This document shows, in pieces, positions 1 through 64,000 of a stretch of DNA of 64,000 nucleotides. The DNA lies in assembly GCA_003020925.1 (NCBI GenBank), contig PXRT01000017.1, forward strand, positions 193,414 to 257,413, read 5' to 3'. A program made the translations under genes and the position numbers. The DNA comes from Halobacteriales archaeon QS_6_64_34. GTDB lineage: Archaea; Halobacteriota; Halobacteria; Halobacteriales; Haloarculaceae. The first letter of the stretch is position 1; every line of letters begins with the position of its first letter. Under the pieces are notes generated by a model, which saw only the letters and a program-made list of their open reading frames with translations, was not told where the DNA came from and made no database searches.

Positions 1-531
1 GAAGTCTCCTACGACCGCGCCCAAGACGCCATCAACATGGCACGCGCGATGGAGGGCGACGTGGCGGTCCGGGGCGCCGCCGCCGCACTCAAGGAACACC
101 CCGAACTGACCACCCAGTCGAAGAATATCATGGGCGTCGTCGTCCCGCAAATCGACTCGACGGGCGTCAAGAAGTCCCTCGACGAGCGTGGCTACGGCGT
201 GATGGGCACGTCCGCCCGTATCGACGAGGCCGCCGACGCCTACGAGGAACTCATCGAGAACATCATCCTCGCCGCCGAGGTCGAGACGGCGATGAAGAAG
301 ATGCTTGAGGAGATAGAGACGACAAAGCGGCGCGTCAACGCCCTGGAGTTCAAGCTCCTGCCCGACCTCAACGACAACAAGGAGTACATCGAGCAGAAAC
401 TCGAGGAGCAGGAGCGAGAGGAAATCTTCCGCATGAAGAAAATCAAAGCGAAAAAAGAAGCGGAAGAAGACGCCCTCGCGGCCGAAGAGGACGAGGAAGC
501 GAAAGCAGAGCGGCTCAAAGCGGACGACTAA
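1..531 (+). CDS. atpD: A-type (V/A) ATP synthase subunit D, 3' part
   Basis: The reading frame is open from the first base, so the 5' end lies outside the window; about 176 residues remain of the usual 210-230. Subunit D forms the central rotor stalk of the archaeal A1Ao ATP synthase on the cytoplasmic side and couples ion flow to ATP synthesis. The visible part shows the family's central region ([19 protein letters not shown]), followed by a long helix with [14 protein letters not shown], the conserved C-terminal coiled-coil signature. The protein ends in a very acidic, Lys/Glu-rich tail. It is probably the last gene of the atp operon, since the next gene is unrelated and starts after a gap of about 85 nt. 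The assignment is secure; only the start is missing. Confidence 0.95.
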
Positions 532-615
532 AACGGGGTTCCGGCCGGTCTTGCCAGGGGCTCGCAACGCCCGGCGTCCGGTACCACTATCGTACCGGCG
601 GTGCGTTCTCTCCGT

Positions 616-1008
616 ATGTCCTGTCAGTCCTGTGGTGGTGACACAGTCGCCGTGTCGGTCCCGGCGGAACTCCGCGAGTATCTGCCCGGCGACGCGCCGA
701 CCGTGACGGTCTGTCGCGACTGTCTGGCGATGGAGCCGACCGACGACGCGGTCGACGGCGTCCCGGACCTGGCGGCGCTGGACGACGCCTTTCCGTCGAA
801 CGCCGAGGCGGCCGTCCCGCTGGTGTTGCTCGTGGGCCTGCTCGACTCGCTGGCGCTGCACCGGGCGGAGATTACGGCGCTGCTCGAACGGGCCGAGCGG
901 GCCGGAACGGACCCGCTGCTGGTCGTGGACCGGCTGGCCGACAGCTACGGCGACGACGCCCACGTCGACCTCGCCGCCCGTCGCCACCAGCTCGAACAAC
1001 TGTTGTGA
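616..1008 (+). CDS. Small zinc-ribbon-like haloarchaeal protein (DUF6276-like)
   Basis: This is a 130-residue protein. It opens with MSCQSCGG, and a second CRDC motif follows about 35 residues later, so two CxxC knuckles could bind one zinc. The rest is helical and hydrophobic, with VLLVGLLDSLALHRAEI and a late RAGTDPLLVVDRLAD segment. I recognise this layout as the haloarchaeal family called DUF6276; its function is unknown. I chose ATG 616 rather than GTG 601 because the first CxxC then begins at residue 3, as expected. It follows atpD on the same strand with a short gap and could be read through from the atp operon. The gene is likely real; the family name is from memory. Confidence 0.75.
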   Translation: MSCQSCGGDTVAVSVPAELREYLPGDAPTVTVCRDCLAMEPTDDAVDGVPDLAALDDAFPSNAEAAVPLVLLVGLLDSLALHRAEITALLERAERAGTDPLLVVDRLADSYGDDAHVDLAARRHQLEQLL

Positions 1009-1037
1009 GTGCCTTCTAACCAGTTAGGTACCATGAA

Positions 1038-1043
1038 TTTATA
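1038..1043 (+). promoter_or_regulatory. TATA-like box without an assigned gene
   Basis: The sequence AATTTATACA lies in the gap between two convergent genes. About 26 nt downstream, at 1064, an ATG opens a 49-codon frame that ends inside the 3' end of prf1. That frame is rich in Arg and Pro and lacks the strong G/C third-position bias of its neighbours, so I do not call it a gene. A small non-coding transcript is an alternative. Confidence 0.3.
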
Positions 1044-1194
1044 CATGCCGCTACTGTCATACGATGCGGCAGACGAGAGCGTGTGTCCGCGTGTGGGCCG
1101 ACACTCTGTCCACGACACTTCCCCACCCCCTTCCCCACTTTCGACAATGTGTAGAGCGACCAGCTCCGTCTGACCGTGTGGTCGGTCGAGGCTA

Positions 1195-2451
1195 TCAGAC
1201 ACCGGTCGAGTAACGCAACAGTCCGGCGACACCGCCAAAGGCCGTCTGGAGCTGCTCGCCTTTCTCGAAGTCCGTCGAGACGAAGACCGTCTCCGTCCCG
1301 CGCTGGTCGGCCAGCTCCATCAGGTGGTCAATGGCGTCCTCCCGTTTGCCGTCTTCGGCATCGACCGTCGCGTTACAGCGCGTACAGTCGTGGTCCGGCG
1401 TCGGCTTCGAGCTGGTGAGAAGGTCGTACTCGTCGTGGCCGTTCTCGCAGGTGTAGGCGATGACGTCTTTCCGGAGGTCCTCGGAGATGAGCAGCTCCTC
1501 GACGGCGCCCATGTTGAGGTTCTGACGGGTCTGGTCGAAGCCGTAGGTGGCCTTGTCCCCGTCGTGGAGCTGCTTGAAGAACTCCTCCATGACCTGCTTG
1601 TCCTGGAGCATCTCGTGTTCCTCCAGGATGTCCTCGGCGGCGTCGACGAGGTCGTAGAGCCCGGACTCGTCGGTGTAAGCGATGTCGAACTTCCCCAGGA
1701 CCATATCCTGTAGCTCGTGGTGGAGGTAGTCGCCGTCGAGGAACTCGTCTTTCGTCGGTGAGGGGCCGCCCACGAGGACGCCGTCTATCTCGTGGCGGTC
1801 CGGGACCATCAGGTCGTTTGCCATCCCCGCGACTTCCTGATAGAAGTTGTCGATGGCCTCCAGTCGCAGGCGGGCGAATCGCTGGGCGGACTGGCCACCT
1901 TTGCGCTGCTTGCCCGGCACCAGCGAGGAGGCGGATTTGACCGGTTCGACCCGTTTGCCCTTGAGCCAGCCGACGTTGGCCTCCCGCCGGTCGAGCACGA
2001 CGAGGCCAAAGAGGCCCTTGTCGGCCAGCATGTTCTCCAGTGGCTCGGTGAGAAAGGCCGAGTCGCAGTGATAGCGAAAGGACTCGATGGGGTCCGGGGG
2101 CGACTCCAGCACTTTGGTCACCATGTTGGTCCGGCCGCCACCGCTGTCGATGGCGCCCGAGAACAGGACCATCCCGTTCTCCGGTGGGTGGTGGTCGTAG
2201 TACCGTAGACGGTCCTTGAGCGAGGTCAGCGCGTCCTGAACGGCTGTCCGAGTGGCCTTCGATTTGATGTTCGAGGCCTCGGAGTGCTCCTGGGTGACGT
2301 GAGCGACGACGTCGCTTAAGAGCTTGTCCTCGGGAACGTAGATAGAGACCAGCTGGGTCCCGGACCCCTCGTACCCCTTGAGTTCCTCGATGACCTTCTT
2401 GAACTCGTATTTCTGTTTGTCAGATTGCTCCTGTCCGTCCTGCTCACTCAT
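1195..2451 (-). CDS. prf1: Peptide chain release factor aRF1
   Basis: A 418-residue archaeal/eukaryal-type class I release factor that reads all three stop codons in the ribosomal A site and triggers peptidyl-tRNA hydrolysis. The N-terminal domain carries the stop-codon-reading NIKS motif (SNIKSKATR, about residues 59-67), and the middle domain carries the catalytic GGQ motif (KGGQSAQR). The C-terminal domain has a Cys pair pattern (CENGHDEYD, then CTRC) typical of archaeal aRF1. The frame is open further upstream to 2568, but that extension encodes a low-quality stretch overlapping a dispersed repeat (2504-2530). I therefore start at ATG 2451 (MSEQDGQEQSDKQKYEFKK), which matches the family's length. 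It is divergent from the MinD-like gene. Confidence 0.95.
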   Translation of the reverse strand: MSEQDGQEQSDKQKYEFKKVIEELKGYEGSGTQLVSIYVPEDKLLSDVVAHVTQEHSEASNIKSKATRTAVQDALTSLKDRLRYYDHHPPENGMVLFSGAIDSGGGRTNMVTKVLESPPDPIESFRYHCDSAFLTEPLENMLADKGLFGLVVLDRREANVGWLKGKRVEPVKSASSLVPGKQRKGGQSAQRFARLRLEAIDNFYQEVAGMANDLMVPDRHEIDGVLVGGPSPTKDEFLDGDYLHHELQDMVLGKFDIAYTDESGLYDLVDAAEDILEEHEMLQDKQVMEEFFKQLHDGDKATYGFDQTRQNLNMGAVEELLISEDLRKDVIAYTCENGHDEYDLLTSSKPTPDHDCTRCNATVDAEDGKREDAIDHLMELADQRGTETVFVSTDFEKGEQLQTAFGGVAGLLRYSTGV

Positions 2452-2503
2452 TACGTTGATTTCGGTGAGGCCGCGTAAGAACCTGTTGACAGCGAGAGCC
2501 CGA

Positions 2504-2530
2504 GCGAGGCCGACCGCAGGGAGGCCTCGA
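2504..2530. repeat. Copy of dispersed repeat family B in the prf1/minD gap
   Basis: The sequence GCGAGGCCGACCGCAGGGAG followed by GCCTCGA recurs almost exactly, inverted, at 24768-24792, and directly at about 43848-43870. It lies upstream of the chosen prf1 start. Its presence is part of the reason for rejecting the longer prf1 frame. Confidence 0.6.
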
Positions 2531-2579
2531 GTCGGCTCAGACATCGTTCGATTGTCATGATGATTCACGGACAGCCGGG

Positions 2580-2586
2580 TTTATAT
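2580..2586 (+). promoter_or_regulatory. TATA box of the MinD-like gene
   Basis: TTTATAT is centred near 2583. A start site about 26 nt downstream would lie near 2609, giving a leader of roughly 9 nt before ATG 2618. This argues against the upstream ATG at 2585, which would lie inside the promoter. Confidence 0.6.
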
Positions 2587-2617
2587 GACTGCCCCTATAG
2601 AACACAGACAACAGATT

Positions 2618-3439
2618 ATGGCGGGGTATGTTTGTACCATCGCGGGCGGGAAAGGCGGTGTCGGCAAGACCACGACTGCTGTCAACGTCGGCGCGGGACT
2701 GCAGGAACTGGGCTACGACGTCGCCGTCGTCGACGCCGACCTCGGGATGGCCAACCTGGGCTCGATGCTGGCGGTCGAGCCCGAAAAGAGCGTCCACGAG
2801 ATTCTGGCCGGTGACGCAGCCGTCAGCGAGGCACTGACCGACGCCCCCGGTGGTCTGACGGTCATCGCCGGCGAACAGTCACTGGATGCCTTTGCCGACG
2901 CCGACCCGGCGAAGCTCCGAAAAGTCATCAAGACGCTCCGGGCCGCCTACGATGTCGTCATCATCGACACCGGCGCGGGTCTGAGCCACGAGGTAGCCGT
3001 ACCCCTGGGACTCGCGGACGGTATCGTCCTCGTGACGACCCCCGACGAGGTCGCCGTCGGCGACACCGTCAAGACCGCCCAGCTGGCCGAGCGCATCGAC
3101 GGTAACCTCATCGGCGGGCTCATAACACGGGTGACACGGCACACCGACGTCGCCGAAATCAACGAGCGCTTCGATTTCCCGCTGCTCGCAGTCATCCCCG
3201 ACGACCCGCAGGCGACCCACGAAGAGCCCTTGGTCCGTAACGAGCCCGACAGCCCCGCTGCGGACGCGTACCTCCGCCTGACCGATGCCTTAGAGCGCGT
3301 GCTCTTCGAGGAGGTCACCGCCGAGACCGACCTCGACACTATCGTCGACGACGCGTGGTTCCTCGACGACGAGGAAGTGGTCGCCGACGACGCAGACGAG
3401 GAAGAGAGTTCCGGCGGCGTCTTCGGCCTGTTCAACTGA
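2618..3439 (+). CDS. minD: MinD/ParA-family ATPase
   Basis: A 273-residue deviant-Walker ATPase. The P-loop GGKGGVGKTT begins near residue 10. Further family motifs are VVDADLGMANLGSML (Walker A') and VVIIDTGAGLSHE (Walker B). Archaeal MinD paralogs use ATP-dependent dimerisation to position surface or motility structures and polar proteins rather than a MinCE system. The last 35 residues form an acidic linker ending in SSGGVFGLFN, which resembles the amphipathic membrane-targeting helix at MinD C-termini. I chose the start at 2618 from the TATA box at 2580. There is no MinE or MinC nearby, so which of the several haloarchaeal MinD paralogs this is cannot be told. The ATPase call is firm; the symbol is tentative. 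Confidence 0.85.
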   Translation: MAGYVCTIAGGKGGVGKTTTAVNVGAGLQELGYDVAVVDADLGMANLGSMLAVEPEKSVHEILAGDAAVSEALTDAPGGLTVIAGEQSLDAFADADPAKLRKVIKTLRAAYDVVIIDTGAGLSHEVAVPLGLADGIVLVTTPDEVAVGDTVKTAQLAERIDGNLIGGLITRVTRHTDVAEINERFDFPLLAVIPDDPQATHEEPLVRNEPDSPAADAYLRLTDALERVLFEEVTAETDLDTIVDDAWFLDDEEVVADDADEEESSGGVFGLFN

Positions 3440-3564
3440 CCGCTAGAGCCACAGCAAAACATACCGCCGGCCAGGAACGCGAGCAACAGTCCCTGGGTCG
3501 CGCTCGGGAGGGCCACGACGAAGACGCCGCCGAGAATGCTCACGACGGCCCCCCACCATGTTGC

Positions 3565-3805
3565 GGTGGTGTTTAGTTAGGCGATTCGGACTGTCACCAG
3601 CCAGAAAGCCCCCGACCGCTCGACTACTGCGACTCGCTGCGCGCTTCACTCACTCCGTTCGTTGCAGTGCTTGCTTCGCCTCGTACGAACGACGGCGGAC
3701 GACGTAAGCACCGCAACGTAGTGAGGAGCGCAGCGAGTCCCCCGAGTTCAGCCAGCCGGGGCTTTCTGGCTCTCTTCCGCGTTTTCTACTAAACTAAACA
3801 CTACC
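3565..3805. repeat. Nested inverted-repeat (foldback) element
   Basis: This fills most of the 390-bp gap between the convergent MinD-like gene and argS. The outer arms are GGTGGTGTTTAGTTAG (3565-3580) and the inverse of CTAAACTAAACACTACC (3789-3805). A second pair is AGCCAGAAAGCCCC (3599-3612) against GGGGCTTTCTGGCT (3758-3771). A third is GACTCGCTGCG (about 3631) against CGCAGCGAGTC (3729-3739). The arms nest, so the whole element could fold into one long imperfect hairpin. Half-copies of the inner arm occur at 35121-35245 and near 37371. It may be a MITE-like element or a bidirectional terminator. The stretch 3440-3560 holds only a hydrophobic frame remnant on the minus strand. Confidence 0.6.
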
Positions 3806-3832
3806 GCTGTTGCAACCAGAAGAACGCAGACG

Positions 3833-5569
3833 CTACATCGAGGTCGGGGCTTCGACGCCGATAGCGTCCAGCGCGTTGGCCACGGTGTGTCGGGTGCCGG
3901 CGACGAGTGCGAGCCGCGCGGCTCGCGTCTCGGGGTCCGCGTCGAGTACGGGACACTCCCGATAGAAGGCGTTGAACGTCTCCGCGACGGTTCGGGTGTA
4001 GGTGGCGACCGTGTGGGGCTGGAGGTCGTCGGCGGCTTCCTCGATGACGGCCGGGAACCGCGCGAGGGCGCGGAGGAGGTCCCGCTCTTCGGGTTCGTCC
4101 AGCCGGTCGAAATCGGGCTCGTCGGGTATCTCGCCGGCGTCTTCGGTAATCCCACAGCAGCGCGCGTGGACGTACTGGACGTAGGGGGCGGACTGGGCCT
4201 CGAAATCGAGCGCGCGCTCCCACTCGAAGGTGATGCCCTTGGTGGGCTGTTTCGAGACGATGTCGTAGCGGACGGCGCCGACGCCGACCTGGTGGGCGAT
4301 GCGTTCGATGTCGGCCTCGTCTAACTCCCCTCGGGTGCGGTCGTCCAGCCGGGACTCGACCTCCTCGCGGGCGCGGGCGATGGCCTCGTCCAGCAGGTCG
4401 TCCAGGTCGATACCGGTCCCTTCGCGGGTGCTCATCCCGCCCTCGGGGAGGTTGACCCAGGAGTAAAACACCTGCCGGAGCTGGTCGGTGTCGTTGCCAA
4501 GCAGGTCCAGCGCGGCGGCGAGTTGGTCGGCCTGCAGGTGGTGGTCCTCGCCCAGAACGGTGACGGCGCGGTCGTAGGTGTCGAACTTCCACTCGTGGTG
4601 GGCCAGGTCACGCGTGGTGTACAGCGAGGTGCCATCGGAGCGCAGGAAGACGAGGTTCTTCTCGAAGTCGGGCAGGTCGAGCTGCCAGGCGTCCTCGTCG
4701 TAGACGGCGCAGTCCAGCTCCTTGAGCCGGGAGACGAGGGCGTCGGTGTCGCCATTGTGCATGAACCGGGTCTCCTTGACGAACTCGTCGAACTCGGCGG
4801 GGAGCCGTTCGAGGGTGATCTGCATCCCACCGAGGACCGTATCCACGACCTCGGCGACACGTTCGTAGGTCCCGTCGTCGCCGTCTTCCAGGCCCCGGAG
4901 GATGGCCTGGATTTCCGCTTCGGCGGCCTCGACGGCGTCCGCCGGTCCGTCTTCGAGAAACGAGTTCCCGTTGCGGTAGTACCGGACCATCTCGTATTCC
5001 GGGGACTCGCGTTCGGGCTCGGGGAGGTCGGACTCGTCGAAGGTCTCGTAGGCCCAGGTGAAGACGGCTATCTGGCGGCCGGCGTCGTTGACGTAGTAGT
5101 GGCGGTCGACGTCGTAGCCGGCGTAGTCCAGTACGCGGGCGACGGCGTCGCCGATGATGGGATTGCGCGCCCGGCCGACGTGGACCGGGCCGGTCGGGTT
5201 CGCGGAGGTGTGCTCGATGACGACGCTGGTCTCGCGGTCGGGCAGGCGGCCGTACTCTTCCCCCGTCGCCGCCGCCAGCGTCTCGGCGAAGTAGGCGTCG
5301 CCGGGCAGGAAGTTCACGTAGGGGCCCTGCGTGGTCACGGCGCCGACGTAGTCGAGCGAACTGGCGTCGACGGCGTCGGCGATGTCGGCGGCTACCTTCG
5401 GCGGCGGCGCGCCGACCTCGCCGGCCAGGCGGAACGCGGCGCTGGAGGCCACGACGGCGTCGACGTCCTCCGGGGGCTCCTCGATACCGAGGTCGTCGGT
5501 CGGGAGGTCCAGGGCCGTCAACGCATCACGGAGTGTGTCTTCGGCCTCCGAACGGAGCTGTCTGAACAT
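3833..5569 (-). CDS. argS: Arginyl-tRNA synthetase
   Basis: A 578-residue class Ia synthetase that attaches arginine to tRNA-Arg in the cytoplasm. The order is standard: an N-terminal Add-1 domain (residues 1-90), the catalytic Rossmann fold with the HIGH-like motif PVHVGRARN (about 128-136), a KMSKS-equivalent loop at [12 protein letters not shown] (about 370), and a C-terminal anticodon-binding helical domain ending in [16 protein letters not shown]. ArgRS enzymes commonly lack a canonical KMSKS, as here. Length and ends fit the family, and the start [13 protein letters not shown] is the usual haloarchaeal one. It is followed on the same strand, upstream in transcription, by the site-2 protease gene with a gap of about 50 nt, so the two may be cotranscribed. 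Confidence 0.96.
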
Positions 5570-5616
5570 ACGCCACCTCGGCCGGCGGGGAGTAAATGGG
5601 TAACGAAACGCCGGGC

Positions 5617-7377
5617 CTAGGCGAAAAAGCGCGGGCCAAACAGCATCACGAACAGGCCGGCTATCATCGACAGGGTCACCGCAAGCGTCACGGCCGTCGT
5701 GAGGCTCCGCCGGCCGGGGACGGGCAGCCGGGAGACGACCGACTCCGTCGACGCCCGCAGGATGTGCCCGCCGTCCAGCGGGAAGGTCGGGATGAGGTTG
5801 AACTGGCCGATGACGACGTTAATCCACCCGGTCCAGAACAGGACGTTCGCCAGCAGGAAGACGGCCGACTCCCCCAGCAGGCCAAGTGGCCCTTCGACCG
5901 TGTAGAAGTCGACCCAGAAGCCGGTGAAGCCGGGGAAGTTGTACCCGATGCCACCGCCGGGTGCCTCGCCGATGACCGGGAGGACGAAGGCGAAATAAAT
6001 CTGGCGGAAGAAGCCGGTGTCGGCTGACTCGGCCCCGTCGCCGCCGATGCCGTTCAGGAACGCCGCTGCCGGGTACCGGTCGAGGCCGAAGTCGTTGACC
6101 TCGATACCCGACACCCCCCGCTCGGGGGAGATGCCGAGCAAGGCGTTGCCGTCGCCGTCGTCGCCAGCGGTGACGTTGTAGGTGCGGCGGTCGCCGTCGA
6201 CGTAGGCGGTGACCGTCATTTCCTCGCCGGCCGAGCGGTTGTCGAGCACGTCACGGAGTTCGGCCGTGTTCACGGTTCGCTCGCCGTCTATCCGCGTGAT
6301 GATGACGCCGGCCCCGGCGGGCCCACCGGCGTCGGCAAAGGCCCCGTCGGCGCCGACCAGCGCGTAGCTCCCGGTCGGCATCGTCACGGTGTGGCCCGCT
6401 TCGGTCCGAATCTCGGCGACGGGGGTCGCCCGCGAGGCGTCGACGAACTGCTCGGTCGTCGAGACGTTCGTCCCGTTGACGCTGACGATGGTCTCGCCGC
6501 TCTCGAGGGGCGCGCTCTCGACGGCGCTGCTGACGACCGCCGAGCGCCTGACCGTCACCGACTCCTTCTCCCGGAACTCGACTGTCACGCGCGTCTCGTT
6601 GGTCGCCGCGAGCGCCGATTCTAGGTCGTCGGGACTGGTCACCTCCTGACCGTTGATGCCCGTTATCACGTCACCCGATTCGATGCCCGCCGCCGCCGCC
6701 GGGGTCTCCTCGACGGTGTTGCCGACGTGGTAGCCGTCGACGACGGCGATAGAGCCCGCTATCGGCCCGAACAGGAACAAGAGCGCGAGAAACGACAGCG
6801 CGAAGTTGTTGGTCACGCCGGCCGCGTACATCCGAACCTGTGCGCCGCGATTTGACTGCAGGAGTTCGGACTCGTCGGGTTCGACGAAGGCGCCGATGGG
6901 GACGACCGCAAGCAGCGCCAGTCCCATCGACTCGATGCTGATGTCCTCGACCCGACAGAACAGCCCGTGACCGCCCTCGTGGACGACCAGCGCCAGCACC
7001 AGCCCGAACACGATTTCGGGCGCGACCGACAGCGGGAGGAAGTCGTTGACGCCCGGAATCGCCAGGGCGTTTCGGGGCTCGTTCAGCGCCGACGGCTGTG
7101 GGTCGACGACCGCCTGGTAGGCGCTGAAGGCGACCAGCAGCGCCTCGCCGACCATCACCACCAGGGCGGCGCCGACCCCCAGGTTCCCCCAGGCCCGCCA
7201 GAACCGTTTCGGCCGGGCGAGCCGCGTCAGTATCTGCTTGCCCCGTTGGGTGTGAATCGTCGCGAGCGGGCCACTGAGGTTCACGTACTCGGGTATTATA
7301 TTACGGGACTTGAGCACCATCGCCGCCAGCGTGTACGTGGCGAGTCCAACGAGTACCCACGTCAGCGTGCCCACCAT
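5617..7377 (-). CDS. Site-2 protease family protein (M50) with PDZ domains
   Basis: A 586-residue polytopic membrane metalloprotease. Transmembrane segments occur near residues 3-20 and 70-90. The zinc-binding HEGGH motif ([10 protein letters not shown]) lies around residue 133. Two PDZ-like segments follow ([16 protein letters not shown] and [13 protein letters not shown]). The third-ligand motif is [11 protein letters not shown] (about residue 543). This is the RseP/S2P architecture, in which a transmembrane substrate is cut inside the bilayer to release a signal or clear a membrane remnant. The protein is longer than bacterial RseP because of the periplasm-side insert. Substrates are unknown. 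It lies between argS and lysS on the same strand. A second, shorter M50 protease lies at 10456-11664. Confidence 0.9.
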
Positions 7378-7464
7378 CTAATTGACGGTTGGGCCAGCAA
7401 AGCAAGAGGGTTTGGTTTGGCCGTGCTGCGGTCACCGACACCGTCGCTCGCGGGGTCCCGCTGC

Positions 7465-9108
7465 TCACGCTTCGCGTCGGAGTCGCTCGACGACGAACTC
7501 CCGGTCGAGTTTCCCCATGAAGGTCCCGAGCTGTGGCCCCTCGGTGTCGTCGAACAGCAGGCGGTAGCCGGCGGCGAAGAAGTCGCTGACTTCGATGTCG
7601 TGTCGCTTTGCCGTCTCGTAAATCTCGCTCTGGATTTCTTCGCCGTCGTGGCCGGCCGCGACAAAGTCCGCGAGGTCGTCGAGGGCCGCCCCCATCCCGG
7701 CGTCGAAATCGACGTCTGGCATCTCGGCGCGCTTGAGTTCGTAGTCGAACTCGTTGCCGGTGTGGCGGGCCCAGCGCTGGGCGCGTTCGACGCGGGCCAG
7801 TGCGTCCGCTACGGCCCACTCGGGGGCGTCTTCCGGGATGTGCCCTTCCTTGCGGGCGATTTGCTCGCGGAGGGCGGGGTCCTCGGTCATCCCAAGGACG
7901 GCGGCGAAGGTGTAGGGGATGCGCACTCGCTCCTCGCTGGGTTCGTCGACGACCATCGGGTAGGCCCGCTCGGCGAGTTCCGCCTCGGCCTCGTCGCGGG
8001 GCTCGATGTCGCCGAAGTACACCGCTTCGAACCGGTCGAACTCGTCGACCAGTCGGTCGACGCTCTCGATGGAGAAGTCCCGCTGCTTACGGGGGTTCTT
8101 GACGAAGAAATACCGGAGCACTTCGGGTTCGAGAATCGAACGCACTTCCTCGACGGTGACGACGTTGCCCGACGAGGACGAGAGGGGCTCGCCCTCCAGC
8201 GTGAACCACTCATAGACCATCGGGACCGGCGGTTCGATATCCAGCACGTTCTCTGCGATGTCCTCGCCCGAGGGCCAGGACCCCTCGGCGTGGTCCTTCC
8301 CGAACGGCTCGAAGTCGATACCCAGAATCTCCCACTGGCCGGGCCACTCGAATCGCCAGGGGAGTTTTCCCTCGCGGAGCGTGGCGACGCCCTCGTGGCC
8401 ACACCCCCCGATTGTCCGGTCGCCGGCTTCGACGTCCGCACAGACGTAGTGGACTTCGCCCGCGTCGAGGTCGACCTCGGTGATGCCCTCGGTGAGTTTC
8501 CCGCACGCCTCACATTGGGGCAGGAAAGGGACGTAGTCGTCGTCGACCTTGTTCTGGTACGCCGCGAGGACCTCCCGGGCGCGGTCGGCCCGCTCGAGTA
8601 CTCGCCGTGTAACGGCCTCGAACTCGCCTTCGGCGTACAGTTCGGTGTTCGAGACGAAGTCGACGTCCACGCCCACTAACTCGGCGCTCTTTTTTAACAG
8701 GTTGGTGAAGTGAGCGCCATACGAGCCACAGTCACAGTCGAATGGGTCCGGGATGTCGGTGTAGGGCTTCCCGAGGTTGCGCCCGAGCGCGCCCGCGTCG
8801 ACCTCGCCCAGGCCGACGATGTTCCAGTCCAGGTCGGCGAGCTGTCGGGGCACCGCCCGCAGACGGTCCCTGTCGTCGGCGGTAAAGACCTGCCGGACCT
8901 CGTGCCCTCGGTCACGAAGGGACTGGGCGACGTAGTAGCCCCGCATAATCTCGTTGAAGTGGCCGATGTGGGGCACACCGGAGGGTGAGACGCCGCCCTT
9001 GATGACGATTGGCTCCTCGGGGTCGCGGGCCTCGATGGCGTCGGCGACCGAGTCGGCCCAGAACGCCCGCTCGCTGCCGCGCCCGACCTCGTAGGGGTCT
9101 TCGGCCAT
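7465..9108 (-). CDS. lysS: Class I lysyl-tRNA synthetase
   Basis: A 547-residue class I-type LysRS, the form found in most euryarchaeotes instead of the class II enzyme. It charges tRNA-Lys. The HIGH-like motif is PSGVPHIGHFNEI (about residues 42-54), and the KMSKS-equivalent is LSSSSGNVV (about 310). Between them is a zinc-binding insert with CEACGKL and CADVEAGDRTIGGCGH. The C-terminal helical anticodon domain ends in LDREFVVERLRREA. The gene starts one base before pyrH ends, so pyrH and lysS are very likely one transcript with coupled translation. Length and motifs are complete. Confidence 0.96.
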   Translation of the reverse strand: MAEDPYEVGRGSERAFWADSVADAIEARDPEEPIVIKGGVSPSGVPHIGHFNEIMRGYYVAQSLRDRGHEVRQVFTADDRDRLRAVPRQLADLDWNIVGLGEVDAGALGRNLGKPYTDIPDPFDCDCGSYGAHFTNLLKKSAELVGVDVDFVSNTELYAEGEFEAVTRRVLERADRAREVLAAYQNKVDDDYVPFLPQCEACGKLTEGITEVDLDAGEVHYVCADVEAGDRTIGGCGHEGVATLREGKLPWRFEWPGQWEILGIDFEPFGKDHAEGSWPSGEDIAENVLDIEPPVPMVYEWFTLEGEPLSSSSGNVVTVEEVRSILEPEVLRYFFVKNPRKQRDFSIESVDRLVDEFDRFEAVYFGDIEPRDEAEAELAERAYPMVVDEPSEERVRIPYTFAAVLGMTEDPALREQIARKEGHIPEDAPEWAVADALARVERAQRWARHTGNEFDYELKRAEMPDVDFDAGMGAALDDLADFVAAGHDGEEIQSEIYETAKRHDIEVSDFFAAGYRLLFDDTEGPQLGTFMGKLDREFVVERLRREA

Positions 9109-9792
9109 CTACGCCTCCAGAATTTCGGTGCCGTCGAACCCGTCGTTCTGTACGGCGTCGACGACGCGCTGTGGGTCGGTGCCGTCCAGCACGATGGTCC
9201 GGATGCCCGAGCGCTCTATCACCTTGGCCGCGAGCAGGTCGACCGGCGCGCTGGAGCCGGCGTTCATCTCCATGTCGGCGATGATGTCGACCAGTTCGCC
9301 GGCGGTCAGCTGGTCGAAGCGGGTCGCTTCGGTGTCGCTCTCCGGGTCGGTGCTGTACACCCCATTGACGGAAGTCGCATACACCAGCAGGTCCGCGTTG
9401 ATGTACTCGGCGAAGGCGGCGGCGACGGCGTCGGTGGTCTGGGCCGCGACGATACCGCCCAGGACGGGGATGTCCCCGCGACGGATGGCCTCGCGCCCGC
9501 TCTCGTAGCTCTCGGCCGGTGTCGGCGCGGCGCGGTCGTCGAGGGCGGCGATGAGCAGCCGGCCGTTCAGCCGGGTGACGGCGATGCCGAGCTGGTCGAG
9601 CTCTATCTCGTTTGCGCCCAGTTCGCGGGCGGTCCCGATGTACTCGCGGGCCGTGGGGCCGCCACCGACGACAGCCCCCATCGTGTGGCCGGCCTCGTCG
9701 AGCGACTGGATGGCGGCCGCGTAGTCGGCGACCCGGTCCGGTTCGAGGTCGGGGGCGAGAACGCTCCCGCCGACGTTGACGACGACTTTCAT
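9109..9792 (-). CDS. pyrH: UMP kinase (archaeal type)
   Basis: A 227-residue amino-acid-kinase-fold enzyme that phosphorylates UMP to UDP in pyrimidine synthesis. The N-terminal beta strand and glycine loop are MKVVVNVGGSVLAPD. A conserved VVGGGPTAREYI motif follows near residue 40, and VLGGIVAAQTTDAVAAAFA around 115. The sequence VNGVYSTDPESD resembles the nucleotide-binding signature of UMP kinases. The protein is shorter than bacterial PyrH, as usual in archaea. It is the first gene of a probable pyrH-lysS operon (the lysS start is adjacent to the pyrH stop). A TATA-like CTTAAG sequence around 9817-9822 is at a suitable distance upstream. Confidence 0.93.
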   Translation of the reverse strand: MKVVVNVGGSVLAPDLEPDRVADYAAAIQSLDEAGHTMGAVVGGGPTAREYIGTARELGANEIELDQLGIAVTRLNGRLLIAALDDRAAPTPAESYESGREAIRRGDIPVLGGIVAAQTTDAVAAAFAEYINADLLVYATSVNGVYSTDPESDTEATRFDQLTAGELVDIIADMEMNAGSSAPVDLLAAKVIERSGIRTIVLDGTDPQRVVDAVQNDGFDGTEILEA

Positions 9793-10126
9793 TGGCCCGG
9801 CGTAACCGCGAAAGGCGCTTAAGCGTTATCAAGCCCGGACACTACACAGCGTGCTATGGCTGACGTGTGTCTGACGATTAAGTTGCAGTATATGCCGCTA
9901 AATGGGGAGGAAACCGGGAACCTCCGCCGTTTTACGAGCCCGAATACACACCGTTTTCGATACCCAAATGAGCGGCTTAGAACGGCGTATAAAATATCTC
10001 TGGGCTTTAGAAAGCGTTGTAAAAGGTACTATTTAGGGTGATTTAGCCTGAAAGCCGCCAAAGCGACGCGAACCTTCCTTCCTTTATATACTGTTCCCAG
10101 CCCACTGGAAAAACGACGTGTCACAG
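9793..10126. other. AT-rich intergenic region between pyrH and a DUF7123 gene
   Basis: This is a 330-nt divergent gap with base composition clearly poorer in G+C than its surroundings. It contains a short hairpin GGAGG/CCTCC (about 9907-9926) and an internal TATA-like sequence TATAAAATA at 9988-9996 that faces no gene at the right distance. A 61-codon frame (9856-10041) has no haloarchaeal coding bias and I do not accept it. The internal promoter could drive a small RNA or lengthen the leader of the downstream gene. Confidence 0.5.
10083..10090 (+). promoter_or_regulatory. TATA box of the DUF7123-like gene
   Basis: TTTATATA is centred near 10087. It predicts a transcript start near 10113 and a leader of about 14 nt before ATG 10127. 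Confidence 0.6.
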
Positions 10127-10375
10127 ATGAGCGCAACTACGCAGTCCTCCGGTGAGGAAGAGCCCTCGAAAGAACAGCGACTCAAGTCGTTCCTGGCCGA
10201 GAAGGCGGCCGACGGCGAGATGTACTTCAAGAGCAAGTTCATCGCGGACGAGGTCGGGCTCTCCCCGAAGGAAATCGGCGCGCTGATGGTCAAACTCAAA
10301 GACAGCGCGACCGAAATCAACGTCGAGAAGTGGTCCTACACGAGCGCGACCACCTGGCGTATCGAACCCGCGTAG
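10127..10375 (+). CDS. Small winged-helix-like haloarchaeal protein (DUF7123-like)
   Basis: An 82-residue basic/acidic mixed protein. After a disordered Ser/Glu-rich start (MSATTQSSGEEEPSKEQ), it contains a compact helical stretch, FLAEKAADGEMYFKSKFIADEVGLSPKEIGALMVKL, that reads like a winged helix-turn-helix, and it ends in a beta hairpin (YTSATTWRIEPA). Such small single-domain proteins are universal in Halobacteria; I recognise it as the family named DUF7123, with unknown function. GTG 10118 is an alternative start, adding three residues. The gene has its own promoter and stands alone behind a long AT-rich gap. A regulatory or nucleic-acid-binding role is an inference from the fold only. 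Confidence 0.8.
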   Translation: MSATTQSSGEEEPSKEQRLKSFLAEKAADGEMYFKSKFIADEVGLSPKEIGALMVKLKDSATEINVEKWSYTSATTWRIEPA

Positions 10376-10455
10376 TATCTGTCACAGCCCCTGGTCCCTC
10401 TCCATCGCGGTCCGGAGCACCGACTATTAATGTCCTCGCCGTCTACCGGTAGCCG

Positions 10456-11664
10456 ATGAGTGGCAACGGCGACGACGCGCCGTCCCCCGGCGAACTCGCC
10501 GGTGTCTTTCACGTGGCGGCCGTCGACAAGCGCGACGGCACTGTCCGGTACTTCGGCGAACCCCTGGTCCGCCCCGACGCCGTCGTCGAGACGCTCCGAC
10601 CGCAGTTCGCCCAGTCGGGCTACTCGCTGTCGCTCGAACGCCAGCCAGCGCCGCCGTCCCCCGTACAACCGGCACCGACTGCGCCAGTTGGGCCGGCCGG
10701 TGACGGGTTCGAAACCCGGGAGACACAGCAGTACGCGCTGGTGGCCGAACCCCAGGAGAGTGGCGGGATTCCGTGGCTCAACGTCGGGCTGCTCGTAGCG
10801 ACCATCGCCTCGACGCTGTTCGTGGGCGCGAGCAGTTGGTACTACATCCCGGTCACCGACCAGCCCCTGCGAATCTTCGAGGCCTGGCCCTTCGTCGCCG
10901 CGATGCTCGGCGTGCTGGGCATCCACGAGCTGGGCCACTACGCCGCCGCCCGGCACCATGGTGTCGACGTCACCCTTCCGTACTTCATCCCGTTTCCCTC
11001 CCTGCTCGGGACGATGGGTGCCGTCATCAACATCCGTGGGCACATTCCGTCCCGAAAAGCGCTGTTCGACATCGGCGTCGCCGGGCCGCTCGCGGGGCTC
11101 GTCGCGACGGTCGTCGTCACCGTCGTCGGTTTCACGCTCGACCCGATACAGGTCCCCCGGCGCGTCCGCGAGGGCGGGGCGGAATACGCTATCAACTTCC
11201 AGGACCCGCTGCTGATGCAGGCTATCGAGGCGCTCGTCACGGCACTGGGCGTCGGCACCTCGGTCGGGCCCACGGAGGCGGTCCACCCCGTCGTCTTCGC
11301 CGGCTGGGCGGGGATGTTCTTCACCTTCCTGAACCTCCTACCCGTCGGCCAGCTGGACGGGGGCCACATCGTCCGCGCTATCGTCGGCCAGCGCCAGGAG
11401 ACCGTCGCCGCCGCCGTCCCCGGCGGGCTGTTCGCGCTGGCGGGCTTCCTCTATTTCACCCAGGACGCGCCGCCTGTCGGCTTTGGCGTCTGGACGCTAT
11501 GGGTGTTCTGGGGCCTGCTCGCGGCGGGGATGGCCTACGCCGGTCCCGCGCGGCCGACCGTCGACGAGGCGCTGGACCAGCGCCGCGCGACACTGGGGCT
11601 TGTCACCTTCGGGCTCGGGCTGGCCTGTTTCACGCCCATCCCCTTCGAGATAGTCGCTACCTAA
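10456..11664 (+). CDS. Site-2 protease family protein (M50), short form
   Basis: A 402-residue membrane metalloprotease without PDZ domains. The first 120 residues are soluble and contain a proline-rich spacer. The membrane part begins with LNVGLLVATIASTLFVGAS. Zinc ligands are in HELGHYAAARHHG (about residue 156), and the conserved third-ligand motif is PVGQLDGGHIVRAI (about 296). At least six hydrophobic segments are visible. It belongs to the EcfE/S2P-like group common in archaea and plant chloroplasts (EGY type). Its substrate is unknown. TATA-like TATTAAT about 26 nt before the predicted transcript start supports ATG 10456. It stands as a single gene, with the preceding gene ending 80 nt upstream. 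Confidence 0.88.
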   Translation: MSGNGDDAPSPGELAGVFHVAAVDKRDGTVRYFGEPLVRPDAVVETLRPQFAQSGYSLSLERQPAPPSPVQPAPTAPVGPAGDGFETRETQQYALVAEPQESGGIPWLNVGLLVATIASTLFVGASSWYYIPVTDQPLRIFEAWPFVAAMLGVLGIHELGHYAAARHHGVDVTLPYFIPFPSLLGTMGAVINIRGHIPSRKALFDIGVAGPLAGLVATVVVTVVGFTLDPIQVPRRVREGGAEYAINFQDPLLMQAIEALVTALGVGTSVGPTEAVHPVVFAGWAGMFFTFLNLLPVGQLDGGHIVRAIVGQRQETVAAAVPGGLFALAGFLYFTQDAPPVGFGVWTLWVFWGLLAAGMAYAGPARPTVDEALDQRRATLGLVTFGLGLACFTPIPFEIVAT

Positions 11665-11766
11665 CGGTCGCTATCAGCACGTTTTACGCAACGGTCGATT
11701 TCGGGGGTGACGCCCAGCGGCGATGAATTCGTGCGAATAATGTAAATAGAACTGAAATATCGGCCG

Positions 11767-11772
11767 TTTATA
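11767..11772 (+). promoter_or_regulatory. TATA box before a 40-codon frame
   Basis: TTTATA is centred near 11770. It predicts transcription from about 11796, just before ATG 11802. No longer gene follows on this strand. Confidence 0.45.
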
Positions 11773-11801
11773 GGTAGCTGCGTCCTCTCACCTGATAACA
11801 C

Positions 11802-11924
11802 ATGCTCTCTAACGCCGGCCCGTCGGCGGACGATACGCCAGCGGGGTTGACTCACGAGGAACGGGAAGGCGCCGCAGCCAGAGCCGTCGAGCTGGTGGCG
11901 CTGACACTCGCCAGCGACGGGTGA
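11802..11924 (+). CDS. Possible 40-residue small protein
   Basis: A short frame encodes MLSNAGPSADDTPAGLTHEE followed by an alanine-rich helix (about residues 21-40), which is acidic and amphipathic. Support is positional and compositional: a TATA box at the right distance, G/C-rich third codon positions, and an ending 7 nt before the convergent thiL stop. I recognise no domain. It may be a haloarchaeal microprotein, or the promoter may drive an antisense or non-coding RNA into thiL. Confidence is low because of its length. Confidence 0.4.
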   Translation: MLSNAGPSADDTPAGLTHEEREGAAARAVELVALTLASDG

Positions 11925-11930
11925 GCCTCG

Positions 11931-12797
11931 TCAGTGCGAGTAGCCCCGGTCGGGCAGCAACTCGCCGCCGAGCGTGACGCCCGACTCGGTGACGGTGCCG
12001 ACCCGGTGGAGCGGACAGGGTGTCGCGTCCTGTGCCGCCGCCAGGTCGGGCTCGGGTATCGCACACACCAGCTCGAAGTCCTCGCCGAAGAAGACGCCCA
12101 GCTCGCGCCGGTCGGCGGCGTCCTCGGCCACTGCATCGACCCGCTCGTCGAGTGGTAGCGACCCGGCCAGAGCCGCGCCACAATCGCTGGCCTCGGTGAG
12201 CTGGTGGACCGACCGCGCCAGCCCGTCGCTGGAATCAAGCATTGCCGAGGCGGAGGGCGCCAGCGCCCGGCCAGCGGCCACGCGCGGTTCGAACCGAAAC
12301 AGCTCGTTGGCCCGTTCGAGGTCGCCCCGGTCGAAGAGGCGAATCGCCGCCGCTGTCCGACCGAGTGTCCCGGTGACACAGAGGGCATCCCCGGGTTCCG
12401 CACCGGTGCGCCGGACTGGGGCGTCCGTCTCGCCCAGCGCCGTCGTGGCGACGGTGAACTCGTCGTGTCCGTCGAGGTCGCCGCCGACGTACTCCGCGCC
12501 GACCGCTTCACAGACCGCTGTCGCGCCGTCGAGGAAGTCCCCGAGTTCGGTGTCGTCGAACTCGGGGGCCGCATACACCGCGACCGCCGCCGTGGCCTCG
12601 GCACCCATCGCGGCCACGTCCGACAGCGACGCGCCGACAGCCCGCCAGCCGGCCGTGTAGCGGGTCGTCCCCGCCGGAAAGTCCGTCCGCTCGTGGAGCA
12701 TATCGGTCGTGATGACCTGCCCGTCGAGGACCGCACAGTCGTCGCCGGCGGCCGTGACCCGGTCGCCGATGAGCCCCAGGGCGGTCTGTTCGTCCAT
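11931..12797 (-). CDS. thiL: Thiamine-monophosphate kinase
   Basis: A 288-residue PurM-fold ATP-dependent kinase that converts thiamine monophosphate to the active cofactor thiamine diphosphate. It starts MDEQTALGLIGDR. Family motifs include DDCAVLDGQVITTDMLHE (metal and substrate aspartates, about residues 18-35), GWRAVGASLSDVAAMGA (about 50-66), a TGTLGRTAAA loop, and SASAMLDSSDGLARSVHQL (about 180-198). The frame is open far upstream to 13331, but the extension runs antisense through the next gene, so I take ATG 12797. It is divergent from the flippase-like membrane protein. The call is firm. Confidence 0.93.
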   Translation of the reverse strand: MDEQTALGLIGDRVTAAGDDCAVLDGQVITTDMLHERTDFPAGTTRYTAGWRAVGASLSDVAAMGAEATAAVAVYAAPEFDDTELGDFLDGATAVCEAVGAEYVGGDLDGHDEFTVATTALGETDAPVRRTGAEPGDALCVTGTLGRTAAAIRLFDRGDLERANELFRFEPRVAAGRALAPSASAMLDSSDGLARSVHQLTEASDCGAALAGSLPLDERVDAVAEDAADRRELGVFFGEDFELVCAIPEPDLAAAQDATPCPLHRVGTVTESGVTLGGELLPDRGYSH

Positions 12798-12947
12798 ACG
12801 CGGTTCTAGCAGCCGTCGGTAAAAACGACCGTGGATGTTCGGCTCCCGTGTTCGATTCAGCGGCGACCGCGACAGCGCCGGGTCAGTCGGTAGACGCGGT
12901 TCCCGGTGGTCGGTACGTTCAAACCTCGGACGCCCCACCGACAGGGT

Positions 12948-13985
12948 ATGGACGGCAATCGCGCGGCGACGATAGCGGGGTTCGTCGGCGCGCTCGCAGT
13001 GCTTGGCGTCCTGGTGTGGGTCGTCGGGGTCGGCCGGACCGTCGACGCGCTGCTGTCTGCGGACCCCCTCGCGCTCGTCCTCGTCGCCGTCGTCGCGCTC
13101 GTCTGGCTCACCACGTGGGGGTTGGCGCTGTGGACCGTGCTGCGGGCGCTGGGGAGCCCGGTCCGGCCTTACCTGGCGGTGTTCGTCTACGCCGGCGCCG
13201 TCTTCTCGAACAACGTCACTCCCTTCGGCCAGGCCGGCGGCGAGCCCCTCAGCGCCCTCATCATCGCCTCGGCGGCCGACACCGAGTACGAGACCGGGCT
13301 GGCCGCCATCGCGAGCGTCGACACGGCCCACTTCGTCCCCTCGGTCGCCTTCGCCATCGCCGGGTTCACGTTCGTCACGGCGGGGGCCGTCCAGCTGGGT
13401 CGAAATCTCGTCTTCGCCGCCGTCGCCGTCGCGGCGCTTGCGGTCGGGCTGCCGGTCGCGGCGTATCTGGGCTGGCGCTACCGCTACGAACTGGAGGCGG
13501 CCGTCGTCCGGCTGCTCACCCCCGTCATCCGCTGGGTGGGCCGTGTCGTTCCGAAGTGGTCGCCGCCGACGGCCAAGAGCATCGCAGCCCGTATCGAGAG
13601 CTTCTTTGTGGCCATCGACCGCATCGCGACCGACAGGAAAACCCTACTGCAGACGCTTGGTTTCTCCGGGCTGGGGTGGGCCTGTCTGGTCGGCTCCCTG
13701 TGGCTCTCGCTGTACGCCGTGGGACACACTGTCCCCGTCTCCGTCGCCATGCTGGTCGTCCCGGTCGCCTCCATCGCGAGTCTGGCGCCGCTTCCCGGCG
13801 GTTCGGGGGCCATCGAGGCGGTGCTGGTGACGCTGCTGGTCTCGACGACCGTCGTACCGGCGGCCGTGGCGGCCTCGGCGGTGCTTGTCCACCGCAGCGC
13901 GACGTATCTGTTCCCGCTGCTCTTAGGCGCCGGCGTCGCGAGCGCGCTCGGGGCCGACCGCGCGACAGCGAAGGCAAAGGAGTAA
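12948..13985 (+). CDS. Flippase-like integral membrane protein (LPG synthase TM-domain family, UPF0104)
   Basis: A 345-residue protein with about eight to nine hydrophobic segments (for example AATIAGFVGALAVLGVLVWV near the start and TLLVSTTVVPAAVAASAVLV near the end). The conserved central features of this family are visible: FSNNVTPFGQAGGEPLSALI (about residues 87-106) and SLAPLPGGSGAIEAVLVTLL (about 279-298). The latter resembles the P-x-G-x-G-x-x-E signature of the lysylphosphatidylglycerol synthase/flippase membrane domain. Archaeal members are thought to move lipids or lipid-linked intermediates, but no substrate is known here. ATG 12948 was preferred to ATG 12906 because the earlier start adds a non-membrane stretch that overlaps the promoter region. 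It is followed by rps19e. Confidence 0.85.
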   Translation: MDGNRAATIAGFVGALAVLGVLVWVVGVGRTVDALLSADPLALVLVAVVALVWLTTWGLALWTVLRALGSPVRPYLAVFVYAGAVFSNNVTPFGQAGGEPLSALIIASAADTEYETGLAAIASVDTAHFVPSVAFAIAGFTFVTAGAVQLGRNLVFAAVAVAALAVGLPVAAYLGWRYRYELEAAVVRLLTPVIRWVGRVVPKWSPPTAKSIAARIESFFVAIDRIATDRKTLLQTLGFSGLGWACLVGSLWLSLYAVGHTVPVSVAMLVVPVASIASLAPLPGGSGAIEAVLVTLLVSTTVVPAAVAASAVLVHRSATYLFPLLLGAGVASALGADRATAKAKE

Positions 13986-14052
13986 CGAGTGTGACGCGTC
14001 GAACCGTCCCGGACGTGTCGACCGTTCACGTCCGGACCCGGACAACGATGCG

Positions 14053-14059
14053 CTTAAAT
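14053..14059 (+). promoter_or_regulatory. TATA-like box of the S19e operon
   Basis: CTTAAAT is centred near 14056, 26-28 nt before ATG 14084. This gives an essentially leaderless transcript and supports that start over the open frame upstream. Confidence 0.5.
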
Positions 14060-14083
14060 GACGCCAACGGGAAGCAAGGGCCA

Positions 14084-14545
14084 ATGACGACACTCTACGA
14101 CGTGCCCGCAGAGGACCTCATCGAGGCCCTCACCGAGACGTTCGAGGACGAAGACGACATCGAAGCCCCGGAGTGGCTCGCCGTCGCCAAGACCGGCGTC
14201 GACCGCGAACTCCCGCCAGAGCAGCCGGACTTCTGGGAGCGACGCGCCGCCAGCCTGCTCCGGAAGGTCGCCGTCGACGGCCCGATGGGCGTCAACGACC
14301 TCAAGACCGAGTACGGCAAGTCCAAACAGGGCACCACCCGCTACCGCGTCCGCCCCAAGCAGAAGGCCGAGGGCTCCGGTTCGATTATCCGCACCGCCCT
14401 CCAGCAGCTCGAAGACGCGGGCTACGTCGAGACCAGCGAGGCCGACGGCCGACGCGTCACCGGCGAGGGGCGCAGCCTGCTCGACGACACCGCCGGCGAG
14501 GTCCTCGAGGACCTCGACCGTCCCGAACTCGAACGCTACGCCTGA
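14084..14545 (+). CDS. rps19e: Small ribosomal subunit protein eS19
   Basis: A 153-residue eukaryal/archaeal-specific ribosomal protein of the 30S subunit head, needed for small-subunit maturation. Recognisable family segments are [18 protein letters not shown] at the start, [20 protein letters not shown] (about residues 47-66), and [19 protein letters not shown] (about 98-117) with its helix-turn-helix character. It is probably first in a run of same-strand genes (rps19e, PDCD5-like protein, PP-loop protein, hisS), a conserved archaeal neighbourhood. The open frame extends to 12848, but that part lies in the wrong frame over the membrane protein gene. Confidence 0.95.
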
Positions 14546-14591
14546 CTGCGGCTCCGAAATCGTTTTCCGGTCGAACCCGGTAGCTAGTGAC

Positions 14592-14939
14592 ATGAGTGGT
14601 GACCCCAGCGAGGAGGAACTCGAAGAGCTCCGCAAGCAGAAGATGGAACAGCTCAAGGAGCAACAGGGCGAGGGCGACGCCGAGGCCCAGCAGGCCGCCC
14701 AGCAGCAGGCCGAGGCCCAGAAGAAGGCCATCCTCCGCCAGCACCTGACCGACGGCGCCCGCAAGCGGCTCAACACGGTCAAGATGTCAAAACCCGAGGT
14801 GGGCGAGCAGGTCGAACAGCAAATCGTCGCGCTGGCCCGCAGCGGCCGCGTCGGCGACACCATCGACGAGGAGCAGATGAAACAGCTCCTCTCGGAGCTG
14901 ACGCCGGACTCGAAGAGCTTCGACATCAAGCGCCGGTAG
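14592..14939 (+). CDS. DNA-binding PDCD5/TFAR19 family protein
   Basis: A 115-residue helical, highly charged protein. The N-terminal third is a Glu/Gln/Lys-rich single helix ([20 protein letters not shown], then alanine/glutamine-rich). The compact core contains [20 protein letters not shown] and [20 protein letters not shown], the family signature. Archaeal members bind DNA non-specifically and are usually found beside rps19e, as here (46 nt downstream). The stop is directly followed by the ATG of the next gene, so the two are translationally coupled. Length equals the family norm. Confidence 0.93.
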
Positions 14940-15554
14940 ATGCGCGCGGGCCTGCTGTACAGCGCCGGGAAAGACTCCACACTGGCGGCGCTTCTCCTCG
15001 AGGATTTCTACGACGTGGTACTCGTCACCGCCAGCTTCGGCGTCGTCGACCCCGAGCCCGCCCGCGAAGCCGCCGCTGCGCTCGGCTTTCCCCACGAGAC
15101 GGTCGACGTAGACCCCGAGGTTGCCCGCGACGCCGTTTCCCGGATGTACGACGACGGCTACCCCCGCAACGGTATCCAGCAGGTACACGAACACGCCCTC
15201 GAGCGTGTGGCGGCGGCCGAGTGGACCGACGACCTGGACGCCGTCGCCGACGGCACCCGCCGCGACGACCGGGTGCCGACCGTCGACCGGCCGCTCGCCC
15301 AGCGTGTCGAGGACCGCTTCGACGTGGACTATCTCGCCCCGCTTTCGGGCATCGGCCGGGGCGCCATCGACGATATGGTCGCCGACACCCTCGTCGTCGA
15401 AACGGGACCGAGCGCCGAGGTTCCGAAAGCCGACTACGAGGTCGAACTGCGCACGCTCCTGCGAGAGGCCCACGGCGACGAGGCTGTCGCCGAGGTCTTT
15501 CCCGACCACACCCAATCCCGGGTTCGCGGACGGCGGGACCGACACGAGGCGTGA
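14940..15554 (+). CDS. PP-loop superfamily ATP pyrophosphatase
   Basis: A 204-residue protein beginning with the adenylating P-loop MRAGLLYSAGKDSTLAALLL (SGGKDS-type at residues 8-14). This fold activates a carbonyl or RNA base with ATP, as in tRNA-modifying enzymes and diphthine-ammonia ligases. Further conserved parts are GVVDPEPAREAAAALGFPHE and ADGTRRDDRVPTVDRPLAQR, which resembles the second nucleotide-contact motif (A-x-G-x-x-x-D-D) of this group. In haloarchaea this gene regularly sits between the PDCD5 protein and hisS. The reaction is unknown, and a tRNA-modification role is inference. It starts immediately after the previous stop. Confidence 0.85.
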   Translation: MRAGLLYSAGKDSTLAALLLEDFYDVVLVTASFGVVDPEPAREAAAALGFPHETVDVDPEVARDAVSRMYDDGYPRNGIQQVHEHALERVAAAEWTDDLDAVADGTRRDDRVPTVDRPLAQRVEDRFDVDYLAPLSGIGRGAIDDMVADTLVVETGPSAEVPKADYEVELRTLLREAHGDEAVAEVFPDHTQSRVRGRRDRHEA

Positions 15555-15593
15555 ACGAACAGTTTCAAGCGCGCCCTCGCTGTAGCCGGGGAC

Positions 15594-16892
15594 ATGTATG
15601 ACTCCGCCAAGGGCTTTCGAGATTTCTACCCCGAGGAGATGGGGTCCCGCCGCTGGGCGATGGACACCATCGAGGACACCGCTCGGCGGTATGGTTTCCG
15701 GGAGATAGGCACACCGGCGGTAGAGCCCACAGAGATGTACACGGACAAGAGCGGCGAGGAAATCGTCGAGGAACTGTATAGCTTCGAGGACAAGGGCGGC
15801 CGCAACGTGGCGCTGACCCCCGAGCTCACGCCGACGGTCGCCCGGATGGTCGTCGCCAAGCAACAGGAACTCCAGAAGCCAATCAAATGGGTGTCGACGC
15901 GGCCGTTCTGGCGCTACGAGCAGGTTCAACAGGGCCGGTTCCGGGAGTTCTACCAGACCAACGTCGACATCTTCGGCTCGAGTGCGCCCGACGCCGACGC
16001 CGAGATTCTGGCCGTCGCCGTCGACATGCTCGCCGACCTCGGGCTGGACGACGACGATTTCGAGATTCGGGTCTCCCACCGGGATATCCTCTCGGGGCTG
16101 CTGGAATCGTTCGACGCCGACGTCGACACCCGCGACGCCATCCGCGCCGTCGACAAACGCGCGAAGGTCGAGCGCGACGAGTATCTCGACCTGCTGTACG
16201 AGGCCGGCCTCTCTTATGACGACGCCGAGGCGTTCGACGACCTGCTCGAATCCGGCGAGGACGACCTCGGCGCGCTGGCCGACCGCTCCGAGGCGGTAGC
16301 CGACGCCACCGAGAACCTCCGCAAAGTCCTCGCCGCCGCCGCCGACTTCGGTGTTCGGGACCAGCTCACCCTCTCGCTGTCGACCGCTCGCGGGCTGGAT
16401 TACTACACGGGCGTCGTCTTCGAGTGTTTCGACGCGACGGGCGAGGTCTCCCGGTCGGTCTTCGGCGGCGGGCGCTACGACGACCTCATCGAGGGCTTTG
16501 GCGGCCAGCCGACGCCCGCAGTCGGCTTCGCGCCGGGCCACGCCACGCTGCAGTTGCTCTGTGAGCGGGCCGGCGTCTGGCCCGAGGAAGCCCTCGAGAC
16601 GGATTACTACGTCCTCCAGGTCGGTGACACGCGGTCGACGGCCGCCCGCATCGCCCGCGACCTGCGCGGGAAGGGCCACGTCGTCGAGACCGATATCGCC
16701 GACCGCTCGTTTGGCGCACAGATGGGCTATGCCGACAATGTCAACGCCGAGACGGTCGTCATCGTCGGCGAGCGCGACCTCGAAGACGACGAGATTACGC
16801 TGAAAGAGATGGACGCCGGCGAGCAGGTGAGCGTTCCCGTCGACGCGTTCCCGGGCGAGTACGACCGGCCGACGTTCGCGGATTTCTCATAA
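15594..16892 (+). CDS. hisS: Histidyl-tRNA synthetase
   Basis: A 432-residue class II synthetase charging tRNA-His. Class II motif 1 lies around EEMGSRRWAMDTIEDTARRY, motif 2 around STRPFWRYEQVQQGRFREFY (about residues 100-119), and the histidine-binding signature GLDYYTGVVFECFD (about 267-280) is followed by VFGGGRYDDLIEGFGGQ. Motif 3 is PAVGFAPGHATLQLL. The C-terminal anticodon domain (YYVLQVGDTRSTAARIARDL) is complete. It ends the rps19e-started gene run and overlaps the convergent acetyltransferase gene by 6 bp. Confidence 0.96.
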   Translation: MYDSAKGFRDFYPEEMGSRRWAMDTIEDTARRYGFREIGTPAVEPTEMYTDKSGEEIVEELYSFEDKGGRNVALTPELTPTVARMVVAKQQELQKPIKWVSTRPFWRYEQVQQGRFREFYQTNVDIFGSSAPDADAEILAVAVDMLADLGLDDDDFEIRVSHRDILSGLLESFDADVDTRDAIRAVDKRAKVERDEYLDLLYEAGLSYDDAEAFDDLLESGEDDLGALADRSEAVADATENLRKVLAAAADFGVRDQLTLSLSTARGLDYYTGVVFECFDATGEVSRSVFGGGRYDDLIEGFGGQPTPAVGFAPGHATLQLLCERAGVWPEEALETDYYVLQVGDTRSTAARIARDLRGKGHVVETDIADRSFGAQMGYADNVNAETVVIVGERDLEDDEITLKEMDAGEQVSVPVDAFPGEYDRPTFADFS

Positions 16893-17396
16893 ATCGCGTT
16901 CCATCTCGATTTCGGCGTGTTCGTGCAGGCGGGTCTCGAAGCCCACCGAGCGGTAGACGCGCATCGCGACGTGGTTGCGCTGTGAGACCGCCAGCCAGAC
17001 GTGGTCGACGCCCTCCGCCTGTCCGTGGCCCAGCAGCACCTCGATGAGCTGCGTTCCGATACCCGCTGATTGGTACTCCGGGTGGACGAAGATGGCCAGT
17101 TCCGCGCTGCCCGCCTCGACAGGAACGAGGACGCCGTGGCCCACAGCCCGGTCCTCGTCCCACACGACGACGTTGTGTCCCTCTTCGAGCAGCACCTCGG
17201 CCCACTCGCGGATGGCGGACTCCTTTCGCGGCGGGACGCCCTGGGCCCGGGAGTCGGCGTCGAAGTCGGTGTACATCGACACCAGCGGCTCGACCTCGCC
17301 GTCGTAGGCCTCCATGTGCACGGTCCGGCCCTCGCGGTCGGTGAACTCCTGTGGCGGGCGCGGGAACTGATGGCCGTCCTCGGCGGATGTTGCCAT
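16887..17396 (-). CDS. GNAT-family N-acetyltransferase
   Basis: A 169-residue acetyl-CoA-dependent acetyltransferase. The acetyl-CoA-binding motif A is visible as LAIFVHPEYQSAGIGTQLIE (about residues 105-124, with Q-x-x-G-I-G), followed by HGQAEGVDHVWLAVSQRNHV and the C-terminal VYRSVGFETRLHEHAEIEME. The acceptor, either a small molecule or a protein N-terminus, is unknown. I chose ATG 17396 (MATSAEDGHQFPRPP), because the longer open frame to 17957 runs antisense over truA and has no GNAT features. The 3' ends of this gene and hisS overlap. Confidence 0.85.
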   Translation of the reverse strand: MATSAEDGHQFPRPPQEFTDREGRTVHMEAYDGEVEPLVSMYTDFDADSRAQGVPPRKESAIREWAEVLLEEGHNVVVWDEDRAVGHGVLVPVEAGSAELAIFVHPEYQSAGIGTQLIEVLLGHGQAEGVDHVWLAVSQRNHVAMRVYRSVGFETRLHEHAEIEMERDL

Positions 17397-17543
17397 TCTG
17401 CCCGCAGCTACGGCCCCGACTGTGGTAAATCCCGTTACTGTCCTCGGTCCCCGGGAACCGGGCGGGCTTTCGCCCAACTGCGGATACGGGTCGAGCGGGG
17501 CACAATCCGGGCGCACAAGTACACGCCACTCCCATACCGTCCC

Positions 17544-18347
17544 ATGCGCGCCTACCGCGTCGCCTACGACGGCCGGCCCTACAGCGGCTTCCAGCGCCAG
17601 CCCAACGTGGCGACCGTCGAGGGGGCACTGCTTTCCGGCCTGGCCCGCCTGGGCGTCGGCGGGGATGCTGGGGGGCCGCCAGCGGGCTACGCCGCAGCGG
17701 GTCGCACCGACGCCGGCGTCTCCGCTGTCGCCCAGACGATTGCCTTCGACGCCCCCGACTGGCTCACACCGGCGGCGTTCAACAGCGAACTCCCCGCCGA
17801 CGTCCGCGTCTGGGCGGGTGCCGACGTGCCCGACGACTTCCATGCGACCCACGACGCCACCGAACGGCGCTACACCTACTTCCTGTACGCCCCCGGCGCT
17901 GAGGACGACCTGGCAAGCGAGACGCTCGCGGCTCTCTGTGGCCGCCAGGACTATCATAACCTCACGCCCGACGACGACGGGACGGTCCGGGAGATTTCGG
18001 GCGACCTCCAGCGGGACGGCGACCTGCTTGTCGTCCGGCTTCGTGCCGGCGGCTTCGCCCGGCAGCTGGTCCGCCGAGTCGTCGGCCTGCTCGATGAGGT
18101 TCTCCGGGGTGATGCCACGCTGTCAAAGGTCGACCGCGTCGTCGCTGCTGAGCCCCTGCTCGGTCCCGAAGGGGTCGCCCCCGCGCCCGCCTATCCCTTG
18201 GTGCTGACCGGCGTCGACTATCCCGGCGTCGAGTTCGAGGTCGACGAAGACGCCAGGGACAGCACCCACTCGGTGTTTGGAGACCTGCGGGTCGAACGGC
18301 AAACTGCGGCGCGGGTTGCAGAGTGTGTGGTGTCGGGGCTAGAGTAA
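17544..18347 (+). CDS. truA: tRNA pseudouridine(38-40) synthase
   Basis: A 267-residue TruA-family enzyme that isomerises uridines in the anticodon arm. The start MRAYRVAYDGRPYSGFQRQP is typical. The catalytic aspartate is in AAGRTDAGVSAVAQ (GRTDAGV, about residues 53-59). Other family blocks are DDFHATHDATERRYTYFLY and LRAGGFARQLVRRVVGLL. The 40 residues after that vary, and the C-terminus is full length. The frame is open upstream to 17070, but that part is antisense to the acetyltransferase. It is divergent from that gene and followed by a hairpin remnant and pepF. Confidence 0.93.
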   Translation: MRAYRVAYDGRPYSGFQRQPNVATVEGALLSGLARLGVGGDAGGPPAGYAAAGRTDAGVSAVAQTIAFDAPDWLTPAAFNSELPADVRVWAGADVPDDFHATHDATERRYTYFLYAPGAEDDLASETLAALCGRQDYHNLTPDDDGTVREISGDLQRDGDLLVVRLRAGGFARQLVRRVVGLLDEVLRGDATLSKVDRVVAAEPLLGPEGVAPAPAYPLVLTGVDYPGVEFEVDEDARDSTHSVFGDLRVERQTAARVAECVVSGLE

Positions 18348-18382
18348 ACCGCTGGTAGCTTTCGACAGCGATGCAAGGAGAG

Positions 18383-18402
18383 CCCACGAATTCGCTCGTG
18401 GG
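18383..18402. mobile_element. Hairpin resembling the end of an IS200/IS605 element
   Basis: CCCACGAATTCGCTCGTGGG forms a perfect 7-bp stem with a 6-nt loop, preceded by AAGGAGAG and followed by AGGTCC. I know closely similar CCCACGAATTC-ATTCGTGGG hairpins from the right ends of haloarchaeal IS200/IS605 elements and from the palindrome-associated non-autonomous elements described in square haloarchaea. No tnpA or tnpB gene is present, so this is at most a remnant or solo end. It could alternatively be a simple terminator of truA. Confidence 0.4.
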
Positions 18403-18471
18403 AGGTCCGTCTACTATCCTGGCTTTGCTAGCCCGGAAAGGCTTACTTCGGCGCCTTCCCTACGGCGAGCC

Positions 18472-20313
18472 ATGAGTTCGGTACCCGCACGCGACGACAT
18501 CGACGAGGAGTACAAGTGGGCCCTCGAATCCCTCTATGCCGACGACGAGGCGTGGGAAGCGGCCTACGAGGACGCCGAAGGACTAATCGAGGACCTGGAG
18601 GCCTACGAGGGCCGCTGTACGGACGATGGGGCCACGCTCCTGGCGACCTTAGAGACCTACGAACAGCTGATGCGGACGGTCTCGAACGTCGCCTCCTACG
18701 CACGGATGCGCCGGGACGAGGACACGACCGACGACACCTATCAGGCCCTGACGGCTCGCTCACAATCGCTGTCGTCGGACGCGAGTTCGGCAGCCTCGTT
18801 CCTCGAACCCGAACTGCAGGAACTGACCGAGGCCGACATCGACGACCTCGTTGACGAGGAGCCCGCCCTGGCCGAGTACGAGCACTACTTCGACGACGTG
18901 TTGCGGATGAAACCCCACACGCGTTCGACCGAGGTCGAGAACCTGCTCGCGGAACTGGGGGAGGTCACCGGCGCCGCCGGCGAGGTGTACAACATGCTCG
19001 CCAACGCCGACATGGAGTTCCCGACCGTCGAGGGAAGCGAGGCGCGAAGCGCCTCAAACAGTCCGAGCGGCGATGAGCCGCGAGAAGGCGATGGGGACGA
19101 ACAGCCCATTACGCTCAACAACTTCACCACGCTGCAGAAAAACCCCGACCGCGACTTTCGCCAGCGGGTGTACGAGGCCTTTTACGACGAGTGGGAGGGA
19201 GTCCGGAACGCCGTCGGGACGGCCTACAAGAACTCGGTGAAGACCGACGTGAAACTGGCTCAAGCAAAGAACTACGACACCGCGCGCGAGGCCGCGCTGA
19301 ACGGCCCCAACGTCCCCGTCGAAGTGTACGACACGCTCGTCGACACCGTCCACGACAACCTCGGGAAACTCCACCGCCACGCCGAACTGAAGGCCGATAC
19401 CATCGACGGTGACGACCTGCGAATGTGGGACCTTTATGTCCCACTCGTCCAGGAGGAGTCACCGGAGGTCAGCTACGAGCAGGCCTGTGAGTACGTCACC
19501 GAGGCCGTCGCGCCGCTTGGCGATGACTACCAGTCGCGGCTGGCCGAGGGGCTCGACTCGCGGTGGGTCGATGTCTACGAGACCAAACACAAGCAGTCGG
19601 GCGCCTATTCGGGCGGCACCTACGACTCCCAGCCGTTCATCCTCATGAACTACCAGGACGACGTGGAGTCGATGTACACGCTGGCCCACGAACTGGGCCA
19701 CTCGATGCATTCGGAGTACACCAGCGCGTCCCAGCCCTACGTCTACTCGGGCTACGAAATCTTCGTCGCCGAAGTCGCTTCGACGGTCAACGAGACCCTC
19801 CTCACCCATCACCTGCTGGAGACTGTCGAGGACGAGCGACTCCGCCGGCACGTCCTCAACGAGTATCTCGAGCGGTTCCGCTCGACGCTGTACCGCCAGA
19901 CGATGTTCGCGGAGTTCGAACACCGGACCCACGAGATGACCGAGGCCGGCGAGCCCCTGACTCCCGACCGGCTGGACGACCTCTACGCCGAACTCAAGGG
20001 CGACTACTACGCGCCGGCCGAACTCGACGACCGCATCGCCCGCGAGTGGATGCGCATCCCGCACTTCTATCGCGCGTTCTACGTCTACCAGTACGCGACG
20101 GGGATTTCGGCCGCCGTCGCCCTCGTCGACCGCATTCTCGAGGAGGGCGAGCCCGCCACACAGCGCTATATCGACTTCCTCTCGAGCGGTTCGCGCGAGT
20201 ACCCCCTCAAGTTGCTTCGGGGTGCCGGCGTCGACATGGCCTCGCCCGACCCCGTCGAGTCGGCACTGGACACCTACGGCGAGTATCTCGACGAGTTCGC
20301 CAGCCTGCAGTGA
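18472..20313 (+). CDS. pepF: Oligoendopeptidase F (M3B family)
   Basis: A 613-residue cytoplasmic zinc metallopeptidase that cleaves short peptides, probably downstream of the proteasome. The zinc motif HELGHSMHSEYTS sits near residue 405, and the distal ligand is in YEIFVAEVASTVNE (about 427). The N-terminal helical lid and the C-terminal LSSGSREYPLKLLRGAGVDM segment are typical of PepF. Unusual is a low-complexity insert around residues 188-210, encoded by 19035-19105 and containing two small DNA palindromes, between PTVEG and ITLNNF. The neighbouring pan gene downstream gives a proteolysis context. A TATA-like CTTACTT at about 18441 supports the start. Confidence 0.93.
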   Translation: MSSVPARDDIDEEYKWALESLYADDEAWEAAYEDAEGLIEDLEAYEGRCTDDGATLLATLETYEQLMRTVSNVASYARMRRDEDTTDDTYQALTARSQSLSSDASSAASFLEPELQELTEADIDDLVDEEPALAEYEHYFDDVLRMKPHTRSTEVENLLAELGEVTGAAGEVYNMLANADMEFPTVEGSEARSASNSPSGDEPREGDGDEQPITLNNFTTLQKNPDRDFRQRVYEAFYDEWEGVRNAVGTAYKNSVKTDVKLAQAKNYDTAREAALNGPNVPVEVYDTLVDTVHDNLGKLHRHAELKADTIDGDDLRMWDLYVPLVQEESPEVSYEQACEYVTEAVAPLGDDYQSRLAEGLDSRWVDVYETKHKQSGAYSGGTYDSQPFILMNYQDDVESMYTLAHELGHSMHSEYTSASQPYVYSGYEIFVAEVASTVNETLLTHHLLETVEDERLRRHVLNEYLERFRSTLYRQTMFAEFEHRTHEMTEAGEPLTPDRLDDLYAELKGDYYAPAELDDRIAREWMRIPHFYRAFYVYQYATGISAAVALVDRILEEGEPATQRYIDFLSSGSREYPLKLLRGAGVDMASPDPVESALDTYGEYLDEFASLQ

Positions 20314-20422
20314 CCCCTTGAGACGCTGGCAGTTTTGGCTGGCCCCTCTCTATTGGCGGCCTCGAACCGGATATGTGACCCAAAGGCACTTTTAGTCCCA
20401 ACCGGTAGTACCGGGCAGTCAA

Positions 20423-21643
20423 ATGTCGCGCAGTCCCTCGCTTCCGGAACGACCACGCCTCGACCTCGACCCGGAGATGACGCCGAAAGAGCGTCTCGAG
20501 GCGCTTCGGGACCACTTCGAAGAGATAGTCCGTGTCAACGAACAGCTCACCGACCAGCTCGGCAGCGCCCAGGAGCGCCAGGCCGACCTCTCCGACGACG
20601 TCGACCAGCTCGAACGCGAAAACGAGACGCTGAAGACCTCCTCGCTGTACATCGCGACGGCCGAGGAGCTGACCGACGACGGCGTCGTCGTCAAACAGCA
20701 CGGCAACAACCAGGAGGTCCTGACCGAGGTCTCGCCGTCGATTCGGGACACGCTCGAAGCCGGGGACCGCGTCGCTATCAACGACTCCTTCAGCGTCAAG
20801 CAGATTCTGGAAGCCGAGACTGATTCGCGCGCCCAGGCGATGCAGGTCGACTCCTCGCCCGCCGTCACTTACGAGGACATCGGCGGCCTGGAAGAGCAGC
20901 TTATCGAGGTCCGGGAGGCCGTCGAGGAGCCACTACTCAACGCCCAGCAGTTCAAAGACGTGGGTATCGAACCGCCCAGCGGCGTCCTGTTGCACGGCCC
21001 GCCGGGCACCGGCAAGACGATGCTGGCAAAGGCCGTCGCCAACGAGACCGACGCCACCTTCATCAAGATGGCCGGCTCGGAGTTAGTCCGCAAATTCATC
21101 GGCGAGGGCGCCCGTCTGGTCCGTGACCTCTTCGAACTCGCCTCCGAGCGCCAACCCGCCATCATCTTCATCGACGAAATCGACGCCATCGCCGCCAAGC
21201 GCACCGAATCGAAGACCTCCGGCGACGCGGAGGTCCAGCGGACGATGATGCAACTGCTCTCGGAGATGGACGGCTTCGACGACCGCGGCGAAATCCGGAT
21301 TATCGCCGCCACCAACCGCTTCGACATGCTCGACCGCGCCATCCTGCGCCCGGGCCGCTTCGACCGCCTCATCGAAGTGCCCAACCCCGACGCCGAGGGC
21401 CGCGAGCGCATCCTGGAGATTCACACGACGGAGATGAACCTCGGCGACGACGTGGACCTCGGGGCCTTTGCCGCCCGGACCGAGGGCCTCTCGGGCGCCG
21501 AACTGGCCTCGCTCACCACGGAGGCCGGGATGTTCACCATCCGCGACGACCGCACGACCGTCGAGCAGTCCGACTTTTATGACGCCCTGGAGAAAATCGA
21601 CCAGGACGAGAAGACGGGCAGTCGGCCGGTTGCTTTCGCCTAA
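20423..21643 (+). CDS. pan: Proteasome-activating nucleotidase (PAN)
   Basis: A 406-residue AAA+ ATPase that unfolds proteins and feeds them into the 20S proteasome. An N-terminal coiled coil (about residues 25-72, ALRDHFEEIVRVNEQLTDQL) precedes the OB domain. Walker A is GPPGTGKT (192-199), Walker B is IIFIDEIDAI (about 250), and the second region of homology is ATNRFDMLDRAILRPGRFDR with both arginine fingers. The extreme C-terminus ends RPVAFA, which lacks the tyrosine of the HbYX gate-opening motif (see findings). Haloarchaea usually have two PAN paralogs; which one this is cannot be decided here. A TATA-like sequence near 20387-20396 fits the start. Confidence 0.93.
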   Translation: MSRSPSLPERPRLDLDPEMTPKERLEALRDHFEEIVRVNEQLTDQLGSAQERQADLSDDVDQLERENETLKTSSLYIATAEELTDDGVVVKQHGNNQEVLTEVSPSIRDTLEAGDRVAINDSFSVKQILEAETDSRAQAMQVDSSPAVTYEDIGGLEEQLIEVREAVEEPLLNAQQFKDVGIEPPSGVLLHGPPGTGKTMLAKAVANETDATFIKMAGSELVRKFIGEGARLVRDLFELASERQPAIIFIDEIDAIAAKRTESKTSGDAEVQRTMMQLLSEMDGFDDRGEIRIIAATNRFDMLDRAILRPGRFDRLIEVPNPDAEGRERILEIHTTEMNLGDDVDLGAFAARTEGLSGAELASLTTEAGMFTIRDDRTTVEQSDFYDALEKIDQDEKTGSRPVAFA

Positions 21644-21660
21644 CGGCACCCACTTTTTGC
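21644..21660 (+). terminator. T-tract after pan
   Basis: The pan stop is followed by CGGCACCCACTTTTTGC. The T5 run at 21654-21658 directly behind a GC-rich stretch fits an archaeal T-rich terminator, without a strong hairpin. Confidence 0.35.
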
Positions 21661-21794
21661 ACTGGTTGCGGGCTGACGGCCCGGAAACCGCGCCCGGCCA
21701 CCCCACCGCTACTGCTCGTCAGTTCGACCCGTTACCACTCGCTCGCGATAGCCGAAACGAAACCCCTTAGCGGCCGCGTCGTCCAGGCTCTCAT

Positions 21795-22265
21795 ATGAGC
21801 ACTATCCGGGTCGTGTGGGGGACTGCTACCGGCCCGACTGCGCTGTCGTCCTACGACGCGGCTTTGGCCGAGGCCGGCGTCCACAACTACAATCTGGTGA
21901 CGCTGTCGTCTGTCATCCCCGCCGGTCCGGATATCGAACTTGCGGGGACGGCGCCGGCGCTCGGCCCGCCCGGCGAGGCCCTGGAGGTGGTCCAGTCGGC
22001 CACGACCGCTGCGCCCGGCGAGCGGGCCGCTGCGGGCATCGGCTGGGCACGCAGCGAGAGCGGGCCCGGTATCTTCTACGAGGTCGACGGCACCGACCCC
22101 GACGCGGTACGGACGGAGATTCGAGCGGGGCTGGCGACCGGACGGGAACTCCGGGACTGGGCGTTCGTCTCGGAGGACGTCCACGTCGAGTCGGTCGCGC
22201 CCGAATCGACTCACGCGAGCGCGGTCGTCCTCGCTACCTACGGCGAGAGTCACCCGGTCGTGTAA
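21795..22265 (+). CDS. pdaD: Pyruvoyl-dependent arginine decarboxylase
   Basis: A 156-residue proenzyme that cleaves itself to generate a pyruvoyl group and decarboxylates arginine to agmatine, the first step of archaeal polyamine and agmatidine synthesis. It opens with the family signature IRVVWGTATGPTALSSYDAA. The self-processing site is the serine pair in VTLSSVIPAG (about residues 35-44), where cleavage before the second Ser would form the pyruvoyl alpha chain. The glutamate region ERAAAGIGWA is also conserved. Length matches PdaD. The product agmatine is needed for modifying the anticodon of tRNA-Ile2. It has no operon partner nearby. Confidence 0.92.
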   Translation: MSTIRVVWGTATGPTALSSYDAALAEAGVHNYNLVTLSSVIPAGPDIELAGTAPALGPPGEALEVVQSATTAAPGERAAAGIGWARSESGPGIFYEVDGTDPDAVRTEIRAGLATGRELRDWAFVSEDVHVESVAPESTHASAVVLATYGESHPVV

Positions 22266-22337
22266 ACTGTCCGGGTCGCCATTGGGGTGTCCCCGAAGTG
22301 ACCGGTTCGACGGCAACATTCACGCGAAGCCACTGGA

Positions 22338-22344
22338 TTTTTAT
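22338..22344 (+). promoter_or_regulatory. TATA box of the DUF5811-like gene
   Basis: TTTTTAT is centred near 22341. It predicts transcription from about 22367, just before ATG 22376. Confidence 0.45.
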
Positions 22345-22375
22345 CGGTCACCTACCTACGGCAGCAGGAACCTAC

Positions 22376-22729
22376 ATGTACGGAAATTCGCCGCTCGGTG
22401 GCGGGACGGAGAAAGTGACGCTCACGCGCGAGCAGCGACAGACGCTGCGTCGCGACCTCGCGAGCGTCGCCGCTCGAACGCGGGAGCTACTCCCCGGGGA
22501 GTTCGTGGTGGGGTCTGAAGTCAGTGACAGCAAGGCGGGACCGCGCGCGACAATCGCCGTCCAGCCGCCGGTCGGCTCCGTCGTCAGCGCCGACTACACA
22601 CCGGAGGACCCGGAGAGCGCGACCATCTCGGCCGAGGAGCGCAATGACCTCGCTCAGGGTATCGCCGCCTCGGCGGCCTTGCAGGTCAAGCAGGTCATGG
22701 GCGAGGACCAGTCGCCGACAGCGCAGTAA
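22376..22729 (+). CDS. Conserved haloarchaeal protein (DUF5811-like)
   Basis: A 117-residue protein starting MYGNSPLGGGTEKVTLTREQ. It has a helical middle with QTLRRDLASVAARTRELLPG, then FVVGSEVSDSKAGPRATIAV and QPPVGSVVSADYTPED, and a helical end (GIAASAALQVKQVM). I recognise this layout as haloarchaeal family DUF5811; no function is known. There is no signal peptide or membrane segment, so it should be cytoplasmic. The frame is open far upstream through pdaD in another register, so I took the ATG behind the TATA box. It is single and followed by the surface protein gene. Confidence 0.75.
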   Translation: MYGNSPLGGGTEKVTLTREQRQTLRRDLASVAARTRELLPGEFVVGSEVSDSKAGPRATIAVQPPVGSVVSADYTPEDPESATISAEERNDLAQGIAASAALQVKQVMGEDQSPTAQ

Positions 22730-22868
22730 ACGAGCCTGCGAGTAGCGAGAGCAACCGATTTCTGCCGACGCAACGCCTGAAATAGTCACGCAGTGTGGCG
22801 ATATATGTACTTTATTGCCGACCTAGAATCACAAGTGATTTACGAGAAAACGAGAAATCGTCGGGGGT

Positions 22869-24113
22869 ATGAAATCGAAAGCCATTGTACTGACCACGTT
22901 GCTCGTCGTCGCGGGCAGCGCGGTCCCAGCCGCAGCGGCCACACCGACACAGCAGTCGACGCAAGCGCCGACAGCACAACAGGGTTCGGCGTATACAGGA
23001 ACGCACGTCGCTTTCGAGACGACGGCGGACGCCGTCGTGGACTACTCGGTTAACAACGATACCGTCATCGACTCGATGTCGGTCCAATCACAGGGCACCG
23101 CCAAGAGCCAGGGAGACACCACGCTTGACGGGGGGCTCTCAGGGGTTACCAGTGTGAACGCCGCCGCAGTCTCGTTAGACACACGGACCGACCTCGGCGC
23201 GACGGTGACCACCGACAGTGACGCGACGATAGCGACCCACGACAACGAAAGGGGTATTCTCGTCGTCAGCTCCGGTAACAACGACCAGTACGTCATGGTC
23301 AACATCTCAAGTGAGACGGAGGCCGAACGCGAGAGCGACGACCGCGTTGTCGTCACCACCGACGACGGCACCGAGGGAACGTTCATCGTCGCCGGTGACG
23401 GTGCGGTTACGGTGAACGAGCGGGGCAACCTCAGCGCGAACCTGACCGAAGACAGCTCGCTCGTCTTCCGCTCTTACCCTGACGGGCGCGATGACGACGA
23501 CCGTCAGACAGAGCAACTCATCGCCAACGGGACAGCCGCCGCCGAAGTGACCGTCATGGAAACCGGCGAGGACGGCAGCGAACTGGCGGCCGATGTCGCG
23601 AACTACAGTCAGGACACCAGCGTCGAAGTTACCGAGAGTGCCGAGGGGACGGTGAACATGACCGCCACGCGGACACAGGAAGACGGTCGAGTGGTCATCA
23701 CTTCAGTCTCCGAACAGGCTATCAGTGCGACCGAGGACTTGCGAGTAACAGTCGATGGTGAGGCGGCCGTCGAGGCGTCGTCGTACAGCGAACTCGAAAG
23801 TGCGACGAACGGCGGTGAGAACTCCCGCTTCCTCGTTAGCCAGCGCTCAGAGGCCGAGGCGAGCGCAGACGTGTTCGTCGCGCTCAATCACTTCTCCTCG
23901 CGGGACATCAGCATGCAGTCGGACGACACCGCGACGGATAATAGCGAAGACGGCGACGAGTCGACGGACAACGACGGGCAAACGATGACCGGAAGCAACA
24001 CTACGGCCGACGCTGAGACCACTTCCGGCGGGAACGGGCCCGGATTCGGCGCTCTCGGTGCGCTGTTGGCGATTGTCGGTGCCCTGGCGATAGCTGTCCG
24101 TCACAACGAATAA
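22869..24113 (+). CDS. PGF-CTERM-anchored surface protein
   Basis: A 414-residue secreted protein. The N-terminus has a Sec signal peptide (KAIVLTTLLVVAGSAVPAAA, about residues 4-23, cleavage after AAAA). A long beta-rich, Ser/Thr/Asp-rich ectodomain follows with several NxT/NxS sites (for example NNDT, NLSA, NMTA) for N-glycosylation. A Thr/Asp-rich stalk precedes the C-terminal tripartite PGF-CTERM signal: GPGFGALGALLAIVGALAIA followed by RHNE. Such proteins are processed by archaeosortase ArtA and lipid-anchored at the S-layer. No enzymatic domain is recognised; repeated TEDSS/ATEDL-type segments suggest a structural or adhesin role. It stands alone. The acidic composition is typical of an extracellular haloarchaeal protein. 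Confidence 0.85.
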   Translation: MKSKAIVLTTLLVVAGSAVPAAAATPTQQSTQAPTAQQGSAYTGTHVAFETTADAVVDYSVNNDTVIDSMSVQSQGTAKSQGDTTLDGGLSGVTSVNAAAVSLDTRTDLGATVTTDSDATIATHDNERGILVVSSGNNDQYVMVNISSETEAERESDDRVVVTTDDGTEGTFIVAGDGAVTVNERGNLSANLTEDSSLVFRSYPDGRDDDDRQTEQLIANGTAAAEVTVMETGEDGSELAADVANYSQDTSVEVTESAEGTVNMTATRTQEDGRVVITSVSEQAISATEDLRVTVDGEAAVEASSYSELESATNGGENSRFLVSQRSEAEASADVFVALNHFSSRDISMQSDDTATDNSEDGDESTDNDGQTMTGSNTTADAETTSGGNGPGFGALGALLAIVGALAIAVRHNE

Positions 24114-24261
24114 CGCAGACCACGCTATCGGGTATTACGCGGCCAAATTCAAACACGAGGGTGATTTCACCGTTACCCTCGGCATCTACCCGCAAGCGGT
24201 CGATGGCGGGGCTACGATACTCCGAGTCATCGAAGGCTTAGAAGACAGTGGCGGGGAGTGA
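24094..24261 (+). pseudogene. Start-less coding remnant after the surface protein
   Basis: In a frame different from the preceding gene, 24094-24261 is open from a stop at 24091 to a TGA at 24259. It encodes a protein-like stretch with no ATG or GTG start; the part HAIGYYAAKFKHEGDFTVTL continues through GGATILRVIEGLEDSGGE. The amino-acid composition (balanced, with a hydrophobic core pattern) looks like the C-terminus of a real domain. I do not recognise the family. The likeliest reading is the 3' remnant of a gene whose start was deleted. Confidence 0.35.
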
Positions 24262-24270
24262 CCCCGACGC

Positions 24271-24453
24271 TCACCTGTCCGTCGGCGGGTTGTAGAACAG
24301 CGCGTAGCCGATAGAGCCGGTCGCGGGTATCGAGCCCGCGGCCATGGCGGCGGCGACGCTGAGCGAGGTCACGACGGCGCCAAACACAGCCAGCGACATC
24401 GCTACAGCGATACTCGCGAGGACGAGGTCGGCCGGCGAGAGCGCGTCGGGCAT
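24271..24453 (-). CDS. Small two-helix membrane protein
   Basis: A 60-residue protein with two hydrophobic segments: LVLASIAVAMSLAVFGAVVT (about residues 10-29), continuing into SLSVAAAMAAGSIPATGSIG, and a polar tail YALFYNPPTDR. A TATA-like ATTAAATATT (24481-24490) and a short leader containing AGGAGG precede the ATG, and codon use is haloarchaeal. No family is recognised. It converges on the coding remnant upstream and is followed, on the same strand, by another small membrane protein gene, but with its own promoter between them. Confidence 0.65.
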   Translation of the reverse strand: MPDALSPADLVLASIAVAMSLAVFGAVVTSLSVAAAMAAGSIPATGSIGYALFYNPPTDR

Positions 24454-24480
24454 CGTGTCTGTGTGAAAACACGCCTCCTA

Positions 24481-24490
24481 ATTAAATATT
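24481..24490 (-). promoter_or_regulatory. TATA box of the small membrane protein gene
   Basis: ATTAAATATT is centred near 24486 and lies 26 nt from a predicted start at about 24460. The 7-nt leader before ATG 24453 follows an AGGAGG sequence, one of few Shine-Dalgarno-like sequences in the window. Confidence 0.45.
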
Positions 24491-24491
24491 A

Positions 24492-24692
24492 TTACTCGCG
24501 TTCGGCGGTGTCGCCGATGAGGAATCCGGGGATATCGGGGCGCTCGTTGAGGAAAAACGGGAGGGCGACGCCGACGCCGAGCAGTATCGCCAGCACAAGC
24601 GCTCCGGGGGCATCGAGCCAGGCGGCGGTGTAGCTCAACACCACGGCGAGGGCGCCACAGCCGAGGAGAATCCGGTTCTCGCGGGAGAGCAT
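24492..24692 (-). CDS. Small two-helix membrane protein
   Basis: A 66-residue protein beginning MLSRENRILLGCGALAVVLS, with a first membrane helix (ILLGCGALAVVLSYTAAWL), a short loop, a second helix (GALVLAILLGVGVALPFFLN), and a polar C-terminus (ERPDIPGFLIGDTAERE). An upstream start at 24719 would add nine residues. I prefer ATG 24692 because the family-like part begins there. No function is recognised. It lies between the TATA box of the neighbouring small gene and infB, all on the minus strand. Confidence 0.65.
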   Translation of the reverse strand: MLSRENRILLGCGALAVVLSYTAAWLDAPGALVLAILLGVGVALPFFLNERPDIPGFLIGDTAERE

Positions 24693-24732
24693 CACCGGGC
24701 ATTTCTGCCGGCCGAGCAAAAGGATACCGCTA

Positions 24733-24792
24733 CTGCGCTGTGGCTCCCTGCGGTCGCCGCTTCGCCCCGAGGCCTCCCTTCGGTCGGCCTCG
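24733..24792. repeat. Copy of dispersed repeat family B before the infB stop
   Basis: In inverse orientation this carries both halves of the family: CGAGGCCTCCCTTCGGTCGG (24768-24787), continuing CCTCG, and before it GTGGCTCCCTGCGGTCGCCG (about 24740-24759). The same pieces occur downstream of genes at 39943, 43844 and 46997. Confidence 0.6.
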
Positions 24793-26598
24793 CTACTTCC
24801 CCCAGAACGGGTCCCGATTCCGGTGGTTCTCTAAATACATCGACAGCGCCTCGCGCTCGTCGGCCGATATTCCCTCGCGCAGTTCCTGTTCGAGTATCTT
24901 GGCGTGTTTCTCGGGAATCTCGACCCAGAGGTCGTCGCCTTCCTCAATCTGGCGCCCGACCGTCGGCCCGTCGATTGAGGCCGCGAGCTGTTCGCCCGTG
25001 CGGGCCGAGTCGACGTCCTCGCCGGCGTCCTGGAGCGATTTCAGGCGGCCGACGCGGGTCGGCTCGTTGCCGTCCCACTTGACGACGTTGACGTTGCGCC
25101 GCAGTTCGCCCGAGAGCACCTCGATACCGACGACGGCCGGGTCGTTCTGCCGGAAGGTGTGGTCCGGCAGCACGCGGAACTTCGCCGGCCGGGTGATGTT
25201 CTCGAGAATCTGCTCCTGCTGGGACTCCTGGATTTCGGTGACGTGGTCGTCGTACCCCTCGACGAGCTGGTAGATGACGTCGTCCTCGAACAGCTCGACG
25301 CCCTCCTGTTCGGCCAGGTCTCGGGCGTCCTCGAGCACGTCGACGGCAAAGGCGAGGATGGCGCGGTGGGTCGGCTCGTTGGCCGTCTCGGCGACGCGGA
25401 TGTCCCGGGGGGCAACGGCGCCGACCTCGGCGCGCATGATGGGAATCTCCTCCGCTTCGAGCGTGCTCGAAATCGCCTCCAGCGAGCCCAGGGTGTCGGC
25501 CTTGACGACGACGCCCTCCTCCTGTGTCGTGACCTCGATTTCGGAGAGTTCCTCTTCGACTTCGGCGATGACTTCGGCGCGGTCGCGGTCCCGGAGCACG
25601 CGAATCGGCGCGCCGGCGATGGCGTCGTCCAAGTCCGGCGCGGCGATTTTTACCCCGTCGGCGGCCGCCACGGCGTCGACCTGCTCGAACTGCTGTTCGG
25701 TGCGTATCTCCTCGAGCGGGCGCGGGCGCAAGAGGGCGCGCACGTCCGTGACGATGGGGCCCTGCAGTCCGCCGACGACGATGGTGTCGTCCGACCTGAT
25801 AGTGCCGTCGTAGATGATGGCGTCCAGCGTCGTCCCGAAGCCCTGGGTGTCTTTCACTTCGAGGACGGTGCCGACGCCGGGGCCGCTGGCGTCGATTTCC
25901 ATCTCCGCTTTCATGTACCGCTGGGAGAGGCCCATCATCACGGTCAGCAGGTCCGGGATGCCCTCGCCGGTCTCGGCGGAGACGGGGACGACGCCGATGT
26001 TGGCCTGGAAATTCTGGACGCGCCAGTACATATCGGCCGAGAAGCCGTTATCGGAGAGTTCGCCGATGAGTTCGTAGAGCTTCTCGTTTAGGTCCGACGT
26101 GACCCGCTCGGGCTGGGCGTCCATGGTTTGCTGGACGGGCTGGTTCTCGTTTGGGTTCCAGCCCGGCACGGTGTCTATCTTGTTCGCGGCGACGATGAAG
26201 GGCGTCTGTGTCCGTTTGAGGATGTCGATGGCCTCAAGCGTCTGGGGCTGGAAGCCGTCGTTGACGTCGACGACGAGGATGGCGATGTCGGCCAGCGCGC
26301 CGCCACGGGAGCGCAGCGTCGAGAAGGAGTGGTGGCCGGGCGTGTCGATGAACAGCAGACCGGGCAGGTCGAAATCGGTGGGGTCGACAAGTTCCCCGGC
26401 GATGTCCGAGATGATTTCAAGCGGGACCGCCGTGGCCCCGATGTGCTGGGTGATGGCGCCGGATTCACCGGCTGTCACGGCCGAGCCACGGATGCGGTCC
26501 AGCAGGCTCGTCTTCCCGTGGTCGACGTGGCCGAGTACGGCGACGATGGGTGTCCGTAGGGTGTGCTCCGTCTCTGTGGTGGCGTCCTGGTCAGACAT
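24793..26598 (-). CDS. infB: Translation initiation factor aIF5B (IF-2 family)
   Basis: A 601-residue GTPase that promotes subunit joining and initiator tRNA placement. G1 is VLGHVDHGKTSLLDRI (about residues 20-35), G3 is DTPGHHSF (about 84-91), and G4 is AANKIDTVPGW (about 137). Domains II-IV follow with GPGVGTVLEVKDTQGFGTTL and a C-terminal segment LEQELREGISADEREALSMY. The length equals archaeal aIF5B and it lacks the long bacterial/eukaryal N-terminal extension. The start MSDQDATTETEHTLRTPIVA is usual for haloarchaea. It is not closely coupled to a neighbour. Confidence 0.96.
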   Translation of the reverse strand: MSDQDATTETEHTLRTPIVAVLGHVDHGKTSLLDRIRGSAVTAGESGAITQHIGATAVPLEIISDIAGELVDPTDFDLPGLLFIDTPGHHSFSTLRSRGGALADIAILVVDVNDGFQPQTLEAIDILKRTQTPFIVAANKIDTVPGWNPNENQPVQQTMDAQPERVTSDLNEKLYELIGELSDNGFSADMYWRVQNFQANIGVVPVSAETGEGIPDLLTVMMGLSQRYMKAEMEIDASGPGVGTVLEVKDTQGFGTTLDAIIYDGTIRSDDTIVVGGLQGPIVTDVRALLRPRPLEEIRTEQQFEQVDAVAAADGVKIAAPDLDDAIAGAPIRVLRDRDRAEVIAEVEEELSEIEVTTQEEGVVVKADTLGSLEAISSTLEAEEIPIMRAEVGAVAPRDIRVAETANEPTHRAILAFAVDVLEDARDLAEQEGVELFEDDVIYQLVEGYDDHVTEIQESQQEQILENITRPAKFRVLPDHTFRQNDPAVVGIEVLSGELRRNVNVVKWDGNEPTRVGRLKSLQDAGEDVDSARTGEQLAASIDGPTVGRQIEEGDDLWVEIPEKHAKILEQELREGISADEREALSMYLENHRNRDPFWGK

Positions 26599-26703
26599 AG
26601 ATGGCCTCAGAAGCTACCGGAAGGTATCGGCCACAGCAGTTAAGTTCGTCGTCATGGGTTCCGCGACCGGGGCCGCTCGCCGTCGGCCAACCCGGCGGTC
26701 CGG

Positions 26704-27153
26704 CTACTGCGTGACGGTAAACGAGCCCGTCATCCCGGACCCTCGGTGTGGCTGGCAGTAGTAGCTGTACTCGCCCGGTGTCTCGAAGGTGTAGCTGTAG
26801 GTGTGGCCGCTACTGAACAGGTCACTGCCTTCCGTCCCGCTCCAGTCGCTCCCGCCGGGGACGGTGTCGGCCTTGACGTTGTGGCCGCCGCTCTCCCACT
26901 CCCAGCGGACGGTGTTGCCGGCCGCGACCTCGAAGTTGGCCGGCGAGAAATTGAACCCGTCAGCCCCGACGGCGACTACCTGCGATACCTCCGTGGCCCC
27001 CGACGTCTCGGTCGGTGTCGGTGACTCGCCGGCTGTCGGCGTCTCGGTCCCGTCTTCCGTCGGCGCCCCGCTGTCGCTTCCACCACAGCCGGCCAGGGCG
27101 CCGGTGACACCCGCTGTCAGTGCCGCCACGAACTGCCGTCGACTTTCCTCCAT
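26704..27153 (-). CDS. Halocyanin-like blue copper lipoprotein
   Basis: A 149-residue exported electron carrier. The N-terminus has a Tat motif (ESRRQFVAALTAG), and a lipobox (ALAGCGG, about residues 18-24) would put a lipid on the cysteine. A low-complexity Thr/Pro/Glu linker follows, then a plastocyanin fold with type I copper ligands: a His in SGGHNVKAD, then Cys, His and Met in YYCQPHRGSGMTGSF near the end. Halocyanins donate electrons to terminal oxidases or other membrane acceptors on the outer face. The copper site is complete. It is divergent from the PRC-barrel gene and monocistronic. Confidence 0.92.
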   Translation of the reverse strand: MEESRRQFVAALTAGVTGALAGCGGSDSGAPTEDGTETPTAGESPTPTETSGATEVSQVVAVGADGFNFSPANFEVAAGNTVRWEWESGGHNVKADTVPGGSDWSGTEGSDLFSSGHTYSYTFETPGEYSYYCQPHRGSGMTGSFTVTQ

Positions 27154-27213
27154 GCCACGTTCTGTGAACCCCGAGCTAATAGGCGTACTGCGTCTGTCTG
27201 ACGGCCCGTGGCG

Positions 27214-27220
27214 TTTATGT
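27214..27220 (+). promoter_or_regulatory. TATA box of the PRC-barrel/nob1 operon
   Basis: TTTATGT is centred at 27217, 26 nt before ATG 27243. The transcript should be leaderless. Confidence 0.55.
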
Positions 27221-27242
27221 AATCTCGCTCGGAAAGGGAGGT

Positions 27243-27482
27243 ATGACCGAAATACTCGCCGAGAACCTCTCGGGAAAAGACGTCATGGGTACCGACGGTA
27301 AGGAGCTGGGCAGTCTGTACAACATCACGATGAACCTCTCTTCCGGGTCGCTCAACAACCTCGTCATCGACCCCGCCGAATCGCTCCGGAACACGGACTT
27401 CGAGTACAGCGACCAGGGCCGGCTGCTCGTCCCCGTCGGCAGGGTCAAGGCCGTCAAAGACCACATGATTATCAAACGGTAG
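27243..27482 (+). CDS. PRC-barrel domain protein
   Basis: A 79-residue single-domain protein: MTEILAENLSGKDVMGTDGK, followed by LGSLYNITMNLSSGSLNNLV and a beta-rich end with LLVPVGRVKAVKDHMIIKR. PRC-barrel domains occur in photosynthetic reaction centre H subunits and in RimM-like ribosome maturation factors. The stand-alone archaeal form beside nob1 suggests a role in rRNA processing, but that is inferred from context. The stop TAG is immediately followed by the nob1 ATG, so the two proteins are made from one transcript with coupled translation. Confidence 0.88.
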   Translation: MTEILAENLSGKDVMGTDGKELGSLYNITMNLSSGSLNNLVIDPAESLRNTDFEYSDQGRLLVPVGRVKAVKDHMIIKR

Positions 27483-27941
27483 ATGTACGTCCTCGATTCG
27501 TCCGCGTTTATCAACGAGTATCACACTGACGAGCGGATAGCGACGATACCACTCGTCAAAGAGGAGCTAGAGGGCGAGGCCGCCTACCGATTCGACGCCC
27601 TGGAGGGCTCCGGAATGTACCTGCACATTCCCGAGGACAACACCGTCGAGCGCATCGAGCGGGCCGCCCGCGAGACCGGCGACCTCGCCGAACTCTCCGA
27701 GACCGACGTCCGGCTGGTCGCCGCCGCCTTCGAACTCGACAGCTCGCTCGTCACGGACGACTACGCGATGCAAAACGTCGCTGAGAAGCTGGACGTCCGC
27801 GTCGAGGTTATCGCCCGCGAGGGCATCAGCGAGCAGCGCGACTGGCGCTTCCAGTGTGCCGGCTGTGGCCGCGATTTCGACGAGAACCACGACCGTTGTC
27901 CGGTGTGTGGCAGCTCCCTCTCCCGGAAGAATCCCGCCTAG
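27483..27941 (+). CDS. nob1: rRNA maturation endonuclease Nob1
   Basis: A 152-residue PIN-domain endonuclease that trims the 3' end of 16S rRNA. The PIN core has MYVLDSSAFINEY (acidic residue near position 5), a central VKEELEG, and ETDVRLVAAAFE and VTDDYAMQNVA with the remaining acidic residues. The C-terminal zinc ribbon has CAGCGRDF and CPVCGSSL, the pairs needed for one zinc. Length and order match archaeal Nob1. It is second in the operon with the PRC-barrel gene. Its stop overlaps the convergent small gene by 4 nt. Confidence 0.94.
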   Translation: MYVLDSSAFINEYHTDERIATIPLVKEELEGEAAYRFDALEGSGMYLHIPEDNTVERIERAARETGDLAELSETDVRLVAAAFELDSSLVTDDYAMQNVAEKLDVRVEVIAREGISEQRDWRFQCAGCGRDFDENHDRCPVCGSSLSRKNPA

Positions 27942-28084
27942 ACGGTCCGTTCTTCGATGTCGTCCAGCCCGAGTTCGATGAGCTGTCTGAGGACGTCCTC
28001 CTCGGCGATGCCGTAGCGGCGGGCCAGCATCTGAATAGCCCGGGCCTGGTCGTCCTCACATACGACCGTAAACCGGGTTGCCAT
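27938..28084 (-). CDS. Small ribbon-helix-helix-like protein
   Basis: A 48-residue protein: MATRFTVVCEDDQARAIQML, continuing into a helix-turn-helix pair (RRYGIAEEDVLRQLIELGLD) and ending DIEERTV. The strand-helix-helix pattern resembles a ribbon-helix-helix (CopG/Arc-like) DNA-binding unit. A TATA-like TTTATGC (28109-28115 on the opposite strand) predicts transcription near 28088, so the start is either ATG 28084 or ATG 28090. It is convergent with nob1, overlapping by 4 nt. Nothing else indicates its target; regulation of its own promoter is a guess. Confidence 0.7.
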   Translation of the reverse strand: MATRFTVVCEDDQARAIQMLARRYGIAEEDVLRQLIELGLDDIEERTV

Positions 28085-28161
28085 GAACATGGCAATGTGT
28101 TGCTGACAGCATAAACACCCGTCAGACAACCGTCACACGGCCGCTGTGTGGTCCGGCCGGG

Positions 28162-28965
28162 CTACCCGCCCGGCATTGTGAGAGCGGTCGTCGCGACGTA
28201 GTAGTTCACCACGAACAGCCCGGCGTTCCAGAGCCCGTGGGCCAGCGCGGGGACAGCGATACTTTCGGTGTACTCATACACCGCGCCAAGCACCAGCCCG
28301 AGCGCGCCGGCGGTGAGGATGTACGTCCAGGCGCTACCGGAACTGATAGCCAGATAGTGGCCCAGGCCAAAGAGCAGGCTCGCAAACGCCACGCCCGGGA
28401 CCACCCCGAACGCGCGGCGCAACAGCCCCTGGACGACGCCACGGAAAACCAGTTCCTCGGCCGGCCCGACGAAAAAGAGCGCGACCGGAACCATATATAG
28501 GAAGAGGACGGGGTTCTCCCGGCCCTGTGTGATGATGCTGTTCTGGCCGCTCTCGACGGTCACGCCGAACAGCGTCTCGGCGAGGGCCGAGAGCACGTCG
28601 ACGACGGCGCCCATCACCAGCGAGCCGAGCAGGATACCGACCAGACCGACCACGGCCCAGCCCAGGTCCGACGGGCGGGGCCGGCGGAGATGGACGAGCG
28701 ACCGGTCGTCCCTGAGCCGGAGATACGCGACGCCCGAGAGGATAAAGCCGACGAAGGAAATAGCGTTGACGGCCGCGTACAGCGCCGCCGGCGTGGAACT
28801 CGCGTCGAGGCCGTTGTCGACGTTGACGCCCAGCAGCGCCGCGCCAAGCGCGGAGAAGACGCCCGCAAAGAGGAACGCGCCGGCGACGACGGCCAGTGCC
28901 CGAACGACGTTCTCCGTTATCGTGCGGCCGTCGGCGACGGCGACGTACGGCGGTGAGAGTGCCAT
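28162..28965 (-). CDS. CPBP-family intramembrane metalloprotease
   Basis: A 267-residue protein with about seven or eight hydrophobic segments. The active-site signature EELVFRGVVQGLL (about residues 167-179, Glu-Glu-x-x-x-Arg) is followed by a conserved His in LLFGLGHYLA and another in PALAHGLWN near the C-terminus. This is the CAAX-protease/bacteriocin-processing (CPBP, Abi) fold, in which Glu and His residues activate water within the membrane. The substrate is unknown; archaeal members have been connected to prenylated protein or small peptide processing only by homology. It stands alone between the RHH-like gene and pgi. Confidence 0.9.
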   Translation of the reverse strand: MALSPPYVAVADGRTITENVVRALAVVAGAFLFAGVFSALGAALLGVNVDNGLDASSTPAALYAAVNAISFVGFILSGVAYLRLRDDRSLVHLRRPRPSDLGWAVVGLVGILLGSLVMGAVVDVLSALAETLFGVTVESGQNSIITQGRENPVLFLYMVPVALFFVGPAEELVFRGVVQGLLRRAFGVVPGVAFASLLFGLGHYLAISSGSAWTYILTAGALGLVLGAVYEYTESIAVPALAHGLWNAGLFVVNYYVATTALTMPGG

Positions 28966-29067
28966 TGCGGTTGGCAGACGTACGTGAGCGGGATTGAAGA
29001 CCCCACCGATTGGGAGTGGATGTGTCGACCTGTGCCCGCAGTTGGCGACGGTCTCATCCGGTCGTCG

Positions 29068-30363
29068 CTAGTCGATGCGGTAGCTGGGCCGCTCGGCGAC
29101 GGTTTTGGTCTCCTCGGTCTCCTCGCCCGACAGCAGGCCGCGTGCGGCTCGTTTGCCCCACTCGACGGCGGGCTGGGTGAACGTCTCGATGTCGGCCAGT
29201 TCACCGACCAGTATCGTGGCTGCCTCCATCGAGTACAGCAGCTCGCCCAGCGCCTCGGCGTCCAGCCGCTCTAGCTCTAGCTCGACGGCCGGCCGGCCGG
29301 CCTCGGCGAGGCTGGCGACGGTGGCGTCGTACTCGGCGTCCAGCAGCTGTCCCAGGTCCGCGCCGGCAAAGTACGACAGCGAGTCGTGGTCGGACTCGGG
29401 GATGGCGACGGTTTCGCGCTCCTGTGGACGGACGACGGTGACCATCTTGTCCCGTGGCCCGGCCCGGTAGAGCTGGAGCTGTGAGTGCTGGTCGGTCGCG
29501 CCCAGGGCCCGCGCAGGGGTCTGGCCCCGACCCTCCTTGCCGAGGCTCTCGGCCCACAGCTGGGCGAACCACTCGGCGAAATACTCCAGGCGCTCGGCGT
29601 ATGGCATGACTGCGTTGACGGCCGCCCCCTCCTCTTCGAGTGCATAACAGACCGCGCCGTAGGCGTAGCCCGGCGAGTCAAAGAGCGAAGGGCCGAGCCC
29701 GTCGGCGGCCGCTGTGGCCCCGTCGAGTAGCCCCTCGATGTCGACGCCGAGGATGGCCGGCGGGACCAGTCCCACCGACGACAGCGCGGCGAAGCGACCG
29801 GGGACCCCGTCGGGGACCGGAAGCCGGGGCAGGTCGTGTTCCGTGACCAGCTGTGCCAGCGGGCCGGACTCGCCGGTCGTGACGACCGTCAGCTCCGTCC
29901 AGTCGACGCCCCTGTCCTCGTAGCTCTCACGGACGACGAGGAAGTTCGCCAGCGTCTCGGCCGTGGTGCCGGATTTGGAGACGACGTTTATCGCCGTCTC
30001 TTCCAGCGGGAGCCCCCCGAGCGTCCGTCTGATGTGTTCGGGGTCGACGTTGTCGAGGATGATGTGCCGGTCGGGCTCGTCGGCCAGTGCCGCCGTCACG
30101 GTCTTTGCGCCCAGCGCGGAGCCGCCGATACCGACTGTGATGACGTACTCGGCGTCAGTCACCGGCTCGACGGCCTCGCGGATTGTCGCGGGCTCTGTCT
30201 TCTCCGGGAGATTCAGGGCCGCGTAGCCGAAGTCGTCGTTCTTACGGCCCGCTGCGATGGTCTCGTGGGCCGCCGCGACCTGTTCGTCCAGTTCTTCGAG
30301 GTCGTCCTCGTCGACGCCCGGCTCAGCGACGTCACCGAGTGCCGCACCGATATCCAGATACAT
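29068..30363 (-). CDS. pgi: Glucose-6-phosphate isomerase
   Basis: A 431-residue SIS-fold isomerase interconverting glucose-6-phosphate and fructose-6-phosphate. It supplies fructose-6-phosphate to gluconeogenesis and to GlmS (45206). Family blocks include VGIGGSALGAKTVTAAL (about residues 77-93, phosphate loop), SKSGTTAETLANFLVV (about 132-147, second loop), the GRFAALSSVGLVPPAI region, and a late KEGRGQTPARALGATDQHSQ block with catalytic contacts. A TATA-like sequence at 30386-30394 places the transcript start at about 30364, so ATG 30363 is a leaderless start. The longer frame to 30420 would begin above the promoter. Confidence 0.94.
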   Translation of the reverse strand: MYLDIGAALGDVAEPGVDEDDLEELDEQVAAAHETIAAGRKNDDFGYAALNLPEKTEPATIREAVEPVTDAEYVITVGIGGSALGAKTVTAALADEPDRHIILDNVDPEHIRRTLGGLPLEETAINVVSKSGTTAETLANFLVVRESYEDRGVDWTELTVVTTGESGPLAQLVTEHDLPRLPVPDGVPGRFAALSSVGLVPPAILGVDIEGLLDGATAAADGLGPSLFDSPGYAYGAVCYALEEEGAAVNAVMPYAERLEYFAEWFAQLWAESLGKEGRGQTPARALGATDQHSQLQLYRAGPRDKMVTVVRPQERETVAIPESDHDSLSYFAGADLGQLLDAEYDATVASLAEAGRPAVELELERLDAEALGELLYSMEAATILVGELADIETFTQPAVEWGKRAARGLLSGEETEETKTVAERPSYRID

Positions 30364-30385
30364 ATTCGGCCTGTCGAAGCCCGAG

Positions 30386-30394
30386 TACATATTT
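30386..30394 (-). promoter_or_regulatory. TATA box of pgi
   Basis: On the minus strand this reads AAATATGTA, centred near 30390. It fixes ATG 30363 as the probable start. Confidence 0.55.
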
Positions 30395-30457
30395 GGGGGG
30401 AGTCGCCACTCGCCCGACAACGGGGCGCTTAACCCGCTCGTCGCTCTAGGTCGGACG

Positions 30458-30979
30458 ATGACAGACGCACAGCCGACAGAGGGCGAACGGAGCTACGACG
30501 GGCTGCCCGGCGCCTTTCCCTACGCCGTCCGTTCCAGCGAGTCGCTGCTGTTCAAAGGCTACGTCGTGGTTGCGGTCCTGCTAACGGTCGCTATCGCGCT
30601 CATCTTCACGTTCGGTCTCATCGGCGTCCTCGCGGGGAGTTCAGGGGCTCGCGGCGGGACGTTCACCTTCTCGCGGACCTTCTTCCTCTTTGTCGGCCTG
30701 CTCGTCGTCGCACCCCTGCTTGCGCCCGTCCTGCTGGTCGCGCGGCGCCACCGCCGCACGGCTTCCTCGGTCGCCTACGACCGTGGACTGGCTCTCTCGG
30801 CGCTCGCTTTCGTCGCCTCGCTGTACGTCGGGCTGATTATCTCCGTGCCACCGGCCCTGCAGGAGTCGACGGACAGCGGTCTGGTGCTGGCGCTCTACGG
30901 GGTACCCCAGTTCGCCGGTCCGGTCCCGCCGCTCGTGGCTGTCGGGCTGATGTACGTCGTCCATCGGGTTCTGAAGTGA
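30458..30979 (+). CDS. Conserved four-helix membrane protein
   Basis: A 173-residue protein with a soluble N-terminal 35 residues (MTDAQPTEGERSYDGLPGAF), then four hydrophobic segments: GYVVVAVLLTVAIALIFTFG, FFLFVGLLVVAPLLAPVLLV, ALSALAFVASLYVGLIISVP, and FAGPVPPLVAVGLMYVV. I recognise no enzymatic motif. Similar genes are common in Halobacteria with DUF names only. It is divergent from pgi and followed by the DUF5812-like gene on the same strand (51-nt gap). The start is the ATG at 30458, since the open frame above is antisense to pgi. Confidence 0.75.
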   Translation: MTDAQPTEGERSYDGLPGAFPYAVRSSESLLFKGYVVVAVLLTVAIALIFTFGLIGVLAGSSGARGGTFTFSRTFFLFVGLLVVAPLLAPVLLVARRHRRTASSVAYDRGLALSALAFVASLYVGLIISVPPALQESTDSGLVLALYGVPQFAGPVPPLVAVGLMYVVHRVLK

Positions 30980-31030
30980 GACCCATTGCCAGTCGAAACC
31001 CCGAAACCCACCCCTGACCTACCCGGACCC

Positions 31031-31498
31031 ATGACTCAGAAAGAGGGGACCTTCCTCGTCACGCACGCCGACGAGGCGTCCGTCACGGTCCGGGACGTGG
31101 CCGACTCCCAGGTACTGACGCTGTCGGACAATCCCGGCCTCGAATCGGGGACGGTCATCGAGGCCACGCTCGAGGCGGAGCCGCCGATGGAGGTGACCTA
31201 CACGGTGACCGACCTCGCGGCCGAACGGGAGATTCCCGTCGCGGTGGTCGACCTGGAGCCGACAGCGCAGGCGAAAGACCTCGCCGTCGACCAACCCGTC
31301 GGCGAACTCACCACGCGGGAGCGCGCGGGGACCGGCGAGGTGCACGTCCTGACTGTGCCCGACGGCGAGGCGGCGGCGACGGCCGAGGCGGTTGCGGCCG
31401 ACGAGGAGACGGTCGCCCGCGCGGGACGGCTGGGCGTCGACCGCGTCGAGATTCGCACGGCCGAGGGGGTCGTCAGCGTTCGGTATCTGCCGGACTGA
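31031..31498 (+). CDS. Conserved haloarchaeal protein (DUF5812-like)
   Basis: A 155-residue acidic soluble protein. It begins MTQKEGTFLVTHADEASVTV and is beta-rich in the first half (SGTVIEATLEAEPPMEVTYT); the second half is helical, with ATAEAVAADEETVARAGRLG, and ends VEIRTAEGVVSVRYLPD. I recognise it as the family named DUF5812; function unknown. ATG 31031 is preferred over ATG 30986, which encodes a Pro-rich extension overlapping the gap. It may be cotranscribed with the membrane protein upstream. It is followed directly by a long hairpin that probably terminates the transcript. Confidence 0.75.
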   Translation: MTQKEGTFLVTHADEASVTVRDVADSQVLTLSDNPGLESGTVIEATLEAEPPMEVTYTVTDLAAEREIPVAVVDLEPTAQAKDLAVDQPVGELTTRERAGTGEVHVLTVPDGEAAATAEAVAADEETVARAGRLGVDRVEIRTAEGVVSVRYLPD

Positions 31499-31580
31499 TA
31501 CGGATTATTGTAGATTATTTCCGGATATCGCCGGCCCCGGGGTCGGCGACTACCGGTAAATCACTACAATAAACCGTATG
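31499..31580. repeat. Long AT/GC-layered palindrome after the DUF5812-like gene
   Basis: The arms ATACGGATTATTGTAG (31499-31514) and the inverse of CTACAATAAACCGTAT (31565-31580) match at 15 of 16 positions. Inside, TTTCCGG pairs with CCGGTAAA, and GCCGGCC pairs loosely with GGGTCGGC. The element begins at the last base of the preceding gene. It could be a bidirectional terminator or a mobile palindromic repeat. The remaining gap to 31733 shows no gene, only an AT-rich stretch (CTTACTGTACAGTATTTAG) just before the next start. Confidence 0.6.
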
Positions 31581-31733
31581 ATACGGTCAGTTGGACGCCA
31601 TGTCGGGCGTTACCAAACCTGTCCCGGCAACCCACCGGAACATCGGTACGACCGACCGGAACGGACCGGTATCTGTCCGGCAAATATTGCGCTTACTGTA
31701 CAGTATTTAGATCGACGGCCGAAGCCCTAGAAC

Positions 31734-32426
31734 ATGCATCTCGCCCTCCTGAACGCGGCCCAGCGGGCTACGGACACGCGGGAGAACTTCAGGCGGGAAC
31801 TCGACGCTGACCTGGACGTGTTTCATTGTCCCTCGGGTGAACTACCGGCGGACTTTCGCTTCGACGGGTTCGTCGTCACCGGTTCCTGGGCGTCGGTCTA
31901 CTGGGATCGGGAGTGGATAGGCCAGCTGAAAACGTGGGTCGGTGGGGCCATCGAGGCGGGGCTGCCGGCGCTTGGGGTCTGCTATGGCCACCAGCTGCTG
32001 GCCGACGTCATGGGCGGCCGCGTCAAGGGGATGGAGGAGTACGAAATCGGCTATCGCACTGTCGAGCAGGACGGGGACAACAGGCTGCTTGACGGTATCG
32101 GCGACCGGATGACCGTCTTCACGAGTCACACCGACCACGTGGTCGAAGCGCCGCCGGGCGCGACCGTCTTCGCCAAGAACGACTACGGCATCCACGGCTT
32201 CCGCATGGGGCGTGTCTTCGCCGTGCAGTTCCATCCGGAATACGACATGGAGACCGCCAGGGAGGTCACGAGCGACAAGGACCAGCTCTCCGACCAGCGC
32301 ATCGAGCGGGTCATGGCGGGCATCGACGCGGAGAACTACGATGCGGCCTGCGAGGTCAAACAGCTGTTCGACAACTTCCTGGCGTTCGTCGAGGACGTCC
32401 AGCGAGCCCGAACTGAGCCGACCTGA
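31734..32426 (+). CDS. Class I glutamine amidotransferase-like protein
   Basis: A 230-residue single-domain GATase1. The nucleophile elbow is GVCYGHQLLADVMGG (Cys at about residue 84), and the His-Glu pair is in FAVQFHPEYDMETAR (about 161-175), so the full triad is present. As a stand-alone protein it resembles GMP-synthase-like or gamma-glutamyl hydrolase-like amidotransferases found in archaea. The acceptor substrate is not evident. A TATTTAG sequence about 26 nt upstream of the ATG fits a leaderless transcript. It has no synthase partner nearby. Confidence 0.88.
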   Translation: MHLALLNAAQRATDTRENFRRELDADLDVFHCPSGELPADFRFDGFVVTGSWASVYWDREWIGQLKTWVGGAIEAGLPALGVCYGHQLLADVMGGRVKGMEEYEIGYRTVEQDGDNRLLDGIGDRMTVFTSHTDHVVEAPPGATVFAKNDYGIHGFRMGRVFAVQFHPEYDMETAREVTSDKDQLSDQRIERVMAGIDAENYDAACEVKQLFDNFLAFVEDVQRARTEPT

Positions 32427-32477
32427 CTCACAGCGGGGAACCCGCCGGCAGTATGAGTCGGAGAACCGAGCGGGCTG

Positions 32478-32626
32478 TCAATCTGACTCCGTCTCCGGTA
32501 TAGTCGCGCTGTCGGCACGTTTCTCGGTGACGTCGAAATCTTCCGGCGGGTCAACCGCCCCGTACAGCGCGCCGACCTGCTTCCCGGACTCTGTGGCCCG
32601 AGGACCGGAAAACGGGAAGGCTTATT
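32478..32626 (-). pseudogene. Start-less coding-like remnant opposite the secF leader
   Basis: Between the amidotransferase and secF, the minus strand is open from a stop at about 32626 to a TGA at 32478. It encodes a stretch containing SGKQVGALYGAVDPPEDFDV and ending SATIPETESD. The acidic, proline-containing composition looks like the C-terminus of a haloarchaeal protein, but there is no start codon. I do not recognise the family. It may be a decayed gene or chance; either way this gap holds no intact gene. Confidence 0.3.
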
Positions 32627-32650
32627 CGGGGGCGTGCCACACCTGCGGCC

Positions 32651-33520
32651 ATGGTCGCGTTCGAGGTCCCGGAAGTCGACTACACGCAGTACTCCAATCG
32701 CCAGCTCATCGCGGTCCCGCTCGCGGTGCTTGTGGTCGCGCTGGGAGTGCTCGCGGTCACGTTCGTCATGACGGGGTCGCCGGTCGCGCTGGGGAACGAC
32801 TTCACAGGGGGCGCAGAACTCACAGTGCAATCGTCCGAGCCGATTTCCCAACAACGAGCCACCGACATCTTCGGTGACTCCGTGGTCTCGGTCCAGCAGG
32901 TCTCCGGGCAGGACCAGTACATCATCACGTTCGACGACTCCGCCGAGATAGATACAATAACGACCCAGGCAGAGGAAGCCGATGGGCTCACCGTCCTCCA
33001 GAGCGGGAGCACCTCGCCGGTCTTTGGCCAGGACAACCAGCGCCTGACCGTCATCGCCGTCGGCGTCGCCTTCCTCGGGATGAGCCTGCTCGCCTTCGCG
33101 CTCTTTCGGACCTTCGTCCCGAGTATCGCCATCGTCATCTCGGCGTTTTCGGACATCGTTATTCCCGTCGCCATCATGAATCTCGTCGGCATCAAGCTCT
33201 CGCTGGGGACCGTCGCGGCCCTCCTGATGCTCATCGGGTATTCGGTGGACTCGGACATCCTGTTGAACAACCACGTCCTCCGGCGTTCCGGCGGGTTCTA
33301 CGAGTCCACCTACCGGGCGATGCGGACCGGTGTGACGATGACGGTGACCTCCATCGCCGCGATGACGGTGATGGCCATCGCGGCGACGCTCTTTGGTATC
33401 GAGTTGATGGCCTCCATCGGTATCGTACTGGTGCTGGGGCTGACGGCTGACCTCATGAACACCTACATGCTCAACGTCACGCTGCTTCGCTGGTACAAGT
33501 ACGAGGGGGTCTCTCGATGA
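32651..33520 (+). CDS. secF: Protein-export membrane protein SecF
   Basis: A 289-residue RND-type membrane protein that with SecD assists Sec-dependent export from the outer face. It has a first transmembrane helix (LIAVPLAVLVVALGVLAVTF), an extracellular domain with NDFTGGAELTV, and five C-terminal helices including the family's VGIKLSLGTVAALLMLIGYSVDSDILLNNHVLR (split here at VDSDILLNN, about 200-208). TATA-like GCTTATTC about 26 nt upstream fits a leaderless start. The end overlaps the secD start by 4 nt (ATGA), the standard archaeal secF-secD arrangement. The charge residue D in SVDSD is in place. Confidence 0.94.
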   Translation: MVAFEVPEVDYTQYSNRQLIAVPLAVLVVALGVLAVTFVMTGSPVALGNDFTGGAELTVQSSEPISQQRATDIFGDSVVSVQQVSGQDQYIITFDDSAEIDTITTQAEEADGLTVLQSGSTSPVFGQDNQRLTVIAVGVAFLGMSLLAFALFRTFVPSIAIVISAFSDIVIPVAIMNLVGIKLSLGTVAALLMLIGYSVDSDILLNNHVLRRSGGFYESTYRAMRTGVTMTVTSIAAMTVMAIAATLFGIELMASIGIVLVLGLTADLMNTYMLNVTLLRWYKYEGVSR

Positions 33521-35079
33521 GCGCGCTGCGAGATAACTGGCGCATCGTCGTCCTCGTCGTCCTCCTGCTTGCAAGCACCGTCGCGTTATTCGTCCCCGGG
33601 GCGCCACCGGGAACGGCGGCCAACGAGAGCGCCGGCGGCGAACAGCTCACCAACCTCCAGTACGGCATCGACCTCTCCGGGGGCGCCCGTATTCAGGCGC
33701 CCGTCGTCGGGATGACCGCCGAGGGCGTCAACGTCTCCGTAACCGGTGAGGCCGACGCCCAGCAGGCCATCGCCGACCGGCTCGGCGTCGACCCGCTCGA
33801 CGTCGAGGTCCGCGCGGCCCAACAGCGAGGCCAGAACGGTACCGTCGAGGTGTTCGACGAGAACGTCACCGAAGCCGAGTTCCGGACCGCACTGCAGGAA
33901 GCGGGGTACCAGCCCTCGACCATCCGGGAGGGCGTGACGCCGGAGACCCGCCAGCGGATGGTCACCGTCATCCAGGACAAGATATCCACCTCGGCGCTCA
34001 GTGGCGGCCGGGTTCAGGACGTCAACTCGCCCGGCGGTCGGAACTTCATCAGCATCACCGCCCCCGGACGCGACGCCGAGGACCTCATCGAGATTCTCAA
34101 CGAACGGGGGACCGTCCGCGTCTACGCCGTCTACCAGAACCAGTCGACGGGGAACTGGACCCGCGAGCAGGTCCTCGGCCAGGACGACTTCCGTAACATC
34201 GGCAACGCACAGCGCGTCGACGGACAACCGCAGGTTCCCGTCGTCGTCAGAGACGGGGCGGCCGAGCGATTCCAGGACGACATGGCTGGGGCCGGCTTTG
34301 GCAACGGCGCCTCCTGTGGTGCCGGCGCGAGCGACCACGACTCCGTCGAGACCATCAACGCGACCTGTCTGGTGACGACGCTCAACGGCCAGCCCGTCTT
34401 TGTCGGCGGCGTCGAGCCGAGCCTCGGGCAGTCCTTCGCCGAGGGGAGCTTCGCCACCGACCCGCAGTTCGTCATGACGACCACGTCGATGCAGGAGGCC
34501 CGCGACCTCCAGCTCTCACTGCAGGCCGGCCGGCTTCCGGCGGACCTGAACTTCGAGAACGGCAACCAGAACTCGCTGTCGCCGGCCCTGGCCGACCAGT
34601 TCCGGACCAACTCTCTCATCACGGGGCTGCTCGCGGTACTCGCAGTCAGCCTCGTGGTGTACGCCCGCTACCGGCGGCGCGAGGTCGCCCTGCCGATGGT
34701 TGTCACCGCGCTTTCGGAGGTGTACATCCTCCTTGGCTTCGTCGCGATGGCCCAGTATCCGCTGAACCTCTCGCATCTGGCCGGGTTCATCGCCGTCATC
34801 GGAACGGGGGTGGACGACCTCATCATCATCGGTGACGAGATACTCCAGCAGGGGGAGGTCGGGACGGCCCGCGTGTTCCAGAGCCGCTTCCGCAAGGCGT
34901 TTTGGGTCATCGGCGCCGCCGCCGCGACGACTATCGTCGCGATGATTCCCCTGGTCGGGTTCCCGCTGGGTGACCTGTCGGGCTTTGCCATCATCACTAT
35001 CGTCGGCGTCCTCATCGGTGTGCTGATAACCCGCCCGGCCTACGGTGACATCCTCCGGAACCTCGTACTGGACGAGTAA
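33517..35079 (+). CDS. secD: Protein-export membrane protein SecD
   Basis: A 520-residue partner of SecF. The first helix (RIVVLVVLLLASTVALFVPG) is followed by the large P1-type exported domain (about residues 40-350) containing YGIDLSGGARIQAPVVG, the conserved D-L-x-G-G signature. A five-helix membrane bundle follows, with GFIAVIGTGVDDLIIIGDEI (about 426-445) carrying the functionally important acidic residues. The family member is larger than SecF in the usual way. It overlaps secF by 4 nt and is followed by a T-rich tract at 35086-35103. Confidence 0.94.
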   Translation: MSALRDNWRIVVLVVLLLASTVALFVPGAPPGTAANESAGGEQLTNLQYGIDLSGGARIQAPVVGMTAEGVNVSVTGEADAQQAIADRLGVDPLDVEVRAAQQRGQNGTVEVFDENVTEAEFRTALQEAGYQPSTIREGVTPETRQRMVTVIQDKISTSALSGGRVQDVNSPGGRNFISITAPGRDAEDLIEILNERGTVRVYAVYQNQSTGNWTREQVLGQDDFRNIGNAQRVDGQPQVPVVVRDGAAERFQDDMAGAGFGNGASCGAGASDHDSVETINATCLVTTLNGQPVFVGGVEPSLGQSFAEGSFATDPQFVMTTTSMQEARDLQLSLQAGRLPADLNFENGNQNSLSPALADQFRTNSLITGLLAVLAVSLVVYARYRRREVALPMVVTALSEVYILLGFVAMAQYPLNLSHLAGFIAVIGTGVDDLIIIGDEILQQGEVGTARVFQSRFRKAFWVIGAAAATTIVAMIPLVGFPLGDLSGFAIITIVGVLIGVLITRPAYGDILRNLVLDE

Positions 35080-35080
35080 A

Positions 35081-35103
35081 CGCTGCTTTTCACTCCCTTT
35101 TTT
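35081..35103 (+). terminator. T-rich terminator after secD
   Basis: CGCTGCTTTTCACTCCCTTT, continuing TTT, directly follows the secD stop. Two T-tracts (T4 and T6) match archaeal intrinsic terminators. Confidence 0.5.
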
Positions 35104-35120
35104 GGGCTATCCAACTGACC

Positions 35121-35245
35121 ACTGACAGTCAGAAAGCCCCGGCCCGCTCGACTCGGGCGACTCGCTGCGGTCCTCGTCACTCCCTTCGGTCGCTCCTGCG
35201 GTCCTTGCGTCGCCGGCCTTCGCCGAGCGGGCCGCCCCTTTCAGT
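35121..35245. repeat. Partial copy of the foldback element
   Basis: ACTGACAGTCAGAAAGCCCC (35121-35140) and CGACTCGCTGCGG (about 35158) repeat the inner arm of the 3565-3805 element. A third truncated piece, GACAGACAGAAAGCTCCC, lies near 37377-37394. The rest of the 35080-35307 gap shows no gene. Confidence 0.5.
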
Positions 35246-35307
35246 CCCACCCGCTCGGATTTGTCAACGGCCTATTTCGGGATGGAAGCTCTCTCTGTCG
35301 ATGCCGC

Positions 35308-35943
35308 TCAAAACTCCCCGAGTGACGACTGCTTGGCGGCGGCGAGCACGTCCTCGCAGGTCGACCACGAGGCGCGGGCACAGTCGGGTAGCTCGCCGTG
35401 GTCCGCGACGTAGTCGGCCAGAAATTCCCGTGTTGTCGGGTCGCTTGGGTAGCCCGACCCGACGTCACCATAGGTGTCGGCGAGGGTCCCGACGTGGCTG
35501 TCCCGGGCCACCTTCGCGACGATGGAGGCCGCGCCGACCAGCGGGTCGGTCTCGTCGGCGCCGTGTTCAGCGGTGATGTCGACCGCCGCGTCGACACGGT
35601 CGGCGACCCGGCGGCCAAAGCGGTCGGCGTCGGTGTCGCCGGCGTCGACGGTTCCGGCGAGGCCGTCGCGGGCGACCCCCGACAGCGCCTCGGCGTGGGC
35701 GGCGACGGTCAGGGTGTTCATGTCGGCTTCGGGGTCGTCAATGTGCGAGACGGAAATCTCCGCGACGGCGACGGCGTCGGCGACCGAGCGAATCCGCTCG
35801 TCCAGTTGCTCCCGTTTCGCCGGGGCGATACCCTTCGAATCGCCCACGCCGTCGGGCAGGTCGGCCGGGTCGGCTCGTACTGCGGCGGCGAACATCGACC
35901 CCAGCACGGGCCCTTTGCCGGCCTCGTCGACGCCCAGTCGCAT
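35308..35943 (-). CDS. rnhB: Ribonuclease HII
   Basis: A 211-residue endonuclease cutting RNA in RNA-DNA hybrids, including single ribonucleotides misinserted in DNA. The start MRLGVDEAGKGPVLGSMFAA holds the first two catalytic acids (DE at residues 6-7). GDSKGIAPAKREQLDERIRS carries the conserved DSK. The later DPLVGAASIVAKVARDSHV supplies the further active-site acid and the conserved Ser-Ile-x-Ala-Lys. Length matches archaeal RNase HII. The open frame reaches 35988, but ATG 35943 gives the standard N-terminus. Pus10 lies upstream on the same strand with a gap of about 50 nt. Confidence 0.94.
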   Translation of the reverse strand: MRLGVDEAGKGPVLGSMFAAAVRADPADLPDGVGDSKGIAPAKREQLDERIRSVADAVAVAEISVSHIDDPEADMNTLTVAAHAEALSGVARDGLAGTVDAGDTDADRFGRRVADRVDAAVDITAEHGADETDPLVGAASIVAKVARDSHVGTLADTYGDVGSGYPSDPTTREFLADYVADHGELPDCARASWSTCEDVLAAAKQSSLGEF

Positions 35944-35992
35944 GGCTGGTGGGTTCGCGGGCGCGAGCAAAGGGGTTGTGGTCCCCATCGAC

Positions 35993-37300
35993 TCACCGGT
36001 ACGTGTCTTCTGTCGCTCCGATTTGCTCCCGGAAGAACTCGTCTTTCACAAAGGGCTCGTCCTCGCCCTGCACATCCACGACGTCCAAGGCGGTCACCAC
36101 AGCGTCGACGCCAAGGAGTCCGCTGAGGCTCGGTTCGGTGCGACCCTCGTCACTGGAAATCAGCTCCTTCACGTAGAGGCCGCCGGCGCCGTGGATGCGG
36201 ACCTCGGCGTGGGTCGCGTCCACGAGGTCGCCGCTGGCCTCGTAGACGTTCCGCGTCCGCGTGAGGTCCGCTCTGCGGTGAGACACCCGCTGGGGCGTCT
36301 CCTGGTGAACCGTGGTCCCTTCGAGTTCGGCGAGGGCGGCCTGCAGGTCCTCGTCGCTGACCGGCTCGGCGAACTCGACGTCCATCCGGTAGGTCTTCGA
36401 GGCGTCGAGTTCCTTGACGCGCTCGACCATCTCGTGGGTCGCCAGCCGGAGCCCATCGACCTCGACCTTGCCGTCGGCGAAGTCGTTGATGTCCGCTTCG
36501 AGTTGCTCGACGTCGATAGCCCGCTGGCGGGGCTCATCGACCTCGATGACGAACGGGCGGCCGGATTCGAGCATCAGCGCGTCGACGTCCTCGCGCCCGG
36601 CGCCGTGGAAGGTGCCGGCCTCGCCGTCCATCGCCTCGACCACGACGGGCGCCGAGAGCTGTTCGACGCTCTCGTCGTAGCGGTAGCCCGAGCCGTCACA
36701 CCCCTCGCAGGGCTGGCCCTGCCAGCGGCCGGTGCCGTTGCAGTCGTTGCAGGGCCACTTCGTCTGGGGAATGTCCCGCTCTAGCTTGCGGTAGCGGCCG
36801 TAGACGAACGCCGAGTTGACGTTGACGTCGATTTCGTCGGTCGCCAGGTCCAGCGTGAACTGCACGTCGGGGCGGCCAAACTCCACCTCCGCGCCAGTCA
36901 GGTCACCGATTCGCTTGCCGACCTCCCGATTGAGTTCGGTCTTCAGTGCCTCGCCGGCGTCGGGTTCCAGGCCCACGTCCTCCCGGAGCAGCGCGTCGTT
37001 CTCCTCGAACAGCGGCGGCACCTTCGTCCCGACCTGATACGTCTCGAAGCCGTAGCCCCGGACGGCGGTGGCGGCCTGCTCGGCCCACCACTCGACCCGC
37101 TCGCTCTCCAGTTCACAGACCCAGCAGTCCTCGTCCGGTTCGTAGGGCTCGTCGGCTTCGAGCGCCAGCGAGACCCGCAGCGCGTGGCCTCGCTCGGCGT
37201 TGGCCAGTCCGAAACTCCGCTCGGCGAACAGCCGGCCGAGACAGGAATCACAGAGCGGCCCCGTCGCCAGCGCGGCCTCGGCGTCCTCGAGTACGGTCAT
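35993..37300 (-). CDS. pus10: tRNA pseudouridine(54/55) synthase Pus10
   Basis: A 435-residue archaeal enzyme making pseudouridine 54 and 55 in the tRNA T-loop. The N-terminal THUMP-containing part has a zinc site: CDSC at residues 17-20 and CWVC at 59-62. A second cysteine cluster (CNDCNGTG and CEGCDGSG, about residues 193-211) is part of the family's insert. The catalytic aspartate is in GAGREDVDALML (about 233-244). The C-terminus contains ELISSDEGRTEPSLSGLLG, the typical Pus10 thumb and core motif. rnhB is transcribed in the same direction 50 nt downstream, so the two may share a transcript. Motifs are complete. Confidence 0.94.
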   Translation of the reverse strand: MTVLEDAEAALATGPLCDSCLGRLFAERSFGLANAERGHALRVSLALEADEPYEPDEDCWVCELESERVEWWAEQAATAVRGYGFETYQVGTKVPPLFEENDALLREDVGLEPDAGEALKTELNREVGKRIGDLTGAEVEFGRPDVQFTLDLATDEIDVNVNSAFVYGRYRKLERDIPQTKWPCNDCNGTGRWQGQPCEGCDGSGYRYDESVEQLSAPVVVEAMDGEAGTFHGAGREDVDALMLESGRPFVIEVDEPRQRAIDVEQLEADINDFADGKVEVDGLRLATHEMVERVKELDASKTYRMDVEFAEPVSDEDLQAALAELEGTTVHQETPQRVSHRRADLTRTRNVYEASGDLVDATHAEVRIHGAGGLYVKELISSDEGRTEPSLSGLLGVDAVVTALDVVDVQGEDEPFVKDEFFREQIGATEDTYR

Positions 37301-37479
37301 TATCCGTTCGTCGTGGCGGGCCGGTAACTGCGTTTCGACCTAGGTGTAACGTGTCTCCGTTCTCCTCGATACGACTGACAGACAGAAAGCTCCCACGTCG
37401 CCCGGCTCCGCTGTGGCCTCGTGAGCCGTTCCGTCTCCGGACCGAATCGCCTTTACTCGTGCGTGTCCGTCCAGTTGGT

Positions 37480-38292
37480 ATGAACCCCGTACTCGTCGCT
37501 ATCCTGCTTGGCATTCTGCAGGGGGTACTGGAGTGGATTCCCGTCTCCAGCGAGGGCGGGGTCGCGCTCGCCTCGACGGTGCTTGCGGGCATCGCGCCCG
37601 ACGACGCGACGCGGCTGGCGCTCTTTCTCCACGCCGGGACCGCCGTCGCCGCCATCGCGTACTACCGAACCGACGTCGCCGACATCCTGGGCTCCGTCCG
37701 CGAACTCTCCCGACGGCCCTTCGCCGACGACACGGCGGCCCTCTCCTTTCTGGCGATAGCGACCCTCGCCACCGGCCTCACGGGACTGCCGGCGTATCTC
37801 CTGCTCGACGCCGCCGTCTCGGGGCTCGAAGGGGGCCTGTTCCTCGCGCTGGTCGGCGGACTACTCGTCCTGACTGGACTGCTCCAGCGCTTTGCCGTCG
37901 CCCTATCGCTGGGCGAGCGCTCCCGGCCGAACTGGGTCGATGCGCTCTTCGTCGGTGCGCTGCAGGGTATCGCCATCCTCCCGGGCGTCTCGCGGTCGGG
38001 CACCACGGTCAGCGCGCTCCTGTTGCGCGGCCACGAGGGCGAGTCCTCCCTGCGACTCTCCTTTCTGCTGTCGATTCCGGCCGCGCTAGGGGCTAACGCA
38101 CTCGTCCTCGCCGACGACGGCGTTCCCGCTATCGACCCGCTGAGTGCAGTGGTCGCGCTTTCGGTCAGCGCTGTCGTCGGCTATCTGACCGTCGGCGCGC
38201 TGGTCCGGTTGGTCCGCACCGTCCCGTTCTGGACGGTCTGTACGGTGTTTGGCGGGCTCGGCGTCGTCGGCGGACTGCTCGTTGCGTTCTGA
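37480..38292 (+). CDS. uppP: Undecaprenyl-diphosphatase-like protein (UppP/BacA family)
   Basis: A 270-residue membrane phosphatase with eight hydrophobic segments. The N-terminal active-site motif GILQGVLEWIPVSSEGGVAL (about residues 8-27) has the glutamate/serine cluster, and the second motif is LPGVSRSGTTVSALLLRGHE (about 168-187) with the conserved Pro-Gly-x-Ser-Arg-Ser-Gly. In bacteria it recycles undecaprenyl diphosphate. In archaea the substrate would be a dolichyl-type diphosphate released during glycan assembly, which fits the glycan genes further downstream. The start is ATG 37480. The open frame upstream is antisense to pus10. It is divergent from pus10. Confidence 0.87.
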   Translation: MNPVLVAILLGILQGVLEWIPVSSEGGVALASTVLAGIAPDDATRLALFLHAGTAVAAIAYYRTDVADILGSVRELSRRPFADDTAALSFLAIATLATGLTGLPAYLLLDAAVSGLEGGLFLALVGGLLVLTGLLQRFAVALSLGERSRPNWVDALFVGALQGIAILPGVSRSGTTVSALLLRGHEGESSLRLSFLLSIPAALGANALVLADDGVPAIDPLSAVVALSVSAVVGYLTVGALVRLVRTVPFWTVCTVFGGLGVVGGLLVAF

Positions 38293-38337
38293 CCGGCCAG
38301 GCGACACCCTCAGGTGTGCCCAGTTCTATCCGCCGCT

Positions 38338-38994
38338 ATGGCCGACTACGACGGACTGTTACTCGACCACGACGGCGTCTTGCTGACGCTCACCGACCGG
38401 GCGCCTCTCCGAGAGGCCACGCTGGGAGCGCTCCGGGACGCGGGGGTCGACACGCCATCCGAAGCAGATGCCGAGACGCTCAGCATCCGCGTCACGGCCG
38501 AGGAGCTCGGTTCGCTCGCGGACCGCCACGCGGTCACGCCCGAGCGGCTCTGGCAGTGCCGCGAAGACCGCATTGCGGCGCTCCTGCGTGCGGAACTCGG
38601 CGCCGGCCGAAAAGCGCCCTACGACGACATCTCGGCACTCGAAAGCGTGGCCGTCCCGGCGGGCGTCGTCAGCAACAATCAGCAACGCATCGTCGAGGCC
38701 GCCCTCGACACATACGGTCTTGCCGACCGGTTCGGGACGGTAGTCGCGCGCGCGCCGACGGTCCAGAGCCTGGCCGAGAAGAAGCCCGAGCCGACGTATC
38801 TGGAGACCGCGATGGCCGATATCGGCTGTGCGAACCCACTGTACGTCGGCGATAGCGAGTCGGACGTCGTGGCGGCCGACCGGGCAGGCGTCGACGTGGC
38901 CTTCCTGCGCCGGGACCACAACGCCGACACCGTTCTCGACACCCCGGCGACCTACGACGTCGGGAGCCTCCACGCCGTCGTCGACTTGCTCTGA
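38338..38994 (+). CDS. HAD-superfamily hydrolase
   Basis: A 218-residue haloacid-dehalogenase-fold phosphatase. Motif I is LLLDHDGVLLTLTD (about residues 6-19), with His in place of the usual Phe and both aspartates retained. Motif II is GVVSNNQQRIVEAAL (about 107-121). Motif III includes EKKPEPTYLETAM (Lys about 146). Motif IV is YVGDSESDVVAADRAGVD (about 166-183). The cap domain is helical (type C1). The substrate is unknown and phosphoglycolate-phosphatase-like enzymes are the nearest type. It follows uppP by 45 nt and may be cotranscribed. Confidence 0.9.
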   Translation: MADYDGLLLDHDGVLLTLTDRAPLREATLGALRDAGVDTPSEADAETLSIRVTAEELGSLADRHAVTPERLWQCREDRIAALLRAELGAGRKAPYDDISALESVAVPAGVVSNNQQRIVEAALDTYGLADRFGTVVARAPTVQSLAEKKPEPTYLETAMADIGCANPLYVGDSESDVVAADRAGVDVAFLRRDHNADTVLDTPATYDVGSLHAVVDLL

Positions 38995-39034
38995 GCCGAC
39001 CGTCGGCCGGCTATCCCGCCCAGCGGTGGTGGAA

Positions 39035-39042
39035 CTTATATA
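39035..39042 (+). promoter_or_regulatory. TATA box of the first cheF
   Basis: CTTATATA is centred near 39039. It predicts transcription near 39065 and a leader of about 10 nt before ATG 39076. Confidence 0.6.
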
Positions 39043-39075
39043 CGATTCGGCGACAACTCTCCGACGACTGTGGCT

Positions 39076-39942
39076 ATGAGCGGTGACGAACACAAGGTAC
39101 TGGACACGTCCGGCGACTTCCAGTACGTCGTCCGCGGCGGCGAGCCAGTCACCGACCCCAGTTGGCAGTCCTGCCGCCTCATCGTCACCAACAAGCGGAT
39201 AGTGCTCGCGACGAACGACGACAAGACGCCCATCCCGCACTCGAACATCTCGCTGCCCGACGAGCCCGAGAGCGCCGTCCCCGAGGACGTGCCGCCGGGC
39301 GCGACGGTCCTCGCTGTCGGCGACAACGTCCTGCTGGTGGACGCGAGCAACGTCTCCGAGTTCGAGTTCGAGTACCACCGCGCGACGCTGCAGGGACAGG
39401 TCATCCTCGCGCGCCACCCCGCCGTCGTCGGCGGTGTCATCCAGGAGGACGCCGAGTGGAGCAAGGCCCGCTTCCGGCTCGACGACGACGAGGTCCGCCT
39501 GCAGTTCCCGGGCGGGGGCTCGACCGTCTTCGATATCGACGACGTGGGGACCATCGAGACGGGCGAGAGCACCGTGCTCGGCGACCAGCGCGCCGTCGTC
39601 GAAGTCGAACACACCGACGAGGAAGGCCACAGCGTCGAGACCCACTTCTCGGGCATGCCACACCACACCGACGCCCTGGAAGCGCTCTTTGGTGCCGTTC
39701 TCGAGGAGCGAGAGGACGACTACGAGCTCTCGGAGATCGAGAGCCAGGTGTTGATGGCGCTCTATTCGGGCGTCTCACCGTTCGAGATGGCCGAATTCGT
39801 CGGGACGACGCCCGACGATGTCGAGGAGATTTACCAGAAGCTACTGGACGTGGGCGCCGTGGATAAGGTCCGTGAGCGGACGGAGGTCAGTCTCAACGCC
39901 CAGGGGCGGAATATGGCGAGTGAAGCGATGAGTGGGGAATAG
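39076..39942 (+). CDS. cheF: Taxis protein CheF (first paralog)
   Basis: A 288-residue protein of the archaeal CheF family, which links CheY (and CheC/CheD) to the archaellum motor switch. The order is a beta-rich N-terminal domain (VVRGGEPVTDPSWQSCRLIV, TNKRIVLATNDDKTPIP) and a middle with WSKARFRLDDDEVRLQFPGG. A C-terminal winged-helix-like part follows, SQVLMALYSGVSPFEMAEFV. GTG 39070 is an alternative start. A second copy, alike in order and motifs, lies at 42983. CheF genes usually sit with che/arl genes, and none are in this window. Confidence 0.88.
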   Translation: MSGDEHKVLDTSGDFQYVVRGGEPVTDPSWQSCRLIVTNKRIVLATNDDKTPIPHSNISLPDEPESAVPEDVPPGATVLAVGDNVLLVDASNVSEFEFEYHRATLQGQVILARHPAVVGGVIQEDAEWSKARFRLDDDEVRLQFPGGGSTVFDIDDVGTIETGESTVLGDQRAVVEVEHTDEEGHSVETHFSGMPHHTDALEALFGAVLEEREDDYELSEIESQVLMALYSGVSPFEMAEFVGTTPDDVEEIYQKLLDVGAVDKVRERTEVSLNAQGRNMASEAMSGE

Positions 39943-40110
39943 GGCGGAACCGAGCACTGCGAGGTTCCGCCGAAATGCGCAGCGGGGAGCGTAGCGACCC
40001 GCGAGCAGAGCGAGGTGGCGAACGGAGTGAGCCACCTCGAAACGGAACGGTGACCGTAGGGAGCCGTGGAGTAGCGAGACGCCGAGCGACGCGAATCGCG
40101 GCCTGACCGA
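39943..40110. repeat. Copy of dispersed repeat family B downstream of cheF
   Basis: The 229-nt gap to the next gene contains several short inverted units (GCGAGGTTCCGCC, GAGGTGGCGAACGGAGTGAG) and the family core CGAAACGGAACGGTGACCGT at 40039-40058, followed by AGGGAGCCGTGGAGTAGCG. The same core follows glmS (47021) and, less exactly, the second cheF (43868). Confidence 0.6.
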
Positions 40111-40171
40111 ACGGCCCGCCCCGGCCTACCGCTACCACGCCTTTTGTCCCCATCGGGAGCCAACACCGCGT

Positions 40172-40375
40172 ATGGGTAGCGATGGGGTCATCGAACTCGA
40201 CCAGGACTGTTGGGTCGCATTCGCGAAGTACAACCTGCTGTTAGCGACGGTGTTCGGGGTGCTCGCCGTGAGTGCCCGGGCGATGCTGGTCGACCACGTC
40301 TGGCTGGTCGTCGAGAACGCGGTGCTTGCGGTACTGTTTGGCGCCGTCCAGACGTACGCCTGGCTCTCCTCGTGA
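40172..40375 (+). CDS. Small two-helix membrane protein
   Basis: A 67-residue protein: MGSDGVIELDQDCWVAFAKY, then hydrophobic segments NLLLATVFGVLAVSARAMLV and VVENAVLAVLFGAVQTYAWL. No charged or catalytic motif is present and I recognise no family. Codon use is haloarchaeal. It sits between the repeat region and the acs remnant, convergent with the latter. Function unknown. Confidence 0.6.
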   Translation: MGSDGVIELDQDCWVAFAKYNLLLATVFGVLAVSARAMLVDHVWLVVENAVLAVLFGAVQTYAWLSS

Positions 40376-40400
40376 GGTGAGTCGGCCCGTGGACCGACCG

Positions 40401-40762
40401 CTACGACTCCGCCCGCACCGCCTCCAGCGACCGGAAGAAGCCGAAGTAGGCGACGACGGCGCCGGTAGCGTCGTCGGCCTCCTCCTTGAGTTCGGTCATC
40501 TCGCCGAAGTTACCCTGTTTGATGCGGTCGACCTGCTCGGTGCCCAGCCCGAAGTTCACGGCGTCGATGTCGACGACGTACAGTGCGTGCAGGCGGGCCC
40601 CGTACTGGGCGGCGAGGTCGCCGATGAGGGCCGGCGGGTTGAACGCAGTCACCGTGACGAGCGCGCCGATGCCGATGATGGTCGCCCGACCGATGAGCAC
40701 CTGTTGGCGCTGGGTCGCGTCGGGGTTGATGAGTTCGGCGTAGATGTCGTGGGCGACCGACG
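40401..40762 (-). pseudogene. Collapsed remnant: sodium:solute symporter fused to UspA fragment
   Basis: Read on the minus strand, 40700-40762 continues upstream of the first ATG and encodes TASSSVAHDIYAELINPDAT, then QRQQVLIGRATIIGIGALVT. This is the SSS-family (acetate/proline symporter) region around its central helices. About 20 residues later it changes to DLAAQYGARLHALYVVDIDA, then NFGLGTEQVDRIKQGNFGEM, which is the core of a universal-stress (UspA) domain. The last 16 residues (AYFGFFRSLEAVRAES) match neither. In haloarchaea acs is commonly followed by such a symporter and a UspA protein. I infer that internal deletions fused the two genes. Whether the 99-residue product from ATG 40700 is made is unknown. 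Confidence 0.6.
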
Positions 40763-40794
40763 AGGAGGCCGTGACCCAGTGGCGCCGAACAGTC

Positions 40795-42765
40795 TCAGTC
40801 GTCGGTCATCTTCGACTGGATGTCAGTGACCACGTCGGGGTTGCGCAGCGTGCTGGTGTTGCCCAACTCCTCGCCGTTGGCGATTTCCTCCAGCAGCCGT
40901 CGCATTATCTTCCCCGAGCGGGTCTTGGGGAGTTCGGGCGTGAAGATGACCGCCTCGGGCCGGGCAATAGGGCCGATGGCGTCCTCGACGCCCTCGATGA
41001 TGGCCTGTCGGAGGTCTTCGTTCTCCTCGGAGCCGTCCTCGGTGATGACGTAGGCGTAGACGGCCTCGCCTTTGATTTCGTGGTCGCCGCCGACGACGGC
41101 CGCCTCGGCGACCCCTTCGACGCCGACGATGGCGCTCTCTATCTCCATCGTCCCCAGGCGGTGGCCCGAGACGTTGAGCACGTCGTCGACCCGGCCCAGC
41201 ACGGTGATGTAACCGTCCTCGTCGATTTTCGCCCCGTCCTCGGGGAAGTACACCCACTCGTCGCGGTCGGGGTTCGAGTACTCGCGCCAGTACTCCTCGA
41301 TGAAGCGCTCGTCGTTCTCATAGAGGGTCCGGAGCATGCCGGGCCAGGGCTGGTTGACGACGAGATAGCCGGCTTTGCCGGCCCCGACGGGGGCACCGCT
41401 TACGTCGACCACGTCGGCGCTGATACCCGGCAGCGGCGGCCCGGCCGTCCCGGGTTTCATGTCGCCGATGGCGGGCAGCGTCGTCAGCATCATCCCGCCG
41501 GTTTCGGTCTGCCACCAGGTGTCGACCACCGGGCAGGACTCCGTGCCGATGTGCTTGTAGTACCATTTCCAAGCGCGAGGGTTGATGGGCTCGCCGACGG
41601 TACCCAGCAGGCGCAGACTGGAGAGGTCGTGCTTGTCGGGGTACTCCTGGCCCCACTTCATGAACGCGCGGATGGCCGTGGGGGCGGTGTACAGCTGGGT
41701 CACGTCGTACTCGTCGACGATTTCCCAGAGTCGGTCTTTCTCGGGGTAGTCCGGCGTCCCCTCGTACATCACAGTCGTCGTGCCCAGCGCCAGCGGCCCG
41801 TAGACGATGTAGGAGTGGCCGGTAATCCAGCCGATGTCGGCCGAACACCAGTAGGTGTCCTCGGGCTTGACGTCGAGGACGGCGTGGCCGGTCCAGGCGG
41901 CATACGAGAGGTAGCCGCCGGTGGTGTGTTTGACCCCCTTTGGCCGGCCGGTGGTCCCCGAGGTGTACATGAGAAAGAGCATGTCCTCGGCGTCCCGGCT
42001 GACCGGCTCGACGGTCTCGCCGGCGTGCTCGCCGACGAGTTCGTCGTAGTCGTGTTCGCCGCCTTTCATCGGGTGGTCGTAGTCGTCGTCTAACCGGTCG
42101 ACGACGACGGTCTCGACGTCGTGACCGACGTTCGAGAGCCCCTCGTTTGCCTTCTCCTTGTGGGGCAGCGGGTCCCCGCGTCGGTAGTAACCGTCACACG
42201 TCACGAGGAACTCCGAGTCGGCTGACTCCATCCGGGTCGCCAGGGCGTCCGCGGAGAAGCCCGCGAAGACGACCGAGTGGGGCGCGCCGATGCGGGCACA
42301 CGCCAGCATGGCGACCGGTAGCTCCGGAATCATCGGCATGTACATCGTGACCACGTCGTCCTCCTCAACGCCCAGGTCGCGCAAGGCGGCGGCGAACTCG
42401 TTGACCTCCTGGTGGAGGTCACTGTAGCTGTACGTCCGCTTCTCGCCGAGTTCGCCGATCCACTCGATTGCGGCCTCCTCGCCCCGGTCGTCGAGATGTC
42501 GGTCAAGGCAGTTGGTCGAGGCGTTCAGCGACCCGTCTGTGAACCACTTGTAGAACGGGGCGTCGCTGTCGTCCAGGACCTGATTCCACTCGGCCTCCCA
42601 GTCGAGCAGGTCGGCCGCCCGCTCCCAGGCCTCGGGGCCGGCCTCCTCGAACTCCTCGTAGATGGCAGGGTCAGTGACGTTAGCCTGCTCGACAAACGAC
42701 TCCGGTGGCTCGAAGACGTCCTGCTCTTCGAGTCGTGCTTCAAGTTGGACCTCGTCATCTGACAT
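40795..42765 (-). CDS. acs: Acetyl-CoA synthetase (AMP-forming)
   Basis: A 656-residue adenylate-forming enzyme converting acetate, ATP and CoA to acetyl-CoA. The N-terminal Acs domain precedes the AMP-binding signature YTSGTTGRPKGVKHTTGGYL (about residues 265-284). Other core motifs are TWWQTETGGMMLTTLPAIGD (about 430-449) and DDVLNVSGHRLGTMEIESAI. The C-terminal lysine used for acetylation control in this family is in PKTRSGKIMRRLLEE (about 622). It is divergent from the second cheF. A TATA box (42796-42802) and an inverted repeat (42776-42796) lie upstream. The accompanying transporter gene appears lost (40401-40762). Confidence 0.95.
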   Translation of the reverse strand: MSDDEVQLEARLEEQDVFEPPESFVEQANVTDPAIYEEFEEAGPEAWERAADLLDWEAEWNQVLDDSDAPFYKWFTDGSLNASTNCLDRHLDDRGEEAAIEWIGELGEKRTYSYSDLHQEVNEFAAALRDLGVEEDDVVTMYMPMIPELPVAMLACARIGAPHSVVFAGFSADALATRMESADSEFLVTCDGYYRRGDPLPHKEKANEGLSNVGHDVETVVVDRLDDDYDHPMKGGEHDYDELVGEHAGETVEPVSRDAEDMLFLMYTSGTTGRPKGVKHTTGGYLSYAAWTGHAVLDVKPEDTYWCSADIGWITGHSYIVYGPLALGTTTVMYEGTPDYPEKDRLWEIVDEYDVTQLYTAPTAIRAFMKWGQEYPDKHDLSSLRLLGTVGEPINPRAWKWYYKHIGTESCPVVDTWWQTETGGMMLTTLPAIGDMKPGTAGPPLPGISADVVDVSGAPVGAGKAGYLVVNQPWPGMLRTLYENDERFIEEYWREYSNPDRDEWVYFPEDGAKIDEDGYITVLGRVDDVLNVSGHRLGTMEIESAIVGVEGVAEAAVVGGDHEIKGEAVYAYVITEDGSEENEDLRQAIIEGVEDAIGPIARPEAVIFTPELPKTRSGKIMRRLLEEIANGEELGNTSTLRNPDVVTDIQSKMTDD

Positions 42766-42775
42766 GGTCTATCAC

Positions 42776-42802
42776 GAACAATTACGGGCGTTGTTCATAA
42801 AC
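42776..42802 (-). promoter_or_regulatory. acs promoter with candidate operator
   Basis: On the minus strand the TATA-like GTTTATG (42796-42802) predicts a start near 42773, 8 nt before ATG 42765. An inverted repeat, GAACAA (42776-42781) with TTGTTC (42791-42796), fills the space between TATA box and start site. This is a place where a bound regulator would block initiation. Confidence 0.45.
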
Positions 42803-42982
42803 GGCAGGGTCGGTCGCCCCCGGTAGGTCCCTCTTAGGAACTCCGATATCGTCCTGCGGTGTCCGGACCGTCGCACCGATTGTCACACTTGGATGGGAGC
42901 ACCCGTTCGCCCTGTTCTCAGTATCGACACTCGCGGCGGAACCTATTTGCGCCGGCCTCGACAACGACGCCACAGGAGCGGT

Positions 42983-43843
42983 ATGAGCGACACAGAGAAG
43001 AAAATCGCCGACATGCAGGGCCAGTACCTGCAGGCGGTCTCGCAGGGCCGGCGGCACAACGACGCCGAGTGGCAGAACTGTCGCATCATCCTCACCACCG
43101 AACGCATCGCACTCGTCGCTGACGGCAAGCAACAGGTCGCCCTGACCGACATCGACCGCATCGCCGACCGATTCGACGTGAACCAACAGAGCGCCGGCGT
43201 CTCAGAGTACGTCGCGCTCCACGTCGGCGGGGATGTCCTCCTAGTGTCGGCGTCGGACCACGAGGCCTTCGAGACGGATTTTTACCGGGCGAGTCTCGAC
43301 GGCGCGGTCATCCTCGTCCAGCACCCCGCAGTGCAGGGCGGCGTCGTCAAGAGCAACGAGTGGACGAAAGGCCGCCTGAAGGTCTCCGACGAGTCCGTGC
43401 GCCTCGCCATGGCAGACGGGCAGGCCGTCGACATCGACCGGGCCGACATCGGCGACCTGACCGTCGAGGACAAGCAGGTGTCGGGCGAGGAGCGGACCGT
43501 CATCCAGGTCGAACACAGTCAGGACGACATCAGCGTCGAGACCCACCTCGCCGGCGAGGAGTTCCACGCCACCGTCCTCCGGACGATGCTCGAAGACAGC
43601 GCCGAACAGAACCGGGCCGACCTCGACCTCTCCTCGACGGAGAAACGGGTCATCATGGCGCTGCACTCGGGTGTCTCGCCGTTTGACATCCCGAACTTCG
43701 TCGGCATCGACGTCGAGAAGACCGAGGAAATCTTCGACCGGCTCATCGAACTCGACGTCATCAGCGTATTACACGAGCGGACCGAGGTCGCGCTGACGAC
43801 GAAGGGGCGCCGGGTTGCGGGTGATAGGATGGGAGAGCAGTAG
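42983..43843 (+). CDS. cheF: Taxis protein CheF (second paralog)
   Basis: A 286-residue CheF-family protein with the same order as the copy at 39076: MSDTEKKIADMQGQYLQAVS, the beta-rich middle (WQNCRIILTTERIALVADGK), NEWTKGRLKVSDESVRLAMA, and the C-terminal winged-helix part EKRVIMALHSGVSPFDIPNF. The two copies share the pattern S-GVSPF-x-x-x-x-FVG-T/I near the end. It starts at ATG 42983; the open frame upstream runs into the acs promoter. It is divergent from acs and followed by a repeat-family remnant (43844-43930). Confidence 0.87.
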   Translation: MSDTEKKIADMQGQYLQAVSQGRRHNDAEWQNCRIILTTERIALVADGKQQVALTDIDRIADRFDVNQQSAGVSEYVALHVGGDVLLVSASDHEAFETDFYRASLDGAVILVQHPAVQGGVVKSNEWTKGRLKVSDESVRLAMADGQAVDIDRADIGDLTVEDKQVSGEERTVIQVEHSQDDISVETHLAGEEFHATVLRTMLEDSAEQNRADLDLSSTEKRVIMALHSGVSPFDIPNFVGIDVEKTEEIFDRLIELDVISVLHERTEVALTTKGRRVAGDRMGEQ

Positions 43844-43930
43844 CGAGGCCGACCGACGGGAGGCCTCGAAGCGACGCGGTGACCGAACGGAACCGCAGCG
43901 CAGTAGCGAGGCCGACCCGTGGCAGCAATC
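43844..43930. repeat. Copy of dispersed repeat family B after the second cheF
   Basis: GCGAGGCCGACCGACGGGAG, continuing GCCTCGAAGCG, and then GGTGACCGAACGGAACCGCA directly follow the cheF stop, and GCGAGGCCGACCCG repeats 60 nt later. The two halves correspond to the units at 2504 and 40039. Confidence 0.6.
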
Positions 43931-44015
43931 TCGACAAAGTTCCAGACCGCTGCTCACGCAAATATTACGTCATTAGGGGCGCCATATTCAAATCCCTGCT
44001 CGCACTGATACGCAT

Positions 44016-45206
44016 ATGGACATCGATACGGCGGTCGTCCTCGCCGCCGGCGAGGGGACCCGACTGCGACCGCTCACCCGTAATCGACCGAAGCCGATGT
44101 TGCCGGCGGGGAACCGCCCGATTCTCGAACACGTCTTCGACGCCCTGGTCGAGGCGGGCATCGAGGAACTGGTCGCGGTCGTCGGCTACAAGCGCGACCG
44201 CGTACAGAACCACTTCGGCCCGACCTATCGGGACGTACCGATAACCTACGTCACACAGCACAAGCAGCTGGGCAGCGGCCACGCGCTCTTGCAGGCCCGC
44301 GAGGCCGTCGACGACGCGGTGCTCGTGCTCAACGGCGACCGGCTTATCGACGCCGAAACGGTGTCGGCCGTCGCCGATACCTTCGCCGAGACGGGCGACC
44401 CGTCGCTGGCGGTCGTCGAGCGCACGGAGACGAGCCGCTACGGAGCCGTCGAGATGCACGGCGACCACATCGAGAACCTCGTCGAGAAACCCCGCGACGG
44501 TGGCTACCGGCTCATCAACGCCGGCGTCTACGCCTTCAGTTCGGACATCTTCGTCGAAATCGAGGAGACGCCCCGAAAGGAGGGGGAACTGGCGCTGACC
44601 GACACCCTGGAGCGTCTCATCGACCACGACCGGGTTCGCGGCACCGAGGTCGACGGGATGTGGGTCGACGCGACCTATCCGTGGGACCTGCTGACCGTCG
44701 CCCGCGAGGTGCTCTCCCGTGGCCGGGTCGTCGAGGCGGCCCGCAGCGACGGGGTCTGGATTGCCGATTCGGCCCGCGTCCACCGCGAGGCGGTCCTGCA
44801 GGGACCGGTCGTCGTCGGCCAGGACTGCGAGGTCGGTCCCGACGCCGTCATCGGCCCGAACACGGCCCTCGGTAGCAACGTCACCGTCAGGTCAAACGCC
44901 GTCGTCCAGGACAGCGTCATCGACGCTGACACGCGCATCGACCCCGGCTCGACGCTCGTAGACACCGTGACCGGCCAGGACGTCCATCTGGGCGCGAGCA
45001 CGGTCGTCCCGTCCGGTCCGGCCGACGTCCAGGTCGGAACGCGAATCTTCGAGGAGCAGCGCCTTGGCGCGGTCATCGCCGACCGGGCCCGAGCCAGGGG
45101 GAACGTCAGCTTCACGCCGGGGTCGCTGGTCGGTCCGAACGCCCGCCTCGGCGTGGGCGTGACCGTCCGTGGCAACGTCGCGGAGGGCGCGGAGGTGACC
45201 CGCTGA
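44016..45206 (+). CDS. Sugar-1-phosphate nucleotidyltransferase with hexapeptide-repeat domain
   Basis: A 396-residue bifunctional-looking enzyme. The N-terminal half is a nucleotidyltransferase: AVVLAAGEGTRLRPLTRNRP (residues 5-24), KPMLPAGNRPILEHVFDALV and NGDRLIDAETV. The C-terminal half is a left-handed beta helix of hexapeptide repeats (VVVGQDCEVGPDAVIGPNTA and following), as in acyl- or acetyltransferases. This is the GlmU-like layout seen in archaeal UTP-GlcNAc-1-P or glucose-1-P uridylyl/thymidylyltransferases. Because glmS follows with overlapping stop and start (TGATG), synthesis of UDP-GlcNAc is likely, but the sugar cannot be read from the sequence. Confidence 0.88.
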   Translation: MDIDTAVVLAAGEGTRLRPLTRNRPKPMLPAGNRPILEHVFDALVEAGIEELVAVVGYKRDRVQNHFGPTYRDVPITYVTQHKQLGSGHALLQAREAVDDAVLVLNGDRLIDAETVSAVADTFAETGDPSLAVVERTETSRYGAVEMHGDHIENLVEKPRDGGYRLINAGVYAFSSDIFVEIEETPRKEGELALTDTLERLIDHDRVRGTEVDGMWVDATYPWDLLTVAREVLSRGRVVEAARSDGVWIADSARVHREAVLQGPVVVGQDCEVGPDAVIGPNTALGSNVTVRSNAVVQDSVIDADTRIDPGSTLVDTVTGQDVHLGASTVVPSGPADVQVGTRIFEEQRLGAVIADRARARGNVSFTPGSLVGPNARLGVGVTVRGNVAEGAEVTR

Positions 45207-46996
45207 TGTGTGGGATTATCGGCTGTGTCGGTCGCGGCGACGAGACCCTCGATACGCTGGTTCATGGCCTCTCGAAGCTGGAGTACCGAGGGTACGACTC
45301 GGCCGGCGTCGCGATGTCCGGCGAGCGGCTGTCGCTGTGCAAGCAGTCGGGCAAGATAGACGACCTCCGGGACGCTCTCTCGAAGACGTCGCTGTCGGGG
45401 GAGGTCGGCATCGGGCACACCCGCTGGAGCACCCACGGGCCGCCCACCGACGCGAACTCCCACCCACACCAGGACTGCGGGGGGGACGTCGCCGTCGTCC
45501 ACAACGGCATCATCGAGAACTACCAGCGCCTTCGCGACGAGCTGGTCGCCGCCGGTCACACGTTCACCTCGGATACGGACACCGAGGTCGTCCCCCACCT
45601 CATCGAGGACGCCCTGGCGGCCGGGGCCGACCCTGAGGCGGCGTTCCGCGAGGCCATCGACCAGCTCGAGGGGAGCTACGCCATCGCGGCCATCGTCGCC
45701 GGCACCGAGACCATCTTCGCCGCGCGCCACGACTCCCCGCTCGTGTTGGGCCTGGGCGAGGGCACGACCTACCTCGCAAGCGACGTCCCGGCCTTCCGCG
45801 ATTTCACCGACCAGGTCGTCTATCTCGCCGACGGCGAGTTCGCCCGCCTCGATGCGAGCGGCTGGGAAGTCACCGATTCCGACGGTACCGCCGTCCAGAA
45901 GGACGTCGATACCATCGAGTGGGACCCCGAAGAGACCGGCAAGAGCGGGTACGACCACTACATGATGAAGGAGATTCACGAACAGCCCCGTGCGCTGCGA
46001 CAGTGCCTGCGCGAGCGCGTCGACGAGATGGCCGGCACCGTCGACCTCGACGACCTCGGGGACCTCTCGCCGACCGGCGTCCAGTTCGTCGCCTGCGGGA
46101 CCTCCTATCACGCCGCCTTGTATGGCGCCCAGCTGTTCCGCGAGGCCGGCATCCCGGCTCAGGCGTTTCTCGCCAGCGAGTACGCGACCTCGGTGCCGCC
46201 AATCGGCGACGCCTTAGTCGTCGGCGTCACCCAGAGCGGGGAGACGGCCGACACCCTCTCCGCGCTCAGGGCGGCCGAGAAACGCGGCGCCCGAACCCTG
46301 GTGGTCACCAACACGGTCGGGTCGACCGCAGCACGGGAGTGTGACCACGCCTTCTACATCCGCGCCGGCCCCGAAATCGGCGTCGCCGCCAGCAAGACCT
46401 TCTCCTCGCAGCTGGCCGCGCTGAACCTGCTCGTGCTGGGAATGACCAACTCCGACGAGGCCCGCGAGGTCATCAACGCCCTGCGGGAACTGCCCGGCGA
46501 CCTCCAGCGCGTCCTCGACGAGTCCCGCGCCGAGGAGGTCGCCCAGATGTACCAGGATGCCGGCGCGTACTTCTTTATCGGCCGGGGCCTGCAGTTCCCG
46601 GTCGCGCTGGAGGGCGCCCTGAAGATGAAAGAGATTACCTACAAACACGCCGAGGGCTTCGCTGCCGGCGAGCTCAAACACGGCCCGCTCGCCTTGGTGA
46701 CCTCGGAGACGCCGGTGTTTGCCGTGGTCATCGGCGACGACGAGAAGGCCCGCAAGACGGTGGGCAACGTCAAGGAAGTCGAGGCCCGCGACGCGCCAGT
46801 GGTGGCGATTACCGACGGCCAGACCGACGTGCATCGGTATGCCGACCACGTCCTCGAGATTCCCGAGACCCACGAGCGGGCTGCGGCGGTGCTCGCGAAC
46901 GCCCATCTGCAGTTGCTGTCCTATCACACGGCGGCGAAGCTGGGTCGCAACATCGACAAGCCACGGAATCTGGCCAAGAGCGTGACGGTGGAGTAA
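45206..46996 (+). CDS. glmS: Glutamine--fructose-6-phosphate aminotransferase
   Basis: A 596-residue enzyme making glucosamine-6-phosphate from fructose-6-phosphate and glutamine, the committed step to amino-sugar nucleotides. The N-terminal Cys after Met (MCGIIGCVGRGDE) is the glutaminase nucleophile. HTRWSTHGPPTDANSHPHQD (about residues 70-89) and RGYDSAGVAM belong to the same domain. Two SIS isomerase domains follow (FVACGTSYHAALYGAQLFRE and TQSGETADTLSALRAAEKRG). The C-terminus LGRNIDKPRNLAKSVTVE is diagnostic of GlmS. The preceding nucleotidyltransferase gene overlaps its start, so both are one operon. Confidence 0.96.
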   Translation: MCGIIGCVGRGDETLDTLVHGLSKLEYRGYDSAGVAMSGERLSLCKQSGKIDDLRDALSKTSLSGEVGIGHTRWSTHGPPTDANSHPHQDCGGDVAVVHNGIIENYQRLRDELVAAGHTFTSDTDTEVVPHLIEDALAAGADPEAAFREAIDQLEGSYAIAAIVAGTETIFAARHDSPLVLGLGEGTTYLASDVPAFRDFTDQVVYLADGEFARLDASGWEVTDSDGTAVQKDVDTIEWDPEETGKSGYDHYMMKEIHEQPRALRQCLRERVDEMAGTVDLDDLGDLSPTGVQFVACGTSYHAALYGAQLFREAGIPAQAFLASEYATSVPPIGDALVVGVTQSGETADTLSALRAAEKRGARTLVVTNTVGSTAARECDHAFYIRAGPEIGVAASKTFSSQLAALNLLVLGMTNSDEAREVINALRELPGDLQRVLDESRAEEVAQMYQDAGAYFFIGRGLQFPVALEGALKMKEITYKHAEGFAAGELKHGPLALVTSETPVFAVVIGDDEKARKTVGNVKEVEARDAPVVAITDGQTDVHRYADHVLEIPETHERAAAVLANAHLQLLSYHTAAKLGRNIDKPRNLAKSVTVE

Positions 46997-47095
46997 GCGA
47001 GGTATGAGCGAAGCGAATCACCTCGAAGCGGAACGGTGACCGCAGGGAGCCATGGAACAGCAGCGAGGCGAACGCGGGAGTGAACGAAGACGCGG
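46997..47095. repeat. Copy of dispersed repeat family B after glmS
   Basis: CACCTCGAAGCGGAACGGTG, continuing ACCGCAGGGAGCCATGGAAC, matches the unit at 40034 over more than 30 positions with few changes. It is followed by AGCAGCGAGGCGAACGCG. The remaining gap to 47170 contains the TATA box of the next gene. Confidence 0.65.
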
Positions 47096-47141
47096 TCAAT
47101 CGCTGCCCGTGCGTATTTCCGGCTCTTTCGGACCCACGCTG

Positions 47142-47148
47142 TTTTATC
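47142..47148 (+). promoter_or_regulatory. TATA box of the 47171 gene pair
   Basis: TTTTATC is centred at 47145, exactly 26 nt before ATG 47171. A leaderless transcript of the two overlapping genes is expected. Confidence 0.5.
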
Positions 47149-47170
47149 TACGTGAGTCGTCGATACCAGT

Positions 47171-47362
47171 ATGAGTGGTATCGACTTTCGAGACGGAGTA
47201 CTGGAGGTTCGGCGGGAGTCAAACGAGCTGGACGAACTGGCTGTCGAGGATGCGGCCCACCTGTACGTGCTGTTCGGCGAAACGCTTAGCCGGCCCGAAC
47301 TCGAACACTGGGTTAGTGAACTCGAGGTGACAGACGCCTATGGTCGACTCCAGCGAGCGTGA
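47171..47362 (+). CDS. Short protein, possibly a deletion derivative of a nucleotidyltransferase-like gene
   Basis: A 63-residue protein. The first 26 residues (MSGIDFRDGVLEVRRESNEL plus DELAVE) resemble the start of a haloarchaeal nucleotidyltransferase-type antitoxin-like protein. The rest (AAHLYVLFGETLSRPELEHW and following) resembles the end of the same kind of protein. The central catalytic part (GSRAxxDIDV-like) is missing, so an in-frame deletion is plausible; this is a memory-based inference. It overlaps the next gene by 23 nt and has its own TATA box, so it may still be expressed. Confidence 0.5.
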   Translation: MSGIDFRDGVLEVRRESNELDELAVEDAAHLYVLFGETLSRPELEHWVSELEVTDAYGRLQRA

Positions 47363-47573
47363 GTCGCTCGCCGAAAAACGAACTCGAAATCGAGAGCAAC
47401 GCCTCGAACAGATCAAACGATGGGCCGAGTACATCGATACAAATCCGCCGGAGACGTGGGGACCGCAGCTCAACGGGCTCGTCAACTCGCAGCTCGAATC
47501 GGCCCGAAACGCGAATATCTCCCCGGAGCAGTACCGGCGGATTCGACGTGTCAGCGATTCTCGAGACGAGTGA
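47340..47573 (+). CDS. Short charged protein, partner of the 47171 gene
   Basis: A 77-residue, strongly charged and helical protein starting MVDSSERESLAEKRTRNREQ, with a RLEQIKRWAEYIDTNPPETW segment and GPQLNGLVNSQLESARNANI, ending VSDSRDE. I do not know a function. It overlaps the upstream gene by 23 nt in another frame, a strong sign of a translationally coupled pair. In other haloarchaea a similar partner stands next to a full-length nucleotidyltransferase-like gene, which would suit a two-gene toxin-antitoxin-like module; that parallel is from memory. Confidence 0.6.
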   Translation: MVDSSERESLAEKRTRNREQRLEQIKRWAEYIDTNPPETWGPQLNGLVNSQLESARNANISPEQYRRIRRVSDSRDE

Positions 47574-47601
47574 AATCGTGTCACGGCGAAGCTGCGAGCA
47601 G

Positions 47602-48000
47602 CTATTCGGTCTTTTCGTCGTTCTCGCGTTCGGGTGGTTCCGGTGGTTCCAGCAATGCAGCCAGCAGCTGTCCCGTCCGTGAGTGTGAGAGTACCGCGCC
47701 GACGGCGGCCGAAAGCGATGCCAGCCGTGAATCCGTCCAGGCTCGCTCGACCGGTTCGACTACCCGCTCCAGCAGTCGGACGAACGGTCCCACAGTGCGT
47801 GTCGTCCGCAGGTCGATGACGACGACCGACGGGTCGGGGTCTGCGGTCAGCCACCGGTAGCAAACGGAGTGACGAACGACGGACTCCGCGCTGCTCACGA
47901 GCGACTCGGCGGCGGCGATGACCGCTGACCCCCTGCTCGCGCGTGTCACTCCCTTCTCGACCGCTCGGAGCACACTCGCGGTCCGTGACTGGTCCCACAT
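47602..48000 (-). CDS. Uncharacterised protein, partner of the DUF4330 protein
   Basis: A 132-residue protein without a clear signal peptide. It begins MWDQSRTASVLRAVEKGVTR and has helical amphipathic segments (AAAESLVSSAESVVRHSVCY and LERVVEPVERAWTDSRLASL), a beta segment SVVVIDLRTTRTVG, and an acidic/proline tail (LLEPPEPPERENDEKTE). I recognise no family. Its start codon lies 3 nt after the stop of the DUF4330 gene, so both are one operon, and it probably acts with that envelope protein. It converges on the 47340 gene. Confidence 0.7.
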   Translation of the reverse strand: MWDQSRTASVLRAVEKGVTRASRGSAVIAAAESLVSSAESVVRHSVCYRWLTADPDPSVVVIDLRTTRTVGPFVRLLERVVEPVERAWTDSRLASLSAAVGAVLSHSRTGQLLAALLEPPEPPERENDEKTE

Positions 48001-48003
48001 CGG

Positions 48004-49122
48004 TTACTGCCCGATGTTGACGACTTCAGCCTGGACGGTGACCGGGCCGAGGTCGAGGACGACCGTCGAGCCGTACTGGAGCCGCTCCCCTCTGAAAACG
48101 ACGCCATCCCCAGTTTCTCTGACCCGGAGTTCGGTCGTCAGTGTCACGTCTCGCAGCGTCGGATGGTCACTAACGACGACCGAGCCGTTCTGGGCCGTCG
48201 AGATAATAGGGGTCGGTTCGGTGGTCACGCCGGTCACGTAGGCCGTCGTCTGTCCGCCGGCCTGCTCGGTCTGTCCGGGCTGGATAGCTGTCGCAATCCC
48301 GGGCCGGACGCTCGTCGTCTCCAGTGTGACCGTCCGGTTGGTCAGCGACTCGCTCTCGAGCCCGCTGCCGACGCGCTCGATGCTTCCGTTGATGGTGTAG
48401 TCCGACGTGGATAATCGCACCTGCTGGCCGGGCCGGAGCGGTGTCCCGCCAAAGCGGCTGACGCCTTGCTGTGTGTGTGTCGATAGGTTCGCCTCGATCA
48501 GAATCTGACCCCGGCTGGTGTCCGTCGTCGGGTAGACGGCAACCGCTTCGACAGTCGCAATGGTGCGGCCGGCGACCGTGATTTCGTCGTCGGGAGTGAT
48601 TGCGCTCGCGTCCGCCGCCGAGACGTTATCCCGGAGCACGACGGTCGTCGTGGCAGTGTTGAGGCTTGACCCGTTGCCGACCGCGCTTATCTGCCCGGTG
48701 ACGTTGTACCTGTCAGTGTTAATCTCCAGAACACGGCCTAGACGCGGCGGTGCGTTCGCGTAGTCGAGGGTGTCGTTGCGCATTTGTCCCTCAAGCCTGG
48801 CACGGGCGACGACGCGTGTCTGGTCGCTCTGTGGAGCCAGGTAGATGTCGGTGATGGTCAAGTTCGACGCTTCGGTGGGCGCGTAGCTGTCACCCTCCTC
48901 GAGCGCCGCGACGATGTAGTCGGGCTGGGTGCCGAGGTCAATTGTGACGAACGTTGTACCTGTTTCGCGAGTGTCACCGTCGCCGCCACCGAAAACGAGC
49001 CCGACGCCGGCGACGAGAACCGCCAGCACGAGCAGGAGGACGAGCGCATCGACGACGTTAATGACACCGAGGAGGTTTCCTTCGTCGTCGATGAGTCCAT
49101 CGCTCGACTTCAGTGAGTCCAT
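48004..49122 (-). CDS. DUF4330-type membrane-anchored protein
   Basis: A 372-residue protein with one N-terminal transmembrane helix (VVDALVLLLVLAVLVAGVGL, about residues 24-43) preceded by SDGLIDDEGNLLGVINVV, the DUF4330 signature. The large outer part is beta-rich and shows three similar blocks, each with a phrase like V-G-x-G/N (VLEINTDRYNVTGQISAVGN, VRLSTSDYTINGSIERVGSG, LQYGSTVVLDLGPVTVQAEV). In bacteria and archaea DUF4330 proteins sit beside polysaccharide synthesis genes, as here with the sugar transferase 36 nt upstream in the operon. A structural role in glycan export is inference. Confidence 0.85.
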   Translation of the reverse strand: MDSLKSSDGLIDDEGNLLGVINVVDALVLLLVLAVLVAGVGLVFGGGDGDTRETGTTFVTIDLGTQPDYIVAALEEGDSYAPTEASNLTITDIYLAPQSDQTRVVARARLEGQMRNDTLDYANAPPRLGRVLEINTDRYNVTGQISAVGNGSSLNTATTTVVLRDNVSAADASAITPDDEITVAGRTIATVEAVAVYPTTDTSRGQILIEANLSTHTQQGVSRFGGTPLRPGQQVRLSTSDYTINGSIERVGSGLESESLTNRTVTLETTSVRPGIATAIQPGQTEQAGGQTTAYVTGVTTEPTPIISTAQNGSVVVSDHPTLRDVTLTTELRVRETGDGVVFRGERLQYGSTVVLDLGPVTVQAEVVNIGQ

Positions 49123-49158
49123 GGATGGCTGTCTATCGCTCGTGATATGTGATTTTTG

Positions 49159-50589
49159 TTATCGTCCCCTGATTCGTTCCGAGACGAGGGCGCCGACATC
49201 GACGACGACACTGTAGAGCTGTCGAACGACGATTTTCAGGTCGAAACTAAACGATTGCTGGCGGATATACTGGATGTCGTAGCGTATCTTCTCCGCCGGT
49301 TGATGGCCCGTTACACCGTTAATCTGGGCCATGCCAGTCAACCCTGGTTTCACGAACCAGCGGCTGCGCCATTCCTCGACGTTCCGTTCGATGTCCATGT
49401 CAAGTTCCGGCCGCTCGGGCCGCGGACCGACGACACTCATGTCGCCGACGAGGATGGACCAGAGCTGCGGTATCTCGTCGAGATGTGTCCGTCTGAGTAT
49501 CTGTCCAACCCGAGTTACTCTCGGGTCCGTCTCGCCTGCGTCCTCCTCGCTGAGCTTTGCACCGGTCTTGGACTCAGCGTTTGCGACCATACTCCTGAAC
49601 TTGTAGATGTTGAACGTCTCGCCGAACGCGGCGGTTCGGGTCTGTCTATAAAGTATTGGCCCTGGGGAGTCGAGTTTGACCGCTACTGCGATAGCGAGTA
49701 TTACCGGCGACAGACAGAGGAGTGCGAAACCAGCAAATGCAACATCGAAAACACGCTTGACTACGTAGTCCTGCCAGTCCCACGGTTCGAGGTTGGTGTC
49801 GACGAGTTCGCCACCGGTCGCGTCGTCGACCAGCACGTTATCGGCGTGGTCCCGGTGAACCTTCGCCTGGACGCCGTGTTCGAAACAGGTCGCAAGCGCG
49901 CCGAAGAACTCCTCGCGGTCCGGGTGCTCGAAGGCGAGGAGCACGGTGTCGATATCGTGTTCGACGAGCACTTCATCCAGTCGCGAGAGGCCGCCCAAGC
50001 GCGGGAGGTCCGCCGCGCTCTCGATGGTCACACCGCCGTCGGCAAGTCGCTGTTGTCGGTCCGTCACACGGACGCTCGACGGCGCCACGATCCCAAGGAT
50101 CGGCACCGTGGCGCTCTCGAACAGCCGGCGCATGATCCCGGTTTCGTCGCCGACGATGATGGCCCGCTCCGAGACGCTCGGACGCCGACGGATGGCGACG
50201 AACCACACCGGGAGGACGAGTCCGAGAAAGAGGATGGTCACGATGAGTGTCGTCCGTGGCAGTCGCGAGGACCAATCGAAGTAGCCGATTGTGGCGAGCA
50301 CTGCCGCTGTGACGAACACCCGTTCGTGGGTCAGGGCTATCGTATCGAGAATGCGTCGCGGTCGGGGTTTGAACAGTGGCCACAGCACTGCGAGTGTGAC
50401 GACGACTGTTACCGTGATCTGGTCGAGAAGGTCGCCGTTCGAGAGTGTCGCCGGCTTGAGGCTGTTCAGCGGTGGGATTGCCGTGACGAGCGTCTGAGCG
50501 AGCGGCGTATTAGCGACGAACACTGCACCGGCGATCCACAGTGTCGCACCGCAGACAGCAACGAGTCGGTATCGCCACCCGGACTGCAT
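49159..50589 (-). CDS. Polyprenyl glycosylphosphotransferase (sugar transferase)
   Basis: A 476-residue enzyme of the WbaP/WcaJ type that transfers a sugar-1-phosphate to a polyprenyl (here dolichyl) phosphate and starts lipid-linked glycan synthesis. Five N-terminal membrane helices (residues 1-120) precede a nucleotide-binding-like region (IIVGDETGIMRRLFESATVP). The catalytic domain begins KRVFDVAFAGFALLCLSPVI and includes FNIYKFRSMVANAESKTGAK, THLDEIPQLWSILVGDMSVV and GPRPERPELD. The TATA box at 50613-50620 fixes the start at ATG 50589, although the frame is open to 50841. It is the first gene of the operon with DUF4330. Confidence 0.92.
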   Translation of the reverse strand: MQSGWRYRLVAVCGATLWIAGAVFVANTPLAQTLVTAIPPLNSLKPATLSNGDLLDQITVTVVVTLAVLWPLFKPRPRRILDTIALTHERVFVTAAVLATIGYFDWSSRLPRTTLIVTILFLGLVLPVWFVAIRRRPSVSERAIIVGDETGIMRRLFESATVPILGIVAPSSVRVTDRQQRLADGGVTIESAADLPRLGGLSRLDEVLVEHDIDTVLLAFEHPDREEFFGALATCFEHGVQAKVHRDHADNVLVDDATGGELVDTNLEPWDWQDYVVKRVFDVAFAGFALLCLSPVILAIAVAVKLDSPGPILYRQTRTAAFGETFNIYKFRSMVANAESKTGAKLSEEDAGETDPRVTRVGQILRRTHLDEIPQLWSILVGDMSVVGPRPERPELDMDIERNVEEWRSRWFVKPGLTGMAQINGVTGHQPAEKIRYDIQYIRQQSFSFDLKIVVRQLYSVVVDVGALVSERIRGR

Positions 50590-50612
50590 TACGTAGTAGG
50601 TTGTGAGTATGG

Positions 50613-50620
50613 TATAAAAA
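50613..50620 (-). promoter_or_regulatory. TATA box of the sugar transferase gene
   Basis: On the minus strand this reads TTTTTATA, centred near 50617. A start 26 nt later is at about 50591, giving a leader of only 2 nt to ATG 50589. Confidence 0.6.
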
Positions 50621-50804
50621 CGCTGCGAGAGAGTGGGAGACAGCAAAGTACTGTGTGGCAACAGTACAACACCGAAAGCCCTCGTGCCTTGCGGTCCTGG
50701 GACCGCCCCTGCGCTCCTCACCTTGTTGCGGTACTTGCGGGGTTCAAGTTCCCGCGACGGCACTTGCCCTTTCATCTGCCAGGGTATAGATGGTGACACG
50801 GCTG

Positions 50805-50884
50805 ATACTGTCGGCTGTACGCACGTGGAGATATTCGCCACTCCGAGGTGGCGGATTCGTTCGTAATGTCACAGCCGACAGTAT
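50805..50884. repeat. 80-bp foldback element
   Basis: ATACTGTCGGCTGT (50805-50818) and ACAGCCGACAGTAT (50871-50884) are perfect inverse copies. Between them CGCCAC (about 50837-50842) pairs with GTGGCG (50848-50854), giving an inner hairpin. The element sits in the middle of a divergent gap. It has no coding capacity. A mobile palindromic repeat or a transcription boundary is possible. Confidence 0.6.
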
Positions 50885-50998
50885 GACTCCCGGCGGACGG
50901 CGTGCGAGCGCGCTACACTCCCGGGCGACACGAGCACACGAGCAGCACGGCTGCGGACTTACCGGTACGTACCTGTCGGTGCCGCCGGACCGCCCCGT

Positions 50999-51466
50999 AT
51001 GCGTATCCTTTGTGTCGCTCAAAAGCTCTATCCGGAGGTCCCCGGCGGCGGGACATACCACGTCCATGCGATGTCACGCGACCAGGCCGACCTGGGACAC
51101 GACGTGACCGTCCTGACGATTTCTGACGATCCCGACCTTCCACGGCACGAGAAGCGCGACGGGTACACCGTGATTCGACGACCCGTGACTGCATCCGTAT
51201 TTGGGAACGACCTCTCTATCGGCGTTGCCCGGTTTCTGCACGACGCCGACGAGTTTGACGTGATTCATGCCCGTTCACATCTCTATGCCTCGACGAATCT
51301 GGCCGCGCTGAAGCGGCGGTTCGGCGAGACGCCGCTGGCGATCACCAACCACGGACTGTACAGCCAGAACGCGCCCGAGTGGCTGTTCGATATCTATCTG
51401 CGGACCGTCGGCCGGTGGACGTTCGACCGGGCCGACGTGGTGTTCTGCTACACCGACGAGGACTAA
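50999..51466 (+). pseudogene. Truncated GT4 glycosyltransferase
   Basis: A 155-residue frame begins as a normal GT-B enzyme: MRILCVAQKLYPEVPGGGTY with the glycine-rich loop, FDVIHARSHLYASTNLAALK, and DRADVVFCYTDED at the end. Family members have about 370-400 residues, and the second Rossmann domain with the nucleotide-sugar-binding E-x7-E site is absent. The frame ends in TAA at 51464, where base composition changes, so the 3' half was probably replaced when the adjacent island arrived. A stable N-terminal fragment without transferase activity is all that could be made. G+C is still high, like the backbone. Confidence 0.75.
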
Positions 51467-51478
51467 CGAACCACGCTT

Positions 51479-51485
51479 CTTATAT
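51479..51485 (+). promoter_or_regulatory. TATA box of the ABC transporter gene
   Basis: CTTATAT is centred near 51482. Transcription from about 51508 would give a leader of 5 nt before ATG 51513. Confidence 0.6.
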
Positions 51486-51512
51486 GGATGCTGTAGATAT
51501 TCTACCGTATCT

Positions 51513-53333
51513 ATGGCTGCTGACTCGGAGGAAATCAGCCGACATGAACAAGTACGGGCCTTACTGCGCGTCGCAAACTATCGGCCCGTACTTACCGTCG
51601 GCATCATTCTCGGCGGCGTCCTTGCTGCTCTATTGGAGGGTATCGGAATCAGTTTTATCATGCCGATTATCGAGTTCGTTCAGGAGTCCGGTGGATCCGG
51701 GACGAACGCTGACGGCGTCATGCGCGTGTTCAGAGCTGCGTATGATATACTTGGGGTACCACTCACATTGGGCTCTGTCGTGGCTGGCGTCAGTCTGATC
51801 CTCGCTGTGCGTTGGACATCGACATTTGTCGTACGCTGGTTGCGCGAGGCGCTGGTAGTCGATTACACGAGAGAGATACAGCGACAGTCGTTCGATAATG
51901 CGCTCGATACCCGGGTAGAGTATTTCGATCAAGAGGGTTCTGACGACATCCTGAACGCCATAGTTACGCAGGCCGAGTACGCGGGTCGAACGATTCGGTT
52001 CGTGATCAACTTCCTCGAACAGGGATTTATGGCGTTTCTGTACCTCGCGGTCGCGTTCATCTTGGCACCGCGGCTTACTGTCTTGGTAATTATCTTTCTC
52101 GGCGGGTTCTCGATGTTGTTCCGCCATGTCGTGGAACCTGGTTACAAACTTGGAGACGAAGTTGCAGATGCCAACGAACGCGTTCAGCAGACCGCTCAGG
52201 CCGGAACGCAGGGCATCCGCGATACGAAGCTATTTGGGCTGAAGAGGGAACTCTTCGAGGAGTTTCTCGCTGCTGTCGATAAGTTTGCGAACGCGAGTAT
52301 AAAGCTACGCCGGAATGAACAGGCAATCAAGAGTTTCTACAATCTATTGACTGCAATTTCGGTGTTTGTCCTTATTTATCTTGCAATCGTGTATACTAAA
52401 CTCACGCTCAGCTCGCTCGGTATCTTCCTGTTCGCAATATTCCGCCTCGGACCGAAGGCAAGCAATCTAAACTCGCAGCTATATAAAATAGAGAACAACC
52501 TTCCTCATCTCGTGCGGACGCAGCAGTTCATCGACGAACTCGAACAGAACCGGGAACCGACTGATGACAGCAAACCAGTCCCGGAGAAAATACGAACTGT
52601 AAAGTTCGATGATGTTTACTTCTCCTATGAGGGACAGGAAGACGAAGCTCTGTCAGGCGTTTCGTTTCAGTTCGAACGAGGCGAGTTTATTGGGTTCGTT
52701 GGCCAATCTGGTGCTGGAAAATCGACTATCGTGTCGCTACTGGCGCGACTGTACGAACCTAATTCCGGAGAGATACGTGTAAATGGAAAATCCACTCACG
52801 AAATGGACATTGACGAGTGGCGATCACGGATTACCGTAGTTCGACAGGATCCCTTCATATTCAACGACACACTCCGGTACAATCTCACCATCGGAAACCG
52901 AGATGTATCACAAAAGAAACTGGAAGAGATCGCTAGAACCGCGTGTATCGATGAATTCCTCGATGATCTGCCGAAAGGATATGAAACCCAGCTCGGGGAC
53001 GACGGAGTTCGATTATCAGGCGGACAGCAGCAGCGAGTCGCCTTGGCCCGGGCATTGTTGAAAGACGCTGATCTGTTAATCTTGGACGAGGCGACGAGCG
53101 ATCTTGATTCGAATTTGGAACAACAGGTCCAGAGATCTATTGAGGAGATGGAGCAAGAGTACTCGATAGTCGGAATTGCACATCGACTCTCGACTGTCAA
53201 GAATGCGGATCACATCTATACTGTGGACGATGGAGAGATAATCGAAACCGGTAACCATGAACGACTTTTGGAAAGCGGCGGCCAGTACGCCGAACTGTAC
53301 TCAATCCAGTCCCAGGAAAGCCAGGATGATTGA
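51513..53333 (+). CDS. ABC exporter (MsbA/PglK-like flippase)
   Basis: A 606-residue half-transporter with an N-terminal six-helix permease domain (residues 20-330) and a C-terminal ATPase domain. Walker A is GQSGAGKS (397-404), the signature is LSGGQQQRVALARALL (about 507-522), and Walker B is LLILDEATSDLDS. Homodimers of this type move lipids or lipid-linked sugars; PglK does so for an N-glycan in Campylobacter. Between a lipid-glycan initiating enzyme and a polymerase/ligase, flipping of the lipid-linked glycan is the best inference. G+C is clearly lower than upstream, with many A/T-ending codons. It begins 47 nt after the truncated GT4 gene. Confidence 0.9.
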   Translation: MAADSEEISRHEQVRALLRVANYRPVLTVGIILGGVLAALLEGIGISFIMPIIEFVQESGGSGTNADGVMRVFRAAYDILGVPLTLGSVVAGVSLILAVRWTSTFVVRWLREALVVDYTREIQRQSFDNALDTRVEYFDQEGSDDILNAIVTQAEYAGRTIRFVINFLEQGFMAFLYLAVAFILAPRLTVLVIIFLGGFSMLFRHVVEPGYKLGDEVADANERVQQTAQAGTQGIRDTKLFGLKRELFEEFLAAVDKFANASIKLRRNEQAIKSFYNLLTAISVFVLIYLAIVYTKLTLSSLGIFLFAIFRLGPKASNLNSQLYKIENNLPHLVRTQQFIDELEQNREPTDDSKPVPEKIRTVKFDDVYFSYEGQEDEALSGVSFQFERGEFIGFVGQSGAGKSTIVSLLARLYEPNSGEIRVNGKSTHEMDIDEWRSRITVVRQDPFIFNDTLRYNLTIGNRDVSQKKLEEIARTACIDEFLDDLPKGYETQLGDDGVRLSGGQQQRVALARALLKDADLLILDEATSDLDSNLEQQVQRSIEEMEQEYSIVGIAHRLSTVKNADHIYTVDDGEIIETGNHERLLESGGQYAELYSIQSQESQDD

Positions 53334-53361
53334 TGTACCACTATATTAGATTTGAGTAACA

Positions 53362-54603
53362 ATGGACGCAGTACTACTCAACTCTCGAAATTCAAGAGCG
53401 TTTTTATTATCCAATACTGTATTATTAACCATCGCTACTTTGGCTTTTGTTGTTCCCGGGTTAGAGATAGGTGGTTTCAATATTTTTGCTTATGTGATAT
53501 ATATAATCCCTCACACTGGGCTACTGCTGTATCTCATGGTGACCAGGCGGGAGTTTGCTCTTGACTTACCCTATCCACTGTACGGTCTACTTCTATTTGC
53601 CCTCTACGTGGTCTGTAGTTTCTTTTGGGCCACAGACACCACTATCGCGGTGAAAAAGATGGTGATTATTGTAACCTCGATTGGTGTAGCGATGCACCTG
53701 TACTGGAGCATTGCGCACTACCGTACACTCAATTGGTATCTTAGAATAATCCAAATTGTATCGATTATCGGGCTTATCGTAGCGGCTTTTGAGATCGTCA
53801 CAGGTGCTCATCTTCCGGTGAGCAACGGATACGGATCAGATACATTCCATATGAGTACGGCATGGTATCCAAATGTGAACGACTTTAGCTTCTTCTTAGC
53901 GATCGTTGCGTTCCTGTTTCTGATACCGGCACTCCCTGTAAAGCAGTCCTGTTCAACTCTGCTTGGGATATTAGGGTATGTCGGATGTGTCACCGTTATA
54001 TTCCTGAACGGTTCCCGTGCAGCATTGCTCTCAGTACTAATAGTCACAACGCTTCTGTTGTTTCTATACGCTGGAAAAGACACAATATCTGACTTTTTCA
54101 ACGATGGGACGGAGTGGCCGATATTTACGTCCATCTTATTGATGTGTTCTCTCGCTATAATCGCCGTGTTTTCTCTCGTCCCTAACATATTCGAGCCGTA
54201 TGGAAACCGATCATTCTGGTTCAGATGGCAATCTCACAGAGCAAGTGTGATATTCTTATTCCGGACAGGTATCGGTGTCGGGGTCGGTAATTTCCCGGTT
54301 GAATTATCACTGTCGAACATCCCACCTGCTGCTCGGATCAACACTCATAGTTGGTTCGCGACTCTCTTAGGTGAGTACGGGTGGATAGGGACCGGGTTGT
54401 TTCTCCTTGCTTACGGCCGCACTCTCGATAAACTTTTGTTCCAGTTCATCAGAAACGGAGATAACGTCACTCTTGGATTACTCGGGGCATTACTCTCGTT
54501 CGTACTTGCTGGACTCGGACCGAATGATGTCTTAGTGTTTCAAATTCACTGGATAGTTTGGGCTCTCGCGATTGCGGCTATTTACCGTATTCGGGACTCG
54601 TAA
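53362..54603 (+). CDS. O-antigen ligase/polymerase-like membrane protein
   Basis: A 413-residue protein with about eleven hydrophobic segments (for example FLLSNTVLLTIATLAFVVPG). A large outer loop follows with RINTHSWFATLLGEYGWIG (about residues 325-343), the conserved H-x-x-x-x-x-x-x-G-x-x-G motif of the Wzy/WaaL family. Such proteins polymerise or ligate undecaprenyl-linked glycans at the outer face. It follows the ABC gene by 28 nt on the same strand and is probably cotranscribed. It is the most AT-rich gene of the window. Substrate and direction (polymerase or ligase) cannot be distinguished by sequence. Confidence 0.85.
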   Translation: MDAVLLNSRNSRAFLLSNTVLLTIATLAFVVPGLEIGGFNIFAYVIYIIPHTGLLLYLMVTRREFALDLPYPLYGLLLFALYVVCSFFWATDTTIAVKKMVIIVTSIGVAMHLYWSIAHYRTLNWYLRIIQIVSIIGLIVAAFEIVTGAHLPVSNGYGSDTFHMSTAWYPNVNDFSFFLAIVAFLFLIPALPVKQSCSTLLGILGYVGCVTVIFLNGSRAALLSVLIVTTLLLFLYAGKDTISDFFNDGTEWPIFTSILLMCSLAIIAVFSLVPNIFEPYGNRSFWFRWQSHRASVIFLFRTGIGVGVGNFPVELSLSNIPPAARINTHSWFATLLGEYGWIGTGLFLLAYGRTLDKLLFQFIRNGDNVTLGLLGALLSFVLAGLGPNDVLVFQIHWIVWALAIAAIYRIRDS

Positions 54604-54615
54604 ATGTCGCTCCGT

Positions 54616-55515
54616 TCACGTTCGGTACCCGAGATCCTGAAGCCGCTCTTCGACGTCTGTTGACGCTTCAGTCCGCGTTCGCTGACCGCTGGTTATCGTT
54701 CGCCGTTCGCCGTTGACGACCTCCATCCAAGGGACTGTGACTAGTTCGTTCATCAGGACCCCCTGAGGATGACCGTATACGGGTAGCGGCCATCCCGGAG
54801 GACTCTCACCGAATGCGTTCCCATGGTCGGCGGAAACAACGATCTTTCCGCTGACTGCCTCTACCACGTCTTCGACATACGGGAGCGTCGTCTGTAAACA
54901 CTCTTCGTACGCATGGCGGGCTTCGTCCGGGTCAACATTGCCACGTTGTATCTTGAGGAAGACAGCATCGTCGTCGAATGCGTGTGTCTCGAAGCTGGAC
55001 GTACCGACAAACGGGTAGTGAGGCTGAATCCAGTGAGCCAAGATGCGCTTGTCCGGATACATCTCGTGCGCTTCAATAGTTCTCTCAGCCATGACATCTG
55101 GCATGACTGTTCCACGGTCCTCGTCCCAATCGTCTTCGAAGACGGGGATGATATCGTGGAACGCGCCACCGCGAAGCTGCGTCGTTCGTGGATTCGCCGT
55201 GACAACAACGGTATCGGAGTGATCGCCATCGAAGTTCCGGAGATAGAACGTGCTCGTATTCGCTGCTCGCGACCGAACGGGGAGCGCAGACGGCCAGTAA
55301 TCCGGTTTGTATTTATTAAATGAATCGTATCGACAGGCGTCGAGAACGATTAGAGTGTCCCAATCGCTCTCCATTACATTAACTCCGCGCGGATTCTGAT
55401 TCCCATCCTTGTAGTATCGCTTCCTCAATAGATACTTCTCGGCCGCTCTGTACCAGAGAGACCTGTCAGAATACTTCTCTAGAATCCCGGTCATATTGTT
55501 GCTGAATGCGTTCAT
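54616..55515 (-). CDS. Alkaline-phosphatase-superfamily (sulfatase-like) enzyme, copy 1
   Basis: A 299-residue cytoplasmic-looking enzyme, without signal peptide. Conserved metal and active-site parts are LIVLDACRYDSF (Asp59 region), the nucleophile candidate Thr87 in AANTSTFYLRNF, HWIQPHYPFVG, VVSADHGNAFGE (metal Asp/His) and YGHPQG. It ends ERLQDLGYRT. Copies 2 and 3 (56908 and 58989) share all these blocks. A Thr/Ser nucleophile, rather than the sulfatase Cys, suggests a phosphotransferase (phosphoglycerol or phosphoethanolamine type) or phosphodiesterase. The start ATG 55515 gives the same length as the copies; a TTG at 55626 overlapping the GT4 stop is an alternative. It is the second gene after the GT4 at 56744. 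Confidence 0.85.
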   Translation of the reverse strand: MNAFSNNMTGILEKYSDRSLWYRAAEKYLLRKRYYKDGNQNPRGVNVMESDWDTLIVLDACRYDSFNKYKPDYWPSALPVRSRAANTSTFYLRNFDGDHSDTVVVTANPRTTQLRGGAFHDIIPVFEDDWDEDRGTVMPDVMAERTIEAHEMYPDKRILAHWIQPHYPFVGTSSFETHAFDDDAVFLKIQRGNVDPDEARHAYEECLQTTLPYVEDVVEAVSGKIVVSADHGNAFGESPPGWPLPVYGHPQGVLMNELVTVPWMEVVNGERRTITSGQRTRTEASTDVEERLQDLGYRT

Positions 55516-55622
55516 CGAATCACTTTTTCCACAAGTGTACTGCAACCTTCTCATAGTCGCTAATAGGCCACACGCTTCGTCGTTCAAGTCCCGGTAAAGC
55601 CGTACCAGTGCTGTCGCGAGGG

Positions 55623-56744
55623 TCAAATACCATTGACATCATCTATGGCTTCCAAGTACAGGTCAATTGTCCGATCTAGAGAGTAGTGGTTGGCCCGGTC
55701 TTCTATCTCTTCTACTTGATTGCAGAGTTCCCTCTGCATCGCCGCAGCCATCGCGTCTGGTGAGCTAACGGGGACCAGTTCTCCCCACTTCCCGCCCTCA
55801 AGTATCTCCGACACGCCACCCGGCGGTGAGTCCGTAGCGACTACCGGGCATCCACAGGCCATCGCCTCTATCAGCGCATTAGGCAATGTTTCCTTTTTCG
55901 AAGAGAGGACGAAGAGGTCCGCATTTCTCATATATTTGTAGGGGTTGTTGACGAAACCCGGCATAGAGACAGAGTCCTCTAGTTCCAGCTCTGTTGTCAG
56001 TGATTCGAGTGCTGGGCGTTTATTGCCCTCTCCGAGAATCACAAGTCGCGCATCGCGTTGGTTTCGTAGACGACTGAAAGCTCTGATGAGAGTCTCTGTA
56101 TCCTTCGGATCCTCTAAACGTTGCACCGCGAGAACGACGGGAACCTCATCGGAATCGAACCATTGGTGTTCTATCGGTTTATGAGATTTGAATAGAATCT
56201 CGTCCGTAATAACGGGCTGGTGTATGATGTGTAACCTGTCCCTGATGTCCGGGGCCGTCTGTAGAAACTTGTCCGCCGAGTTCCGCTCACCTATCACGAC
56301 CTTGTCCGCCCATCGGTACGTCCAGCCGACCAGAGTAGACATGAAGAGACCACGCCAATCGCCGTTCTTGATCCGCTCTCTCTTGCTCTCGACGCCGCCC
56401 TTCGCTATGATCTGGGTGTCTGCGCCGACTAAACGGTCAGCGACGAGCGGAACGACGTTCGCACCACCCGTCGTTGAGATTAACACAGGGGGTGAGTCGG
56501 ATCTGAGGTACTCCACCATCTTCGGGAGTGCAGTAAGCGTTATCGGATACTGTGTGTTGATGTCGAAATCGATGACTCGTGCCTCGCTGGGAATTTCGCC
56601 TTTGAGCTCACCCTCGGCGTTTGCTAGAACGAGATTGACATTGAATTCGCGGTGGATGAACCCTCTGGCGAGCTGTAAAACCGTCCGTGAAGAGCCACGG
56701 CCAGTCAATAGCGGCGTATAGATTGATATTCGCTGGATATCCAT
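55623..56744 (-). CDS. GT4-family glycosyltransferase
   Basis: A 373-residue GT-B glycosyltransferase. The N-terminal glycine-rich loop is IYTPLLTGRGSSRTVLQLAR (about residues 8-27). The nucleotide-sugar site is in the C-terminal domain: VPVVLAVQRLEDPKDTETLI, ADLFVLSSKKETLPNALIEA (E-x7-E), and CGCPVVATDSPPGGVSEIL. It is a retaining enzyme by family. Donor and acceptor are unknown. The frame is open upstream to 56897, but the TATA box at 56771-56778 and the sequence favour ATG 56744. It precedes sulfatase-like copy 1 in the same operon and shares the low-G+C style. Confidence 0.9.
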   Translation of the reverse strand: MDIQRISIYTPLLTGRGSSRTVLQLARGFIHREFNVNLVLANAEGELKGEIPSEARVIDFDINTQYPITLTALPKMVEYLRSDSPPVLISTTGGANVVPLVADRLVGADTQIIAKGGVESKRERIKNGDWRGLFMSTLVGWTYRWADKVVIGERNSADKFLQTAPDIRDRLHIIHQPVITDEILFKSHKPIEHQWFDSDEVPVVLAVQRLEDPKDTETLIRAFSRLRNQRDARLVILGEGNKRPALESLTTELELEDSVSMPGFVNNPYKYMRNADLFVLSSKKETLPNALIEAMACGCPVVATDSPPGGVSEILEGGKWGELVPVSSPDAMAAAMQRELCNQVEEIEDRANHYSLDRTIDLYLEAIDDVNGI

Positions 56745-56770
56745 TCTATACCCACCGTCAAAGTCGGAGA

Positions 56771-56778
56771 ATATTAAT
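56771..56778 (-). promoter_or_regulatory. TATA box of the GT4/sulfatase-like operon
   Basis: ATTAATAT (minus strand) is centred near 56774. It predicts transcription near 56748, 4 nt before ATG 56744. Confidence 0.5.
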
Positions 56779-56864
56779 GATGGCGTGATGAACGGAGACA
56801 CGTGCCTACTGTCAGCCGTCGTTCGCGATGGTGAAACAAAATATATTTGATAGATTACTGCAGG

Positions 56865-56870
56865 TATATA
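56865..56870 (+). promoter_or_regulatory. TATA box of sulfatase-like copy 2
   Basis: TATATA is centred near 56868. A start at about 56894 gives a short leader to ATG 56908. Confidence 0.5.
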
Positions 56871-56907
56871 GATTGGAGATGAAATAAAATCACTCAAAAA
56901 GAGATAG

Positions 56908-57819
56908 ATGTATTCGATGGATCAAATCCGCAGGGGGATTCGAAATCCTCTCTTGATTGGACGCCAGTTGAATAAACTCTATTACTCGTACAGAGGTATT
57001 AAATCCCACCCGGGAGCCGTCAATTTTCTCGACGAAGACTGGGACAACTTGATTATCCTCGACGCGTGTCGCTACGACTCGTTCGCTGAGCACGCCGACC
57101 TTCCGGGCGAACTGGAGCATCGATATTCACTTGGATCGGCTACGCCGGAGTTCACCGAGAAGAACTTCGCCGGCCGGGGTTTGGGCGACACAGTGTATGT
57201 CGGTGCCAACACGTGGTTCTTGAAACTGCAAGACGAGATAGACGCGGAGATACATCACTTTGTGGACCTACAGAACGGAGACCACGATGTGACCTGGGTA
57301 GACAAGGGACTGAAAGTCGTAACCCCGGAATCCGTGACTCATCACGCTAAGCGCATCCAGCACGAGTACCCGAATAAACGAATCATCGTCCACTACTTAC
57401 AACCGCATCACCCGTTTATTGGGCCGACTGGACAGAAACATCTCTCGCATCAATCGAACTCGCTAATGGAGGTCTTTCGCGAAGCGGGTCCGAATGTCAA
57501 CAGACAGCAACTGTGGAAGGCGTACGACGAGAACTTAAAGAGAGTTCTCGAGACAGTGGAGGACCTCCACCCCGAACTGACTGGGAAAACAGTGGTGACG
57601 GCAGATCACGGAGAGATGCTCGGTGACCGCCATGAGATCGTCCCGACCAGAGATTACGGACATCCAAAGGGTATATATAACGACACGCTGGTCAAGGTGC
57701 CGTGGAACGTCATCGAAACGGGCGAGCGGAAGGAAATCATCAAGGAAGAATCCAGAGAACAATACGTAGAATCCGAGGCAGTGAACGAGCAACTTCGAGA
57801 TCTCGGATACGTCGTCTGA
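56908..57819 (+). CDS. Alkaline-phosphatase-superfamily (sulfatase-like) enzyme, copy 2
   Basis: A 303-residue protein with the same blocks as copy 1: LIILDACRYDSF (Asp52), nucleophile candidate Thr79 in GSATPEFTEKNF, HYLQPHHPFIG, VVTADHGEMLGD and YGHPKG, ending EQLRDLGYVV. No signal peptide or membrane helix is seen. The stop TGA is directly followed by the ATG of the next gene, a GT4 glycosyltransferase, so the two are translationally coupled and probably act on one glycan. The ATG at 56917 is an alternative start. Phosphotransferase or hydrolase activity cannot be told apart by sequence. Confidence 0.88.
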   Translation: MYSMDQIRRGIRNPLLIGRQLNKLYYSYRGIKSHPGAVNFLDEDWDNLIILDACRYDSFAEHADLPGELEHRYSLGSATPEFTEKNFAGRGLGDTVYVGANTWFLKLQDEIDAEIHHFVDLQNGDHDVTWVDKGLKVVTPESVTHHAKRIQHEYPNKRIIVHYLQPHHPFIGPTGQKHLSHQSNSLMEVFREAGPNVNRQQLWKAYDENLKRVLETVEDLHPELTGKTVVTADHGEMLGDRHEIVPTRDYGHPKGIYNDTLVKVPWNVIETGERKEIIKEESREQYVESEAVNEQLRDLGYVV

Positions 57820-58923
57820 ATGGCGATGACCGACCGACTAACGCTCTTCATCGGAGATCTCAGCATCGGAGGTGCAGAACGGGTCGTAGTTAATCTCTCG
57901 AAGGGATTTATCGACTTCGGATACGACGTAGATATTGTTCTCGTCAGGAAACGGGGAGAGCTATTGGACGAGGTGCCCAAACAAGTGGATGTAGTCGAAC
58001 TCGACGTCGATCGGATGCGGTGGTGCGTCCCCTCGCTTGCGAGGTATCTTAGGAGGACGCGGCCGCGGGCGATTATCTCCTTCATGACCAGCGCAAATAC
58101 GATGGCTCTCCTTGCGAATCAACTCGGCGGTAGCCCATCCCTTACGATCGCTACGGAGCACAATACCCAATCGATGAAAGAATCGCTCAAGCCGACAATC
58201 ATCCGGTTGCTGGCCCGGTTCGTGTATCCACTCGCGGATTACATCGTGGGCGTTTCATGTGGCGTCTCAAGGGACGTTACAAGCTGGTCAAAGGCGGATG
58301 GAGCGAACGTTCATACTATCTTCAACCCAGTCATAGAAGACTCGTTCATCGAGCGAGAGTACAAGATACCCGATCATCCGTGGTACGGAGACGACGACGT
58401 TGACGTCATTTTGAGTGCCGGAAGACACGTCGAGCAGAAAGACTTCGAGACGCTGATCAGAGCCTTTGCCGAGCTATCGACCACTCGGGAAGCGCGACTG
58501 GTCCTCGCAGGGGAGGGAGAGTGCACCCACGAGTACCACGAAATCGCAGACGAACTCGGCGTATCGGACAAGGTTTCGATGCCGGGATTCGTCGACAGCA
58601 TCCATCGCTATATGCACCATTCCGACATCTTTGCGCTTTCTTCTCGCTGGGAGGGGCTATCGCTCGTGCTCATCGAAGCGATGGGATGCGGCACTCCAGT
58701 CGTCTCGACTGATTGTCCCTCTGGCCCAGCAGAGGTCCTTGAGAACGGTAAATATGGACCGCTCGTACCCGTCGGTAGCCATACGGAGCTAGCCGACGCC
58801 ATCGGACGGACACTCGAGAATCCGATCAGTTCAAATCAGCTACGGAGCAGGGCACAGGATTTCTCGATCGAATCAGCGATGGAGAGCTACGTCTCCCTAC
58901 TTGCGGGCGACGACGGCCTCTAA
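57820..58923 (+). CDS. GT4-family glycosyltransferase
   Basis: A 367-residue retaining glycosyltransferase. It begins MAMTDRLTLFIGDLSIGGAE with the family's GGAERV loop (about residues 17-22). The C-terminal domain carries VILSAGRHVEQKDFETLIRA, DIFALSSRWEGLSLVLIEAM (E-x7-E) and GCGTPVVSTDCPSGPAEVL. It resembles GT4 enzymes that elongate O-antigen or exopolysaccharide repeats with hexoses or GalNAc. It is coupled to sulfatase-like copy 2, with no gap. Donor sugar unknown. Codon use is low in G/C at third positions relative to backbone genes. Confidence 0.92.
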   Translation: MAMTDRLTLFIGDLSIGGAERVVVNLSKGFIDFGYDVDIVLVRKRGELLDEVPKQVDVVELDVDRMRWCVPSLARYLRRTRPRAIISFMTSANTMALLANQLGGSPSLTIATEHNTQSMKESLKPTIIRLLARFVYPLADYIVGVSCGVSRDVTSWSKADGANVHTIFNPVIEDSFIEREYKIPDHPWYGDDDVDVILSAGRHVEQKDFETLIRAFAELSTTREARLVLAGEGECTHEYHEIADELGVSDKVSMPGFVDSIHRYMHHSDIFALSSRWEGLSLVLIEAMGCGTPVVSTDCPSGPAEVLENGKYGPLVPVGSHTELADAIGRTLENPISSNQLRSRAQDFSIESAMESYVSLLAGDDGL

Positions 58924-58958
58924 ACGGTCCTCGTCGACTGAGTACGACCACAAGAGCA

Positions 58959-58963
58959 ATATA
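58959..58963 (+). promoter_or_regulatory. TATA-like box of sulfatase-like copy 3
   Basis: AATATA is centred near 58961. The predicted start near 58987 is next to ATG 58989. Confidence 0.4.
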
Positions 58964-58988
58964 CCGGTAGCAGATACTCTACTTTATC

Positions 58989-59897
58989 ATGTACGGTATA
59001 TCTCATTTGCGGGATGCAATACAGAGTCCGAACCCCTTCTATCACCTTTGTATGCGGGAGATGAACAAGATGTATTTCTCGCGCATGGGATATAGAGATT
59101 ACAATCCTGAAGGGATCAACGTGTTCGACGAGAAGTGGGATAATATGATCATTCTGGACTCCTGTCGATACGATGTCTTTGAGGAAGAGAATTCGCTACC
59201 GGGCACGCTCAAGAAACGGACTTCACGAGGATCGATGTCAGAGGAGTTCGTAGTCGGAAATTTCACCGGCAAGACGCTCCATGATCTCGTCTACATATCC
59301 GGCAACTCGTGGTACGCGAGGAGGTGTCGATCGATCAACGCTGAGGTTCACCACTATTCTTTGATCGATTCCGAGTATCCCGAAAAAACCGAAGAGATAA
59401 CAGAGAAAGCCAAGGAGGCGATCGATTCCTATCCGAATAAACGCATCATGGTCCATTACATGCTCCCGCACTTTCCCTACATCGGGGAAACCGCCAAAGA
59501 GCATTTCCCGAGTATCGATACACAGCGCAAGCGGTTGTTCGCGGATCTGCGCTCTGGAAGTGTGGACATCACGGACGAGCAACTCCAACGGGCTTACAGA
59601 GAAAATCTTAGAATCGTCTTGCGGGAGGTCTCGGAACTGCTCGATGCCTTGTCCGGGAAGACGGTCGTGACGGCGGATCACGGCGAACTACTGGGAGAAC
59701 GGACGTTTCCGGTCCCATATCAGGAATACTCTCATCCCAAGCGAATGTACGTTCCGAAACTCGTCGAAGTGCCGTGGCTCGTCCACGAGAGCGGTGAAAA
59801 ACGAATCGAACCAGAGCCGCCTGCGGAAGACAACCTCTCGGGGATTACCCACGACGACGTGAGGAACAACCTCCGGGATCTCGGATACATCCGGTGA
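58989..59897 (+). CDS. Alkaline-phosphatase-superfamily (sulfatase-like) enzyme, copy 3
   Basis: A 302-residue protein, third member of the set: MIILDSCRYDVF (Asp57), nucleophile candidate Ser84 in GSMSEEFVVGNF, HYMLPHFPYIG, VVTADHGELLGE and YSHPKR, ending NNLRDLGYIR. Copies 2 and 3 also share the N-terminal (L/F)DE(D/K)WDN(L/M)II and INAEVHH/IDAEIHH. The nucleophile is Ser here, Thr in copies 1 and 2. It converges on a GT4 gene 54 nt downstream. Its own TATA-like box suggests a separate transcript. Substrate unknown. Confidence 0.87.
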   Translation: MYGISHLRDAIQSPNPFYHLCMREMNKMYFSRMGYRDYNPEGINVFDEKWDNMIILDSCRYDVFEEENSLPGTLKKRTSRGSMSEEFVVGNFTGKTLHDLVYISGNSWYARRCRSINAEVHHYSLIDSEYPEKTEEITEKAKEAIDSYPNKRIMVHYMLPHFPYIGETAKEHFPSIDTQRKRLFADLRSGSVDITDEQLQRAYRENLRIVLREVSELLDALSGKTVVTADHGELLGERTFPVPYQEYSHPKRMYVPKLVEVPWLVHESGEKRIEPEPPAEDNLSGITHDDVRNNLRDLGYIR

Positions 59898-59950
59898 TCA
59901 TCGGAAGTGGTCCGGACGTGGGATCCGGCTGAACAGCGTGCAGGGCACGC

Positions 59951-61063
59951 TCACTTCTCGGCCGCTCTCTGATACAGGTTCTGGTACCGTTGAGATGTCC
60001 GTTCAGCACTCAGGTGTTCCTCGGCTACGGCCCGAGCGGTTTCCGACAACGGTTCCCGATTGATCGATATGAGCCTGTCAAGTGCAGCGGAGAGCCCCTC
60101 GGCATCCCGGCACTCGAACTCGGTCCCGATGTCGTCACCGAGGTCGAGTATCTCTTCGTGTGGTCCGATCGTGGAGAGACACACAGGGAGCCCGGAGGCG
60201 ATCGCCTCCATAACGGTGTTCGGCAGGCCTTCCGCAGTAGACCCTGAGACGAAATAGTCCGCGGCTTGGAGGTATTCGGCAACGTTGTCGACGTGTCCTT
60301 CCAGCCGTATCGTATCGTCACCGGCAGCGATCGACTCAAGTGCGCCTCGCTTGTCACCATCACCGAGGAACACGAGCGTCCCGCTCTCGCTCACGTCACT
60401 CTCAAGGAAACCCCTCGCGACCGTCGTCGGATCCTTGCGAGTCGATAGTGCGCCGACAGAGACGAATATGCGGTCTTCACCTGGTAGTTGGAGGTTCCGT
60501 CGACGTTGTCGCTTCTCTTCCTCCGAGACCGGGCAGAACCGCTCCGTATCGACCCCGTTCCGGATGACATCGAGGGACAGATTGTGCCTTCCGGTAAGTT
60601 CACGAACAGTATCGGAACAGGCGACGGGGTACTCTAGCCGGTGGAGCGACCGGAGTTGCGCGTGCGCGATGAAACCCCCCTTGACCTTCCCGAACGCCTT
60701 CGGATAGTCGTAGTATGGGTAGTTGCGGAGCGTCGAAATCCTCTTCTGGTCTGTCAGACAATACGACGAAAAGATGTCCGGCCGGACACCCTGTGAATGA
60801 ATCACATCCGGGGGATTCCGGGCCACTGACTTCCGCAAGTACCGAGGGACTTCCCATATTCCTCGAACACGCGTCGCACCGACTGACTGGAGGCTGACGT
60901 TCATCTCTTCGAACTCCTCAAACGCCGAGTCTGACAGCTCCGGCGAAAGCGTGAGTACACGCGCAGAGAACTTATCCGGATCGAGATTGGAAACGATATT
61001 TTGGAGTTGGTTGGTTGGCCCACTCCGTTCGAGAGTTGAAACTAAATACAGGATTTCTATCAT
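59951..61063 (-). CDS. GT4-family glycosyltransferase
   Basis: A 370-residue GT-B glycosyltransferase. The N-terminus is MIEILYLVSTLERSGPTNQL, with the loop SGPTNQL replacing the commoner GGAE. Acceptor-domain features include PPDVIHSQGVRPDIFSSYC. The nucleotide-sugar site is in IFVSVGALSTRKDPTTVARG, ADYFVSGSTAEGLPNTVMEA (E-x7-E) and SGLPVCLSTIGPHEEIL. It is transcribed toward sulfatase-like copy 3. The G+C of this gene is somewhat higher than that of the ABC and polymerase genes. Which sugar it adds is unknown. Confidence 0.9.
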   Translation of the reverse strand: MIEILYLVSTLERSGPTNQLQNIVSNLDPDKFSARVLTLSPELSDSAFEEFEEMNVSLQSVGATRVRGIWEVPRYLRKSVARNPPDVIHSQGVRPDIFSSYCLTDQKRISTLRNYPYYDYPKAFGKVKGGFIAHAQLRSLHRLEYPVACSDTVRELTGRHNLSLDVIRNGVDTERFCPVSEEEKRQRRRNLQLPGEDRIFVSVGALSTRKDPTTVARGFLESDVSESGTLVFLGDGDKRGALESIAAGDDTIRLEGHVDNVAEYLQAADYFVSGSTAEGLPNTVMEAIASGLPVCLSTIGPHEEILDLGDDIGTEFECRDAEGLSAALDRLISINREPLSETARAVAEEHLSAERTSQRYQNLYQRAAEK

Positions 61064-61219
61064 AGATGGATTCTATATAGTATTGATTGGGTCGTGGGGG
61101 ACGCAGCTAATAAAATCGCTGGTTCCCCGATCTGAGACAGTTACAGAGAAAACCGATGCACGTGCCGGTAACGATATGCCGATACTGTTTAATGCAGACA
61201 CCGACAAAGAACTGAACCG

Positions 61220-62788
61220 ATGCAATCGGTTTTGATGTATCACGAGGGGTCCTCTTTTGAGCGTGATCTACTTCTTCCGTGGTTAGACTCGTTCAGTGAC
61301 GTCGTTGGGGTAGTCGTCGTGGAAAACAAATTCGATCGCAAACTCGATCGGTTACGTGCCGAATATCACCGCAACGGGCTCACCGGTACCGCTGATGCCA
61401 TAGCGTTTAGACTCTACGATACAGTGCGGAAAACGGATCGGAGAGCGAAAATCCGTAGGCTCGTGGACAAAAAAGGAAGTGAGTACGACGGATCGGTCGA
61501 TCCGCCCACGCAGCGCGTCGAAACGCCGAACAGCGAGCCGACGAGACGGTTTTTACGAGAGCGGGAGCCCGATATCGCAATCGCCCGCGTAAAGTTGCTT
61601 CTGGACGAGGCGGTATTCTCGATCCCATCCACGGGGACGTTCGCCATTCATCCCGGAGTCTGTCCAGAGTATAGGAATGCACACGGTTGCTTCTGGGCGA
61701 TAGCCGAAGACGATCACGAGAACGTCGGGTACACGCTCCTGAAAATCGATAGCGGCGTCGACACGGGGCCCATCTACGCGCAGGGGGGAGCCGAGTTTGA
61801 TCCGTTGGAGGATCACATCTACCTGCAGCTGAAGATGATCGCGGATAATCTCGACGAAATCAGATCCGGCCTTGAGGGCGCACACCAGGGTGACCGGGGC
61901 CCACTCGATATATCGGGGCGAGAGAGCGAAGTCTGGGGGCAGCCGAAGCTTACCGATCAGCTCCGCCTCGTTCGGAGAGAACGGAAACGGAAAGAAACGG
62001 CGCAGCGGACCATTTGTCTTCTGTACCACGATATCGTCCCCGACGATAAGAGCAGTACCTCGGGATTGAACGGATCGTCCGTCTGGCGGTACAAGCTCTC
62101 GCCCACACTGTTTGAAAGCCACCTGAAGCGAATAGTGAAGCAGAGCGCGCCCGTTCGGACGATCGACGAATGCCGACCACACAGGGCGGACTCTGGAATC
62201 TATTTGACCTTCGACGACGGGGGCGACAGTCTTTTTGAGTACGCTGCGCCACTTCTGGAGAAGTACGGGATGCATGGCCACATGAGCGTGATCACGGATC
62301 GAATTGGTGAAGATGGATTTCTCGATCGAGAACAAGTCGCTGAACTCGCACGGCGAGGACACCACATTATGAGTCACACTGTATCACACTTGGACCTGCT
62401 CTCGTGCGATCCGTCTGTCCGGGAGAGAGAGCTAAAAGAATCGAAGTCGGAACTTGAGGAAATCACCGGTAGAGACTGCGTGTCACTTTCTATTCCCGGC
62501 GGGCGGTACGACGAGGCTGTTTTGCAAGCTGCTCGAGACGCTGGATACGAGTACGTCTTCATATCTGATCCGGAGATCGATCCGGCCGACGAACTCGGTT
62601 GGGAAGTACTGATGCTCGGGCGATGGAACGTTTGGAACTCGACGGACGCCGACGAGTTGGAAGCCATACTCCATCAGGACTTCATCAAAACGAGTACAAT
62701 TCGGGCACGTTGGCGAGTACTGAAAACAGTCAAAGGTCTGATCGGGATGGACCGGTTCGTCAAAATCAGGGATACCATCATAAATTGA
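61220..62788 (+). CDS. Formyltransferase-like/polysaccharide deacetylase fusion
   Basis: A 522-residue two-domain protein. Residues 1-215 resemble the formyltransferase fold: AIHPGVCPEYRNAHGCFW (about 142-159) and GYTLLKIDSGVDTGPIY (170-186, with Asp181). The catalytic Asn that normally stands two residues before His144 is Ala142. Residues 265-470 are a NodB-type deacetylase with YLTFDDGG (Asp332, Asp333), HTVSH (His386, His390) and SIPGGRYDEAVL. Fused enzymes of this kind modify amino sugars on glycans, removing an acetyl group and perhaps transferring a formyl group. No signal peptide is seen, so it probably acts on lipid-linked glycan at the cytoplasmic face. Confidence 0.85.
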   Translation: MQSVLMYHEGSSFERDLLLPWLDSFSDVVGVVVVENKFDRKLDRLRAEYHRNGLTGTADAIAFRLYDTVRKTDRRAKIRRLVDKKGSEYDGSVDPPTQRVETPNSEPTRRFLREREPDIAIARVKLLLDEAVFSIPSTGTFAIHPGVCPEYRNAHGCFWAIAEDDHENVGYTLLKIDSGVDTGPIYAQGGAEFDPLEDHIYLQLKMIADNLDEIRSGLEGAHQGDRGPLDISGRESEVWGQPKLTDQLRLVRRERKRKETAQRTICLLYHDIVPDDKSSTSGLNGSSVWRYKLSPTLFESHLKRIVKQSAPVRTIDECRPHRADSGIYLTFDDGGDSLFEYAAPLLEKYGMHGHMSVITDRIGEDGFLDREQVAELARRGHHIMSHTVSHLDLLSCDPSVRERELKESKSELEEITGRDCVSLSIPGGRYDEAVLQAARDAGYEYVFISDPEIDPADELGWEVLMLGRWNVWNSTDADELEAILHQDFIKTSTIRARWRVLKTVKGLIGMDRFVKIRDTIIN

Positions 62789-62864
62789 TGCAACATTGTC
62801 TCCGGTGTGTTCCTGATTACAGGATGCAAAGTTTTTCTGCAATAGTTCTACCACGGAGAAACCG

Positions 62865-63719
62865 ATGAACGACGCGCACCAAAACGACGCTCAGAGCGAC
62901 TTTCCAAACATATCGGTGATATTATCCACGTACCGTAGCGACACAGCTTCCGAACTGGCAGCGGCTATCGATAGCCTCGCGGACCAGACACTCCTGCCTG
63001 AAGAAGTGCTTATCATCAAAGACGGTCACTTGACTGATGACCTGAAGTCGGTTATCGCAAAGAAAGCAGAGGAATTTCCGACGTCAATCCGGACGCACCG
63101 AATCGAAGAGAATCAGGGCCTAGGAAACGCTCTCAGGACAGGGGTGGTTGCCAGCTCAAACGACATCGTGGCGCGGATGGACGCCGACGACATTTCGGTT
63201 CCATCTCGATTTGAATACCAGGCTACTTTCCTCCGCGAAAATCCGGATGTCGACATCGTTGGAGGATATATTGAGGAATTTGATTCGGATCTCGACGAAC
63301 CTATAGCGAGGCGGGAAGTGCCGACAGATCACGACAGCATCGAGAAAATGGCGCGATCTCGGAGTCCGATGAACCACGCGACGGTTATGTTCGATAAGGG
63401 ATCCGTACTAGATGCCGGAAACTACAGGGCGGTAGACCGGATGGAAGACTATGATCTCTGGGTTCGAATGTTACTGAACGATGCCACGTTCGCAAATATT
63501 CCGGATGTCTTAGTGAAAGCCCGAGGCGGTGAGGGGATGTATAGACGTCGAGGGGGATTGGAATACGCACGTGAGGAAATTCGAACGCAAATCGAGTTCT
63601 ATAGGAGAGGGTTTCTTCCTCTCCACTTCTTCTTATTCAACCTAGTAACACGCGTGACGATTCGATTTTTACCGAGTCGAGTCCGGGGTGTTATATACGA
63701 GTCATTCGCGAGAGATTAG
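62865..63719 (+). CDS. GT2-family glycosyltransferase
   Basis: A 284-residue inverting glycosyltransferase with a GT-A fold. The nucleotide-binding start is ISVILSTYRSDTASELAAAI (about residues 16-35). The metal-binding DxD-type motif is VARMDADDISVPSRFEYQAT (about 101-120, Asp-Ala-Asp-Asp). MEDYDLWVRMLLNDATFANI (about 191-210) contains the E-D-Y-D-L-W block with the catalytic base. A C-terminal hydrophobic segment (LPLHFFLFNLVTRVTIRFLP) suggests membrane association. It follows the fusion gene by 76 nt on the same strand. It is the last complete gene of the island. Donor unknown. Confidence 0.9.
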   Translation: MNDAHQNDAQSDFPNISVILSTYRSDTASELAAAIDSLADQTLLPEEVLIIKDGHLTDDLKSVIAKKAEEFPTSIRTHRIEENQGLGNALRTGVVASSNDIVARMDADDISVPSRFEYQATFLRENPDVDIVGGYIEEFDSDLDEPIARREVPTDHDSIEKMARSRSPMNHATVMFDKGSVLDAGNYRAVDRMEDYDLWVRMLLNDATFANIPDVLVKARGGEGMYRRRGGLEYAREEIRTQIEFYRRGFLPLHFFLFNLVTRVTIRFLPSRVRGVIYESFARD

Positions 63720-63858
63720 ATTGAATATTCCGAACGAATTCAAACCGCGAGATAGCACCGAATTGAAGAAATTCCCATTCCAGCGAATATTCGAGTTGAG
63801 CATATTCCAATCCGCCACGTCGATCATATAATTCCTCACCAGCCCGACACCATCGTGT
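63720..63858. other. Gap between GT2 and transposase end
   Basis: No gene is seen. Short repeated words (GAATATTC, GAATTC-like) occur, and CCAGCCCGACACCATCGTG just before the transposase stop may be part of the element's terminal repeat. The other end lies outside the window. Confidence 0.4.
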
Positions 63859-64000
63859 TTAGATAAGCTGGTTCCATGCGAAGCTGAATGATCTGAGCCA
63901 CTCGTCGGCTGTTTCTGCTTCAGCGTTGCTAAAACAGTTTGAAAACGAAGAAGTTCGTCGTTTTACTTCTCGGAAGACACGTTCGACAGCATTTCGATTT
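63859..64000 (-). mobile_element. C-terminal end of an IS transposase (IS6-like), cut by the window edge
   Basis: On the minus strand, 47 codons read NAVERVFREVKRRTSSFSNC, then FSNAEAETADEWLRSFSFAW and NQLI before a TAA at 63859. I recognise E-R-V-F-R-E-x-K-R-R-T and the F-S-N-x-F/E pattern as the C-terminal end of haloarchaeal DDE transposases of the IS6-like group, including the last catalytic Glu. The frame is intact as far as visible. It marks the right side of the glycan island as a mobile-element border. Confidence 0.65.

Follow-up and report, generated by a model that had tools for sequence, protein, structure and literature searches.

Alkaline-phosphatase-superfamily paralogues amid GT4 glycosyltransferase genes of a haloarchaeal polysaccharide locus: candidate transferases of an acidic ester

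What do three related alkaline-phosphatase-superfamily proteins do amid three GT4 glycosyltransferase genes in a haloarchaeal polysaccharide locus? The question is raised by a 64,000-nucleotide stretch of DNA from Halobacteriales archaeon QS_6_64_34 (hereafter the window), in which the paralogues A, B and C and their neighbours are arranged as follows.

49159..50841, minus strand: sugar transferase, possibly initiating glycan assembly on a lipid carrier (Pfam PF02397, E 1.8e-61)
51513..53333, plus strand: ABC transporter resembling MsbA/PglK, putative glycan flippase (Pfam PF00005; NCBIfam MsbA-type and PglK matches below cut-offs)
53362..54603, plus strand: O-antigen-ligase/polymerase-like membrane protein (PF04932, E 1.1e-5, and TuaE-like, both below cut-off)
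54616..55515, minus strand: A, alkaline-phosphatase-superfamily protein, 299 aa, predicted nucleophile T87
55623..56897, minus strand: GT4_1 glycosyltransferase (Pfam PF00534, E 2.1e-34; 34% to GT4_2)
56908..57819, plus strand: B, alkaline-phosphatase-superfamily protein, 303 aa, predicted nucleophile T79
57820..58923, plus strand: GT4_2 glycosyltransferase (Pfam PF00534, E 5.5e-38)
58989..59897, plus strand: C, alkaline-phosphatase-superfamily protein, 302 aa, predicted nucleophile S84 (open reading frame and sequence comparison)
59951..61063, minus strand: GT4_3 glycosyltransferase (Pfam PF13692, E 5.7e-18)
61220..62788, plus strand: formyltransferase-like and polysaccharide-deacetylase protein (PF00551, PF01522)
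62865..63719, plus strand: GT2 glycosyltransferase (PF00535, E 3e-21)

The initial annotation placed a GT4 beside each paralogue. Pfam confirms all three GT4s, but the sole abutting pair is B and GT4_2, where the TGA stop of B is followed directly by the GT4_2 ATG. C starts 65 nt after GT4_2 and lies tail to tail with GT4_3, with 53 nt between them. The 336-aa frame called for A is too long; its closer relatives span about 290-325 aa, and the ATG at 55515 fits, leaving a gap of 107 nt to GT4_1. The latter likely starts at the internal ATG 56744, judging by where homology to GT4_2 begins. Pairwise identities are 36% for A/B (E 2e-46), 31% for A/C and 42% for B/C (E 4e-79), and in sequence comparison this likeness exceeds chance by far. 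A recent tandem triplication is unsupported, with closer relatives found elsewhere for A (72% to P0122) and B (81% to P0002); the nearest relative of C, L101_6, is at 49%. A phage origin was likewise rejected, the trio having no match in the phage collection. The aglB locus of the same genome also holds one family member and one sulfatase-like gene.

Inspection of the alignment reveals that T87, T79 and S84 share one column, the non-Cys nucleophile position first proposed, and that LDxCRYD, PHxP(F/Y)(I/V)G and ADHG are present in all three proteins. The LxDLGY end is also common to the trio but is not specific to it, given that LxxLGY occurs in 49 of 61 proteins of the neighbouring sulfatase-like family. 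The predicted nucleophile column holds Thr or Ser in 123/123 aligned rows and Cys in none. A larger alignment of 190 rows, in which a length filter left 187 of 197 matches, the trio of the window was added on top and is hence counted twice, and some organisms are present under two locus names, gives Thr in 132, Ser in 58 and Cys in 0. In the same alignment, D52, R55, D57, H162, H167, D233, H234 and H252 (B numbering) are each conserved in at least 185 rows. Neither a Cys/formylglycine site nor a loss of the predicted metal ligands, which would count against the proposed phosphotransferase site, was found in these alignments, as D52, D233 and H234 are kept in at least 188 rows (188, 190 and 189, respectively).

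The motif H[YFW]xQPH is present in 344 of 355 database relatives and in 170 of the 197 family genes found in the loci; none of 61 sulfatase-like neighbours has it, and of the 1839 remaining genes 1 does. A carries it as HWIQPH and B as HYLQPH, while C has it in part (HYMLPH, with L replacing Q). Hydropathy indicates no transmembrane segment in A, B or C, and no 19-residue stretch above 1.6 in 204 relatives (those of 240 proteins within a length filter of 290-330). The first 35 residues of these relatives have a mean charge of +3.4, positive in 184 of the 204, and the remainder a mean of -20.8.

AlphaFold2 models of A and B place their core fold within the alkaline-phosphatase superfamily, bearing out the original assignment. 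The comparison with phosphotransferases and sulfatases proposed alongside it had a mixed outcome. Model A is nearest to phosphoethanolamine/lipoteichoic-acid transferases and closer to phosphotransferases than to sulfatases, at modest Foldseek TM-scores of about 0.3 to 0.5, whereas for model B phosphoethanolamine/lipoteichoic-acid transferases are tied with sulfatases. The structural reading of B comes from a second-look aligner, because Foldseek gave unrelated proteins only, with nothing below E 1e-3 and a best E of 0.012 among the matches listed. The trio belongs to a widespread haloarchaeal family, predicted to have an alkaline-phosphatase fold with a Thr/Ser nucleophile, which occurs in 345 of 391 genomes of class Halobacteria (5 candidates per genome scored).

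Pairing with GT4 genes was analyzed in 100 discovery loci (one per genome, from the top of the family list and at the best place except for G262; these lean to B-like members) and 40 hold-out loci (17 from genomes outside the discovery set and 23 from genomes represented in it). The neighbourhood gene caller is crude, giving the wrong strand at 49156-50796 in the window and leaving 5 of the 100 discovery loci without a family gene. Pairing as a rule did not hold: of 176 family genes flanked on both sides, 44 lie next to a GT4, versus about 35.5 expected by shuffling. Either-strand adjacency in the discovery loci is 32/128 versus 25.0 shuffled (55 of 1000 shuffles as high), or versus 22.2 when all genes are shuffled (9 of 1000 as high), and in the hold-out loci it is 12/48 versus 10.5. 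Other locus genes touch GT4 as often or more, including sulfatase-like genes (21/55) and the epimerase-like cluster c6 (10/24). This near-chance adjacency, and the finding of no complete AP-GT fusion in the loci examined, where apparent fusions of 613 and 671 aa were over-extended frames, favour an alternative in which the pairing has no meaning and reflects chance meetings in GT4-dense loci, whatever the enzymes do. We consider this alternative quite possible but lean against it.

In contrast to adjacency, tight coupling is enriched. For the family, 13 of 32 tightly coupled same-strand neighbours are GT4s, compared with a background of 53 in 506 (p 2e-5), an effect that persists within 77 loci with two or more GTs (p 0.0014), and the family gene comes first in 12 of the 13. 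Coupling is also spread over the family tree, with 14 changes, 11 of them forced by well-supported branches, when A of the window is hand-marked as coupled despite its 107-nt gap exceeding the 70-nt rule; labelled rows only give 13 changes, and the label shows slight clustering, with a count as low in 14 of 500 shuffles. In metagenome ORF P0269, a putative fusion, a family member is joined to what Pfam matches, at a score slightly under its cut-off, as the C-terminal part of a GT4. Each of these observations argues against a meaningless pairing. One further genome (G229, L097) has the order GT2, AP-GT4, AP-GT4, which repeats the coupling. Tight coupling in the hold-out loci alone is not significant (2/5 versus 18/130, p 0.16). 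The GT4 pairing is real but weak: a strict pairing was rejected, and its recurrence in other genomes is confined to the enrichment of tight coupling.

The initial annotation knew of no described archaeal system with this repeated pairing, which is not quite right, as an N-glycosylation cluster of Halobacterium salinarum with three alkaline-phosphatase-domain genes has been published (PMC11980604, 2025), the sole paper that our literature search recognised as treating such proteins. In that study, Agl30 (VNG1056C, UniProt Q9HQQ3), which is membrane-bound, and Agl31 (VNG1057C, UniProt Q9HQQ2), which was recognised as a member of the arylsulfatase family, both have an alkaline-phosphatase domain and are reported to be required for glycan sulfation. 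Di-sulfated glycan fell 250-fold upon deletion of VNG1056C and over 50-fold upon deletion of VNG1057C, with sulfation not fully gone, and either gene in Hfx. volcanii led to a glycan assigned as sulfated. Deletion of VNG1063H (UniProt Q9HQP7) is reported to have left N-glycan sulfation unchanged. Judged from primer-encoded residues, VNG1063H very probably belongs to the family of the trio, its printed primer encoding VHYFQPH, which fits H[YFW]xQPH, in one of three frames. Membership of Agl30, judged in the same manner, is possible. One of three frames of its primer gives DFGHLDM, which fits the D/E-F/Y-GH of the family (95/355 and 42/197 family, 3/61 sulfatase-like and 10/1839 other proteins); the exact DFGHLD occurs in none of the proteins compared, and a search with the Agl30 pattern gave no copy in 26 genomes. 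The primer-encoded end of Agl30, HLEDLGYL, is of a kind shared by family and sulfatase-like proteins.

Sulfate transfer to lipid-linked sugars is favoured because of this sulfation report and the probable membership of VNG1063H. Our tentative reading, which we hold at close to even weight, is that A, B and C are transferases adding an acidic ester, most probably sulfate, to lipid-linked glycan sugars beside their GT4 partners. In this mechanism, a GT4 would attach a sugar to a carrier lipid at the cytoplasmic face, and positively charged N-terminal helices would hold the enzyme at the membrane. The Thr/Ser at the metal site, with D52, D233 and H234 as predicted ligands of B and H162, H167 and H252 near by, would receive the group from a donor and pass it to a sugar hydroxyl, and the glycan would then be flipped outward. 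Transfer rather than hydrolysis, sulfate rather than phosphate, a lipid-linked acceptor and membrane attachment are what we infer. Cytoplasmic hydrolases, whether trimming sulfate or phosphate esters off glycan intermediates or recycling by-products of the donor, appear improbable: deletion of Agl30 or Agl31 decreased sulfation, the opposite of what a sulfatase would do (PMC11980604), and biosynthetic loci hold family genes two or three at a time (two or more in 29 of 100).

The phosphotransferase role proposed at the outset retains its superfamily, non-Cys nucleophile and glycan-locus context, but the phospho-group is unproven and Agl30 and Agl31 are reported to add sulfate. Such enzymes would move phosphate, phosphoglycerol or phosphoethanolamine from a lipid donor (e.g. 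archaeal phosphatidylglycerol) or a nucleotide donor to lipid-linked glycan sugars, a role that we regard as rather unlikely. Several observations stand against sulfate: deletion of VNG1063H, the sole H. salinarum protein placeable in the family, was without effect on N-glycan sulfation in PMC11980604; PAPS cassettes beside family members in two loci examined bring their own canonical sulfotransferase; and model A lies nearer to phosphotransferases than to sulfatases.

The sulfuryl donor would also be unusual, since clear APS kinases were matched in only 28 of 391 genomes (E 1e-10, 127-183 bits, 9 candidates per genome scored). This rarity applies to clear APS kinases only, because a laxer E of 1e-5 with all candidates scored gives weak matches in 2 of 4 genomes (27-32 bits, above the Pfam cut-off). 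At E 1e-10, ATP sulfurylase was matched in 11 genomes and formylglycine-generating enzyme in 43, with no match to the latter in 348; the same 391 genomes are assumed for these counts and that of the family. Canonical sulfotransferases were matched in 1 and 3 of 126 genomes. The genome of the window, an 80% complete assembly, gave no match for any of the four. A broader proposal holds that across Halobacteria these Thr/Ser alkaline-phosphatase-fold enzymes replaced PAPS sulfotransferases, with lipid-linked sugars receiving a sulfuryl group through a covalent Thr/Ser ester from a non-PAPS donor (e.g. APS or a sulfated membrane lipid), and with the enzymes often co-translated with the GT4 that adds the acceptor. 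We consider it unlikely; if true, biological glycan sulfation would have a second chemistry.

Haloarchaea make sulfated glycans, yet a clear APS kinase is missing from the matches in most genomes examined and canonical sulfotransferases are scarce, while the family occurs in 345 of 391. If the family sulfates, the sulfuryl-donor question becomes directly testable; if it transfers phospho-groups, haloarchaeal polysaccharides may bear an overlooked modification. In both cases, thousands of proteins of this family, most of them annotated as 'hypothetical', gain a testable function.

Among known systems, LtaS-type phosphoglycerol transferases have an extracellular enzyme domain with a membrane anchor; their likeness to the trio lies in the fold match only, with no LtaS match in a profile search of PDB sequences. 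EptA/MCR-type phosphoethanolamine transferases are membrane proteins that act outside the cell. They share the catalytic-domain fold and Thr nucleophile (C has Ser) at 12-17% identity, but their N-terminal transmembrane domain is missing from the trio and 204 relatives by hydropathy. Type I sulfatases (PF00884) belong to the same superfamily, and 18 of 45 family members match PF00884 at E 0.01 or better, with B (18.7 bits) and C (18.0 bits) below the gathering score of 25 and A not listed. In contrast to the Cys that these sulfatases carry for formylglycine, the family of the trio has Thr/Ser and no Cys. S84 of C alone excludes no type I sulfatase, because Ser-type sulfatases exist. VNG1063H, Agl30 and Agl31 of H. 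salinarum are, like the trio, alkaline-phosphatase-domain proteins in a haloarchaeal glycosylation locus. In PMC11980604, the primers of all three, through whose encoded residues they were compared with the trio, encode the LGY end, and InterPro assigns no protein family to VNG1056C or VNG1063H, just as the trio is unclaimed by Pfam. The H. salinarum locus, as described there, holds aglB and serves the N-glycan, whereas that of the window holds a sugar transferase, an ABC transporter and a polymerase-like gene.

The three alkaline-phosphatase-superfamily (AP) paralogues A, B and C are situated in a polysaccharide or glycan locus, which also encodes a sugar transferase (PF02397), an MsbA/PglK-type ABC transporter, an O-antigen-ligase-like protein and GT4 and GT2 glycosyltransferases. 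Inspection of 54616-61063 gives the gene order A (-), GT4_1 (-), B (+), GT4_2 (+), C (+), GT4_3 (-), where B and GT4_2 abut as TGA-ATG in the sequence and the preferred start of A is the ATG at 55515. The initial annotation had noted three AP paralogues among GT4 genes, which we confirm, and the motifs and nucleophile positions that it listed (T87, T79 and S84) are present in A, B and C. Features of the window are as follows.

44016-46996: two genes, presumably a sugar nucleotidyltransferase and GlmS
48004-49122: protein of the DUF4330 type (domain of unknown function), recurrent in these glycan loci (also L094:5824-6924)
50999-51466: 155-aa GT4 reading frame matching the N-terminal GT4 domain only; a truncated or broken glycosyltransferase gene
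54616-55515 (-): A
56908-57819 (+): B
58989-59897 (+): C
61220-62788: formyltransferase-like and polysaccharide-deacetylase domains in one protein (separate adjacent genes in L207, 8455-9393 and 9386-10183)

A, B and C are on a different contig from the genome's own aglB locus (L251, G000:C4:152000-171900), which holds one family member, the fourth (9459-10286), together with one sulfatase-like gene, GT2s, a GT4 and a 474-aa protein that we take to be a flippase.

Single searches at E <=0.001 return 3867 proteins with B as query and 128 with A; the matches listed are mostly named 'hypothetical protein', and some 'LTA synthase family' or 'sulfatase'. A family member is found at E 1e-20 in 345 of 391 genomes of the class Halobacteria, often several per genome; the genome studied here, which we assign to that class on the basis of named relatives, has four at E <=8e-24 (A, B, C and one further). 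Non-haloarchaeal relatives, at ~30-36% identity, occur in other archaea and in Phycisphaerae. The family is not claimed by Pfam: B and C match PF00884 below the cut-off, a Pfam search finds no PF00884 match for A, and a match at E 0.01 is obtained for 18 of 45 members. When the family is compared by profile with neighbouring PF00884 proteins, the part from H-x4-H to VPW aligns over 110 columns with a probability of 98.9. The AP family shares its loci with cluster c2, another PF00884 family of longer proteins (61 genes in 45 loci, e.g. L096:4212-5537); its nucleophile, located by a loose pattern in 27 of 61, is Thr or Ser and in no case Cys, and an LxxLGY end is present in 49 of 61.

Across 190 aligned rows, the nucleophile column contains T in 132, S in 58 and C in none, and therefore a Cys-derived formylglycine is out. 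D52, R55, D57, H162, H167, D233, H234 and H252 (numbering of B) are each kept in 185 to 190 rows. Sulfatases carry a catalytic Lys two positions after the site equivalent to H252; column H252+2 of the family alignment is not conserved. The formylglycine-generating enzyme family is present in 43/391 genomes, with no match in our genome, whose assembly (2.2 Mb, 17 contigs) is 80% complete.

The GT4 pairing emphasized by the initial annotation was assessed in 100 loci, one each from 100 genomes, and in 40 hold-out loci. Among the 128 family genes of the 100 loci that are flanked by a gene on both sides, 32 adjoin a GT4 on either strand. Shuffling the other genes gives an expectation of 25.0 (count reached in 55/1000 shuffles), and shuffling all genes one of 22.2 (9/1000); a GT4 lies <=4 genes away in 77/128. 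In tight coupling (same strand, gap -60 to 30 nt), the partner is a GT4 in 11/27 against a background of 35/376 partner slots (p 4e-5). The hold-out gives 2/5 versus 18/130 (p 0.16), with adjacency in 12/48 versus 10.5 expected. Pooled, tight coupling reaches 13/32 versus 53/506 (p 2.4e-5), or 12/27 versus 53/316 (p 0.0014) in the 77 loci with at least two GTs, and the family gene comes first in 12 of the 13 pairs. Gap limits of 5, 70 and 150 nt yield p 4e-4, 6e-5 and 0.003.

On the family tree the 'coupled' label must change 14 times (11 of these forced by supported branches), and on the GT4 tree also 14 times (9 forced), so coupling has been gained or lost many times. The repeated form recurs in genome G229 (L097: GT2, AP-GT4, AP-GT4), and GT4_1 and GT4_2 fall within one supported four-member clade. 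GT4 contact is equally frequent for other locus genes (sulfatase-like 21/55, epimerase-like cluster c6 10/24). Pairing is a recurrent tendency in tight coupling but not a fixed module, given adjacency near the shuffled level. Separately, in the 447-aa metagenome protein P0269 the C-terminal part of a GT4 (PF13692, 26.3 bits versus a cut-off of 27) shares its reading frame with a family member, possibly as a natural AP-GT4 fusion.

In our preferred reading, the family transfers an acidic group to glycan sugars, which supports the initial proposal in part; that proposal favored phospho-groups, and we place sulfate ahead of these because of the Agl30/Agl31 precedent. PMC11980604 deals with three alkaline-phosphatase-domain genes of the Halobacterium salinarum aglB cluster. 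Deletion of the gene for Agl30 or Agl31 reportedly lowered the di-sulfated glycan 250-fold and over 50-fold, respectively, though some sulfation persisted; in Hfx. volcanii each of these two genes yielded a glycan that was assigned as sulfated, and VNG1063H deletion left sulfation about as in the parent strain. Partial sequences were read off its primer table. The VNG1063H primer encodes VHYFQPH, a motif matched in 344/355 database relatives and 170/197 locus family genes, versus 0/61 sulfatase-like and 1/1839 other genes; the Agl30 primers give an HLEDLGYL end and, in one frame, DFGHLDM. From these primer-encoded motifs, VNG1063H very probably belongs to the AP family and Agl30 possibly does. 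Cluster c2 is perhaps of the Agl31 type. Family members and sulfatase-like genes stand side by side in the Halobacterium sp. CBA1126 aglB locus.

The unusual point is that the family is near-universal in the class whereas clear PAPS genes are rare. At E 1e-10, APS kinase occurs in 28/391 genomes, ATP sulfurylase (PF01747) in 11/391, Sulfotransfer_3 in 1/126, Sulfotransfer_1 in 3/126 and PF01507, which includes PAPS reductases, in 41/126. The AP family is present in 26 of the 28 APS-kinase genomes, so 319 of 345 family-bearing genomes are without a clear APS kinase. At a laxer limit, no full-length APS kinase is found in two named Halobacterium genomes (none; one 50-residue match), and G229 gives a weak full-length match (31.5 bits), leaving room for a divergent enzyme. 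Two loci, L101 (4084-7863) and L207 (1178-7045), carry ATP sulfurylase and APS kinase beside family members, close to a canonical sulfotransferase of their own, and look like an acquired PAPS cassette in a few haloarchaea. Either the AP family uses another sulfuryl donor, or pathway parts go unrecognised, or the group is not sulfate.

None of 204 relatives contains a transmembrane-like stretch. Their mean charge is +3.4 in the first 35 residues versus -20.8 in the remainder (A, B and C: +4, +6 and +2 versus -20, -20 and -12), and models of A and B both place helices at the N-terminus. For a haloarchaeal protein, such a charge distribution suggests that it binds the acidic membrane on its cytoplasmic face. 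For H. salinarum, PMC11980604 describes Agl30 as membrane-bound and Agl31 as soluble upon fractionation; the membrane segment predicted for Agl30 at residues 21-39, on which predictors disagree, falls in the same N-terminal part as the positive charge of the family.
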